The notes beneath the pieces were generated by a model that worked only from the letters and a program-made list of their open reading frames with translations, made no database searches and was not told the DNA's origin. Below are positions 1 to 64,000 of a DNA stretch of 64,000 bases, piece by piece. Position 1 is the first letter of the stretch. Every line of letters begins with the position of its first letter. The translations under genes were made by a program, and so were the position numbers. This DNA is from Rhododendron vialii (lineage: Eukaryota; Streptophyta; Magnoliopsida; Ericales; Ericaceae), in the NCBI RefSeq assembly GCF_030253575.1, contig NC_080558.1, positions 1,374,001-1,438,000 of the forward strand, given 5' to 3'.

Positions 1-585
1 CCACCCTCACTTTGCTTCAGTAGGTTGAAGCGCAGTATCTGCGCCTTGCTTCACTTCGCGCTTGGAAATGCCTTATAAAACACTGATTGGGGTAAGCTGC
101 CTATCTCTTTAAAGATTCTGTGCTACTTTCTTTTGCAGACGATCCCAATTACTTCAAAATACAATCTTAAGCTATTTATGCTCTTTTCCGGCAACTAAGC
201 AAATACTACTATTATCAGAAGAGAGAGGATAAACAATGACGTTCAAAGCAGAATCCCAATGGGTGCACAGAAGACACATTGAAAGACAAGCAAAGTAGTT
301 TATGAGAATTAGAAATAAAAAGCTAGCCTAAGAGGAAACCTTAGACAAAAAGGCAAAGCCAAGGACAGGTCAAAAGGCTGACAACATCTATCACTAAGTC
401 TTATTTTCCCCAGGAAGCTTGAGGTTGTGAATCTTCTCTTCGAGTGAGGTGTTCATTCGACAATGAACTAGGCTATCAATGATCCCTTGATTCCACTTTT
501 TGTAGGAATTGATTGGCAAATCAATAACACCATATCCCATGTCCCCTATGGCTCCACTCACCTCTTACTGGAGGAGAAACAATCT

Positions 586-786
586 GCCTTGTTTGGATCA
601 AGATTTGGAAAAATTTTCCCAACTCAAAAGACACTCATTACCCCTACTTCCAATCATTACTCTCCACTCATTACCCTTATCTCCAATCATTATTCTCATT
701 TCTCTCTCTATCTCTTTCCACTCATTACCCCTATTTCAAATCATTACTCTCATAAAAAATTTCTCAAAAACTCATCCAAACAAAGC
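586..786 (+). repeat. MITE-like short interspersed repeat
   Basis: The left end reads GCCTTGTTTGGAT and the right end ATCCAAACAAAGC, so the ends are inverted repeats. The interior is rich in CATTACCCC and CCAATCATTA motifs. Related copies lie at about 3975-4190 (reverse), 14480-14570 (partial) and 19965-20075 (partial), so this is a dispersed family. No target duplication is clear and no superfamily is assigned. Confidence 0.55.
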
Positions 787-987
787 AAATATGCTCCATT
801 TTCAGAGCACTAATTTGATAAGAGACATTAGAAGCATCATCTTTTATAACTCCAACTTTCTCAGAACATGAGCCAAGCAAAGTGTAGTAGTTTGAATGCT
901 AAACCAAATCACTTGTTTCATGCATAGTTGATGATCATATGGTAGTATCTGCCCCATTGAGATTTACCACTTGATCCTAACCACTTG

Positions 988-1058
988 CTCCCTTCCCTGT
1001 CCTTTTGGAAGCATCCTTGCACTCTCCCTTCCCTGTCCTTTTGGAAGCATCCTTGCAA
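988..1058. repeat. 36-bp tandem duplication
   Basis: Two adjacent near-identical units begin with CTCCCTTCCCTGTCC. The period is 36 bp, so an accidental reading frame stays open across both units. No function is evident. Confidence 0.8.
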
Positions 1059-3099
1059 TCTTTCAGTGGCTCATTCCTAAATTTGCCAGTCACCTCCTGT
1101 TTCTTCTTCCATCCCGCCCTAAGTGGTCTAGCATGACTTCAGTCCTTGGAAGCTTTAGGACTAGTCAGTGCCCCAGGCCTCTCCACCACCATAGATTGAT
1201 ATCAGGTCCTTCACCACTATACTTTGATGTGGGGCTCCACCTTATAGAGGACCAGGTATATGTCCGTAGATCTCACAATTGAAACATCTTTGCGGACTCC
1301 AAAATGTTTCTCAATTCTGAACTCATATGCCTCAGCACTTCTCAAATTAGTATTAACGAATCTAGGAGTACTCAGAAAGGAAATGCTACATTTGAAGGAA
1401 CTAAAGAAACAATTTTTAAAAGGGACAAATGGGTAGCCGACAAACATAACCCTGATAGCATAACTTCATTTGAGGTTTAAGCCCTAAACAGTCCAGCAGT
1501 CTTGACATGATTTCCCGAAATTGGACCACCATATAATTGCAATAAATATCACTGTACAAAGTACCTAAATTACAGTAAAGACCAGAAAACCCAAATAGCA
1601 GAAATTACCCAGATATCTGATTACAGTTGAGCATAAAATACATTTGCTAAAACCCACAAAAACCCAAAAAAAGAAAACCTATAGCAGATTGACAGCTCCA
1701 TTTCTTGTGAAACTCCATAAGCTAGAAAAATACAGGGTAACATATACTTGGATATGTATCTGATACAAATACATACACAAGTATGTACATATACAGACAG
1801 AGAGAAAGAGAGGCACCTGGGGAGGATCATCTACAGCAGCACCAGTGACTGCCTGGGAATTTTGCATCCTTTTGCTTCTTCTTGGACTTGGGTTTTCCAA
1901 GAATCGTCAAGAAAAGTTACTACTTTCCAAGAATTGTCAAGAAAAACGAATGAACAATGAATTTGAGCTCTGAAAAACAATACAAAGACTGAAAACTAAC
2001 AGCAACCCAAAGAATTGGGGGTCAACAACCAAAGAAGACTTTGAATTCGCCACCAAAATTGATTAATCTCAAGTTCTCAACTACTATCATTATGAAGGGT
2101 TGTACTGGTTTAATATCTATGTGGTCTGGTGGTCAGGGTGCTGTGCTTCTGACGGTGATGGAGAAGTATTTGTCTGGACTCTCCTCGCGTAAGGGCCAAG
2201 GCGACCACACACGCAAATACACGGGGTCAACTTGTGATTGTGAACATGGAAGATAAAGAAAACAAATTGAAGTGTGAGGAAAATGTGAAGAAAATGTTAG
2301 TGCATTCTGCTTAAAACATTTTTTTCCCAAAAGAAGGAATTCGTTCTTGTGAAAATGGAAGAAAAAGAAAAGAAATGGAAGTTCGAGGAAAATGTGATGA
2401 AAATGTTAGTGCATTGTGCTTAAATTTTAATTTTTTCCTATTTTCTTCTCACTTTCTTTTCAAACCAAGCAAAAGGAATAAATTTTGTGGGGTGGGTGCG
2501 CGTGTGCCATAGAATTTTTCCCAAATACATATACGTACTTCTTGTTATTGTTTCTTTTTTTCCACTTTATTGCGTAAAAATTAAGCAGACCAACTTGAGA
2601 ACCGTATTAAAGTCCCGTTCAGCTAAAGTTTTTATTTTGTAAATATTTATTTTTCGTTTCACAAGATATGTCATTTTCATAATAGATTACTTTTAATTTA
2701 AAATATTCAAAAAATAAATACTTTATTTTAGTGGAACGAGGCCTAATCCAAAAAACTCATGTGCATATTCACGAGACAGGTACCATAAGTCTTTTCTCGT
2801 TTCCTTGAGACTTGAGAGACAATCCTATCCGCGTTTGCATTAGGAGGAACATATATATATTTTTTACTCGGCATTAGGAGGAACATGCTAATCTGTTTTT
2901 TGGAAATATGATTCAGTGCTCCCGGATCCTCTAGGATTGGTGGTACCAATAGTATGATGGGGTGGAGGAGTACTGAATAATCTCTCACAAGGAAAGATTA
3001 TTCAATATCGTTGGGGAGGAAAAATGGAATCATGCACTTGGTGCATAGGCACGCCAAGTGCATGTTACATTGCACTCCTTAGAAATAGTAGTGGAAAAC

Positions 3100-3760
3100 G
3101 GCACAACATTGTGAAAAAGCCATAAATTTCAACTGCAAACTTTTGCATTATGGCCGCAAATTTTTTTGTAAATTTTTTTGCATTATGGACACAAACTTTT
3201 GCATTAAGCTGCAAAATTTTTCGTAATGGATGCAAACCTTGGCATGGATTGGGGGATTATGATGTGCAGCTTTTAGCGAGGCTTTTCCGGCATTGGTCCG
3301 ACGATTGGAGACGTTCACCGCGTGGAGCTCATTGAGTTCTACATGTGCACCAAAAATCAGCTCGATCAAATATCGTTAAGTGCCTCATTGGAACATATAT
3401 AACTTGAAAAAAATGAATTTAATGGTTTTGATCCATTGTTTTGTATCCATTAGGATTCATTTTTTTTCAAGTTATATATGTTCTGATTAGGCATTTAACG
3501 ATATTTGATCGAGCTGATTTTTGATGCACATGTAGAACTCGACGAGCTCTATGCGGTGAATGTCTCCGATCGTCGGACCGATGCTGGAAAAGCCTCGCCG
3601 GAGGTTGCGCAACACGAAGCTGCACAGCACAGTCCCCCCAGTCCCCTTGGCATTATGGCCACAAACTTTTTTGTAATGGACGCAAATTTTTGAGCGGTGG
3701 CTGTAACTTTTTAACTTTTTACTCCTGCCCGCAATTTTTGATCTCATTGCCGCAACGTCA
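3100..3760. repeat. Large foldback element (inverted repeat)
   Basis: Two arms of about 160 bp (roughly 3262-3425 and 3440-3640) are inverted copies of each other around a centre near 3430. Both contain the sequence around CTCGATCAAATATCG and the complement of CTCCGATCGTCGGACC. Outside the arms are degenerate GCATTATGG-CGCAAA repeats on both sides. This is the structure of a foldback or MITE-type DNA element. No coding capacity and no clear target duplication were seen. Confidence 0.7.
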
Positions 3761-3974
3761 ACGTTTGGGTCAGAAACTGGATTATCAAAATGGGCTTTTT
3801 GTTGGGCTTATTGAGATTGGTTGAGTATGACCTATCTACATTTTGGAGCAAATCCAAAGCAACCTTTGAAAATCTTTTGAGTAGCCCAAAACATTTTTTT
3901 GGCTTTGTAAAAGTTCGGAGAAATTGATTTTAGCACTCCTGTTTTAGGCATTGATATTCTACTCTTGTGTCTTA

Positions 3975-4190
3975 TGCCTTGTTTAGATCATGTTTTGAAA
4001 ATTTTTGAGTGACAAGTGAAGAGAAAAATTAAGGTAATAATTGAAAATAAGGGTAATGAGTAGAGATAGATAAAGATAAATGAAAATAATGATTGGAGAA
4101 AGGAATAATAATGATTGAAAATAAGGATAATGAGTGTTTTTAGAGTTAGAAAAAAAAAATTCAAATTATGATCCAAACTAAATGTTTATT
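3975..4190 (-). repeat. Reverse copy of the 586-786 MITE-like family
   Basis: It starts with GCCTTGTTTAGATCATG and ends with GATCCAAACTAAA. Inside are GGGTAATGAG and AATAATGATTGGA, the complements of the motifs at 586-786. It is more diverged than the first copy and lies about 350 bp upstream of the 4538 gene. Confidence 0.5.
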
Positions 4191-4537
4191 ACGTGAGATT
4201 ACAAAACAAAATATGGAATGCAAATTAGAGTGCCGAAATAATCTCTCAAGTTTGGTCTTTTGGCATTCCAAATTTCCAATCAGAGTCTTATGCTCAAAAC
4301 AGCCCACCCCTTTGGGACAGTAGCACTACAGTAGTTTGGTTCGGAGACCCCCAAATCCATCTTCTTTAACTTGCATCTCTCTGTATGTTACTATGTTATG
4401 TTTAGGCTTTAGCTTTCTATATCTCTTTGATTCAGTCAATCTTTAATTGCTGAAGCGAACTTGCCCTAACTTCTACCTTGGTATTTCTTGATGCAGTTTG
4501 CAGTTTCAGGAAAAAAGGGGAAAAAATTGTTCAAGAG

Positions 4538-6929
4538 ATGAAGTTTTGGGATTGGTACTTGAAGATAGCAGTTGGGTCAGCCCTTATTGGAGGTTCAATG
4601 GAGTTGTTCATGATCAAATCTGGCTTCTGTGTGTGAGAACCCTCATTTCTTATCGCTCCTTTACACTGTCTAATGAATCTCGTTCTTCCATATTTAGATT
4701 CATATATGTTTTTGTTTGTGTGGGAAATATGTGCTTGGGTGTTTATTGATGTTCTGATTCGTAAAAATTTGTGGTGTTGTTGTTGTTGTTTTTTTTTTTT
4801 TTGGTTTTAATGGAAAGTGGAAACTGGGTTGTAGGAAATATGTGCTTGGGTTTTACCCGGTCAGGGTTGGGGCCGTGTGATACTTTTCGGGTCGGGGTCT
4901 CTGGCAAACCTGCCCCACCCAGCCCTGTTGCCATGCCTGCTGGGTTTAAGGAGAGGGAAACTAGGGCTTTATAACCAGCATAGAGGGGGCTTGTCCAGGC
5001 GATGTGGGACACAATCCAACACACCCCTAACCCACAAAGCGTGGCAACCAGACAACGGTTCACCAACAAAAGGCCCAACCAAAGCTCTGATACTATGTTA
5101 GAAAAGCTCAGCCCATAAAGTCTCCTTAAAACCTATGTATTAAGGAGAGGGAAGTTAGGAACTTATAACCAGCATAGAGGGGGCTTGTCCAGGCGATGTG
5201 GGACACAATCCAACAGAGGTTAATTGAAGATTGTGGACAGTATGACATCACTCTCGTTTCTCTATATTCATGATGTGTTTTAAGTTTATAAGCTAGCGGG
5301 AGTTGTGGGCATTTGCTAATAGAAACGGATTTAATTTGGATTTCCTGCAAAACACAAAGGTTTTGTTGCAGATAATGGACATTGGTGCTATAGACATGAG
5401 ATTCTTGAAGTTTGGTTGTATGACCCAAGTCTTAATAAGGATATGGTTGCAAACATCTTTCAAGTCAGTGAATTATATGGATCGCGTCTTGCCTCGTGTG
5501 GTAATGCAATGGATTTGGGATGGTCAATTCTGAATTTTCTTGGCCCGTCCTCAGAAACTGGATTATGCATTCTTTACTATTCAAACTAAATGAAATGCTG
5601 TAAACACAATCAACAAGGTTTTTTTTTGATAGGCACAATCAACAAGATTCACAGATGGCCGATAGGGTCTTAGAAGTTAACCTCTCTTGATCTTTAATAC
5701 TAACTATAAGCATGCCTCGAGCACCAACTATCCAACTTCACCCTTTGAGTGATGAATCAAGTAATAATGATGCTTTTAAAGAGCCGTTGGCAAATTTCAT
5801 TTCACAAACTCAGTGTTCATGCCTAAGATTTAGTTCATTGAACTGACGAGCAACTGAGCTCAATTTGTTACTTGTGGATAAGAACTTCTTGGAGACTCTG
5901 ACTAAATTGACAAAAATGGACTTCTTGAACACCCAAGTTATCATTTCTACTCTGAAGTCACCTCCTCCTCCTCCTCCTCATCATCATCATATCACTGTGA
6001 TAACTGATAAGATGCTTGTTCATAATTTTTTGATGTCATTGGATAAACCATTTCAAGATCATATTAGTTTTTCCCCAATTGGGCCAAGTCATGCATTCTT
6101 CGATGACAAATACCAATAGTTAGTTATTGATCTTTATGGAAAGGTATGTCTACGTTCGTGGGGTTGAACTTGTTTATCATTTTCAATGCATTGTTGGGGT
6201 GGTGAAACTAGAGAAGCTATATGTCTTTGTGCGTGGGATAAAGACGTAGTTAGTGAGATTCTAACCGAGTGTTTTCATTTGTGTTTTTTTTTCATCAGTT
6301 ATATGTAGGGATGTCATAGCAACAATAGTATTGAAAGGTGAGGAGTTGAAGTACAACGTAAGTTGTCAAGTATATGACTTGCATAGTGAAACTGAAAAGT
6401 AAACCACTAGATTGCAACTAAGGGAGAAGACATAAACAGCTAACTCAATTTGGATGCATCCAACAAAGTGTGGATGGTATGGACTGAAATATAGTGGTTA
6501 CGTTTTCTGACAAAGATGTTGTAATTCTGAATTTTGGTTAGGGCTAAGCTTCATCAGAATGTTACCTTTGGGGGTAAAAAATGGAAAATCTTAAACCCGT
6601 ATATGGACCTGCAAAATGGAAAATCTTATTCCCGCAGAATGTATGGACCCCCAAAAGTACAAATGTGCTATCTGGTCTGCTTTCTTTAACTTTTATTACA
6701 TTCTAACCAATCCGTATTGCCCAGATTAAGTTAAAAAGTCTTACATTATTGTCCACGGAAATGCATCAACTTCAGCATGTCTTATATTTCTGATATATTG
6801 GCAGATGATAAAGTAACTGTTTTGGAGGCGGAGAAACGAGCTTTGGAGAGTTCCCCTGAAGCTCAAGCTATGAGAGAAGCTCTCAATCCTTGGAGAAATC
6901 ATGACTCAGCAGAAAGGAAAAATTCCTAG
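4538..6929 (+). CDS. Mitochondrial complex I ESSS/NDUFB11-like small subunit
   Basis: Two exons, 4538-4628 and 6805-6929, joined across a GT...AG intron of 2,176 bp, give a 71-residue protein. The start is MKFWDWYLKIAVGSALIGGS and the C-terminal half contains SSPEAQAMREALNPW. The splice point is fixed because exon 1 ends one base into a codon and exon 2 supplies the other two, making the Tyr of the conserved GFYDKVTVLE segment. From memory of plant proteomes this matches the small conserved Arabidopsis proteins annotated as the ESSS subunit of NADH:ubiquinone oxidoreductase, a membrane-arm accessory subunit in the inner mitochondrial membrane. Residues 8-28 form one hydrophobic stretch that could be a membrane helix. 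Length is typical for the family. The intron holds a TRIM remnant and other non-gene DNA. The gene looks intact. Family assignment is firm; the ESSS name rests on recall. Confidence 0.8.
4947..5215 (-). mobile_element. TRIM-like LTR fossil in the first intron of the 4538 gene
   Basis: Two direct repeats sharing CCAGCATAGAGGGGGCTTG end at about 5021 and 5215. Between them GCTCTGATACTA (5084-5095) is the reverse complement of a tRNA-iMet primer-binding site, and the right repeat runs TG...CA (5096-5215). This is the layout of a terminal-repeat retrotransposon in miniature on the minus strand. The left repeat is incomplete and there is no coding capacity: an old, broken copy. Confidence 0.6.
5320..5570 (+). 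other. Coding-like stretch of unknown origin inside an intron
   Basis: One frame reads without stops through about 75 codons, including NGHWCYRHEILEVWLYDPSL and LASCGNAMDLGWSILNFLG. The composition looks protein-like (many W, C, Y and D in a non-repetitive order), unlike nearby noise. It has no start codon of its own. I do not recognise the family. It could be a fragment of a captured gene or an alternative exon of the 4538 gene. Confidence 0.2.
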
Positions 6930-7755
6930 AATTCCCAAAATTCTGGTGACTACTTGTTCAGCAGTCATTTCTTGGAATAAAAGGTTAAACAGCCTTCTGG
7001 ACCTCTGGTGAAACAGATGGGAAGAAGTTTGTTCTGATGCTAGGTTTGGATATGTTATACTGTAGATGTTTGCGACTGTTCACTGTTTGATTGAAAGGGT
7101 GAGCTTTTTGTTGGCCTTGATTTTGTTGGCCTAGGGCCTAAAACCATGTTAGCTGCTGTCTGCTGATAGATTCGTACCCGTGGTTCTAATGGCATTGTAC
7201 TTTTGGACTGTCACAATCTTTTTGCAATAGCTTGGCTTGGTTATAATATCTCCATGCAGTCTCATTCATTCATGAAGCATCCTCTGCTGATTGGTTTATG
7301 TGATTGGTGGTCAAAGTTTGATACTACAGAACCCAAATTTCCTTGGATTACTGTGGCCATCGTGCTAATGCATGTGACTGGTGGTCTGAAGTCTGAACCA
7401 CAGATTATCTTTTCGTGAGTGACTATTTCTGATTTTCTGTTGCGAGGAAAATTGGTGTTTGTTTAAGTGCTTGAATCAGGATCATATCTCCTATTGAGAA
7501 ATAAAAATCTGGTCTATGATCATTTCGATTAATATAGGTACGTATTCAATGATCATCTCTCAAGCTTTATCTAGAATAGATCCTTGGTTGGCCCAGGTCT
7601 ATGCCTGGGCTTTACTGTGAGCAATGTAGTTTATTGTCACTCTTTTCTAATGCTTTCTGTAGTGTTTGGTCTGGCCCCTTAGTTTTGTGTGTTTCTCTTG
7701 GGTCAGAATTTAGGTAAATTTCCATGATGTGTTTTTTTATTCGTTCCGACGTTAG

Positions 7756-7808
7756 GCCACATTTGGTTCTTGGACCCGATAGGTCACATTTGGTTCTTGG
7801 ACCAGATA
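7756..7808. repeat. 27-bp tandem duplication
   Basis: CACATTTGGTTCTTGGACC occurs at 7758 and again at 7785. Simple local duplication. Confidence 0.8.
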
Positions 7809-8155
7809 AGCGTAAACTACTTGGGATAAGCGGAGGAATTTCGTTGCTCATGGTGTACTGAAATTCTTTGGGAAAATGCATACTGTTATATCCCTCGGCC
7901 ATCGGCATTGATTGTATTGATGTTATTTTATACTCCGGTACTCTCGTCTATGCCTTCTCATTGCGTACTAATATTGACATCGAACTGGTAAGAAAATCCA
8001 AAAGTTGGTTTTAGTCCTGGAATTATCCGTAACAGTCTCTGAGTGAATTCAAACTATTGATTGTAGCAATGGACAAATTCAAATTAAGGACTGTCCCGTC
8101 TAGTCCAAAACTTGGATAGGGGAGAATTCAAAAAAAAAAAAAAAACACTTTAGAA

Positions 8156-8207
8156 AGTTGGTTACGATAGGTATTGATGAGAGTTGGTTACGATAGGTAT
8201 TGATGAC
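8156..8207. repeat. 26-bp tandem duplication
   Basis: AGTTGGTTACGATAGGTATT occurs at 8156 and at 8182. Simple local duplication. Confidence 0.85.
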
Positions 8208-8694
8208 CTCTCATTCACCTACTATTTCTTACATGTTAATTCTTCTTCTCCCTACCCTATTCAACCGTCTAGCCGAGATGGAATTTGAACTGTTCATTGT
8301 CAAGCATGGACGGTCCAAATGGGACCAACATCCATGATGTTCCCTAAGCAGGGTCCCCCATTTCCTTTACTTAACCCAAAAAGCCACAGGAAACTAACAT
8401 TACAGGACTCGTTGTCACAAACAGGTCATTTTTCACAATCTCTAAATTCAGTTTGATGTAATGGTCTCATCATGCAACCATTTGAAGTTGATTTAAGCCC
8501 CTTTTTACCGACGTTTTGTCTGGTTACGTGTCGATGCTTTATTGGCCAAACCGATACTATAGTGGGATTTTCATCAATATTGAAAAGAAAATGTTTTTTG
8601 AACACATGAGCCACATATGGTGTCAAATACGTCAATACTGGTCAATCCAATTTGGCTGTTCCATGAATAGACAACTTACTACTTTCTAGAGCTA

Positions 8695-8990
8695 ATTTTT
8701 TTTTACGAACGAGTGATTCTATTTATATTAAAACGAAAAGATTACAACTAGAATAATAAAAGAAAATACAACAAAACAAAACAAAGAAAAGCCGTAAGAA
8801 ATTAGCACCGAGATCGGACCCATCAGACACACTTATGGAGGAGGGTGGAGTGACCAGATTTGCACCTAACTGAAGCTGATCATTCCCGCTGCAAGCACTG
8901 AATCCGCTTAAAATCCGGCATAAAATGATTGGGATATCTTCCATTTGAGAGTGGATGGATGTCATGAATCCCCACCAACAAAATGGAGTC
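8695..8990 (-). mobile_element. LINE 3'-end-like fragment
   Basis: On the minus strand the segment ends with a run of T-rich, TTTTAATATAAATAG-type sequence followed by a short poly(A) (the poly(T) at 8697-8704). This is the usual 3' end of plant L1-type LINEs. No reverse transcriptase motif is present, so this is a 5'-truncated relic at most. Confidence 0.4.
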
Positions 8991-9651
8991 TGAAGCAGTA
9001 ATTTTTGAATGTAACATGCAGTAATTTTATTTTAGGTTTTGTGCCAGCACTTAATCCTATGTTATGAACACTCATTAATCGAGGTAATTCACAATTGAAC
9101 ACCTTATATATTAGCTCAAAATAAGGTACACACTATAGAAAAATAGAGAAAGAATAAAGTATCTATTGGTATCGGTATCGTGCTTTAGCTTCTCTTTGGA
9201 CGACAATCAACTCTATATCTCCAAAAAGAAGAGCATATATATATATATCCAGAAGGATCCATGCGAATCCATTCACCGCACAATTTTCTACAAAAACATT
9301 GTTGTATTTTTCGCAGATTTAATCTTGCTTGACTCAGAATATAAAAATTCATCGAGAAAACTTGTAACGTCTTGTGTATTTATGTATTTTTGGTCGCATT
9401 ATTTATGAGTTTATGCATGTATATATGTGATTCATTAATAAAACTAGTGGAGTTAATGTAATTTTTGAACACCCTGTTAAAATTTTCTGTAGCCACCATG
9501 TACTGCATTTGAGAGTGTATGGATGTCGTGAATCCCCACCAACAAAATGGAGTCTCAACCAACAATCTACCCACCTCTTTAATGGAGTGGTAAGTTGGAT
9601 TGGTGTAGTCACATCATCATCATGTATACCAATTAGCACAAATTAGCCTTC

Positions 9652-9664
9652 ACCTATATATATT
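9652..9664 (+). promoter_or_regulatory. TATA box of the 9726 gene
   Basis: CCTATATATATTG lies about 65 bp upstream of the ATG at 9726, a normal distance for a plant TATA box with a short leader. Seen by eye; the transcription start is not mapped. Confidence 0.5.
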
Positions 9665-9725
9665 GAACCACAACGATTAGACACCAAATGAGATGTCTAT
9701 AGCTAACTAGGTAGCAGAAGAAATA

Positions 9726-10145
9726 ATGGAGTGGAAATACAGCAATGAGATGTCTTCCTTCTTCTTATTTGAGGCCAGTGGAGACTCAGAGGGAGAGTTC
9801 AATCACCTTGTTTCTACAGCCCATTATAATGATGATGATGATGATGCCGAGTCGTGTAGCTGTGACTCAAGTGAGTTGCTTGGTTTTCGTGGTGGCGTAT
9901 ATGATCTGATTGAGGTTGATCAAGTTTGTAGTGATCATATCCATGATGGTGGTGATGTCAATATTGGTGGACACGATGATCATCGGACTGCTGAGATTTC
10001 GCCAAGAGAGGAGGGAGAAGAGGAATCGAAGGGTGGTGGCGCTGATGGAAGTGGGGAGATGGTGGATGAGGTGGAGAGGAACAGATTGTTTTGGGAAACT
10101 TGCTTGGAAGTAGGGTTGCCCGTGAATTACAGTACCTGGTTTTGA
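9726..10145 (+). CDS. Small acidic protein, family not recognised
   Basis: A single uninterrupted frame of 139 residues starts MEWKYSNEMSSFFLFEASG and ends in LPVNYSTWF. The protein is strongly acidic: an Asp run near residues 36-40, Glu-rich and Gly-rich stretches at about 93-111, and a conserved-looking end containing RNRLFWETCLEVGLP. No signal peptide or membrane helix is visible, so a cytosolic or nuclear location is likely. A TATA box lies 65 bp upstream and the first ATG of the frame is used. Codon use is ordinary. The FWETCLEVG-type tail recalls small plant proteins of unknown function, but I cannot name the family. No introns are needed. Confidence 0.55.
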   Translation: MEWKYSNEMSSFFLFEASGDSEGEFNHLVSTAHYNDDDDDAESCSCDSSELLGFRGGVYDLIEVDQVCSDHIHDGGDVNIGGHDDHRTAEISPREEGEEESKGGGADGSGEMVDEVERNRLFWETCLEVGLPVNYSTWF

Positions 10146-10204
10146 TGAGAGGAAGAGACCTCATACAAAACTGGAATAGATTAGTTGCTTGCTTACTTGC
10201 TTAA

Positions 10205-10482
10205 CGACCATCTCGGGTGTGACCATACGGAATTCCTTAACCCACTCTAGAATGTTTGACTAAGAGGTACTCTTGCGTGATAGCCATCGACCCGGAGGGA
10301 GGGACAACCCGTCACCATAGCCCCAGTAGGGCACGAGTTGCAAAAGGGGCCTCTCACACGGCATCTAGCTAGTTCATCGAGGAGTACTACTACTGCAAGC
10401 GAGTTCGAACTCGCAATTGCGTGGAGAGGGAGAGGGAGGTAATTTCTCCCCACACCCTTCTACCAACTCGACTACCACCTTC
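10205..10482 (-). mobile_element. tRNA-derived SINE-like element
   Basis: On the minus strand the left part contains TAGTCGAGTTGG, a good RNA polymerase III box A. About 55 bases further is GCGAGTTCGAACTCGC, which contains a box B (GTTCGAACTC). This spacing and order mark a tRNA-derived SINE head. The sequence CTCGACTACCACC occurs again just outside (10502-10514), possibly a partial tandem copy of the head. The 3' limit near 10205 is uncertain. Confidence 0.5.
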
Positions 10483-10519
10483 TTCTTTTTTCGGTAAATA
10501 ACTCGACTACCACCTTTGG

Positions 10520-12100
10520 TAGTGTTTGCTTGCTGAGTGTGTTGTCTTGGTTTGTGTATCGCAAATTTCTGGCTGCAGACTTGCATTTTTCTTAGTATTT
10601 CTGTTCTGTCTATTATACCAATTGCAATCCTTGTTTTTTATTTGGTTTGGCATTGATCCAATGAAGTTGATGACTTCCCCTTGTAATTAATTTGGTGGTC
10701 ATGGTATCTTAGGTTGTGAGAAATGATACTAGCAAAATACAATAGAATCAGAACTTAAAATCTCGAAATCGAATGAAAACAAAGCGCGCGATAATCATGG
10801 TGACTGTGATCTCTTCCCACAAGACAGATTCGTTCCAGCAAACGGTACTTAAAGTTTGCATGAACGTCTATCTCTCAGCGCCACTTGATCGAATGCCCCA
10901 TAGACGCAGTACTACAATCGATTGGTCTGTCGGACTAAACTTGTTTTGTACTCTCTCAGATAAAAAATCTCTTGACTCAATGTATTAGGAAAAATAAACA
11001 ACTCAAAATCAATGAGAGAAATGATATATATAGACCAAATGACGACTATTCCTTATAGTTATTAAGGGACACATTTGTTTATAAAGGACTTGTCCGTTCA
11101 CGGTGAATATGTGCCACTGAAAAGACACGACTTTAAATCAAGTCAATTTATATTCATGCCCTAAATAAAATAATATATTCCAACAGACAGTACATGTAGA
11201 AGTTCTACTGAGGCTTTTACCGTTGGATAAACTCCCTCTCAATTCCAAGATAAAAAAACCTCTACTTTGCAAGATCAAAAAATTTACAGCGATTAATTCA
11301 TCAGGAATAAAACTACTCCGTACTAATTTGTTTATCCGGTCCGTACGTACGGAGTAGAACGGAGTCTTAAAAATAATACAATTTTTTTAAGAAAATATTC
11401 AAACGTTTTGCACAAATTAAAAGAGCTTATTAATATCTAGTAAGTTGTTGAAAAACTTTTGATTTTTTCTTAAAAAGTTGTATTATTTTTTAGATTTCGT
11501 TTTGCAAACCGAACAAATATTTTCGAACAGAGGTAGCATTTGTAAAGCATCTTGTTCCAGAAATTTCATTAATCAAACTAAATCCCACCAAAGAAAGGCG
11601 GAGACACGGGTAAATTGTCCAAACAGTCCGTCTACCTCACCGCACGGTTTCACCGCTCTCTTTCACTGCTCTCTCAATCTCATCGTCCAGCTCGGCAATC
11701 AATGGTCTTAAACTCTTCCCTGGAGGAGAAGAGTTTGTTTAAAATTCAGACCGTTCAAAACACTTTTGGACGGTGAGATTGAGTGCGGTGGAAGGAGTGG
11801 TGAAAGAGAGGGGTGGGCGTAGACTTTTGGTTGTCCAAACGTCTGAAATTTACCAATTGCAACTCTCTTCCATTTTTTGTTTTCAAAGTGGTGCATGGTT
11901 GGCTGGCTGAGGGGCAATTTCGGTACCAGGTAATATTTTTCGAAATTCAGACCCTTGAAAAGTGGCTTGATCCTAATTGGTTCATATCTGTAACCGCATA
12001 TAACTAACTCCTTGTACGTTGCAACGACCTTTTTACCCTTAGCCCGTTCAAATACCATTTGAAAAGGTTTTGTGCCTTCTCTGATGTGTACAGAGTTCCA
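10520..12100. other. Intergenic DNA upstream of the HIPP gene
   Basis: No recognised gene. It includes an inverted-repeat element at about 11605-11853, listed separately. The last 250 bases are the likely promoter and leader of the 12101 gene. Confidence 0.45.
11605..11853. repeat. Inverted-repeat (MITE-like) element
   Basis: The arm around 11618-11692 (with TCTCTTTCACTGCTCTC and CTCAATCTCATCGTCC) is repeated in inverse form at about 11772-11845 (with GGACGGTGAGATTGAG and GTGAAAGAGAGGGG). The loop is about 80 bp. No coding capacity. It sits roughly 250 bp upstream of the HIPP start codon. Confidence 0.5.
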
Positions 12101-14058
12101 ATGGGGAAAGAGAAGAAGGCCAAAGAGAAGAAGGGCAAAGAAGACAAAGTAAGAATACAATTTCAAGTCTCTGAACTTCATTCCATTGTCGATCAATTGC
12201 TACTCCATTGTAACTAACCAAAGGGGCAGAAATCAAATATATTGGTTACAACTTGCATCAATTTTTTTTTGATAACCGGGTGTCCGGGCCATGCAACTTG
12301 CATCATTCAGCGTTCACGAATTTGCTCTTATTTGTGTCGTTTTGTAACAGGTGGTTGTAGTTGAATTCAAAGTGTCGATGCATTGCAATGCGTGCGAAAG
12401 AACTGTTGCAAAAACCATCTCCAAAATCAAAGGTTCTTTCTCTATCTATCTGTCTCTCTCTCTCTCTCTTCTCGTGCGCGCGTGAAAAGCACATGAATGC
12501 TTATGGGCTTCATAGACAAATTCGCGTAAGTAAAATTTTCGTACAAAAAGAAATGTCTACACACTACAAAGTACATGGTGAATCCTGCAAAAACCGAAAT
12601 TTGTGTAATAAAAGGGTAAGACCGAACCGAATGGATATGGTCCGGAGATTTATGTTCTCGATCGGTAGCGTGGATCATGCCCAAAATGAATTCGCGAACA
12701 GATTCCCATTTCTTGGGTACGTACGTGTGGATTCATGATTGATGGGACGTTACTGCGAAAATTCCATTTTCTGGGCACTTAGTCGATTCAAAATTTATGC
12801 AATGTAGGAGTACAGAAATGATATTGATACCGACAGTACTATATCGAAAATGGACCGACGGCCGCGCTCGGCCGTCTCCAGTCACCGGACGGCCGATCCG
12901 AGTCGTCCAAAAATTCTATAAAAAAAAAACGAGTGGGCCTACGCGGGAATCAACAGCATCAAAATGTGGTGTTTAGATCGAGCACCTACGCACGTCAAAT
13001 GTCATTGATTCCCGTGTAGGCCCACTCGGTTTTTTTTATAGAATTTTTGGACGGCTCGGATCAGCAGTCCGGTGGACGGAGACGACCTGGCGTGTGCTGT
13101 TGGTCGGTACCAATAGGAGAACTTGTAGGAGTATGTCATACCAAGAATGAATCTAGTGCAAAAATTATTTATTTATTGTGGTACCTGATTTACTGTACTA
13201 ATAATTTCCTAAGGATAGAGTGGTTTTTTATTTAACACCTATGCATTTGTCCGTTTCATGGTGCGTTCCTCTCACGTAAGGGTTATCATTTGGTCCGAAG
13301 GCCCGCGGCCTGTTCGGCCCATAGTTTGTAATGAGTGATTGGAAAGTTTTTACTCGGCCCGCACGTAGGCCCGGCCTGGCCTATAAATTTTTACTCGGTC
13401 CGCCCGTAGGCCCGGCCCATGAACCCGCCCGTGGTATCCGTCCAAAAGCCCGCCCATTAGCCCAAATCCCACAAAATCCTTTCTTTTTTCCCTTGCCCAA
13501 GAAAATTTAAGTCTGCCCGATTTTTGGCCCGCTAGCCCGTCAATTGGGCTAGCCCGTGGGCTGGGCTTGGGCTTCAATTTATAGTAGGTAGCCCGGCCCG
13601 CCCGGACCGAAAAAAAGAAAAAGCCCAATCGGCCCCGCCGGTGGGGCGGGCTTGGGTAGTGCCTTGGCGGGCTGAGCCGACCCAGCCCGATGATGACCCT
13701 TACTCTCACGAAACAATTATTCTTTCGATTTCATTTTAATTGCTAGTATCGTTTTCTGCGTTCGTTTCATTCAGGGGTGGAGAAGTTTGTGACAGATATG
13801 ACGAGACACAGAGTCGTTGTAACAGGCAAGATCAAACCAGAAAAGATCTTGAAGAAACTGAGGAAGAAGACCGGGAAGAGAGTGGAAATAGTGTCCAACA
13901 AAGAAGATTCGAAAGATCCATCGAAGGAAGGAGATTTGTCGATCGATGGGTCACCAAAGGACATGATCACAAGATCAATGGTGCTTGGTTATTGCGGGGA
14001 CGATTACTTGTATATGATGTTCAGCGACGAGAATGCAAATGCTTGTTCAATTATGTAG
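12101..14058 (+). CDS. Heavy metal-associated isoprenylated plant protein (HIPP)
   Basis: Three exons, 12101-12148, 12351-12432 and 13775-14058, join at GT...AG sites with matching phases to give 137 residues. After a Lys-rich start (MGKEKKAKEKKGKEDK), residues 17-80 form a heavy-metal-associated fold with the metal-binding MHCNAC (Cys28, Cys31), followed by GVEKFVTDMTRHRVVVTG. The last four residues are CSIM, a CaaX box whose final Met predicts farnesylation of Cys134. This pairing of an HMA domain with a CaaX tail defines the plant HIPP family, which binds metals or acts as a metallochaperone at membranes or in the nucleus. Intron 2 (1,342 bp) carries two MITEs. The gene looks intact. Which HIPP subgroup it belongs to cannot be told by eye. 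Confidence 0.85.
12824..13113. mobile_element. MITE with about 95-bp TIRs, TA target duplication
   Basis: The left end TTGATACCGAC and right end GTCGGTACCAA are inverted. Inner arms match for about 95 bp (CCAAAAATTCTATAAAAAAA and GAGTGGGCCTAC occur in both). A TA dinucleotide flanks each end, as expected for Tc1/mariner-type insertion. No coding sequence. It lies inside HIPP intron 2. Confidence 0.6.
13277..13702. mobile_element. Non-autonomous hAT-type element in HIPP intron 2
   Basis: The ends TAAGGGTTATCAT and ATGATGACCCTTA are inverted repeats, and the 8-bp direct repeat CTCTCACG lies at 13269-13276 and 13703-13710. An 8-bp target duplication is the hallmark of the hAT superfamily. The interior is GC-rich with repeated GGCCCGCCCG-type motifs, unlike the AT-rich surroundings, and encodes nothing credible. 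Confidence 0.75.
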
Positions 14059-15472
14059 GGGATCGAAGAGTTGCTTGCAAATCAAGTTCGTACATACATT
14101 ACTACAGGAGTTTTTTGGATGATTAATATACATTACTACATGAGTTTTGTGGATGATTGTGTGTGCAAATTTTTTGAAACAAAGAAACGTATTTCATTGT
14201 AATCAAACCTCAAGAACGATGTTTTTTTTTTTTGCTTGTCAATTGATGTACTAATATTTAGAGACGAAACTGAGAATAGGCATATGGAGGCCAAGGCCTC
14301 CCGTAATTTCGGGGTTTTCTTCCTTTCAAATTTTAATATTAGTATCTATATTAGTTGTTTTTTGTTTGTTAAGAGCACATTATGTTTTGTATTGGATGTT
14401 ATTTAGACGTTTACTAACGCTTTCATTTTGGGTCCCAAAACCAAACCCCTCTCTCTGCGTACGGTCTCGCATAAGTTTTTCCTTCAATTATTAATCTCAT
14501 TTCTCTTTTTATTTCTCTTCACTCATTACCTAAAAAAACCTCTCTCAAAATCCAAACAAAACAAAGGAGTATAAAGATTTTCGAATCTTGAAATTTCAAA
14601 ATGTTTTTGTTTATAGTTTGGCCCGCGTATACAAAATCCTGGTTCTGTGCCTACTAATATCCTTAAAAATGATTTTAAACCTTTGGGTGGAACTGTAATT
14701 TCGAGTACCTCCAGGGAAGTTGGTGTATTTTACATCAGGTGAGGGTTGTTTTGCTGTTTGTAAGGCACATTTTCTTCCTTAGTCCGTCAATTTTTTTAAT
14801 TATACTCGACAGTTAGTTATTAAAATTGAGATATATTTTCAGCATATAATTATCGAAATATAATATTTTTTTCAACAGCTATTTACCGAAAATGTATGTT
14901 CGGCATTTATTTACAGAAGGTTGAACATATTTTCGACATGTAGTTACCGAAATATAATCTTGTTTTCAATAGCTATTTACCGGAATGTTATGTACGTATG
15001 ATTTTCAACAACTATTTACCGAGATGTAATGGGCTAATGAAAAAAATACGGGGCTGCGAATTGTCGCCCCTTGTAAATTTGTAATACTCCTATTCTCGAC
15101 GAAATTATTTCCTCCTCTCATTTGTCCGCCCACTGCGCACGTTAGCAATTGGCCCTTCCTCCTTCCTACTCTGAAGACTGAACCGAGAGCCCTAGCATTC
15201 AGAAATCAATTCGACCAAATCTCGATTCAACTTGGGAAAGAAAAGAGGTACGCAGATTTTCAATCCTTTAATTTTCCTGTTTGCATGCTTAGAACTGAAG
15301 TGGGAAAATTTAAAAAAAAAAAAAAATGGAAACTTTTCGGAGTCCAACATTTTTCTCTACTTTTTTTTCCTCAGCAACCAAACGGGACTGATCCCTAGGT
15401 CAATTTTCCAGCTGAAAGTTTCGATTTTCTTTGCATTGATTAGGGAGGGAAGCGTATCGGTTGGAATTGGAG
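14059..15472. other. Intergenic DNA between the HIPP and NDUFA8-like genes
   Basis: No gene recognised. It includes a partial copy of the 586-type repeat near 14480-14570 and a degenerate repeat array at 14805-15035. The last 300 bases contain the leader of the next gene (AACTCTGAAGACTG region onward). Confidence 0.45.
14805..15035. repeat. Degenerate minisatellite-like array
   Basis: At least four diverged units contain TAGTTACCGAAATATAAT or CTATTTACCGAAATGTA, alternating with TTTTCAACAG. Unit length varies between about 45 and 60 bp. No function evident. Confidence 0.5.
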
Positions 15473-18023
15473 ATGGCGAGCGCCGTGGATGCTGCGGTGG
15501 TGGACCCGATCCCGACGTCGGCGGTGCTGATGGCGTCGGCGAAGCACATCGCGACGAAATGCAGGGGCGAAAACGTCGCCTTTCTCAAGTGCAAGAAGGA
15601 CGATCCGAATCCCGAGAAATGCCTCCATAAAGGGCATCAAGTCACTAGCTGCGTTTTTAGCCTGTAAGCACATACATACACACACATCAGAAGACATATG
15701 CATATGCATACTCATGTAGGTATCTTTATGTAATTACTAGACGCCTGGGCACAAGCATTGCATGTGTAAATCGTGTTATGCTAAAGATGAAAATAGGAAC
15801 TTGAATTGAGATTTTTTTTGTTTTGCTTATCGAAGGTGTCTGAAACATTTTGCCTCGATTAATCTCTCGGGTACATGCACCCACATGTACCGGGTAATTA
15901 CCGGGCCTAAGCCCTGGGGTAACCTCAAGGGGGAGTGAGTTATGGAATTTCACCATAGGTCCACCCCTTGAGATTCAAATCTTGAATTGAGAGAAAGTAG
16001 AAGAGAACGGAGAAGAAATTTGGTTTGGGGTGGCAATTTTGTAGGGGAAAAAAGTCTGAACCAGCATCAAAGCTGAACTTTATTCCAAAAGGGTGTTCCC
16101 TTTGTGATTGTAATAGGAATAGACAGAGATTTGTTCACCTTTACACTTATCTGTTTATGATATGTTTCATGTTTCTACTGTTTACTTTTTGCGGAGCTAA
16201 ATGAAATGTTGGAGTTGGGGCCTTTTCATTTCTAAAATTTCATTTTGATTGAAATGGCTAGAATCTGTGGTGAATTTTACTTAACAGTGTTTTTTTCACT
16301 TGTGGAGGTTGAACATTGTGCATGTTTTGAGTAAAATTGACGAATTTTGGGCCTTTAAAAAGCATCTGATTATATGCAGCTTAGAATTTGGTCGTCTATA
16401 CTGACTTTGAGACAGATTTGTATCATTTTAGAATGTTGATTCATTGTCCTCATTGTATCTCTGGATTGATGAACCATATAATTGGAATAGGAGGTGAGTC
16501 AGGTGACAATCTGAGTTATTTGTCACGTTGAGAAACAGATAGAGTCGAAACCAGGAGAACATGTTTTTGGTCATTTCTCGAAACAAACTTCTTTGCTCCC
16601 AAACAACGAAAGTACTGTGGAAAGGCCACCATATGGTACCTGAACGAATTTGGTGTGTTTTTCATATTCCAGACTTCCAATCATGGACAGAGGACTCGAA
16701 TTTGTTATAAACAGAAGGACATTTTTAGCTTCTGCCCCCATTTAGTATTTTAACACAATTCATGGTGCCAGAATGGATTGGAGTGTTGTTTTCATATTCC
16801 ATTTTCTCACATTTCTTATGACAATTAATTGAAATGGACCCTCTTTTATACATATCTGCCTGATTGTCCCACTCCTTGACCTAGAATACAAGCTTTTGTT
16901 AGTCACAACTGTTGCGTCTAATATATGTCTTCCCTGCACAAAAAAACATCCAAAGACTCGGTCACGACCTTATGCAATACCTCTGAATGCATTCCTAACA
17001 GTTTAGAGTCTTTAGACAGTAGTTTGCTGATCACCGTATGTGGGCACAAAAGATATTGGATAAGTAAAGAATTTGCTTTAGGGCATTTGTTTTTATTGAG
17101 GTAGTATGCCTACATTTGGATCTAAATATTGTATTGCTTTAGTTGCTGCCTTGCTGGTTACATTAGTTGAGGCTCCTTGGGGTGAATTGAGCATTGCTTT
17201 CATGGAGTTGCTTTTCTTTTCTCTTCTTTCTAGTGATCTTTCTTTGCTATTAATTTCCCTAGGTCTGATCAAATCTTGCCTGCTGGCCGGTACCAGCCCC
17301 ACTATGTCAATTGGCCTGAGCCTTAGTATACTTTTTAAACTTTCCAATCACCCAATTAATGCACAAGGGATTGTAGCGAATTCCATGCCCCTCGACCACC
17401 CTTCCCCAGAGTCCAGACTAATCTGCCTTAAAACTTGCAATGCCATTATGGATCTAATCTTCTTCATTATCAATCTTTTTATTTGATGATGAGCATTCGC
17501 TGTACTGTGCATAAACAAAGTACTGCGATTGATGTTGGCTTTCATTCACCATAACTATGAAGCTTTGACTGCTCCTGTAACTTGTCTAGCTTACCATTCT
17601 TATCTTCTCAATAGGAAGGTACCTTGTGTGCCCTTTTCGCTATGACTTGTAGAAGTTATTGTAATGCTGGAGATCAGGATTGTGCGTGAAATTTGCCATT
17701 TTTCATACACTGTCGTCCCTGCTCTATCGAACATAACACTAAAATAAATCTATGTGAAACTACATCTATGTTTGGGTTTGTAGGATGAACGCAACTTTCC
17801 ACGGTTATATTGTTAGTCACCACATTTACGATTGTAAAAACATTGAAAACTTATGTAGAACATCTACATGATATGATTTTTGGTCTGCAGGTTGAAAGAA
17901 CTTCATCGGACGTGCACAAAGGAGATGGATGCTTATGCGGGTTGTATGTACTACCACACTAACGAGTTTGAATTATGCCGCAAAGAGGAAAAAGAGTTCA
18001 AGAAAGCGTGTCCTTTGGAGTAA
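15473..18023 (+). CDS. Complex I subunit, NDUFA8-like (twin CX9C)
   Basis: Two exons, 15473-15663 and 17891-18023, across a 2,227-bp GT...AG intron give 107 residues. The start is the ATG at 15473 (MASAVDAAVVDPIPTSAV); nearby upstream codons in frame are not ATG. Cysteines are spaced C30-x9-C40, C50-x9-C60 and C72-x9-C82, with C93 and C104 near the end, the twin-CX9C pattern of proteins oxidised and trapped in the mitochondrial intermembrane space. The sequence closely follows plant NADH dehydrogenase 1 alpha subcomplex subunit 8, including NPEKCL and GCMYYHTNEF. It is an accessory subunit of respiratory complex I. The length is normal and no break is seen. A decayed copy of exon 2 and its 3' flank lies at 42638-43690. 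Confidence 0.9.
15840..15965 (-). repeat. SINE-like fragment in the NDUFA8-like intron
   Basis: On the minus strand GATTTGAATCTCAAGGGG resembles a pol III box B, and it is followed by GGGCTTAGGCCCGGTAATTACC, a GC-rich body unlike the AT-rich intron. No convincing box A is seen and ends are unclear, so this is a tentative call. Confidence 0.25.
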
Positions 18024-19381
18024 GTGGCAGACGAAAGCCACAAACCAATGCTCTTAATTATTCAGGCCAATCAGTAATAAGCGAAATTTACTTTTTCTGC
18101 ACGCACTTGTAGTGGAAGTGTGTATCTGGGTTTGTGTTTTGCTGATCGGTGTTTTGTTGGTGTTTAGCTTTTAATTGCAACAATAAAATCCTCCACCCCC
18201 AACTGATGTCCGAAACTACTGGTTTGCTATACGGGCCCGCAGCCATCACACAAAACGCAATTTATCTCCATGCTTCTTTAGATTGACAAGTTTTGCAACA
18301 CAGAACAAATATCCATATAGCCAAGTTCACTGCCACCAAATAACAGCAACAGTGTTCATGAGGAAAATTATTTTACGCAGTTCGTTTATAACAGCGGCAC
18401 AAAATTCCCAACAAAAAGAAAGCTGCAAAAAATAATCAGCATTGGATGACCAGGAAGCATCAAAGTGAAGGAGACGGAAAAAACTCAATAATCAGTCGGT
18501 ACAGTTTTCGTCATCATGCCTGAAAATCATTCATACCGGAAGATGATATAAAACTTAAAAAATTACAAGGTAGCATAAGAATTCTTGAGAGAGAGACTCA
18601 CAGGAACAGAACATGGTACTTAGCAGAATATGGTATTTAGCGACAACATCCTCAAACTACTATTGACAATCTCGTTGAAACATATACTCCTACTACACTC
18701 CGAGAAAAGATTGGTCTGCCAAAACCAACATGACTGTAAAATCATAAATAGAAAGTCCACCAAACGTCAACTTAAGTGCTACATACACAGCCATCCATCT
18801 AGCTTTACTTGAATGGAGCACACACCGCAAACGAACAATCTGACAGGACCATAGGGCAGCAGGAGCAGATGCTGAACACCAATCAACGAGGACTGTAAAG
18901 CAATACCAATGGATTAGAGAGTTTTCCAATACCAAAACATGAATGGTGTATGCGTGCCCTATTTCATAGATAAATGTCAGGCGTCGTAAATTTCAAACAT
19001 ACAAACGTAAAAAAACCACTGCCACGGAGCATAAGCCCTCGTCATCTAACAACTCTCAGTTCCTTGACTACAACCATTTGCCTAAGCCGGAGTGAAGTTC
19101 ATAACTGAAGTGCAAAACCTCAAAGGCCACTCTAACATGTGTGCTCCCAAGGAAATAAACTCCCGAAAACCCCCCACATGCCTGTGATCTTAAGGAAAAG
19201 AAGGTGGCCACGATTTCGGTAGACGTCCTCCACTATTATGCTCGATGTCATTTATTTCTCATCCAACCAAACTTCATTCAGAACAGTACATACCTGTAGG
19301 ACCGAGAACGATTGTTTGCAGTGCAGGTCTGCACAAATTTTGGTTACCTCCTGACTTCATGATCCTCTCTTCACTGGGACT
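18024..19381. other. 3' flank of the NDUFA8-like gene, duplicated elsewhere
   Basis: No coding sequence recognised. From 17880 to about 18960 this DNA has a diverged direct copy at 42630-43690 (for example AATTGCAACAATAAAATCCTCCA here against AATTGCAACAGCAAATCCTCC there). The 19000-19381 part may be the 3' untranslated region of the RS-domain exon on the other strand. Confidence 0.5.
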
Positions 19382-19580
19382 TCAATCATTCTCTCGAGGG
19401 CTTGGGGACCTGCAATTCCTCTTTTCGTGTGGACAAGGAGACCTGGAAATGGATCTAGAACGCTTCAGGGGCTTCTGGTTCGACCTATAATTTCTCTCAT
19501 CACGGGGCGCAACAGATCTGAAAACAGATCTAGATCGGCTTGGAGAGTAACGATCGTCCCTTATCCTTCGTTCCCTGTCT
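19382..19580 (-). CDS. RS-domain C-terminal exon, SR-type splicing factor-like
   Basis: On the minus strand an exon opening after an AG acceptor reads 65 codons to a TGA. It contains DDRYSPSRSRSV, KRSRSISRSP and RSPSPREND. Repeated RS/SP dipeptides are typical of the C-terminal domain of SR splicing factors and related nuclear RNA-processing proteins. I see no RRM or zinc-knuckle exon in the 1.6 kb upstream (higher coordinates), where the next recognisable sequence is an unrelated pseudogene. So this is either the last exon of a gene with a very long intron or a stranded gene fragment. The particular SR protein cannot be named. Confidence 0.45.
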
Positions 19581-21239
19581 CTTCAACAAGAAAGTCCAGC
19601 ATATGAATCAATCAGGATATTGACATACAAAAATAAGATGATATATCAATCCATGATGAATTGAAAGCATCTGTAGCTCTCTCAACTGGGAAAATCTATG
19701 CCTTGGGGCTGTGCTACGTGCACAGCAGCCTTTTTCTCCCGTCTCGGGTCGCGCAAAGATGATCGGAGCCGCTCATTTTGTTCAAAATATATCGTTTAAG
19801 GTCTCTGTAAAAAATGAGTTTTGTTCGATATCGTTAGAGACGTTAACAAAACACCCAAAATCACTTCAGAATTTAGCCTGAACGGCTCCGATCATCTTTG
19901 CGCGACCCGAGGCGGGAGAAAAAGGCTGTTGTGCACAGCTGCTGTGCACGAATCATTTCTGTTACCTATATCTCCAATCATTATTCTTATTTCTCACTCT
20001 ATCTCTCTCCACTCATTACCCCTACTTCCAATCATTACTCTCATAAAAAATTTCTCAAAAACTCATCCAAACACAACCTAGTCACTTGTCAAAAAGTAAA
20101 CAACTCCACAAAGCAATTTCAGCACATAAGTTCTATAACTTGTTTTGAGAGTAGGAAATTTTTGTGAGTAAGAAATTTTTGTGGAGCTCTCGAAATCCAA
20201 ACAAATGAAGTTTGACCATTACCTGCACATTTACAGAATTTCTGCACAATCATAAGAAACTTTGATCCAAAAACTTTTCAGATCTCATAACTTCACACCT
20301 CTCTTGCCCCTACCTTCTAAAATATCATAATTCTTCATCTTCAACAACCCATCATACCTCTACGGCTCTACCAGTTCCAAACTTCCAATCTTTGAAGTTG
20401 ATTCTTTCTTTGGCCAACTACAAGCTTTCTTTCCTTAACTGAAGATTACGCAACATCACGATATCATACTAACAATTTAAATTGGGTCATGGAATTCTCG
20501 ATTTTGTTGACCAGGTGAATTTAGAAATGAAACCTCCGTAGAGGCTTTGAAGAAAATGTAAGCAGTCTTGACTTTATGAACTTTTTCTGTCTTTGGTATT
20601 GTCAACAAGGCCAGTGGCAAATGTCATCCAAATTCACTGGAACACATCAAAATGCTCAAACCAACAATAAATGAATAAAAGAGGTGGGAAATCACGACAA
20701 TGAAAGGCCATTCATGCCAAAAGTTGAGACTGAACCTCTCAATAAAGGGAAACAAGAGCAATTCAAGATTTCACAATTGCATGCCTTGACCGAAAAAGAG
20801 TCAAATTATGGAAAAGACGATAATGTGTTGAGAAGTACCCAATTAAATTTGATGGCATTCAAATTTTGCACATTTACAAGAAAATCTTTCTTTAATGAAA
20901 ATATCAATCAAGATATAGCAACAAATTCACAACAATGTAAAAATATATAAAGGACTACTGTGCACGAGACTCCTGCTACTAGCCTACTGCTGGGTCAGTG
21001 AAACCAAAAGTGAATACTTTCGTCTACAACAGACAAACTATCCAAGCCTAACACCAATCCAAGTAAATACTCAAAAAGTAAAAAGAAGCTTTTCTTGAAA
21101 AGGAACCGACTGTAGAGGCACTAAATCAACTGAACTAGACCAAATCAACAGACTTATAAATTCCATTGTAACCTAACACATAATAAATCCACATTAAACA
21201 TGGGGAAGTATGGAGAATGCCCATAGACATACAAGCAAA
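19581..21239. other. Repeat-bearing stretch without a recognised gene
   Basis: It holds a foldback element (19711-19950) followed by a partial copy of the 586-type repeat (about 19965-20075). A frame at 20684-20950 (+) is open for 88 codons but resembles nothing I know. Confidence 0.4.
19711..19950. repeat. Foldback MITE with about 60-bp arms
   Basis: The left arm contains CAGCCTTTTTCTCCCG and CGCGCAAAGATGATCGGAGCC; the right arm is its reverse complement (GGCTCCGATCATCTTTGCGC, CGGGAGAAAAAGGCTG). Multiple GTGCACAGC motifs mark both ends. No reading frame spans it credibly. Confidence 0.7.
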
Positions 21240-24200
21240 CTCGTGGAACAAACTTTGCTTTCCTCTATGCTGCACTCATTTCTTTCATCTTTTTGTAGCG
21301 GTAAACAATCCCGAAGATAATTAAAAGTTGCCACTTGTAGTCATGGATCGCTTCACCTGGGAACATATAAAAGTCAAGTCAATCTACGATAGCACAGTTT
21401 TCAGAAGTACCATAAAGAAAGTTAGGAATCAGTTTGCATAAAGTGATCTTAGAAAAATGATATGTCATGTTACATAATACTCTGTTCCCCAAAAGTAGTC
21501 CATACTTTTTTGGACGCTCAAACTTATTATCAAAGGTCAAAAGTCAATGAGCAGTTTATTGAACTCCGGGTTATTCCCTTTCTTGAGATGTTATATACTT
21601 AAATGGATTACAAGTTTCTCATTTGTCAAATCGGAGAAACAAAAAGTTCCTCACCTTTTCAAACAACCAAGCCAAAAATACGGTGCTACTTCCAAAAACT
21701 ATGTGCAAACTCTTTGGAGTTGCTACTATTAGGAATGAATTTTAAGCAACTTTAAACAAGTTTTCTCCTCCACAAAAAAAAAAAGGAACTGGAAATTGTG
21801 GGAGAGATTAAGAAAGGCCAAAGTTGACAAAAACTGTGTCATAACGAAATTGAAAGAGAGATTCTAGAGACCTGGATATCAAACATTGCAACAGGGCTGA
21901 TGGAATATCCTGTTTTTACTTAGAGAAATGACACAACCATCTTTTTGTTGCTCTTCTATGCTTCCCTCCACTCAATCTGGAGATCCTCATTATCAGCAAA
22001 ATATGGATATTTTAATAACTCTGGTTGGGATATATGATGGTTCCATAACATAGATAAGCTGCACACTAAAATTAAGAAACAGAAAAAATAACTTCTTTAA
22101 GAAGTAAGAATATAGCAAAGAAAAGTAGAACAACTATTGAAGTTCTTAACAAGTTGTACTCGGGTCGAGTTGAGCCAAAAGTTATTACAGAGCTCAACAC
22201 TTGCAGATTTAGTGATTGTGGTAACATATGCCCATCATACACTGTAGAGGACATTCAGCACTTCTTGTTATTGTTAAGTGAAACTAGGAGCAGAATTCAG
22301 TTTCTATAAACTATACTTGTAAGTGACACGTATGTCGCTACCATAGTGTATTTGTAGTCTATTGGGATCATGCCAGTTTCGGGAAAAAAAGAAAGTGGGG
22401 TTTCCCAGAAATGCGACGAATGTGCACATTGGGGGAAAAAACAACAAACTCCCTCTTATACATATGCCCATCCTTTTGGCATATAATTTGATCGTTTCAC
22501 TCGGATTCATGAAGTTTGTGGCAAGATCCTAGAATTGCAGGACAACATGACCATAATTTCACTAATCTTCCGATTTTTGAATGATCACTAGAAGTAGCTA
22601 GTACAATAACTCAAAAAGTTCATGACAAGATGGACTCATTTTATTGGTTAGTTTGGTGCATAACATATCCATGACCTTGATTGTATTCCATTTGCCATCA
22701 GCATACGTGTGCAGTACAACTGTACAAGTACAGACAGTGATGAATCAATTGAAATTTCCCACAGCGGCCCACACTACACTCAAATGAAAATTTCAGCAAG
22801 TTCTGGGAGTCGGGGACACTCTCCAGACTGAAATACGATGACCCTGTTTCTTACTATCTATATTGATAAGTAAAAATCCACTGATGCTCTTCTTCTGCCA
22901 TTATCGGCTAATGCAGCACTCACATTTAAGGGAAAAAAAGGAAATTTAGTTGCTAAAAAAACTCTGTTCTTCTAGCCTCTAGCTGTCTCGCTCGTTAGAG
23001 CAACCAAAAGCAACAGAGTTTGGACGAAGGCGTCCATTTAGCCCATGCTAGTAGATAACAGCAGTAGATGACTGCTCACCTTATAGAGAACTTTCTCGCG
23101 CACCTGCCATCCCTGCATGGGGCATTGTGTGAAGAGAGGGATATTTGATTGTGAAAAGAAAGATACAATGCAAACCCATATCGGTAGTGAAATTGGGTGA
23201 TCTTACTTCCATAACACTTTAAAAGGGAAAATTTTGCCCAAAAGTTACCTTCCGCTATTCTAACAATTTCTCAGTGTGGAGGACCCAGCCTTCTGCACCC
23301 ATCAATTTTATTATGATATTACTGAGATATGGATTGCAAAACTGGATCCACCTTCTTGGTGTCACCCCATCTGTTTTTTCTCAGGCCACAGCAGCCAAAG
23401 AAATAGCTCAGAAAGTACCAATATCAGAATTTCTCAGAACTGAGAAAAAGGAAATTGCGTATAAAAATCATTAAGTGATATATAACGAAATATAAATTTG
23501 AAGAATTAGTATATTACCCCCCCTCTCATAATACCCTGTAGAAGTCATTAACACCTCCTCCTATACGATTTCGCCATGAATCTCAGCAACTCCATTTACG
23601 GCTGACCACCCACGACACAGAGATTAGCCATGTGGACAATCTTTGGAGGTCTTAGAATTGGTTCCAAATCTACCTCTTCTATTGTCTCATCTGCATCGCT
23701 AGGCACAAGTTGACCTTTCAAGTTCTTCACTCAGATTGACAGCAAGAATTTCTCTTGGTTTGACAAATAAATCAGATATGGAAGTGGCACATCAACATTT
23801 TCCAGAATTCTCATCGCATTCAAATTTTTTCTCCAAGAGGTCAGAATTTGATGTACCACACTCTGATATTATTTCATGGATCAGCTGAAAAATAGCAAGA
23901 TTAGTATGGAATAAGAGCTTCCAGTTGAGTAAGATTCGTGTTTATTACCTCATCAACCATCTCTATAATATCAACATGTCAGGGAAGCAGTTTCGGCATA
24001 AGTTCTAAATAGTAATATACCATCATAAGAGAGGTGGTGTTCGCGTTTTGTTTTGGTTCTGATGTGGCTGGAAAACCAGCTGGATCAAATATACACAAAA
24101 TGCAGAATGCAAAAAATAGACATGAGCTACCACATGACACAAACAGTTGAAAGGGTTCTGAAATTAATTTTCCGCTCAATAAAGATAATACAACGAATCA

Positions 24201-25195
24201 AATAAAACAGATTTGAGAACAGACTGAACCCATCACAATCTGATCTGTTCATATCAGTGAAAACATTGATATTAGTTTATGTGATGAATACCACTAATAA
24301 TGCTATTCTTTTTCTACCCTCCAGCTACTGGCAAGATTATCATCCTATCATACTTCCCTCACTTCCCATCATGCATGCACATAAAACTGCAGCAATAGAA
24401 GTACCTTTGGGAAACACCCCAAGCTTCCTTCCAGCTCATGCCCTTCAAATCCATCAATATTCTCACAAGCTCTGGAATCCAGAGTGTCGGGTGAGTGTCA
24501 TTCATCTGAACTGCAACCTTTCAGGAAAGTCTTCCCAATTCTTGTGACCTCCAGATATCCTCTCAAAACGTGCAATAATATATTGCAGAGAAGCCAAGCA
24601 TAGGGTATATTGCCGTTTCAGACGAAGGATCTTTCCCTCCATTGATTCATCTCCAGGGTATAGTATATAACAGATATGATATCAGAGAAAAGCATTACAT
24701 TGAAAACCCTTCATCTAGCCTCCATGAATGAAACAGCTAATAACAAAAACAACAAATCAGAAACATGAATGAAACAGCCACAAACACAAAACACAGAAAA
24801 ACGCGCAACTATAAGTACCAATTACATGCTCCAGAAAAGAAAAACAGAATTTATTCTTCAGTTCTGTCTTAAGTAGCATCTGCACCTATAACTATGCAAT
24901 GAAGACAACCTAATCAGCATTTTCAATGGTGCAATGGAGGAAAAGAGATGCAATCTTCCGTTCTAAAAGGCCAACGCCCAACTTCCACGTGTCTATTTCA
25001 GCATAAATGGGGTCCCAAACAACATCCTACCAATTTTATGTCGCAGACAGTCCCTTGATAAGAGCAAAAATGACGACAAAAATCAATACATGACCATGAA
25101 TGCTATCAAATCTTTTCAGCACTAGCTTAGGCTTCACAAGCTTTGGTGTGCTCTCCAGCATAGAAAGCATATAAATCAAAATCCTTGGGGGATCT
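21240..25195 (-). pseudogene. Plastidial alpha-glucan (starch) phosphorylase pseudogene, middle part
   Basis: Minus-strand blocks follow the plant L-type (PHO1/PHS1) starch phosphorylase in order: 25195-25113 (DFDLYAFYAGEHTKACEA), 24673-24405 (CYILYPGDES, RQYTLC, IIARFER), 24012-23949 (LELMPKLLP, HVDIIEMVDE), 23889-23530 (LIHEIISECGTSNSDLLEKK, RILENVDVP, HMANLCVVGG, NGVAEIHGEIV), 23385-23249 (GVTPRRWIQFCNPYLSNIII) and about 21360-21241 (VYRYKKMKEM). Introns are kept, with good donors at 24404, 23948 and 23248, so this is not a retrocopy. In-frame stops occur in several blocks (for example after KACEA, within KLLP-HV and after HTEKLLE), frames shift near 23590 and in the last block, and one donor is lost. 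Both the N-terminal part and the catalytic C-terminal part are absent. The enzyme would phosphorolyse glucan to glucose-1-phosphate in plastids; this copy cannot. Confidence 0.85.
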
Positions 25196-25767
25196 CCTGA
25201 TTACATGGCAGAGGACTTTTGAACAGTAAATACAAATTAACTCGAAAGTACATATCTTGCTCTTGAAAACAATTCGTGAATCGGAAGTTTAAGATAGAAG
25301 CCACCCACTTTAAATCAAGGACCTGCATGAGCAAGAGTTGAAGAGGTAGAAACCCAAAGGAAAAATATGGGATGCCAGGTAACCAGGAAAAGGTTTAAAC
25401 ATCCATTATACTTCTCTAAATCATCAGTAAGAGAATATGGAGTTACAATTGTCGAAACCATAATACAAGAGGGAACTCCCAAATTTACCCATCAACCCTT
25501 CATGTGAGTTTGCACTAAATTGGATATGTGGTTAAGAATGACTGAATGAGTAGTAGTTCATAGGATACATATCTTGGACCACAAAAGAACGCAGGTATCT
25601 CAAAGTCCAAGGAGGACTGACCAAGTGGAAATTCCCACATAGGACATATACATCAATCTCATATTGATTCACTATGAATAAGGCGAGATCCCAAAGAGGC
25701 AAAGGTGGTAAGTCTTTTCTTTCTTATGAGAAAAGTCCACCTAAAAAGGCAAATCAAAACCATAACT

Positions 25768-28277
25768 TGATGTAGGACAAAAATGGAGAGTTTTTGTATT
25801 TTATTTTTATTGTTTTAGAATAAGAATTTAGCTAGGAATATTTTCATTTAGGTTAGAATTATTAACTTTCCATATTCAGTTTGATTTTGATTTCTGCCTT
25901 TATTAGGATTCTTGGTCTACAAGAATTAGGATTTTATTTTAATTAATTAGGAAATATCTTTTATTTAATGCCGCTTGTTTTGGCATGATTTATTATTTCT
26001 TTTACGGTAGGATTTCTAGGGTTAGGGTCTTATAAAAAGGGCTGTAACCTATTCAATTATTAGACTTTTAAGCTTTTGATTAATAATATGAAAGAGATTT
26101 TCTCTTTCTTTCTTGTGCGCAAGATTTGCTCGTTGCGACGAGTTGTTTATCTCGTTTGGACTAGTACGCTAACTAGTCTCTCGTGAATTCCGCCGCGTCA
26201 AGTGGTATCAGAGCAAGGCTTTGCCTGGTTCGATGTCACCAAACAAAGTTGAAGACACACCCATTGACGTTGGTCGTGGGCTTACTGACCTAAGGAAGAT
26301 GATGGAGGATACCCGAACACAAATGCAGGATCGAAGCACTCAGTTAGCCGAAATCCGTCAAGATACTCGCACTCAGTTTGCAGAGATCCGAGATTTACTG
26401 CATGGGTTGACTCTACAAATTCGCCAAAGGCCAGAAAGGGTTGAGAAGGATCGCGCGTTGGGATTTGCCCATCGCCAACCTCCTAACCAGAATAGGAACC
26501 GCGTTGAGGGATTTGCCCGCAACCAGCCTATTCACCAAAACGTCTCCGGAGGATATTCTTATTATCACTACGATAGTAGGAATGAATTTGAAGGCGAGTT
26601 ATTCGAGGGCCATGATGATTATCAGTCGATAAAGCGACAAACAAATTTCAGGTATTACAATAAGTTGCCAAAATTTAGTGGTCTTGAATTTTTTGAAGAT
26701 CGTTTGGATTGGATATTGGACATTGATGATTTTTTTAAGTATACGAAAACTCCTTTTGAACAAAGGTGGAGGTTTTTATTATTGAAGCTTACGGGCCCGG
26801 CGCTACAATGGTGGTTAAAATTACAATCGTCAAGAGATCGATTGGGCAAGCGTCGAATTCATGCATGGTCGAGAATTAAAAAACTTTTGGTGGAGAGATT
26901 TTTGCCCTGGAACTATGAGGAATTACTGAAGGAAAAATATGGGCCAAAGCAACAGAATACAACCATTATTGTCAAAGATGTTGAAGAAGTTGCAAAAGAG
27001 GAGGGAGATCGGATTGAACTTGGTGACGAAGAAGAAGTTGGCGATGAAGAAGTTGGTGGCAAAGTGGAATGTTTGAGTGCCCCTATGCTTGAACATCGGT
27101 TGGATTTAGATGGAGGTGCAACCAATGAGGTAATTGCAAGCAAGGATGAAAATATCGCAACATTGTATCAAGTACGAGAACCAAAGGAAGAGGAAAGTCA
27201 TAAATCAGGACCTATAATTTCTCAACATGATGATGTCTTCCCTAATATTGAGCCTTGTGAGCCACACGGAAGTATGAGTGGTCCCAATGGTGAATTTGGT
27301 ACAAGATCTCTTAATGCTACATCATTCATACATGATGTACCAATTAATTCTGCTATGGATCAACATAAAGAGAAATTGGAATTTCTGCATGACGTTCAAT
27401 TTATTGATTTTCTTGGATTGGAGCAGTTTGAGTTTTCACTCAATTCTCGTATTGTGAAAATTGTCAATCAATTGAAGTGTGCAAAAAAACTATCTTGGCG
27501 AGTGTACTTTTATTGGAAGACGAGCGAGAAGTTGAAGTATTCCAAATATTTATTTATTTGGAAAGGCAGATGGCAAGTTTCTAATGAGAACTCGAGGGCG
27601 AGTTCTTTTGAAGAAAATGAGACTGATGTAGGACAAAAATGGAGAGTTTTTGTATTTTATTTTTATTGTTTTAGAATAAGATTTTAGCTAGGAATATTTT
27701 CATTTAGGTTAGAATTATTAACTTTCCATATTCAGTTTGATTTTGATTTCTGCCTTTATTAGGATTCTTGGTCTACAAGAATTAGGATTTTATTTTAATT
27801 AATTAGGAAATATCTTTTATTTAATGCCGCTTGTTTTGGCATGATTTATTATTTCTTTTACGGTAGGATTTCTAGGGTTAGGGTCTTATAAAAAGGGCTG
27901 TAACCTATTCAATTATTAGACTTTTAAGCTTTTGATTAATAATATTGCAGAGATTTTCTCTTTCTTTCTTGTGCGCAAGATTTGCTCGTTGCGACGAGTT
28001 GTTTATCTCGTTTGGACTAGTACGCTAACTAGTCTCTCGTGAATTCCGCCGCGTCATCATGCCAAAACAAGCGGCATTAAATAAAAGATATTTCCTAATT
28101 AATTAAAATAAAATCCTAATTCTTGTAGACCAAGAATCCTAATAAAGGCAGAAATCAAAATCAAACTGAATATGGAAAGTTAATAATTCTAACCTAAATG
28201 AAAATATTCCTAGCTAAAATCTTATTCTAAAACAATAAAAATAAAATACAAAAACTCTCCATTTTTGTCCTACATCA
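25768..28277 (+). mobile_element. Gag-only Ty3/gypsy-type LTR element with an extra inverted partial LTR
   Basis: LTRs of 433 bp lie at 25768-26200 and 27624-28056, differing at about four positions (near 1%), so the insertion is young. A primer-binding site TGGTATCAGAGC follows the first LTR (26203-26214). The only frame (26221-27687) has a retrotransposon Gag domain at about residues 150-240 (FEDRLDWILDIDDFFKY, GPALQWWLKL). No protease, reverse transcriptase or integrase is present, so it is non-autonomous, as in Gag-bearing miniature elements. Beyond the second LTR comes an inverted copy of the first 221 bp of the LTR (28057-28277). The 5-bp repeat TAACT flanks the whole unit (25763-25767 and 28278-28282), so it inserted as one piece. 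The Gag frame looks whole. Confidence 0.85.
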
Positions 28278-28363
28278 TAACTACTGGAACTGCCCATAAG
28301 TACATCTTAAGAGAACATGACACTATAGTTGATCAAAAATACAAAGCTACATATCATGCACGC

Positions 28364-28727
28364 AGGGACAGATCCAGAAATTTTCAATAATGGGGGCACA
28401 CAAATTAGTAAACTTAAGCCGTGCATTTATCATTTCTCAATTAATACATTTATTGCCGGTAAAATAACAAACTGATAAGAATTTTTGTAATTTCATCTTA
28501 TAATTAGCAGAAAGAGATGTGTTTGCACAAAAAGATGATGTGAAAATTTAGCACTCAACGAAATAGATGGGAAAAATATCTTCGTAATGGAAATTTAGAG
28601 TAATTTTACTAGAACACTGTCGCAAATTTATCGATATAATTAAAATATTTACAAAAATTAATATAACTTGACAAATCGAGTAAGGGCCTGTGCCCCCGCA
28701 GGCCCCCACTTGAATCCGTCCCTACAA
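28364..28727. mobile_element. Small DNA element with GGGACGGATTC-type TIRs
   Basis: The ends AGGGACAGATCCAG and CTTGAATCCGTCCCT are imperfect inverted repeats, and GCACGC flanks both sides (28358-28363, 28728-28733; seven of eight bases match if extended). The right copy of the duplicated segment lacks it, giving the empty site (CATGCATGCAAAC). hAT-type is the likeliest family. Confidence 0.6.
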
Positions 28728-29024
28728 GCACGCAAACGTCCAAATTACTAATCCAAAGTTTTTGGGCACAGTTTATGCAAATATGAAGCATCGCATTCCT
28801 ACAGTTCCATAACTTGAGGCTATGTAACATCTGCCACCACATTCACCGCACCAAAAAGAAATTGAGCGGAGAAAGCAAAAACAAAGTCATCTGATTAACC
28901 AATACATTATCAATCACAAAAGCATTTTACCTTCACCGTCTCCAATAACCACCTTTTTTTATTGGTTTCTTAATAAGCCTTGGTAATGTCCTAAACATTA
29001 ACTAGAGGAAGTATCCAACAAGTG

Positions 29025-29330
29025 TAGCAAAAATTAATTTTTGATAAATAAGACAGTATATTAAAACCTAAGCACAATGGGAATGCCACCACCCACCAGT
29101 ATACAAAAAAGGCCAAGGCCCAATATGCGAATCAAAAGCATTAATCATTTCAAGAAATTAATCGAGAGACTGGTTGCATTCCCCCCCGTCTCCCAACTAA
29201 ACAACTTGCTAACAAAAACACTCTTCAGCCTATACAAAGAAGTTTAAACACCGTCAAAGTGCCGATGATTTCTTTCTTTCCAAAAAAGCTACATATGGAA
29301 TCCAATCGCAAAATTTTCTTTACAAATGTA
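29025..29330 (-). mobile_element. LINE 3'-end fragment
   Basis: On the minus strand FWKERNHR-like coding is followed by a tail with GGTTTTAATATACTGTC and an A-rich end, as in plant L1 LINE ends (the W-x-ERN motif ends the zinc-knuckle region of their ORF2). Frames are broken and 5'-truncated. A second copy, part of the larger duplication, lies at 34865-35160. Confidence 0.5.
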
Positions 29331-30061
29331 AGATTCGCAGAAGCGCTTCCTTTTCTGTCAAGAGCCTTGATGCCTTGAAAACTCTTCAAAAGAAGGTAAT
29401 CCATAACTATTCAGTGTGGACAACAACTGTCTTAACCTGTAGGCTATAGCTGACTTCTGGCTACTTAGAGCAAGTACACCAATGATAGGTAAAATAACTA
29501 GTGAACAATGTAACTTTTATACTTTACCTAGTCCCTTTTTCTTGCGCCAACGCAGCAGCATAGCTATCATTTCTCTATCACATAAAAATATTGCTTTTTA
29601 AATGCATGCCACATTTGAAAAGTAAAGGGAGAGACGGAAAGAGATGAGTGATAAAGCTGGGTCCAGGAATTAAAAGTATTTGTTTACTCCTTGGCTTGTG
29701 AACAGTGGTTCGCCACAAGTACTGAAGGAGGGAAGTGAAATGTATAATAGATACCCAAGTACCTAATCTGCTGCAGCATGATTTTCTACGATTTGCTTAG
29801 TTACGTCCTTTTACCTATGCTGATATTGTTGCTCTTAGAACCAGATCACAAGGTCAACTGTACCTTCTAACCACTTAGCAGTGCATTTATCCAGCAGTAA
29901 CTCTAGCATTTCAAACAAGAACAAAAAGAGATAAAGAATACAACAACAATAAGGAATACTGAAGGTATTACAGATCAATTTCCTTGAGAGTAAAATTTCA
30001 CAAGAAACAAGAACAAAAAGGCAAACAAAAAAAACAATAAGGTACAAAATGGAACACGCGC

Positions 30062-30078
30062 GCGCGCGCACACCCACC

Positions 30079-30121
<43 letters not shown>
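30062..30121. repeat. Microsatellites (CG/CA)n and (AG)n
   Basis: A CGCGCGCG/CACACC stretch is followed by about 20 AG repeats (30081-30121). Frames through it are artefacts of the repeat. Confidence 0.95.
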
Positions 30122-30124
<3 letters not shown>

Positions 30125-30499
30125 CTTTGTATGATGCCAACCGCCAAAGCAGGTCTAGAGAAACATGCATTGTGCATACAGGCCTCATTACCAGACTCAT
30201 ACTCAACAAGAAGCGAGCAAGGACCCTTGAACCGAAACTAAAGCACCAATTCATAAGTCCAACGCCTCCATGCGGAAAGCCCACCTCACATGTTCTGGTA
30301 ATCTGTCAGCTTCCTCGAGTGCACCCTTACATCAGGTGGAGCTTTACCATCAGAGTTCACTCCACCACCTTTCCAACTTCTTATCTGGTCTTACTCCAAG
30401 CAGTTTCCACATTACTAGAGAAAGCGTTCTAGCATTATAGAGCCTTTGATAGCAGTATTGCTTCCCATCTGAAGGTCCCACAAGTCCCTGAACTGTTGG

Positions 30500-30790
30500 T
30501 CATTTTTTTAACATCCCAGAACCATCTTCCAGGTCAACCAAGTTGGACAAATATGTTGCCGTGTATCGCCTCTTGCAAATGGGAGTCGCCAGTCGGAACC
30601 ATAAGTTTGAGGATGCATTAATTAGACCCACTTCTTCAACATATGGAATGCCAAGTACAACCATCTGCAAGCATGCTTGATTGCCACTGTTGAATTCTGT
30701 TGCCTGAATCTTGATTCCATAATTTCCCTCCAGAATTGATGGAATGCACAGCACACTTTCCTGACGTTTTACCTTGTCTAAAAAACAGCA
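30500..30790 (-). other. Coding-like stretch, not recognised
   Basis: One minus-strand frame is open for about 90 codons with a non-repetitive composition (GNYGIKIQATEFNSGNQAC, VVLGIPYVEEVGLINASS). A second possible piece is at 31125-31000 (MDENQLNASGNRSSRLLYPP). They could be exons of a degraded gene. No family is assigned. Confidence 0.2.
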
Positions 30791-31570
30791 TCAAGACTTG
30801 AGCTAGGACTAGCTGCAAAATCTGGTCCTTGGGCTGAAATCAAGGTGTTTATCAAGACACAGATAAGTGACAAAAATATTGTTTGATGAAAGTTTATGAG
30901 CTGTGGCTAATGCAGATAAACTCCGAGCAAGTGTCTTACATATGGTAGTTGTAGCCCACAAGCTAGATCCAGGAACTTCGAATCATCCATCCACAGTCCC
31001 AGTTGTTTGAGTTTGAGGGATCATTTTGCTCTGCAATTGGCCCAGATACTCGTGGGGAGTCAGTCTAGGTGGGTATAACAATCGGGATGACCTATTTCCA
31101 GAAGCATTCAGCTGATTTTCATCCATAGTGGCACATCAGAAGAATATAAAGATCTGAGAGATGTTAAATCTTTGCCAGACTTCGAAGCATACAGTTTCTT
31201 CAATGTTCAATCCTTCCTGGACCATAAGACAGGGAACTAAGAGGAACTCTGCATGATGCCTTCGAATTGCATGAAAAATAAATAGGCCGAGTTTAATTGG
31301 CAATCCACTAGAAACTTTACGAACATTACTGATTTGTGCTATCTATGCTCCTACCTCCCAATTAGGAGAGGAGTTTATACCTCAAAAATTCATGGGAACA
31401 GAACCAGAAACAGATGTGTTTAATGATGAAGAGAGGCCTGGTTCAAAAACGAAGCTGCAAATGACCCCCTCTCAATATCAAACACTTCATCAACAAGTCA
31501 ACAACAAAAGAGAAACTTGATGCAAGGCTGCCAAAACTGTGCATATAACGTTCTAGGCTGAGCTCAGAGA

Positions 31571-34390
31571 TGTTTAGAGAGGAAAAGTGTGTAGGGTGTT
31601 ATATCAACCCTCACACATAATCATTTATTTATATAATGAGATAGCTTGTTACACAATGTAATTAAGCAATGTGGGACTAAACACAATATACTAGTATACT
31701 AGTATTCCAACACTCTCCCTCAAGCTGGGAAATAGATATCACGCAAACCCAGCTTGTCACATAAAATCTCCAACCGGGGCTTAAATAATGACTTGGTGAA
31801 TATGTCAGCCAATTGAGCACTTGTAGACACGAAGGGAGTTGCTTTAACACCATCAGCCAACTTCTCTCGCACCAGATGACAATCAACTTCGATATACTTA
31901 GCCCGCTCATGAAATACGGGGTTGAATGCAATGTGAATTACCGCTTGGTTATCACAATACAAATTCATAGGCAATTGCACATTGAATCCTATCTCCTCAA
32001 GAAAATATCGCACCCACACAATCTCACATATGGTGTGAGCCATGGCTCTATAATTTGCCTCTGCACTAGACCGTGCAACGACTGTCTGTTTCTTACTCTT
32101 CCAATTAACAAGATTGCCACCAAGAAAAACACAATATCCTGTGGTTGACCTCCTGTCAGATGGGCCTCCCGCCCAATCAGAATCAATGAAGGCCTCAATA
32201 CGCAAGTGACCATTAGCTCTATAAAATAGACCACGCCCAAGATGAGACTTGAGATACTTTACAATTCTAAGAACGGTCTCCCAATGTGGCAGGCTGGCAG
32301 CCGAGGAGCAAACATAAACTGACTCACAATACTCACTACAAATGAAATATCAGGACATGTAATAGTGAGATAGTTCAGTTTACCAACCAAACGGCGATAT
32401 TGATCAGGACTAGACAGTGCCTCCCCCTGATCAATGCATAGTTTGACATTAGGATCCATAGGGGTATTGACAGGTTTCGCCCCTAACAAACCAGTCTCAT
32501 CGAAGATATCCAGCACATATTTTCTCTGCAATAAACTAATGCCATCTTTAGATCGTGCCACCTCGATACCCAAAAAGTATCGCAATCTACCCAAGTCTTT
32601 AGTATGAAATTAGCTCTGTAGAAATGCCTTCAACTCATCAATACCTTTTTGGTCGTCACCCGTAATAATAATATCATCGACATACACAATCAATAATACT
32701 TTTCCTCTTGGAATAGTAACAACACGTGGGGCTGAGCTGGTCACAGAGCTAGACAACACGGATTCATCATCCTCAGAAACTGTAACCTGATGCGCAAATG
32801 GGCGGCCATGAAGGATCCAACAGTACTCAACAGTATGATTATGATTAGTACCATGGCAATATGTGCAGCGACGAGGCCCACGACCACGACCACTACTACC
32901 AAAATCACGACCAAATTCACGACCAAAAGTACCACGACTGCCTCCCCCTATCTCTCGACCACCACGGTCAAAAGCACCAGAAAAAGCACCACCACAAGAG
33001 ACTGTGGTAACCAAAGCCGAGCGGGCAGTAGGAGTCAAATCAACAACACTAGTGTCAGAAACAAATGCCTGGCGGACACGACTGAACACCTCACTGAGAG
33101 AAGGTAAATCTTTATCACCCAAGAGATTAGACCGGATAGAATAATAAGCTGACGAAGGTAACCCAAACAAAAAATGAGCCACCTGCAAGCGCTCACGCTG
33201 ACACTCCATAACCTGAATATCTGAAGAAATGGGCTCACAAGCGTTGAGCTCCTCACAAACACGATAGAACTTGGCATAATACTCCTCCAAGAATAAGCTG
33301 CCAAGTTCAGGAGAAAAGAATTGTTGATAAAGAGCATAAGTCCGCCAGAGATTATAAGCCCCAGAAAACATCTTAATCTTCATCCACACCTTTTTTGCTG
33401 CAACTAAGAAAACCAGAGTATTTTTAATATTTTCCTCCATACTATTCCATAGCTCAACCCAAATCTTAGCATCTGCAGGAACCCAAGCACCATATGATGA
33501 GGCAGTCGCCGCGGGAGGATCAGCATTAAGGTAATGATATTCGACCTCAACAGCCTTAGCCCAAACAGCATAATTTCGACCATTCAACAAGGTGGAGTTA
33601 ATGGACAACCTCTCACGAGACAGAGAAGAACGACTAACAGCGGAAGTCACAGTACTATCTACAACAGATTCGGTGCCGGAGCCCATTGCAAATATACCAA
33701 ATAGCCAAAAGGTGGAGCAAACAACAATAAACTAGGCCAATAACACAGAGGCAGCCACGAACATCAACAACCCATGATTACCAGCGAACAAGTTCAGTAC
33801 AATAGCAAGACCAATAATAGACCAGACATAAAGCAGGGCAGCCGAATAACCCACAAACAAGAAGACATCAGAATACCAATGGCAAACTCATACCATATTT
33901 TCAGAAGCAAACGGCAAAAGCAGCAAGAGATAGAGAGCAGCAACTAGAAGAGTCGCCGGAGCATTGCTGGAGGCAGGCGAGGGTCGCCGGAGGCAGGACG
34001 AGGGTCGCCGGGAACTGGGTTAGGCAGGACGAGGACCGCCGGGGTCGCCGGTGATCGGCGATGTGTGGGTGTGGCTGACGTGGGCTGGGGTAGGGTCGTC
34101 AGGGGTGGTTGAGGGCTGGGTTAGGTTGTCAGGACTGATTTAGGGCTGGAGGGTGGGTTCGAAGGTGGTGGGTGGCTGTTGGCCATGGTGGGTTTAGGGT
34201 TTCAAGGGTGGTTTAAGATTGGGGTTAAGAACCTGCTCTAATACCATGTTGTTTAGAGAGGAAAAGTGCGTAGGGTGTTAATCAACCCTCACACACAATC
34301 ATTTATTTATATAGTGAGATAGCTTGTTACACAGTGTAATTAAGCAATGTGGGACTAAACACAATATACTAGTATACTAGTATTCCAACA
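31571..34390 (-). mobile_element. Ty1/copia LTR retrotransposon fossil
   Basis: LTRs of about 142 bp (31571-31712 and 34250-34390; TGTTTAGAG...TTCCAACA) differ at four positions plus one indel (near 3%), so the insertion is fairly recent. The 5-bp repeat AGAGA flanks it (31566-31570, 34391-34395). A tRNA-iMet-type primer-binding site (complement at 34235-34247) and a purine-rich tract by the left LTR fix minus-strand orientation. Parts seen: a copia-type Gag (33686 to about 32740), the end of reverse transcriptase (YVDDIII-type motif and downstream, about 32690-32259) and RNase H (32205-31720). Most of the polymerase region is not present. The copy is broken, with a few breaks, and non-autonomous. 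It sits inside the duplicated segment described at 28284 and 34396. Confidence 0.9.
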
Positions 34391-34395
34391 AGAGA

Positions 34396-35480
34396 GACTT
34401 CATCCATAAGTCTGATTACCACCTGCAAATGCTCTATTGTCCACATCATCAGATGCCCTCAATATCCACAAGCACATCTTAAGAGAAACATGACATATAG
34501 TTGATCAAAAATACAAAGCTAAATATCATGCATGCAAACATCCAAAGTTTTTGGGCAGAGTTTATGCAAAGTTCCTATAGTTTTTCTTGTCCATCCATAA
34601 AAAGAGGCCTTTGTAACATCTGCCACCACATTCACCACACCAAAAAGAAATTGAGCGGAGAAAGTAAAAACAAAGTCATTAGATTAACCGGTACATTATC
34701 AATCTCAAAAGCATTTTACCTTCACCGTCTCCAATAACTACCTTTTTTAATTGGTTTCTTAACAAGCCTTGGTAATGTCCCAAACATTAACTAGAAGAAA
34801 ATAAGACCTGAGCAGTAAACACAGAGGACAGGCGTATCCGAGAAGAAGTGTAGCAAAAATTGTTTTTGATACATAAGAAAGTATATTAAAACCTAGGCAC
34901 AATGGGAATGACATCAGTATACAAAAAAAGCCACCAAGGCCCTAAACAATATGCGAATCAAAAGCATTAATCATCTCAAGAAATTAATCGAGAGACTGGT
35001 TGCATTCCCCCAGTTTCCCAACTAAACAACTTGCTAACAAAAACACTCTTCAGCCTATATAAAAGAGTTTAAACGCCATTGAAGCGCCGATGATTTCTTT
35101 CTTTCCAAAAAAAAGCCACGTTAAACACAGTGGAGCGCAAAATTCTCTTCTTTACAAATGTAAGATTCCAAAAGCACTTCCTTTTCTGTAACAAGAGCCT
35201 TGATGCCTTGAAAACTCTTAAAAAGAAGGTAATCCATAACAATTCACTGTGGACTACAACTGTCTTAACCTATAGGCTATAGCTGACTTCTGGCTACTTT
35301 GAACCAGATCACAAGGTCAACTGAACCCTATACCCACTTAGCAATGCATTTATCCAGCAGTAACTCTAGCATTTCAAACAAGAACAGAAAGAGATAAAGA
35401 AAACGACAACAATAAGGAATACCGAAGGTATTACCACCTGCAAATGCACTATTGTCCACATCGACCGAGTCAGATGCCCT
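34396..35480. repeat. Tandem-type duplicated segment, right copy
   Basis: Matches 28284-29970 in order. Its start (CACCTGCAAATGCTCTATTGTCCACATC) recurs once more at about 35433-35465, so a third partial unit exists. The copia fossil separates the two main copies. Confidence 0.65.
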
Positions 35481-35569
35481 CGATATCCAAGAGTAACTAA
35501 AACCTTCAATGCCCCATCCAGATGAAGTGGCACAGTACCATCATAATCTGTTGCTTGAGTGAATGCCTC

Positions 35570-38500
35570 CAAGTGTTTTTTACAAGCCTTGTTTCAAATA
35601 GAACTCCAGATTTTTCCTATAAAAAAAATTACTACTCATGATTAGAAGTGTTCTATTATATACAGGGTAATATGCACGTATGTGTTATCAATACGAACCT
35701 GAAATTCTTGACTTTTCCGCCACCAAATATACGAATCAGAATCTTCAGTATCATCGGTAATGCATTAGGGAACGCTGAAAGGAGGTCCTCCATCGCCGCT
35801 TGTTCAGAATTCCTAGCCCCCTCACTTTGATAGTAATAAAGCCCACATCGATGCAACCAATAGATTCCCCCAGAATCCTGGTATGCCCGGCCACGACTCC
35901 CGTCGTTGTACAATTTCCTAAGTTCATTTTTTACTCCTGATTGTTTTATTTTCATCATCCAGTCTTTTAGTTCTAGAATGGCATAAAAGTTCACTTCCCC
36001 TAAAACTTTTCCCTCAGAATAAGCCATTTTATCGAATATCAACAATTGCTCAAACTTAGCAAAGCTTTGGAGTGAAAACTTTTCAACTATCTTCAGAAAA
36101 TCTCACCTATCCCCCCAGTTGTGGAAGATGGGAGCCCAGTAGATAAACATAGCAAATTCCCTAAAAAATAGAATAAGACATTGTTAGGAGAACGAGGTAC
36201 TATTTAAAGATATAACTAGTTTTTAATCCACGTAGGATAGAACGATGGACTATTAAATGGGGACAGAAGGAGTACCATGTATCATCCCAAAACACCAACA
36301 GATAAGGTTATCTATTATTTTTTAAATTCTAGAAAGAGAGAGAATGAAAATGCAAGGGAAAATATTTATTCTTTGATTTCTGCGTAGTTTTTACACAGAT
36401 TACATTGAATTTTTATATCCCCCTAGACAACAAAATCTATACTCTGTATTATCCAAAAAATACTAACAGATAAGGTTGTCCTTCCAAAATCTATGCACTA
36501 GAGTAATCGCAATAGCAAATATGGTTATCTGTCCAAATTTATACGATGTACTTTTTTTTCAAAAAGACCAACATCTCTACGAATTCTGTACTCTGTATAT
36601 TTGTAATAAAATCAATATATTTAGTTATCTATCCAAATCTATACTCTTTATTATCCCAAAAAGGCTGACAAATAAGGTTATATGTCCAAACCAACATATG
36701 TGTTTCATTTATTCTATATTCGTGAAACTAACATAAATTTATGTATGCGAAAGCAAACAACCATGGAGCCCAATCAACAAGTGATCAGTCAAATTCAATT
36801 TTATTCCCGTCAAGACAAACCTATAATCCACACAAAAATTGACGCAAAATTAACAAATGCACTTTTTGTGAATAAATACAAAAAAAATAATGCTCGAGGA
36901 TTATTTAACCAAAATAGGCCACACACTATCATGATTTGTTTTGGAGAGAAATATAATCATCACAATCTACCGTATATTATGAAATTCGCAAATGTTAACT
37001 GTCCACACCAAGCTCAAGGTGTGCAAACCAAATATCCATCCGTCTATAAAAACGAATGTTTGGAATATTGGAGTAAAATGTTTAATATCAATATAGAAAG
37101 CTCCGTTTTGCAGAATTTTGCATGAAGGGAGATACATGTAGGCATGTCAAGGGAAGCACAAGAATTGTGACAGAGCAATTACATGTGGTGTCCAGCTTTG
37201 TGCCTTGGAACTCACCCACACATTCTCCCACCATACAACCAATATTTAGCCTAGGAGAGTGCAGCCTGGTCCACACATGGGGCCTAATTAGTGTAATTTG
37301 CAAAAGAATTGTACTCCGTACCATACACTAGGCAGATCTCAATATGCGTGAGAGAGAAAGAAAGAAGGTGCACGAGGGAGACGGGGCATTTTTGTCCAAT
37401 TAAGGACCTTAAGCAGTATATTCGCAATAAAATTCAATTAAAACTTTTAAATTAGCACCAATTTTTCTAACTGTTTGAATATACTCCCAACTAACAATAT
37501 ATCTATTGAAGGAGATTAATCAGCAATTGCTAATAGTGGGGGGAGAGTCGCAAAGTTAACACATCATTTAAATACTGGTTTAAAGTTAAATATGTATACC
37601 TCATTGCTTCGAGGTCATCTTCAAGTTTTTTCATTTCAGTGTAGAGGTTATAAAATGCCTGGAGAGCAGGAGGTTCCTTTGGTAACTTCTTGTTGAATCT
37701 GATTTGTTTGGAGTGTTTCTGGACAGCATACTCCACAAGGCCCTTCAAGTCGTCCAAATCTTGCTTGAAACCAATCGGAAATTCTGAAAGGAAGTACAAA
37801 AGAAAGGTTGTAGCCAACAAATCAGAACAAAAAGAAAACAATCAAGCACAAATATATCTATGGACTCATAATGCACAACGGAACTGAAAACACTCCAAAC
37901 AAATCAATGCTAAGTTCAGTTTTTTTCCAAACAGATCACTTGCTGAAGCTAAATGACTTAAGGGTTTAGATTCCCTACAGTCCACTAATCATGTTGGAAC
38001 CACAAGTTATATTAATGATTGATTATGTTAATTTTGTAGAACCTAAGGTATAAAAATTGGTGAAAAAAGTTAAATTGATCTAATTACATAGAAGTCAACT
38101 TTCAAGACAAAACTGACGAAACCAAGTTCAGTTCATAGAAAGAATTCACGTCAAGATCTATAAAATGACCTATTTGGATCATCAAATGCCCGTGGCGGGG
38201 CCAAGACTCAGGATTGCACCCTAAGTCTAATAAATGGACCAGACGGAATACTCATGAATCAAACCCTTTCTAAATCATAAAACAAATCTCATTCTGATCA
38301 CCGATTATCATTCAAAACATTCAAGGGGAAAAAAAACACTTGGATTTCACTACTTCGTCTTCCTTTTCTTGGCAATGAACAGACATTGAGGATGTAGTTG
38401 CAGTATTATATTCATCCAAACAATTGACAAGAACGGATCATCCCCTATAGAAGGTTGTATTAACATAGTACTTATAAAATCCATGATGTTGAAAAAAATT

Positions 38501-39665
38501 GGCCCTCGACACATGTTTGAATTAGAATTCTTACCAATACTCCTATTAAAATTTGTAAGCAAGACTCGAACATTGTTCTCTGTCGGCTCCGTCACCCAAA
38601 CACCCTCCGGCAGATTTCCATGACATATTCCTTTTGTGTGAAGATAGCCCAATGTCCTAGCAATGCACCTGGAAAACAATACATACAAGTACAAGTTCAT
38701 GCAAAAGCAAGACATAATAGATAGCACAAAAGTATCAAAACAACAAAAGAAGAACTGAAGTTGTTACTGTAAGTACAAAAAACGTCAACAAAAAATAATC
38801 CCCCACATAAAATTTTCGAACAAAATACATACAAGAAATTTAAGACTTATCCAAATTTATGAGCCTCTTTGGCATAGCTACGCTAGGCTGATCTCATTTC
38901 TCAAAATTTTTGTCTTCTCTGAACTTCTAATATATTAAGGTCAAAAAAATGCTTTTCTCAATCACATCAATCGGAGGGAATCAAAAAGATGAAAAGTTGA
39001 TCAAAAGCTTAAAAAATCATGGAAGACAAAAATCTTCAATCCGTAGTGATTGATTTGATTCGCGAACCAATCCAGCCCACGCCTCACCCTTAAATCCACG
39101 ATTTAACACAACAAAAATTCATGTGAGAAACAAAAATATAGCAGCACTCTATCATTATTATTAGCAGGATTCAAGTAAAAAAAATTACATATATACACGT
39201 AAACATATGAAAATATGTCAACAGAAATATGTGCATGGAAAGATCAGTGTGTCAATTTGTATACTATAATATACCTAAAAAGTTGGTGATGTTTTTCTTC
39301 AAGTTCCAGATACTGGTATTCGTCTCCTTCCGAAACTACAGTCCACATGGACCACCTTCTAGTTTCGTGCTCGAGCCATTTTTTCACGGGAATGCGGGGG
39401 ACCTGATCCACCACAAGTGTCGACTCCTCCTGATCAAGCACAGCGTGTACATCAAGCACAGCGTGTACTTTGGGAATGTTTGGGTGATCCAAACCATTCA
39501 AACACTGCGACAACTCAAAAAGACAATCGTAATCGTCAAAAAAAAAAAGAAACGTTACATCTCTTTATTGACGCTGGCCCCCTGGCCCCCAAGGAACAAG
39601 ACCCGTCCCTCCTCCGCATCGCACACTCCTCGATCATGTCACTGGTGTACGAGCAAAGAAGTTCT
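35570..39665 (-). pseudogene. Left paralogue of pseudokinase-KEN gene (IRE1/RNase L-like), decayed
   Basis: The blocks match the intact right copy exon for exon: about 39665-39275 (CSYTSDMIEECAM, ELSQCLNGLDHPNIPKV), 38668-38535 (RTLGYLHTKGICHGN...), 38220-38170, 37783-37600 (GFKQDLDDLKGLVEY) and 36160-35699 (the KEN block), plus a further piece at 35616 downward. Exons 2 and 4 have the same lengths as the paralogue (134 and 184 nt). A T11 run near 39540 shifts the first exon out of frame, and a TGA replaces an Arg codon at the start of the KEN block (REFAMFIYWAPIF...). Exon 3 lacks one base relative to the paralogue, which a different donor would compensate. The catalytic His of the nuclease motif is Tyr (WLHRCGLYYYQ). 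An AVLDVHAVLD duplication lies in exon 1. The 5' end is unclear and overlaps a minisatellite; a possible upstream start is at 40219. Function is probably lost. Confidence 0.7.
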
Positions 39666-39669
39666 ATGG

Positions 39670-39860
39670 GGAAGGAGGAGGAGGTGCCAGTGCCGACGGG
39701 TAACGAGGAGGAGGTGCCAGTACTGACGGGTAACGAGGAGGAGGTGCCAGTGCTAACGAGGAGGAGGTGCCAGTACTGACGGGTAAGGAGGAGGAGGTGC
39801 CAGTGCTGCGGGTAAGGAGGAGGAGGCGACGGGTAAGGAGGAGGAGGCGTCTGTGCCGAC
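39670..39860. repeat. Minisatellite, GAGGAGGAGGTGCCAGT units
   Basis: About six units of roughly 18-30 bp, most ending in CTGACGGGTAA. On the minus strand part of it reads TGTSSSLPVS repeats leading into the first exon of the left paralogue; on the plus strand it gives EEEVPVLTGN repeats, which I regard as an artefact. Confidence 0.85.
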
Positions 39861-40368
39861 AGGGGATGATAAGGAAGGTGAGGTGTCAGGGTTCTTACGT
39901 TTTCTCTTTCTTCTTTTCAAAAACGGGCTTCATGGCAAGGGAGAGCGTAGAGGTAGATTGAAGTGTGGGTGGTTGGGGGTGGGGTGGCCGGAGAAGAGGT
40001 GGTGGAGGCTGGGATACACGCGAAGGGAGGAGCTGCAGGCGGTTGGGCTGTAGGGTTGGGGTTTAAGAAGATGATTTTGGCTTGTTCTGGTGGTCGGGCT
40101 GGGGCGAGTTGAACTGGTGTTGAAGTGGTGGTGGGGCGGTGGTAGAATGGCGAGCTGTTGGAGGCTGGGATCACTCGACGGGAGGGGGAAGGAGCTGCGG
40201 CGGCGGCGGTGGTTGCCACTGTTGGGGCCAGTGGCGGGAGTGATGAAGTATTGGAGTTAGGGTTTCGAAAGAAGTGTACACGTTTTGGGTTCTTCTTTAC
40301 TTTTTTTTTTCGTTTTTTGAAAATGTTCTTCTTTACTTCAATCGATAACTATACCGATATAGATTTTA

Positions 40369-41569
40369 TGGGAAATTTTAAAATGGCACCTGAGCCTTTT
40401 ATTGGAATGTCACAGAAACACAGACTTCACTTTATTTTAATTAATCACATGGACTTACGAAATTTTCAAAATGAGGCACCTATCGTTAGCTTCCATCCAT
40501 TCCATTCAAAAAATTGCTGATGTGACATACTTCACTCATTAAGTGGGCCCATTTCACATGTGTTAGGAAGCAAATGAAATACACACAATCACAACCCAAC
40601 TCAACACAGCACAACACAATCCTACTTCACTTTTCTTCACCTTTTAATTGTACGCACAATCAAAACTCTACGGATCAAATAAAATAAATAAATTCAAAAC
40701 CCCACAAACCTCTAATTTAGTCCCCTTCACTAGACTAGTCGGAGAAGTCTACCGCCACTAATGAGGTTTCTTAGGAGCAATTTTGGTGGTCGAAGTAGAA
40801 GCAAATCGCGTTCCAACCCAATGTTCATCCTCAAGAACAACACCCGCAATCGAGACCCACGAACTGTCCTCTCCAAAAGTCATTGGCATCGATCGAGTTG
40901 GAGCCCACCGACCCATTTCCTCCAAACTACGCCACCGCCCCTACCTGTGGGTCAAAACCAGTTTATTTTGCCCTAAAGTCTGTTTTGCCCCCATTTCCTT
41001 AAACAAATCAAACCCAAATCATTTTGCTCCGGTTTCAACAAATGGATTGGGTCTTTTTCGGTTCTGATGGTGCAAAAAAGTCGAAGTTAGAGACGAAGAG
41101 GAGCGAGAAATAGAGGATGGTCAAAGCTAAGAAGGTCGGAGAGGATCGAGAAATAGAGATGGCAATGGAGCTGAGAGGTTGGGGAGGTGCGAGAAACGAA
41201 GGAAGGACCCACATCTGAGGTCAAGCCTGATTCTAGAGATTTTAGTTTCAGAATCAAAGATTGTGGAAGAAATCGAACCAAATTTGGGAAGAAATTGTGA
41301 TTCGATTGATGGGAAAGTAGAGGAAATTAGGAAGTGAAAGCAACGATAGATTTAGCGCAGTGAAAGGATGGAGTTTTGATAGTGTGTATGTCTTTTACTT
41401 CATAACATGTAAAGTGGGGCCAACTAACGGATGATGTGTGCCACATCAGCAATTTTGTTGACGGAATGGATAGAGGCTAACGACAGATGCCGCATTTTGG
41501 AAATTTTGTAAGTCTCGGTATTTCGGTGACATTGGAGTAAAAATTCAGGTGTGATTTTGAAATTTTCCC
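40369..41569. mobile_element. Non-autonomous Mutator-like element with long TIRs
   Basis: Terminal inverted repeats of roughly 200 bp start TGGGAAATTTTAAAATGGCACC on the left and match the complement of the right end (AAATTTTCCC). Both arms share the complement pair around CCAATGTCAC and TTGCTGATGTG. A perfect 9-bp target duplication TAGATTTTA lies at 40360-40368 and 41570-41578. Long TIRs with a 9-bp duplication point to a MULE. The 750-bp interior encodes no transposase; part of it (40760-41080) could be captured host sequence, but I cannot identify it. Confidence 0.8.
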
Positions 41570-41599
41570 TAGATTTTAATAGTAGCAAGGGGTCTTTGG

Positions 41600-41915
41600 C
41601 TATAAAAGTTAAGGGACTTTTTTTTTTTGTTATTCAAATATATTTTCGTTTTTATTAGTTTTTTAAGGATTATTAATTTTTCATGATGAGAGGAATCTAA
41701 AGAGTAAAATATTACGATCGAAATTCATTTTTTTTAAAATAAAGACAAAAAAATTGGTTTATTTTCGTCTTTATTAAAAAAAATAGATTTAAATCGAAAT
41801 TTTTTACTTTTTAGATTATTCTCGTTATGAAAAAGCAATAATTCTCAAAAAATCGACGAAAAACTAAAATAAAAAAAAATTGAATAAAGACAAAAAAAGA
41901 AAAAGCTAAATGACT
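41600..41915. repeat. AT-rich foldback element
   Basis: Arms of about 125 bp (roughly 41623-41750 and 41772-41905) are inverted copies: TTTTCGTTTTTATTAG and GATTATT-type motifs on the left recur in complement on the right, and the centre contains GTCTTTATT/AATAAAGAC. No coding capacity. Confidence 0.6.
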
Positions 41916-41949
41916 TATTTGACCAAATGACGCGTTAAATTTGCATCAA

Positions 41950-42600
41950 ATGAAGCTTTTCTTGGTTGGGTTATTTTTTAATCGAAATCAATTCAACGCA
42001 CGAGCTAAAGTGATCTCGGAGGAGAAAATACATCTTTTTCTCAACACAAAAAAAAATACTACTAAAAACGAAAAGAAAAGAAAGACGGATAAAAATGTAC
42101 TCCAGTACATATATTCTTTAATAAAATTCGTTTGCACGTGAATCGCTCATGAGCTTGTTAATACTTGACTCGTTTAGTAAATGAGGTGAGCTCGAGCTCA
42201 AGTTTTCACTCTTTCAGTAAACAAGCTGAGTGGAACACTGCTCATTCGACAAAATCTCGGCTCATTTAGAGAGACTCGGCTCAATTAAAGAGGCTCGTTT
42301 AATAAATAACTAAACTTGGCTCGTTACGGCTAGCTCAAGCTTTTGGCTCGTTTGTTCCACGTAAGCAAAATTATTGGGGGGTTTCTTAGAAATAAAATCC
42401 GTTGGCATGTGAATCACACCTGGAATGAATTTCATTAGGCTGTGAGATTTTTCCATTATTTTCCATGTGATTAGAGCTTGTACCTTTTGACCAAAAATCT
42501 ACTCCTACAAGTTAAAAAATTCATGGTGCAAGAAATAAGCTCATTTATTTATTTTTGCGTCTTTAGTTTAGTGGACTGTCCTTTTAAAAAAATTGATCAA
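41950..42600 (+). repeat. Dispersed duplicate of 53505-53980
   Basis: AATCGAAATCAATTCAACGCA, GGAATGAATTT and TTTAGTGGACTGTCCTTTTAAAAAA occur in the same order at 53505-53980. This copy holds an additional 230 bp (about 42135-42365) rich in GGCTCGTTTA/GAGCTCGAG motifs, probably a later MITE insertion. Confidence 0.6.
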
Positions 42601-42637
42601 AATTTTTGTTACGTGAGATACGGTTTTCACTGCGCAG

Positions 42638-43690
42638 GTTGAAAGAACTTCATCAGAGGTAGTACACAAAGGAGATGGATGCTTTTTATGTGGGTTGTAT
42701 GCAGTATGCACTACCAGTCTACCACACCAACGAATTTGAATTATGCCGCAAAGAGTAAAAAGAGTTCAAGAAAGCATGTCCTTTGGAATGGATTGTTCCC
42801 GAAACAGCAATATCATCTGTCATCATAATTGTTGGTGAATACGTATGTGCTCGTTAAGTCAGAATTTGCTGTGCCCTTGTGCCTTGGTACCATATATACC
42901 ATGTATGAAATGTCGTGCGGAGTATCTTGTGTTTCATTGGTATTTAGCCGTCAATTGCAACAGCAAATCCTCCACTCCTAACAAATTGTCAAAACCCACT
43001 CGGTTGCTAAACGGGGCCTTTCCATCACACTAAATGCGATCATGTCCATGTTTCCATGAGGCTACATAAGGTTAGCAAGATTTGAAACAAACGAAAAACA
43101 TCTAAATAGCCAAGGCACTGCCGCCGAATAATAGTAACTGCGACCATGAGGAAAACTATTTTGCATGTCCGAAGAAAGTTTAGAAGGGAACAAAACTTAA
43201 TCAGGACCAGATGACCAGGGTAGTATCAATGTGAAAAGGGAGAGAAGAAAAACACAATCAGTTGGCACAGTTTTGGCTTCCTGCCTGAAATTCATTGATA
43301 CCGGAAGATGATGTAAAACTATTACCAAAAAACAAGCAATTTGGTGACAAAAAATTCCAAGAACACGTATTCTTGAGAGACCATGCCTCTCACAGCAACA
43401 GAATATGACATTTAGCCACAAACTCCTCAACTACCATTTAAGATCCCCTTTAAACGTTATATACCAAAAAGACCGTAACATCATTCAATAAAAGTCCACC
43501 AAACATCTACTAAAAGCACTACATATACAGCCACCCATCTAGCTTTTACTTGTGTGGAGCACACTCCGCCAAATTAACAACCCGACAGAACCATAGGGCA
43601 CATGAGCAGTATGCCGAACATCCATCAATGATGACTGCAAAGCAATACCGAAGAGTTAGAGAGTTCGCCAATACCAACACATGAATCATG
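42638..43690 (+). pseudogene. Duplicated NDUFA8-like exon 2 and its 3' flank
   Basis: 42638-42789 copies exon 2 of the 15473 gene (GTTGAAAGAACTTCATC; GAATTATGCCGCAAAGAG). It begins after an AG like the original, contains small insertions (near 42662 and 42705) and a GAG-TAA change within the KEEKEF segment, and the original stop has become a Trp codon. The similarity continues through the 3' untranslated region and flank to about 43690, pairing with 17880-18960. It therefore arose by duplication of genomic DNA, not by a processed transcript. There is no exon 1 nearby, so it cannot make the complex I subunit. Confidence 0.8.
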
Positions 43691-44155
43691 AATGGCGTAT
43701 GCATGCACCAAGTGTGTGGTCTTGCCCTTCGGTGGTGGAAGTTGTCATCAATGATATTCATTGCAAAGTTGTTCAATTAAGGATTTGTGATTTTCTTTTT
43801 ATTCGTAGATTGGTGAATGTAAATCACACCTTGGCAACTTCAAGTTTGTGAGATTTTAGTATTTATATTTGAAAGCTAGACCTCTTAATTGGTTATTGAT
43901 CCACTATGAAACGATAATCATCTTCTTTGATGTGCTAATATGTTTTTCTTACCATGTTGAAGGAAAAAAATAAATGCAACCATGCGTTATGAAATACTTA
44001 TTGGAATTCCTAATAGTAATGTCATGGATCTTTATACATGACCTACTAAGTGACCAGTTCAGTTCTCCAGGTCATTTATTACAGGGTTACACAATATGAA
44101 CTCCAAAATAAATGCATATAATACGCACTACTCTCCCTCAAAGGAGAAGTACAAC

Positions 44156-47100
44156 TTATGCACTTGCTCCACCCTTCGAGGTCTTTTTACAAGCCTTCTC
44201 TAAGTACAACTCCAGCTTTTTCCCAAACGCATTGATTGGCTGACGACTGAATGTCTGTATGAGCTTCTCGAATATTGCAGGTAATGCATCAGGGAACGCA
44301 GAAAGTAAGTCCTCCATTGCCGCTTGATCAGAGTCCCTATCCTCATCAGTTTCATAGTGTTGAAGGGCGCATCTATGCAACCAATAGATTCCCCCAGAAT
44401 GCTGGTATGCTCGACTATCCCTTGTAGCCATATACAATTTCTTCACTGGGTCGTCTTCTCCCATCTGGCATATTCTCGTAATCCAATCCTTCATTTGTGG
44501 AATGGCATATTCCTTCACTTTCTTAAGTACTTGTCCATGTGTGTGTTTATCCTTCGAATCAAATATAACCAATTTCTCAAACTCCTCGGAATCTTGCGAA
44601 GAAAACTTTTCCACAATTCTGATGAAGTCACGCCTATCTTCCCAATTGAAGAAGACTGGGGCCCAATAGATAAATATCGCAAATTCCCTAAATGTTCATA
44701 TTGTTAGAAGTACAATAATAAATATAAATGGTTAATTTCATGGTCAACTCTTAAATAGTAAGTATCACTTGACCCCCTCTCCAATGAAAAAAGTGTACAA
44801 ATAGGCCTCCTCAATTATTCAACATTAAATTTGTTCTTACTCCGTCAAAGGAGAAGGTTAAAAGACCATAAGATGCCTTCAAAATCGCACACCCATTTAA
44901 CAATCCAGGGCAAACATCTTAACAATTATTGAGTCCAATAAATCAACCTGTTCTTAACTAAATTCCCACCACAAAGTCCACTTCTAATTTTCACCAAACA
45001 CCTTTTCATTTAAATGTATGCTCAGACTTCACCAAATAAATTCATTTTACGAGGAAAAAATTAATAACCTCAATTTTGACTCCATTTAAAGAAGACATCA
45101 CCAAAAAAGGACATAAAATAGCCAAGCAACACCCTTATCTCGGAGAATGTCGTTTTTAGCAATGATTTGCATCTCAAACATAAAGCTAGACCCACTTATA
45201 TGAATTACTTCCATTTTTTTGTTTTTGTTTTTGGTAATTACTTCCAATTTTTCTTATTGTTTACATAAACATCCAATTAACAATGTATCTCTTGCAGGGT
45301 ATTAACTGGTACATGCTACTAGTTGATGGGGTTGTCCATGAAGTTAACCCAAATTAAAAAACTGATTTATATGTAAATATTTACCTCATTGCTTCAAAGT
45401 CATTTTTGTGTTGTTCCATTTGAATGTGGAGGTTGTAGAATGCTTGGAGAGCAGCAGGTTCCCTTGGGTACTGTCTGTTGACTTCGATACTTTTGGAATG
45501 TTTCTCGACAGCAATCTCCACAAGGCTCTTAACGTCTTTCAGATCTTGTTTGAAGCCGCTTTGAAAATCTAAAAACAAGCATCAATGTATCTATGGATGC
45601 ATAATGCCCAACGAATTGCCAACATATAGGATGCTCTATTCCAAAAATCACATTTGTTGTCACATTTTGAAGACAAAAATGATGAAATCAAGAAGCTAAA
45701 ATCAATTTGTCAAAAAAGATTCACATCGTGGCCTACAAAAAGAACGAAATGGATCATCAAATGCTCGTGGTGGAACCCACAACTCAGGATGATACCCTTA
45801 ATTCCAATAAATAGACTAGAGAGAAATCCAAATTCATGAATGAAACCCTTTCTAAATTTGAAACCAAATCTCATTCTAATCACTAAAACTCATTTAGAAC
45901 TTTCAAAAGATAACCCACATGAAATTTTATCACGTCTTTATCCTTTTATGGGCATCAACAAGAAATTGAGGAATTTTAGCCGCTTTATTATATTATCCAT
46001 ATAATTGAAGCTTCCCCCATGGAAGGAAATATTACAACGCGTATAAAATCTATTTAATAAACGATTGGCTTTGACTCGAATTGGGTTAGAAAGGTCACCG
46101 ATACTCGTGTTAAAATTTGCAAGCGATACGCGAACATCATTCTCTGTCGGCTCCGTCACCCAAATGCCCTCCAACAGATTTCCATGACAAAGATGTCTTG
46201 TATGAAGATAAGCCAATGTTTTAGAAATACACCTAAAAGGAAAAATAGATACATCAGATACATACATAAATACGTGTACAAGGAACCACAAAAGTATCAC
46301 CAACAAAAGCGAAAGACGAATCAAAAGTTCTTGAATTTTTTTTTAAGAATAGTGCAACTTTATTAACATATTTGATTCCTATTGCACTTTGAAAACTACT
46401 TCTAAAAATATGATAAAAATCGCATCTACCTTTGACAAAAATGGTACATCTTGATTTTAGTCCAACTTGGATTGCTTACCACTCTCCAGCTTGGCCATGG
46501 TTGCCACCGTGGCACATCAGAAATCGCAATGCATACCCGCGATCCCATGAAATTACATAAGAAAGGGTAAATTTTGAGGCTATACTTAGAATTGAAATCG
46601 TTGTTTGGGTTCGCAGGTTCATATGCACACATATAGGGGTGTCAGGGGCTTGCAATTTTCATTTCCTTTCCGCCACAGCCACGAGGGAAATGACCACAGC
46701 AGCTCCCTCCCTCCCTGTAACGACCCGCGCCAACTGACCTGCTAAGTGCTAACCCTTAGCTTAATCACGTGGCTAAAAAGGTTAACCTTAGGTTCATAGT
46801 AGCTAGTGGGTATCGCCATGACGCCATATATACAACACATTGCTCCCACATCTTACCGATGTGGGACTCTATTTGTGGATTCTCACAATCTCCCCCACTT
46901 ATAATGCAACGTCCTTGTTGCATTGGCCCAACAACCTTCCCCTAGTGATCATAGTGTGACACTTAGCTCTATACAGCACACAGGCTCATACCAAATTCTA
47001 GAGGTAGACCAGGGTTGTACTTTGATACCAATTGTAATGACCCGCGCCAGCGCCAGCGCCAGCTAATCTGCTAACCCTTAGCCTAACCACGTGACTCAAA

Positions 47101-47495
47101 AGGTTAACATCAGGTTAATGGTAGCTGGTGGGTATCGCTGATTTGCATATATACATCTCTCTCTCAGGTTAATGGTAGCGGGGGTGTCTCTCTCTCTCAC
47201 CACCCCCCACAACCTTGTCTATTTAGTGTATGCGTAAACGTATTGATGTGCCCCCCTCTTTTACGTAATATCTAGTTAAAAGGCACGTTTTCCTATCTCT
47301 TTGTATGTTTACCTTCAGTTATTGGGTTGTTTTCTAGGTTGTGTTACGGATGGAATTCCTTTTAAGTGTCGTTGGGCATTTTCAAGTTTTGGACATATCA
47401 CTTTTTTAATCTCTCTCTCTCTCATGTAAACCACCCTCACTACCTTGTCTATTTTGTGTATGCGTATATGTATTGATGTCCTCCACGCCCACAAC

Positions 47496-47526
<31 letters not shown>

Positions 47527-50500
47527 ATATCTAGTTAAAAGACATGTTTTCCTATCTCTTCGTATGTTTACCTTCGGTTATTGGGTTGTTTTCTAGGTTG
47601 TGTTATGGATGGAATTCCTTTTTAAGTGTCGTTGGGCATTTCCGAGTTTTGGACGTATCACTTTTTTAACTAATAGACACATTAAGAAGCCTGTTTAGTG
47701 TAGAATTGCTGCAATCATATCATTCTGGTTGAAGATTTAGGATAAACAATAACATTTTCCGCGTCATGCACGATTTTTTCCCTAATAAACATGATTCTTT
47801 GATTTGACACTGCTAAACAAAGCTCAATTAGCTGAACACAGCCCAAGTTATAACAATAATTTAATAAATAGCGTAAGTGAACCTCACCAATTAAGTGTTA
47901 TGGAGTGCGGAGTCTGATACACCGAGCTACCCGTGATTCTCGTAGCTCGTAACTCTGCCAACATATGTATTCCGGACACATTCTTTAACATGCTCTCGCA
48001 GCTACCTTAAAGAAGTTTATATTGGGTGAACCACTTAAAATCCGATGTTCTCGTTTATACCATTTAGATATTGTGTGCTCTAGCAAATTCCTAGGAATAA
48101 TTTAGATTTTTTTTCCTATGACACAACATAGGCAGGCTAGGCAATAGTGTCACCATAATTTGATTGTGTTTTACAAAGGGATCTTCTCCTTGGCTCCTTG
48201 CATCAGAAGTTGGCAAGCTCAAAAGCTCTATACTGCTACTCTACCTCTCAGTCTAAGATAGCCTCTGCCCTCACCTAGTCCACATCCACCTCTGGTACTC
48301 CCTCCAGAAATGACCCTACTCTGGCGCCCTCCGGCCGACCTTCCACTGAATATTTTTCAATAAATAGCTAAGGCCAAAGATTAAGAGAGGTCAATTTCTT
48401 GCACTATCTTGATAATTTGGAGGAAGCTTACTCTTAAGGATTTAGAAATAGAGAAATACACTAAGCTTCCTATCCAAAGACAAATGGCTTCTCCAGCTAG
48501 GATGGCCCAGCCCCCAATAGTCTAAGCATGTCTCTTCTGGTAGTTGAGTGCAGTTATGAAGTCACGAAATATTCCTTCAAAGGATATGCAATCCTCTCTC
48601 TAGCTCACATTAGAAAATCCATAATCAGAAGGCCCCACTTTGGCAGCCTTAAGGCCAAACTTCCACAACAATCAACCGAGTTCACTAATGAGCTAAGGCC
48701 AGATATTAACAGAGATCACCGTTTTGTGTTCCCTTGACTTGACAATCTGGGAAGCTTACTCCAAGGCTTTAAAGATTGGAAAGTACCATAAGTTTCCTAC
48801 CCATAGAGAAATGGCTTCTCAAGCAAGAGAGATCCAACATTCTAAGTCTGTAGCATTTGCAGTATATTACCAAATGTATCCTTTTCGAAGTACATGAGTA
48901 AAAAATCATTCAGCTACTGATGTTCCATCAGGTTGCACAGTTGAATCTTTTTACATCTTATTGCTGTAACATGTTCTACCTTAGTACTAGCTACTAGCAA
49001 AAGCAAAGCCAGCTTCACAAGCAAATATACTAGAAGATGTACAAAAGCCTTCTTTGTTTTATAAAACTTTTCCAGTTTCCTTTTGTGGGCTTCTCTTGAG
49101 TTGACCCAAGTTGGTGGGTTCAAAATTATAAGTTAATGCCTACTACTCATTGAGTAGAACCGCCCCAGCAAATTGGGGTAGAAGTACAGATAAAATAAAA
49201 TTACGTACTTGCCAGGTATGGGACGGTATGTCCTGCCCCTTACCAGGAGGGCCCACCCCAAACAGCCCCCCAAGCAAATTGGTCCAGTGTGATCGTGCTG
49301 ATGTTTGTCGACATGCAAGGCTGGGCCAGCCTTCCTTTGATCAACACGACCATTTGACCATATTGCTTGCAGGAAACATCTAGTCAAAAGGGGAGGAGGA
49401 AAGCATTGGGGTCTCCACCTCCAGACATGATTCTGGGAGGGTTGAGAAACCATTTTGTTGCCCAAAGGCAAGTATGACTCATATTTCCAAATAAAACCAT
49501 TCCAAAAACAGTTGGCATGATCTAATTAAGACACCATGGGAAGAGATGAGCCACCAGAATACTTCTTGTCTTCTTCGGAGCAGAGCTGGAAAGGAAGGAG
49601 GAGATGGAAGAGTTTGAGAATAATCCATGGACGCATCTCCAACCCAATAATCCATTTGAGAGTATGAAAATATTTTTTTTTTACACATAAAGTGATAATA
49701 GAAAAAATACTATTCATGTTTACTCCAACCACAAATCCTCTTTGCTTCCAAGATAACTTTATTAATTAAAAAGTCTTATTTGATACTCTCGTGAGGATAG
49801 TTGGTACAAAAATTTATTAGCAAAAGCTCATAGAGGAGGGTTGAGAGGATGGGTTGGAGTGGTTTGATACTCTCAAACATAGATACAAAGTATGGGTTGG
49901 AGATGCTTTTATTGATTCAGTAGTTGTCATTGTTGTTGGTTGGTCGTTTGCCAAAAGAGGGATAGTGCCCTAAGTGGTGTGGGGTGAGGTCTTTATAAGT
50001 AGAACAAAAGTAGTAAAAGTGGAATCGCTGTAAACGTGAAAAGAAGGTGCACGCCAGAAGAGAAGAGTTTACTGCTAGACTAGCAAACAGTAAGATGTGA
50101 TTTCAGTACTAAAACTGAAATCGCACTTAACAAATACGATTTCAGGGTCACACTGCCCCAAAAAAAGCGCATGCCAGAAGAGTTTATTGCTAAATGTGCA
50201 AAAAGTGCATGTAAAACCTGATGGGGTTCACAGTACGCATCTGTTCTTGTATCACTTGGAGTAACGTCATACCCTAACTCTCAACTTCTTGAGTATATTA
50301 CGTAAGTATGACCCTTGTTTCCCAAGTCCCCCCATCCTGACAAATATCTAGCAACACTATGGGAAGAGATGAGCCACCAAAATATTTAGCATGATTCGAC
50401 TATGACCCTTGTCATTATAATTGGTTGGTTGTTTGCCAAAAGAGAGATAGTGCCACAAATGGGCTGAGGTATTTATACATAGAACCAAAGAGGAAAAAAG

Positions 50501-51475
50501 AAATCACCGTAAAAAGAAGCAATTTCTAGGATTAAAATGAACTTACACTGTTTGAATGCGATCTCATAGTTAAAATGAAATCACATGGTAGGAATGCGAT
50601 TTCAGGGTTACACCATGTAGCAAAAAAATTAACGCAGATTTATATAATTTAATTTTATATAATTTGTGGTGTGCCAAGGTGGCAGCCATTGCCACGCTGG
50701 AGAATGGTAAGCAATCCAAGTAGGAGAGAAATCACGATGCTCAGAGATCGCAGAAGGTAGACGTGATTTAAGAAAGCACCGTATTTTTAATATCAATCTG
50801 CGAACAGGGGAACGAATCGAATTCTTGATCAAATTGCAATGTTGCCAAAACAAAAAATTCAAAAGTTCTTATTGTGAAAAAGTACCTGAACAGTTTGCTA
50901 TACTTTTCTTCAAGTTCCAGATATTGGGTTCCAGTTGAATCCACGGTCCACATCACCCATTTTCCAACCTGATGATCAAGCCATCTTTTCACGGGAACCG
51001 AGTGAATCCGATCCACCACTAGTGTAGGTTCTGTCTGATTAAGAGCCGCATGCACTTTCGGAATGTTTGGGTGATCCAAACGGTTCAAAAACTGCGACAA
51101 CTCCGAAACTTGAACAAAATCTTCAAAGGAGAGGAACGTTACCTGCTTATTGAGGTTGGCCCTTTGAGTATTGCACATGGAACAAGACCCGTCCCTCCTC
51201 GGCATCGCGCACTCCTCAATCCTCTCACCAGTATAGGAGCACAGTAGTTTAATTGAGAAGGGAGTGTCTTTGTCGATTGATTTTTTCCGACTAGCCCTCT
51301 CTTCTCCGCTATCCATAGAGCTTTCCCTCTTTTTTCCGTTTTCCATGACGGGTTCTGCGGGAGGTGCGCTGGTGTGGCGACAGAGAGTGTGGATTGAAGT
51401 GGGGTTTGATTTTTTCCGACTTGCCCTCTCTTTTCCGCTATCCATAGAGCTTTCACTCTTCTTTCCGTTTTCCAT
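44156..51475 (-). CDS. Pseudokinase-KEN domain protein, IRE1/RNase L-like without sensor
   Basis: Five exons, 51475-50886, 46232-46099, 45796-45737, 45568-45385 and 44687-44156, have GT...AG boundaries with agreeing phases and total 1,500 nt, 499 residues. Residues 1-66 are a charged, duplicated head (MENGKK-ESSMDSG-ERASRKKS twice). Residues about 76-325 follow a protein kinase: LDHPNIPKV at the N-lobe, CHGN (212-215) where HRD belongs, NFN (236-238) where DFG belongs, and KQDLKDVKSL in the C-lobe. Gly-loop and VAIK lysine are absent, so it is a pseudokinase. Residues about 326-470 match the KEN nuclease domain of IRE1 and RNase L (YWAPVFFNWEDRRDFI; SGGIYWLHRCALQHYE). Arg428 and His433 line up with the catalytic Arg and His; the neighbouring Asn is Cys429. 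There is no signal peptide or membrane segment, so it should be cytosolic or nuclear. Intron 1 is 4.65 kb. The kinase assignment is firm; KEN is strong by eye but needs a profile search. Confidence 0.75.
46430..46525. repeat. Inverted partner of 50665-50735 inside intron 1
   Basis: CCAACTTGGATTGCTTACCA and GCCACCGTGGCAC here occur as reverse complement near 50672-50735 (GTGCCAAGGTGGCAGCC, GGTAAGCAATCCAAGT). The two lie 4.2 kb apart facing each other, and may be ends of one old insertion or two copies of a small repeat. Confidence 0.5.
46716..47165 (-). mobile_element. TRIM-like LTR fossil
   Basis: Direct repeats start TGTAA-GACCCGCGCCA at 46716 and 47033; the first runs to CA at 46887 (172 bp). 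The sequence TTTGATACCAAT just before the second repeat (47021-47032) is a reverse-complement primer-binding site. The total size and empty interior fit a TRIM on the minus strand. The right repeat is incomplete; a broken copy. Confidence 0.65.
47187..47668. repeat. Imperfect tandem duplication with a C29 tract
   Basis: Two units of about 225-255 bp (47187-47412, 47413-47668) share GGTTGTTTTCTAGGTTGTGTTA and AAGTGTCGTTGGGCATTT. In the second unit a run of 29 C (47498-47526) replaces the short C run of the first. Confidence 0.85.
48370..48850. repeat. Diverged direct repeat of about 150 bp
   Basis: 48370-48520 and 48690-48845 share GGAAGCTTACTC, AAGTTTCCTA/AAGCTTCCTA and AGAAATGGCTTCTC in order. 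Located in intron 1 of the 44156-51475 gene. Origin unknown. Confidence 0.5.
49520..50525. repeat. Direct repeat pair in intron 1
   Basis: ATGGGAAGAGATGAGCCACCA and GTTTGCCAAAAGAGGGATAGTGCC occur at 49534/49947 and again at 50359/50431. The units are of unequal length (about 540 and 190 bp). The rest of the intron shows no coding sequence. Confidence 0.6.
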
Positions 51476-51525
51476 GACTGGTTCTGCGGGAGATGCGCTG
51501 GTGTGGCGACGGAGAGTGGGGTGCG
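51279..51525. repeat. In-frame 129-bp tandem duplication at the gene start
   Basis: GATTTTTTCCGACT begins at 51279 and at 51408, a period of 129 bp (43 codons). It duplicates the initiator region of the pseudokinase-KEN gene, so its protein has two copies of the MENGKK block and two possible start codons (51475 and 51346). Confidence 0.9.
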
Positions 51526-52664
51526 TTTGAGAGGTTGCCAGGGTTTTCTGTAGGATCGGGTTAGGGTTTAAGAACGGGCATTTTGGTTGCCGCTGGACGA
51601 AGGGGCAGGTAGAACGAGTATTTGCTACAGCTGATTTTTTTACGGTGTCTCATAAAATAAAATTTTAAAATTTATAAGTATTATTTTAAATTTTTTGGGA
51701 TCAGGAGTAGGTTCCATATTTGTTCAGTTGTCGGCAATGTTGTATCTGAAAGAAAGTTATTCTCATGAAAAATTAAGTAAAATGAAATAAAAGAAAATGA
51801 AATTAATTTTACTGTGAGTGTTCATTTGACAAATTTATTTTTTTTCAGGAAAATCAAAGTTTAATGGTTCATTTGTTGAAAAAAGACACTTATGAGAAAC
51901 TTCTTTATTTTTATTCTCATGACTAATTTTAAATAAAAGTAACTTTTGAGAGCTAAATAATAGGGTATCATATTTCAAAAACTAACACATACGGAAAATG
52001 TATTTTATCTAATGCAAAGCCTTAACATGAAATGAAAAAATTGACTTGCAATTAATTTGCTATATTCTGAATGATCATGCAAATCTCCCATTTAAATTAA
52101 CATTTTCTGATAATCAAACGTACAAAGGAAGTTTAAAAAAGAAGTAGATGAGAACTAAATAAATATTAAACAACCGTGCTTGATTAGTTGCCGATGCAAA
52201 ATCTCACTGAAAATTAGTTAGTACAAAACAAAATTGAATACTAATAGCAAGATAAATAAATCCTTCTAAAAAAAATATACTACCAATCTTTTTCCACAAC
52301 AATTATCTCAGAAAAGCACTATAATAATCGAAATTGTTGTTGTCCACATAAATCTCAAAGCGTCTTTCTAAGAACCTAATTCGTATTTTTTTGATATTGG
52401 TGTCATTAACTTTTTTTCTTACCCACCAATTATTTTAGCCCCATAATGGAGAAAAGTTTTCTCGTGACACAAAATCCTATACTTTTTGGCCAGATCACTT
52501 TTGCAAGAAAGTAAATCTTGCAGGAAAACTTAAAAACATGTTTTCCACTACTTTTCTGCTAACTGAACACTACAAAATTTATGAGAAAGTTAATTTTTTC
52601 ATCATTTTCTGTACTTTCCTGACAACAGAACAGGGCGTAGTGTAACCACTTCCGTTTTTTTCTA

Positions 52665-52862
52665 AAAACCTTATTTTTTAAAAAGAAGATAATTTCAAAC
52701 TCAAATATAATAAAAATAAAAAATAATTTTTTGATTTTTTTTGCACTGTTTAAAAGATCTTAATGAGATCTATCGAACACGATTTATATTAATAGAAAAA
52801 TTATTTACGTAAATACATAATTTTTTACCTTAAAATTATCTTCTTTTTTTTAAAAAGGTTAG
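52665..52862 (+). repeat. AT-rich hairpin MITE, copy 1
   Basis: Ends AAGATAATTTCAAACTCAAA and its rough complement (AAAATTATCTTC) are inverted, and the middle has AAAGATCTTAATGAGATCTAT and ATTATTTACGTAAATA. A second copy in opposite orientation is at 53180-53390. Confidence 0.6.
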
Positions 52863-53179
52863 GTAAGAAAGTGGAACTGCCCGGAAAATCCTTTCGGATT
52901 AAAGTGATGAATGAAGCTCATTGCGTGTTGAACTTTATCCGTTCGGGTTAAAGTGATAGTTGGCGTACGTAAATGGACCCATTTCAAGGTCTCGTAATGA
53001 TTGGATTCATTTAATTTGTTCGAAACATTGTTTCAAGGTTTTTGCAGAAAATCAATTGATTTGTATGTAGATAAGAATTTAAGCAATTCATTCCATTTTT
53101 GTCATTGCGAAATCAGTGACGAAAATTGATCAAGCATTTATTCGAATGAGTTAATTTTTAGTTGGGTGTTCCGATTTCT

Positions 53180-53390
53180 CAAAAAAGAACTTTTAGAAAA
53201 TGAAGGTAATTTCAAACTCAAAAATCATGTGTTTACGTAAATAATTTTCTACCAATGTGAATTTTATTTGATAGATCTCATTGAGATCTTTTAAATGGTG
53301 CAAAAAAAATTAAAAAATTATTTTTCATTTTCATTATATTTGAGCTTGAAATTACCTTTTTTTTTAAAAAGAAAATTTAAAAAGAAAGCG
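53180..53390 (-). repeat. AT-rich hairpin MITE, copy 2
   Basis: Reverse-oriented relative of 52665-52862 (GTTTACGTAAATAATTTTC, GATCTCATTGAGATCTTTT), with inverted ends GGTAATTTCAAACTCAAA and GAGCTTGAAATTACC. Confidence 0.6.
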
Positions 53391-53504
53391 CAATGGCACC
53401 TACGACTCTTATAAACCTGTTTAAAAACAAACAAAATGACTTTGGTTATTTCGTGTGGATCCATCTGGGGTCCCACACAAATCCAGTGGTGTAGAATAAA
53501 AGGT

Positions 53505-53980
53505 GTACCGATTTTATTTTTTTTAAAGAATGGGAAATCAATTCAACGCATGCTCTAATGAACTCGGATAGAAAAAATACATATTTTTCTGGGGAAAAAA
53601 AAGGGAAAGAAGAAGAAGAAGAAGAAGAAAAGAAAAGAAAAGAGGATAAAGGGATGTAGAAGAAACAAACAAGTCCCAACTTGGTGCAAAGACACGAGTG
53701 GTGAAGAGTGCAAAGACAAAATTATTGGCTTGTTCTTCAAAATAAAATTTGTTGGCGTGGGAATTGCACCCGGAATGAATTTTGTTAGCCCGTGAATTTT
53801 TTTCATTTTTGGTGAAGTTTTAGTACTTTGGTTTTATTTTTTATTTTTTCCACCTATTTACGAGAGAAATCTAAAAGTTAAAATCATGGGGTAAAAAATA
53901 AGATCAATTTTTAAGTAAATAGTAGAATTTACTCAGTGTCTTTAGTGGACTGTCCTTTTAAAAAATTCGATCAAAAAAAA
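53505..53980 (+). repeat. Dispersed duplicate of 41950-42600
   Basis: See 41950-42600. This copy lacks the 230-bp insertion. It contains a GAA microsatellite (53609-53630). Confidence 0.6.
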
Positions 53981-56900
53981 CTAATTAGTGTTAGATCTTT
54001 TACTGATAAAAAAACTAATTAGTGTACATACCCATTTTGCGGTGCTATTTACCCCATGATTAGTAGCCACTTTGTAATTGCATACCAAGAAACTTGCAAG
54101 CTAAGATACAAGAGGGGAAGGTGTTAAGACACTCACACTCGCACTTGCCGACCATTCGCTTGTCTTGTTTAGTGGACGTCAAATGAACTTTCACAGTTAA
54201 TTAACCATTCTACCGAGTAAAGCAGTAAACACATAAACGAGCATGCATAGGGAACAAAAGAAATACAAAACCAGAGTTCTACACATGGGCTAGACGCGCG
54301 GCCATAGCGTCAATGATGCTTGCCGCGACTTCAACTATTAGAGTGCGAACGCATGTTCAACACTTGGGCGTTGTTCTATTGGATTGAAACACGCGGGCAT
54401 CTAATCAACACACCTCTCTATTTACGTTTCCAGAAATTGTTTAACTCCATAAACAGAAGCAGCTTTACTACGAAAACAGTGACAGATAAATTATTTAACT
54501 AACAGAAGTTAAGTGAAAGATTGTCGCCGTAATACCTACTTCTCACCTTCTTCCCCAGTTGTTCCCCGCTACTGCGTTCAACCTTTAAACCTGCAGTGAT
54601 TTCTGTATGCGTCGTTGCTTGATACTCAAACAAAGCCTCCAAATCTCTAAACACTTTGAAGAGGGTGGAAGTATGGAGGCAAGAGTATCTGTCTCGGGTG
54701 CTTTCAGTGTTTCGGCGTGCTTTGAGCTTAATTAAACTTGCAGTTGTATACGGTTAATTTCAAAAGATTTCCAGAATCTATCTTGTACGGAAATACAGAG
54801 CACATCACAATATTCGATTGGACCACCGCCTTGCAAACATACAAGAAGTAAAATGTGATTTTCTGAACTCTATTTTGACACGCGGTCGCCTGTGTACAAC
54901 ATGCGGCCACGTCATAAAGAAGCACTCTGCGGCTTAAAATTAGGGCAGTGGTCACCATGGCAAGATTGCGCAATAGAGTTTTGAACAACATTATCCATTT
55001 TAATGTTTCTCTTCTTTAGCTCTTTCCATAAAAGAGGAGATAAGAATGCTGGTTTCATGTCCTGAGTGTTCGGAAATCCGTAGTTCAATCAACGATCGTT
55101 TTTTTTAACAGTGTTCAATCAAGGATCGTTATAGTGCTTATGCTTGCAATTTCTTCAACGGTAAACAAGCCGGGCGGGGCTTAATTATTACATGGAATCA
55201 AAATAGGGTGTCTACTATTAGCTATTCTAAACACCTAAACTTCAACATACATTTTTGTTTTGTCATTCGTTAAACCTAATCTACTCTATCCTAAAGGACT
55301 TGGGAAGGAGGAGGAATGCTTACAAGAATCCAACCCTACTCATGCTCCTTGTTATTGAAGTGATGATTATTTATCTTAATGAGTAAACTTTTTGATTGAT
55401 AAATGGTAAGATTGCAATCAAAACAAAGAAAGGAAAAAGAAAAAGAAAAAAGGTTATAGAAGAACATCATTAAATTAGTACTACTATATCTAACCATAGA
55501 AATTAGGCAGTTTCACCAACACATAATCATCAAAGAAGTCACACTTAGAACTTCTTTATCGCAGACCAAATAAAATTAGACTACTAACTTCACAAATTCA
55601 AAACTATAAAAGATAAAATTACACCTTCCAACACAAGCTTTCTGGCTTTACTTGCACTCATAAAATTATAGAAAAGAATTGACAAAACCAGATGTTATTT
55701 TTGAAGTGATACATAAAGCATCAATCCCCTGAAACCAAGAACATCATTTCACAACCATGAAGTCTTCGTCTTGAAAATAAGACATGCCATACATCAAACG
55801 AAGATAGTAAAGCATGTATAACCCTATTTCCACACCCGTGTAAAAGTAGCAAAACAATAATGAAATAGAAAGTGATACACAACACAGCTAAAACTGCAGA
55901 TCTTAAAGCATAACTTACAAAAACACAAGCAAATACATTACTATCATTTTACCAGAACCAGACCAGTGAAGACTGCAAACAACACGTACAGATCCATGAT
56001 CTTCACTGTTAAATTTCATTTGAAGAAACCTCCCTTCACTGTTGGATTTCCTGAGTAGGTCACGTAAACATACATTTACTAACATAAAATGTTATGTGGC
56101 TACTTTCAATGCATTGAAAGTAGAGGCGAAAGTAAATTGAATTGCTCTAGCTCTTGTATACATGTGTTTAAAGGAGATTGTATACTGTCTTTATAAACAA
56201 AGTTTTTGGGCACCACTATCATCAGTGTAAAACTCAAAAGCACCGTAAGGACAACAAACAAATAGCTTAAATTGACGACCACAGACTCGTTAATTGAGTA
56301 AATAATCCCAATTTAGTAAAGGGAAAAATTACAGCAGTTCCTACAAATTTTTAAGCAACAGTCAACAGTCAACAGGCCCCAATGCATGACCAATGGAACA
56401 ATCTGTGACCCATGGAGGATGAAATTGGAGCGCACAAATTTTGACTCCCTGCAATATGCTATTCAGGAACTGCTCAAAACCATATCTACCGGCAATTTAG
56501 AGGACTGGAAACTTGAGTAACATTGACAACGAAATTGGATGGAGTACACTAATTTCCCCTGATAGCTTAAGGCCTCAAAGGGAATGAAATCAACCGGTCA
56601 CCCAAGTCTTAGATGTCTACTTAATTTCAAAATCAATTCATAGTGCCGAGACATCCCTACGGTGGTGGGTTTCCGGTCCAAACACAATGAAAGGAAACAC
56701 TCTTCATGGTTTTAAGTAGGGCAAAATCCGAAACACTGTCAACAACCCTGATACCTTCACTAAATCCCATTAAAAAAAGCTAGCGAACATGTAACCCAGT
56801 AGGAGAATCTCACTTTTTCTTTCCCTCGTGAGAAAAGAAAACTCAAATGTTGGCGCGGAAAGGATCCTGTGGTATAAGAAAACTTGGCACGGAAAGGGTG

Positions 56901-57976
56901 ACTCATTTTGGCAGAAAAATGGCAGATTAAGGATCCTTCCTTTCTCAACCGAGGGAATATGCAATTATATTATCATGTAACTTAAATGAGAGGTGAAGCC
57001 TAAAACAATGAGATTACTCAAAAGTGAATTAAACTAATACAGGAAACCCCATCAACTTATGAATTATGATATGTTGATATGTGAAACCAACATACAAATC
57101 GTCCCAAAAATGATGTCTGAGAGCAATCAATGTCACGTTGTCAACACAATATTAAATAATGCCAAATTAAAAAATCAATATGTAAGAGGTGGTGAAGCCA
57201 TAACAACTATGTTTATAAACAAGTTTCTTAAGCTAACATATCTTTTGGGTTTGAACAGACAAAAAAAGCAACCACCCAATGGATTTTAAGAGAAAAATAT
57301 AAGATTGGGTTCAAAATAATCAAGAAATTGATTTATGGCTATAACCGGATGATTCCGGATGCCTTTGAGTTGTACCAAGATAGATCATCCTTTCACATTC
57401 TCGAACATTTTTTTTTCAAGGCTTTTAGTTTTCTAGTTTCCAAATTTCAAGGTTTAGTTTCCAACAGATAGCTTTTGACAGGCCTTTCACAATAGCGAAA
57501 TGGCTCAGAGGTGGAGCACAAACTCGTGAGATTTAAAGTCACATGGAAACGGGTAAGCCATCTTAAACCTATATCTGTTTTTAGCTGAGCAACAAATGTC
57601 AAGCACAAAGCTCACTAAAGGAGTTGCCCATTTCCATTTCATCCTTTTTTTCTTGTATGGTGAATACAATTGCTTTGCATAATTCATATCACAAATCGTA
57701 ATCTAGACAGCCATGTCAAACTCGGTGCTGATTATCGTCAAGATGAATTGATAGGTTGTCTGAACGATTCAGGAAAACAAATAAATCCAAATGCCCTACC
57801 CAACTGAGCCTAATAGAGAAATTTTCAGCTTGCCACTTCTGTTGTTATCTACAATATTCTGGAATAACCTGTGCTTTGAAAATTTTATTTTCATGAACAG
57901 TTTTCTCAGCAGCCAAACAGATTCTGTATACTTTCAAAGTGCAAGCACAATTGCAAAAATACAAATCATCACTAAC
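53981..57976. other. Gene-poor stretch
   Basis: No protein family recognised on either strand. A minus-strand frame at 54728-54991 (87 codons) has no match I know. No clear repeats beyond simple AT-rich sequence. Confidence 0.45.
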
Positions 57977-58484
57977 CTTAGTCTTCTTGAGCAGCTAATA
58001 TCCTATCATCCCAGGCATCGAATAATCCGTCATTACATAACTCACCTTCACCCGTAACACAACAATCCATCAGAAACAACATATAATAACCACTACACCA
58101 AAATCCTCTCTCAAAAACCCTCAAGAAAACAGATCAGAATATGAAAACACAATAAGAATGCTAAGGTTTGTTCCATGGCAACAAAACAGATTCAATAGTT
58201 CTAATTTCTGGGGCAAAAAAATCTTACATCAAATCAAATGGTGCTCTTCTCTCCATCCAAACCGAGATACTGCAAAGCTCTACCCACACCAACTACAGCC
58301 GTAACTGCAAACATACCAATCCAATCGGTTCCATCAACAAATCAGAAGAAATTACTGAGAAAACTACAGAGATTTGAAACGACGATGTACCTCTGTACGA
58401 AGATATCTTCAATAAACCCTGAATCACCTTCCGGTCCAAGTGGCTGTCATTGACGGCCAAAACATGGAGCTCTTGTGAACCCAA
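57977..58484 (-). pseudogene. Type-A response regulator pseudogene, receiver domain part
   Basis: Three minus-strand blocks follow plant type-A (cytokinin-induced) response regulators, with introns in place: 58484-58391 (ELHVLAVNDSHLDRKVIQGL), 58304-58228 (GRALQYLGLDGEKS) and about 58051-57977 (MTDYSMPGMIGY, LLKK). Exon 1 to exon 2 phases agree across a GT...AG intron. The phosphoacceptor region TDYSMPGM with its Asp is kept, but one of the paired acidic residues (DDS) is Asn, exon 1 has no ATG in frame (a TGA lies upstream), exon 2 ends with an in-frame TGA, exon 3 has TAG for the codon after GY, its acceptor AG is lost, and the rest of the receiver is missing. Such proteins dampen cytokinin phosphorelay signalling; this copy cannot. 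Confidence 0.85.
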
Positions 58485-58499
58485 CGTCGAACGATGCCG

Positions 58500-61400
58500 G
58501 GCCGTCTCCGTCTCCTGCGATTTTCACCGCACAGTCGCTGCAAGCAATTATCTATTGGTACAAAGCATGAACAAGCATTGAAAAAAGAGAGAGAGGAGAG
58601 AATTAGTTAGGCATTTAAGAGAGAGAGAGAGAGAGTTGGCTTACCTGACCAATGGAGGTGGATCCAAATAGCTAGCAAACGCCGGGAATGCTGCCGCTGC
58701 AAGGGCAGCATGTGGGCAAGTAAAAAACAAAGGGATAGGGGAGAGAATTAGGGTTAGAGGTTGAAGAATTGGGAGAGGGAGACAGAGTTACATTCAAAAT
58801 CTCACCTCTTTGGCACTGCGACTTTGCTGGTGAGGAGAGATGTGGACCTGTAGTATGCCTCAGGAAGAAGGGTGCGCGTGCAACGAAAGACGAAGCATGA
58901 GTGAGAAGAAAGAAAATACCCTGATTAGATTCTATTACATCAGTTCTCTCTCCAGACAACAGAGTCCCAAAATTATGTCTGAGATTGGGGCATATTCCGA
59001 GGGTAGAGAGAATAAGGAACGGTGACATGAAAGAAGGTGAGGATATTTTCAGCACCATACCCAAAAAGCCCAAAATCCCATATCTTGTTGCGCTGGATCA
59101 AAGTGCCGTATCCAGAAAGTCCCAAATCACTCACCTGTGTATCCCGTGGCACTGGATCAAAGTACTGTACCCAACAAGCCCAAAATCACATGCGTAAAGT
59201 CTAAAATGCCCCCAAAAAATTCAAAAGAAACCCTCAACTCAAGGGTATTCTTGGCAGATCAGGCCAAAATGTAAGCCATCCCATGACCAATACTTCAGGC
59301 TTAACTCTTTCTTTTAGTATAGTTTGTGGATATGAAGCTAGACGACCTTTTGGTCGTTCCACTTGTGCCTTCTGCTATATGACACTGTGCTACACACTTT
59401 AACGAGTTCAGTATAACACCCACTTACTCACTAACTAAGAAACTCGGAATCCACAAAACTGATCAGTCCCACTTTTACCAATTTTCACACCATTTCTTCA
59501 AGCCAAACCACAAGCTCAAAGTAGCCTAACGGACAGAGAATAACAATTTTATTTCAACAGAAATATTAACAAGAGATTATAAACAAAAAACTAAATAAAT
59601 AACAAAAACATTAGCGTTTAAATACAGCTAATATATCCACTACACACCCAAACCAACCCAAAAACAAAATCCAGGTCTCAAAACAATAGTTCACTCTCCT
59701 AACCTTACTTAATTAATAAACAAGGCTGTTACTGCAGAGACTACCAACAAAGGAACCAGTAGTTCTTTTGTCGATCAAAAAAAAAAAAGAAACGAAAAGA
59801 AAGAAAGAAAACAGAAGAGAAAGGAGCCAGTACGACAAGGATAAATAGTGCTCTCCATAGGTCTGACCTCTATGGCATTGAACTTCACGGTTGTTGCAAT
59901 CATGTCGATATTTACACCATAACTTAATCAAAGACTGATCCTTCATCTTTCTTGAACCCACCCAACTTCCCATCCCTGCACCACGGACATCCATTAGAAA
60001 TGAAGGAAAAAAATGAAGGCCCCTCTTCACTCGAGTGCAATTTTGTTCACCCTCCTTAAAAGAGGGTGAACATTACCCTCTCTCTCATTGATTGAAATGG
60101 TATGGATCCCACCACAAAGTGATGTCATGCTCATCATGCAATACACTTTTTGGTAGGCATGACATCACTTTATGGTAGGGTCCACATCATTTCAACCAAT
60201 AGGAAGGAAGGTAATGTTCACCCTCTTAAGTGGAGGGTGAACAAAACTCAACTCCTCTTCACTCTTCAGTAAACTCCTGTGCAGTCAACAAGCATATTCT
60301 GACAGCAAAAGAAACACACACACACACACATATTCAAGACAATATTACATTTTTTTTGGAAAAGTAAAACATACTTTTCAACAACCATTCAAGTTTCCCC
60401 AAGCATTATATGTATATTTCGACAGTAGCCAAGGAAACACTAATGCAAAGTTTTGAGTATAGGTGGGGGCTGCACTAACAATGATGGTGGCCATGAAATG
60501 ATTGTGAGGTCACTGAGGTATAACTGCCATAGAGAAACGGAGGAAAACACACATGACACAACTATTGTTTTTGTTTTTCCTTGCACAGCTCCAGGTAAAC
60601 TTGCTGATAAGCATGTCTTTAATTTTAATATCGCATTTAATAAGGTTTAAAGGTATTTTGGTGGGTTTTATTTAGCTTTAAAAAATGAGCCAATTTATGT
60701 ATTGAAGTAAACACTACTTGTAAGTCCCTCCCGAGACTCTTCCTTTTGCTGAGTGTATTTGATCTTCACTCTTCAGTATTTTGAAGCCTGTACCAATGGA
60801 CAACTTCCCCCTAAAATAATTCATCAAGCAAGTTTAATACTGATAATCACGGAGTCATACACATAATTCTCCATGCAGCACACTTGACAAACTAACACAC
60901 AAGTACATCGCAATACATCCAAGCTTCTTTCACCAAATATACCCCCAACCAAATAAATCTATGACAATAATAAAGCAAAAAGGGATAATCGCTCACCACC
61001 CAAGTTAGGAAATCAACGGGATACAGATTGACACCACCTGAGGATTTAACTGGGGATACAGGGCTAGGGAACCGCTCACCACTCGAAGGAATCCACCTAA
61101 GAGATACAGAAACAGGGAACTCGCCACCTATCGGAATCCACCGAAGGATAAGAGTTACAAGAAGAATTATCTTCTACAAGCCAAAGGCTATTTTAATTCA
61201 ACACTCAAAAAACTACCATTTCATTCATAACAATAGAATTTATAGACTACTTGGAACAACCCTCCAAGAATAGGAAAGACACTTGCATTTTCAAAGCTAA
61301 AATTAAATAAACACAGAGACTTGACTACAAAAAACTAGGTAGACTCCATGAACAACTCAATGACTCCTTGAACCAACAAATGACACTAAAAATTGTGTGA

Positions 61401-63096
61401 ATGAATACTTAGACTAGAAATTAAAAGACAAAAAATAACTTTTCGATTCTTGTTGCACCATTATTTTTTCTGCATCGAAATCAAGTGAAACAGTCACAGA
61501 GAGAAAGAAGAAGAGAGAACTATCTAACCTCCATAGCAAATCAAATCCTGTAGAACTTGAAGGACTGGATGCTCAAAGCATTCTAGATCTAATAATTTCC
61601 ATCTGTCACATGTGGTGTTTGTGTAGTTTTCAATGCTAAAAAAGAACAATGAAAAAAATCGGCCCCAAACACCTCTCGTACAGTTTCGTAAAAGGCACTG
61701 TAAGAGGATGTTACACTATCTACCTACCAAAACTTTTACATAGTGGTACCAGATAACGACTTCGGTCGACTAATCAATCCTAGGCTTTGCCTTCAACTGG
61801 AAATACGCTGCTAGGGTGCGGCTTGAGGCTTCAAGCCAAGGAGTGGACTTTCAGTTAATTGAGTTAGAACTTTGGCTTCGGGAACTTTTTTTGGGAATTT
61901 CACATTGCCATATTTATGAAAAAATCAACACTTACAGCGATAATGCAAGCATTTCAAACCTAAAGGCATGCAACCACTTCTCCTCGTTATTTATCCCTCA
62001 GGAACCAAGAAAATCCCCTACTCTAGGCTGCACAAACTTTTTTTTTTTTTTGGGTAACTGTACACAAACTTATTGCATGCTACATACCTTCACTTCCATT
62101 CCAACTGTTAAACCTCCAAACCAGCAAGAGAGATGCAAGATAGCATGATACGAATGCAACTTACAATGAATTCAGGCTAGTTTCTGCACGAATACAGCTA
62201 ATCAAGGTGCTGGTACAAATTTAAATAAAAACAGCAAAAAGGATACCTATGGACATTACATAGGTATCATAGTTTGGTGGGCGTGGGGGAGTTTTTGATG
62301 TTCTGTAATTACCTTGTTCATCAACTGTGCTAGACATCTATGGAAATTGTTGCGGCTCTAGTTTGCACATTTTTGCCTTTCATTATTTAGGTGAGCCAAA
62401 TCTGCATAATATATCGTGTTCGTCTAGGTAAATTGATGTGGAATTTGACCCTTTGTTTTAGGATTCGTGGACCCACCCCTCCCAAAGGACCAATAGTAGA
62501 AAACCAGAATAAGATTGGCCTTTGGGCTGCGAAGCTACCATCAGAAAATTCAATTGTTGTTTGGAGGACCCCCTTTCTAGTTTCTACTCTGAAAGAAAAC
62601 TCCCATGGCCTACCAAGGGTTAATGAGAGTGCCGAACAGACTAAAAAGACGGAAAACTTTTGGTCAATAGCGTAGTGAGCTCACTTTGGAGTGAAGATAG
62701 CCTGTAAATCTGCTATGTCCTTCAGTTTATCCTTGTCAGGATTTTCATTGGCATTCCGTTGGAGTGCAAACATCTTGTCATTTATGATCAACTTAAAAAT
62801 CCCCAACAGGCTGGAAGCCAGGGTGCTTCACACTAGCATGTGTTCCGGCATATAGGATGGAATCATCTAAGTTCCACACTAAGAGATAAAGAATAAATGT
62901 TTCTTAGCAACAATGATATAAGTAGGATGGATTAGAAAGTAACGTTAGTAAGCTGTAGACTAGGGAACAGTAACTACCAAATGGTCCATGGCTGTCCATA
63001 ATTAAAATCACATAGAGAAAGGACCAACTAAATGAAGATTCTCAAGATAATAATCCAAACGAAATACTACACTAAGCAAGATACGATGGGTTGAAC
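58500..63096. other. Intergenic DNA without a recognised gene
   Basis: Short frames at 58672-59073 (-), 59713-60030 (-) and 62391-62675 (+) match nothing I know. A MULE-type foldback lies at 60033-60253. GCTGGATCAAAGT occurs twice at 59091-59150 in a small duplication. A (GA)n tract is at 58619-58634. If the kelch gene at 63097 has further exons they would lie in the right part of this stretch, but I see none. Confidence 0.45.
60033..60253. mobile_element. MULE-type foldback MITE
   Basis: Arms share TTTTGTTCACCCTCC, GAGGGTGAACATTACC and the CATGACATCACTTT complement, so nearly the whole element folds back. An 11-bp repeat CCTCTTCACTC lies at 60022-60032 and 60254-60264, a size expected for Mutator-like insertions (9-11 bp). 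No coding sequence. Confidence 0.7.
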
Positions 63097-64000
63097 TTAC
63101 ATGACGAAGGCACAGCTACTGTAGACGGTTAGTGGGTGAGGGATAATAAAAGTTTCACGGCATACAATGGAAGCCTTGAAGCCACCTTGGTGTGAAACTC
63201 GAAACTTGGAGCAGCGAACTTTGATGGGGTCTCCGGGGAGATCTTTGAGGGTGAGAAAACAGAAGTGACTTCCCCCCAAATGAAGCAAAGCTGGCTCAGG
63301 GAGGAGAAGATCCGCTTGGTACTTTGTCATCGGGTAACCCTCAATGGTTCCCCAGTCGAATTTCTCCGTCTTCATATCGAAGGTGTAGAAAATCCCCCTA
63401 AATGTCCAGTACAGGAAGTTGCCGACAGCAGTTAGATTGGAACTGAAGTTAAGGGAACGTTTGGGTCGGAATTCCTCCCAACATCGGGCGTTGACATGGT
63501 AGATATAGCTGCAGCAACCCAGCAGGATCTTCTTTCCATCTCTAGGACCGCCGCCGTAAAGGACGGGGGTTATGCATAAATCGCTCTTGTGCATACCAAA
63601 GCGCTTCGGGGGTGGAGGTATAGGCTCCCATTCGTTTTTCTTGGGGTCGAGAAACTCCGCCCACGGGTGTCGAGCCTTCTTTTTATCCTTATTTTTATAA
63701 TCAACCCCACCAAAAACATAGATCTTACCTTCAACATCCACAGCTTTACCGCCATGTCTCTTGTTGAGCATATCAGGGCCTTGAATCCATCCCTTCCGCG
63801 GATGATTAGTGTCGAAATAGAAGACCTTGTTGGAGTACAGCCATCGGCCTTCCTTCTCAGAGTCTTCAGAGGAACCACCAAGTGCGTAGACAACCGAGCC
63901 GCCGACAGCGACGGTCATAGAACAGTCCGGAGTCAGTCCCGACTTGTTGGACGGAGGAGAAGTGAGCAGCCGCATCCCGACAAGCTCAGGCGGCTTGTCC
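63097..64000 (-). CDS. Kelch-repeat protein, C-terminal part, cut by the window edge
   Basis: A minus-strand frame is open from the right edge to a TAA at 63097-63099. An ATG lies at 63975, but the frame continues upstream to the edge (DKPPELVG before it), so the true start is probably outside. At least 292 residues are seen. Kelch-type motifs include VYALGGSSEDSE, GKAVDVEGKIYVFGG (with a preceding KGWIQGPDML) and SNLTAVGNFLYW, which predict blades of a beta-propeller used for protein binding. No F-box is visible in the part present. The stop overlaps a perfect donor (CAT|GTAAGT at 63100), so the frame may end in an intron and further exons may lie to the left. The family is clear; the partner and role are not. 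Confidence 0.75.
   Translation of the reverse strand, partial: DKPPELVGMRLLTSPPSNKSGLTPDCSMTVAVGGSVVYALGGSSEDSEKEGRWLYSNKVFYFDTNHPRKGWIQGPDMLNKRHGGKAVDVEGKIYVFGGVDYKNKDKKKARHPWAEFLDPKKNEWEPIPPPPKRFGMHKSDLCITPVLYGGGPRDGKKILLGCCSYIYHVNARCWEEFRPKRSLNFSSNLTAVGNFLYWTFRGIFYTFDMKTEKFDWGTIEGYPMTKYQADLLLPEPALLHLGGSHFCFLTLKDLPGDPIKVRCSKFRVSHQGGFKASIVCRETFIIPHPLTVYSSCAFVM

Follow-up and report, generated by a model that had tools for sequence, protein, structure and literature searches.

In the 64,000-nucleotide stretch of Rhododendron vialii DNA analysed here (the window), we describe a gene, copy A, that we tentatively place in a small tandem family, its predicted product being a soluble protein in which a helical domain, KEN-like but diverged, follows a degenerate kinase domain. 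The best reading of the data, to which we give slightly less than an even chance, is of a divergent dead-kinase/KEN-like family with hypothetical nuclease activity.

Gene model, tandem copy and selection

Copy A is a real gene. On the minus strand, from 51475 to 44156, its exons splice into an open frame with agreeing phases, and in this respect our own gene model bore out the original prediction. The five exons and 499 residues also predicted were not recovered: there are four coding exons with three introns (Table 1), and the protein has 479 residues with the exon-2 donor at 46099 or 500 with that at 46036, the histidine predicted as H433 being numbered 413 or 434, respectively. Exon 1 encodes a Ser/Lys-rich N-terminus, built by two tandem blocks of 116 bases, then an LLCSYT..IEECAM block common to both copies, and the pseudokinase N-lobe up to helix E; exon 2 encodes helix E and the catalytic-loop region, where CHGN and NFN lie, and ends at a weak preferred donor (ATCG/GTGACC). 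The idea of a further exon in the interval from 50886 to 46232 was rejected: exons 1 and 2 are joined in phase, and their junction completes a helix E. A tempting candidate near 46.45-46.52 kb belongs to an inverted repeat (85%), of which it forms one arm.

Table 1. Features of copy A and copy B (positions in the window; a slash marks the splice site)
Feature	Position	Strand	Basis
116-base block, present twice in tandem	51277..51521	.	self-BLAST; 93% alike, 129 bases apart
Copy A exon 1	50886..51475	-	open frame; donor TCAG/GTACTT, score 4.1; alignment with copy B
Copy A exon 2	46099..46232	-	gap-free 80.6% DNA alignment with copy B exon 2, donor at the same place
Optional exon-2 extension, 21 residues	46036..46098	-	donor CGTT/GTAATA, phase agrees, score -2.5
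Copy A exon 3, degenerate kinase C-lobe (FKQDLKDVKSLVEIAVEKHSK)	45385..45568	-	gap-free 76.1% DNA alignment with copy B
Copy A last exon including stop, KEN-like part	44156..44687	-	RAYQHS, WLHRC, QHYE and FP motifs
Copy B exon 1 region	39270..39661	-	alignment with copy A; broken by indels
Copy B exon 2	38535..38668	-	alignment with copy A; donor ATTG/GTAAGA
Copy B exon 3	37600..37783	-	alignment with copy A
Copy B KEN-like exon	35695..36160	-	alignment with copy A; in-frame TGA at 36105-36103

Copy B is a diverged and broken tandem copy, at about 39.7-35.6 kb, that aligns to all four exons of copy A, with its exon 1 disrupted by 4- and 2-base indels near 39.55-39.60 kb. The copy A donor at 46099 occupies the position homologous to the copy B exon-2 donor; the 21-residue extension of the 500-residue model finds no support in copy B.

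Comparison of the two copies gave a dN/dS of 0.266 (0.188-0.363) over 347 codons, taken from 11 hand-picked gap-free blocks, a choice that biases dN downward, and leaving out the N-terminal ~76 residues, regions with gaps, the part of exon 1 that carries the frameshift and the C-terminal end. A value of 0.27 over 347 codons therefore points to a protein-coding family that was constrained in the past. The constraint was uneven, the 102-codon piece with the motif being less constrained (0.449) than exon 1 (0.162). Exons 2, 3 and 4 together contain a single gap between the copies, of 3 bases; exon 1 contains five, two of which are not multiples of 3 and constitute the copy B frameshift, and in three intron stretches 24 of 31 gaps are not multiples of 3. 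The protein of copies A and B is thus shown to have been under selection in the past, and their exon structure is shown by homology. The dN/dS and the in-frame indels of exons 2-4 count in favor of our preferred reading; the lower constraint on the 102-codon piece counts against it. Pattern matches in viral_contigs (9 and 94) and genome_contigs (15) included no relative by tblastn, a comparison in which close relatives alone are detectable.

The weakness of the exon-2 donor makes the expression of copy A uncertain. Scored with a donor matrix, both candidates are poor (GTGACC at 46099, -2.1; GTAATA at 46036, -2.5), and 30% and 36% of all minus-strand GTs in the window score as well as these two; the remaining two donors of copy A score 4.1 and 4.6, and the homologous GTAAGA of copy B scores 2.7. 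Read-through past the exon-2 donors meets a stop in intron 2, before the KEN-like part. The prediction of an intact gene therefore stands as regards its open frame and is doubtful as regards its splicing. Copy A may itself be a pseudogene in decay, though we are inclined to doubt it, with an open frame and an exon-2 donor that has lost its consensus, in which case most transcripts would hit the stop before the KEN-like part. The donor scores, the stop in intron 2 and the fact that the sister copy is already broken all favor such decay, but 479 codons run without a stop or frameshift, the alternative GT at 46036 lies in the right phase and keeps the frame open, and the dN/dS is well below 1, albeit averaged over the whole history of both lineages. 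Decay of copy A would be compatible with a dead-kinase/KEN-like family, given that this reading concerns the nature of the family.

The kinase-like part

Inspection of the copy A model by eye recovered features already predicted, with CHGN in the HRD position, NFN in the DFG position and no GxGxxG; the Gly loop, VAIK lysine, HRD and DFG of an active protein kinase were not found. Both copies gave a weak match to the Pfam kinase family PF07714, the best at E 0.0018 and below the cut-off (23.1 bits; copy A reached 17.5 and 18.1), and an hhalign comparison of the two-copy profile with IRE1 kinase+KEN gave P 1.6e-4, the confident columns all falling within the catalytic-loop region of the kinase. 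Other Pfam matches, to Kdo (0.015) and Siah-Interact_N (0.16), did not exceed the cut-off where one was shown.

Hydropathy averaged over 19 residues reached a maximum of 0.85 in copy A, with no membrane helix, and at best -0.13 for segments starting in the first 29 residues; an IRE1-type lumenal sensor with a transmembrane helix was not found by this measure, nor did Pfam find ankyrin repeats of the RNase L type or another ligand domain in copy A. The sequence and the weak kinase matches therefore support what had been predicted, a probable protein-kinase-like part that has lost its catalytic motifs, in a protein with neither sensor nor membrane helix. A dead kinase of this kind would be unable to phosphorylate, and might instead bring two KEN-like tails together by serving as a platform for dimerisation or for ligand binding.

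The KEN-like tail

The last exon of copy A carries RAYQHS, WLHRC, QHYE and FP, including the WLHR...QHYE of the original prediction. A tyrosine has a role in the KEN active site, and in a joint alignment the Tyr of copy A is in register with the RNase L rows only, the IRE1 Tyr being misaligned. Active-site roles are also described, in PMC3710099, for an Arg, its polar neighbor and a His. The joint alignment puts the Arg and His of copy A in register with the rows of both IRE1 and RNase L, and so does a forced full-length KEN alignment for these two residues; the forced alignment to IRE1 kinase+KEN keeps DW, Y and FP in register but not the Arg and His. Cys stands in place of Asn after the active-site Arg in copy A, and in the KEN-like exon of copy B a Tyr (LYYYQ) replaces the presumed catalytic His; both substitutions count against the reading that we prefer.

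The Rx4H pattern occurs in 12609 of 50000 shuffled sequences, and was rejected as proof of a KEN domain. Because this pattern was the basis of the ribonuclease claim, the claim is left unsupported. A longer pattern picked after seeing the data, Y..Rx4H..FP, occurs in 156 of 50000 shuffles and matches four of five KEN rows, while a loose combined pattern, likewise chosen after the fact, fits only two of five; combined patterns were also rejected as proof, having been selected on the data.

A search with PF06479 (KEN / Ribonuc_2-5A; cut-off 23.3 bits), the profile check proposed with the prediction, gave no match up to E=10 in either copy, and the KEN domain of yeast Ire1, as a control in the same search, scored 152.9 bits (6.1e-45). 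A KEN-only profile-profile comparison gave P 0.0022 with five rows and 0.0087 with four, with shuffled decoys matching as well in 2 and 6 of 1000 cases, respectively. Most of this signal derives from the first helix of KEN; the catalytic half with WLHR...QHYE, taken alone, is at decoy level (115/500). Among the KEN pairs compared here the tail was closest to the RNase L pair (P 0.011), whereas against the two IRE1 rows alone it gave P 0.21, off register; the positive control, RNase L against IRE1, gave 2.8e-12 in the same test. A HMMER test for KEN was weak, with 33 (copy A) and 54 (copy B) of 5000 shuffles scoring as high. Neither IRE1 nor RNase L was among the PDB matches listed in sequence and profile searches (6, 2 and 35 listed), and a Pfam match of the last exon alone to MauJ (E 0.12) was not counted.

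Two AlphaFold models had pLDDT values of 48.0 and 49.9, and Foldseek gave no match at E<=0.001 for either model among the best 50 of 177 and best 50 of 71 matches; the structure check foreseen in the prediction was thus carried out, with models too poor to decide on a KEN fold. The third-ranked Foldseek match of the second model (the one with 71 matches), a chain of the MntA-HepT toxin-antitoxin system that we take to be HEPN, had an E of 2.7 and was not counted. In both low-confidence models the helices follow an order that the KEN/HEPN fold would allow.

The KEN assignment thus kept the leaning of the profile-profile comparison and lost the support of PF06479 and of the catalytic half; a shared ancestry of the tail and KEN is suggested. 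There is a substantial chance, if below even, that what the last exon adds to a dead cytoplasmic kinase is instead a helical domain of some other kind, or an extension specific to the lineage. The negative PF06479 and fold searches, the frequency of Rx4H in shuffles, the non-significant catalytic half and the P of 0.21 for the IRE1 pair all fit such an origin, but they must be set against a tail that sits straight after the kinase-like part, the scarcity of equally good profile decoys and the rarity of the post hoc Y..Rx4H..FP. Were the tail not KEN, this would be a divergent dead-kinase family of unassigned function.

The original prediction went further and suggested that the protein could be a soluble, active endoribonuclease of the RNase L kind, with ligand binding to the pseudokinase as its switch. 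We regard such an enzyme as improbable: copy A has an alignable KEN-site Arg and His and would be soluble by hydropathy, but its Asn is replaced by Cys, copy B has lost the His, Pfam shows neither ankyrin repeats nor any other domain for a ligand, and the evidence for KEN is weak altogether. On the dead-kinase/KEN-like reading, the tail of copy A, with Arg and His and without Asn, may cut RNA weakly or bind RNA alone, the His being gone from that of copy B.

Comparison with RNase L, IRE1 and plant KEN proteins

In animal RNase L a pseudokinase-like part precedes KEN. Copy A resembles it in being apparently soluble, in having a pseudokinase-like part before a KEN-like tail and in the P of 0.011, and differs in that Pfam found no ankyrin repeats and in its weak KEN similarity. 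That a plant lineage independently built an RNase L-like protein, in which a soluble kinase remnant that had lost its activation segment would now do no more than switch a domain of KEN type, be it a nuclease or RNA-binding, within a tandem birth-and-death family where even the catalytic His can be lost, seems to us unlikely. If the tail is KEN, this would be a kinase-KEN protein that has neither a sensor nor a membrane anchor and no kinase activity, its role would probably lie outside the unfolded-protein response, and the question of an RNase L-type RNA decay switch in plants would be opened.

With the cytosolic part of IRE1, including plant IRE1A/B, copy A shares the order of kinase then KEN-like domain and some KEN landmarks in register; unlike IRE1 it lacks the lumenal domain, membrane helix and kinase motifs, the activation segment is apparently missing, and it shows no PF06479 match and a P of 0.21 to the IRE1 KEN pair alone. 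Sensor-less IRE1 (PMC6883098, PMC6788458) and expanded plant KEN proteins (PMC3710099) are already in print. Like copy A, Arabidopsis IRE1C (AT3G11870) lacks a lumenal sensor, but according to PMC6883098 and PMC6788458 it still has its transmembrane, kinase and ribonuclease domains, which are highly identical to those of IRE1A/B.

According to PMC3710099, plant KEN proteins have expanded lineage-specifically, mainly in monocots, have spread separately from the kinase domain and are inferred to be active, and a role in defence has been proposed for them. By analogy with that proposal, the duplication, divergence and decay of the copies described here would be in keeping with a family that turns over fast and acts in defence or stress. 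Copies A and B resemble those proteins in their expansion within a plant lineage, and are distinguished by an attached kinase remnant that they have kept and an active site that they have partly lost.

Gene model and splicing

We found that copy A, the gene under study, can be read as four coding exons whose phases all agree, giving a protein of 500 residues with the exon-2 donor at 46036 and of 479 with that at 46099. The original prediction had included a fifth exon, which is superfluous because the frame passes directly from exon 1 into exon 2 with agreeing phase, giving a complete and apparently normal helix E (KYSKLFRCISKTLAYLHTRHLCHGN). We prefer 46099 as the probable donor, since the donor of copy B, a diverged and broken tandem copy, sits exactly there in a gap-free alignment. 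On a splice-site matrix, the copy B donor (ATTG/GTAAGA) scored 2.7, its copy A counterpart (ATCG/GTGACC) -2.1 and the alternative -2.5; the remaining two donors of copy A scored 4.1 and 4.6. Read without either exon-2 donor, the frame meets a stop ahead of the part resembling KEN, the RNA-cutting domain of IRE1 and RNase L. Given this stop and the poor donors, the gene can surely be called intact, as had been proposed, only in its reading frame; loss of splicing may be under way in copy A.

Most of intron 1 of copy A is bounded by an inverted repeat, and the same intron in copy B is only ~0.6 kb long, for which reasons the copy A intron was probably enlarged by a transposon-like insertion. Other repeats and mobile elements are listed with the exons. 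The reading of this DNA as that of a plant is based on the original prediction, on the LTR-retrotransposon-like frames (below Pfam cut-offs) and on the appearance of the introns.

Features of the two gene copies and surrounding repeats
Feature	Position	Strand	Remark
Copy A exon 1	51475-50886	minus	open frame, in phase with exon 2
Copy A exon 2	46232-46099 (or to 46036)	minus	in phase
Copy A exon 3	45568-45385	minus	in phase
Copy A exon 4 (last)	44687-44156	minus	in phase; holds KEN-like part
Copy B	35588-39760	minus	diverged tandem copy of copy A, found by comparison within the window
Candidate extra intron, copy B 3' end	35590-35720	minus	TTCAG/GTTCGT ... TATAG/GAAAAAT, by eye; absent in copy A
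Inverted repeat	46447-46524, 50662-50739		78 bases, 85% complementary, 4.1 kb apart
Degraded copia-type element	31720-33731	minus	adjoins copy B; frame resembling gag (Pfam Retrotran_gag_2 under its cut-off, E 0.0084); RNase H-like frame by eye, no Pfam match
Repeats related to this element	28751-29469, 34540-35302		82%
Repeat cluster	25768-28277		433-base direct repeat (99%) and matching 222-base inverted piece
Retrotrans_gag-like frame in cluster	26173-27687		Pfam E 0.00027, below cut-off
Direct repeat	17887-18952, 42634-43694		~1.1 kb, 68% identical; second copy just downstream of copy A

Constraint on the two copies

Copies A and B form a genuine gene family, constrained in the past, whose kinase is dead. 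Copy B matches all four exons, in pieces 55-75% identical in amino acids, and carries an in-frame TGA (36105-36103), frameshifting indels in exon 1 (4 and 2 bases), and Tyr in place of the presumed catalytic His. Exon DNA is 68-81% identical between the copies, with a single gap, of 3 bases, in exons 2-4, as against 43-64% in three intron stretches (intron 1 being represented by its last 600 bases), where 24 of 31 gaps are not multiples of 3.

In 11 selected blocks free of gaps, 347 codons in all, dN was 0.228 and dS 0.859, a ratio of 0.266 (bootstrap 0.188-0.363) that covers the whole time since duplication and gives no reading of present constraint on copy A. By exon the ratio was 0.162 (exon 1), 0.271 (exon 2), 0.445 (exon 3) and 0.255 (last exon), and it was 0.449 in the motif-bearing 102-codon piece of the last exon. 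Judged from these substitutions, purifying selection acted on the family during much of the time after duplication.

Kinase part and KEN-like tail

The predicted loss of kinase motifs was borne out, CHGN standing in the place of HRD and NFN in that of DFG, with no GxGxxG visible. In the 479-residue model a helix F-like stretch follows NFN almost directly, and the activation segment therefore seems to be absent. The sole Pfam match of copy A, PK_Tyr_Ser-Thr, fell below its cut-off (E 0.0028 for the 500-residue form, 0.0018 for an N-terminally trimmed 436-residue form); both copies matched this profile. A two-copy profile matched a yeast/human IRE1 kinase+KEN profile with P 1.6e-4, the confident columns spanning helix E to the DFG position. 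Copy A has no membrane anchor, hydropathy in 19-residue windows never exceeding 0.85.

For the tail, the PF06479 search proposed originally gave no match in either copy, while yeast Ire1 scored 152.9 bits in it. Neither IRE1 nor RNase L was returned among PDB sequence and profile search results. AlphaFold models of contiguous last-exon translations, with copy B as alignment, were too low in confidence to decide on the fold (pLDDT 48.0 for 177 residues, 49.9 for 145), and Foldseek with these models found no match at E<=0.001.

HHalign of the two copies gave P 0.009 and 0.0087 in separate runs against four IRE1 and RNase L KEN sequences, and 0.0022 against five; column-shuffled decoys equalled the 0.0087 result in 6/1000 cases and the 0.0022 result in 2/1000. 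P was 0.21 against the IRE1 pair alone and 0.011 against the RNase L pair, and RNase L against an IRE1 KEN profile, as control, gave 2.8e-12. The signal lies in the first helix (PVFFNWEDRRDFIRIVEK vs HPFFW...) and extends past the DW region in the five-sequence and RNase L runs; of the 500 decoys for the catalytic half alone, 115 did as well.

A joint MAFFT alignment places WLHRCALQHYE with its Arg and His in the columns that hold these residues in IRE1 and RNase L. Cys stands in the Asn column, and the copy A Tyr in RAYQHS aligns with that of RNase L, not of IRE1. Forced alignment of the five-sequence run likewise placed Arg and His in register; in the forced kinase+KEN alignment DW, Y and FP were in register, and Arg and His off by three columns. 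A bare Rx4H occurred in 12609 of 50000 shuffles. Descent of the tail from KEN is suggested, short of demonstration; nuclease activity is speculation.

Published plant KEN and IRE1 proteins

Among the matches listed, in coverage that leaves out most subscription journals, no title or abstract opening concerned a plant pseudokinase-KEN protein. According to passages of PMC3710099, KEN belongs to the HEPN superfamily and bears an Rx4-6H motif; in monocots, rice among them, it has undergone lineage-specific expansion separately from the kinase, and a defence role is predicted there for the expanded plant KEN. An excerpt of PMC7333395 names Ribonuc_2-5A as one extra domain of plant proteins assigned to the receptor-like kinases; these proteins may be ordinary IRE1. 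Arabidopsis IRE1C, as portions of PMC6883098 and PMC6788458 describe it, is without the lumenal sensor and keeps the kinase and RNase parts and, in the former source, the transmembrane domain.
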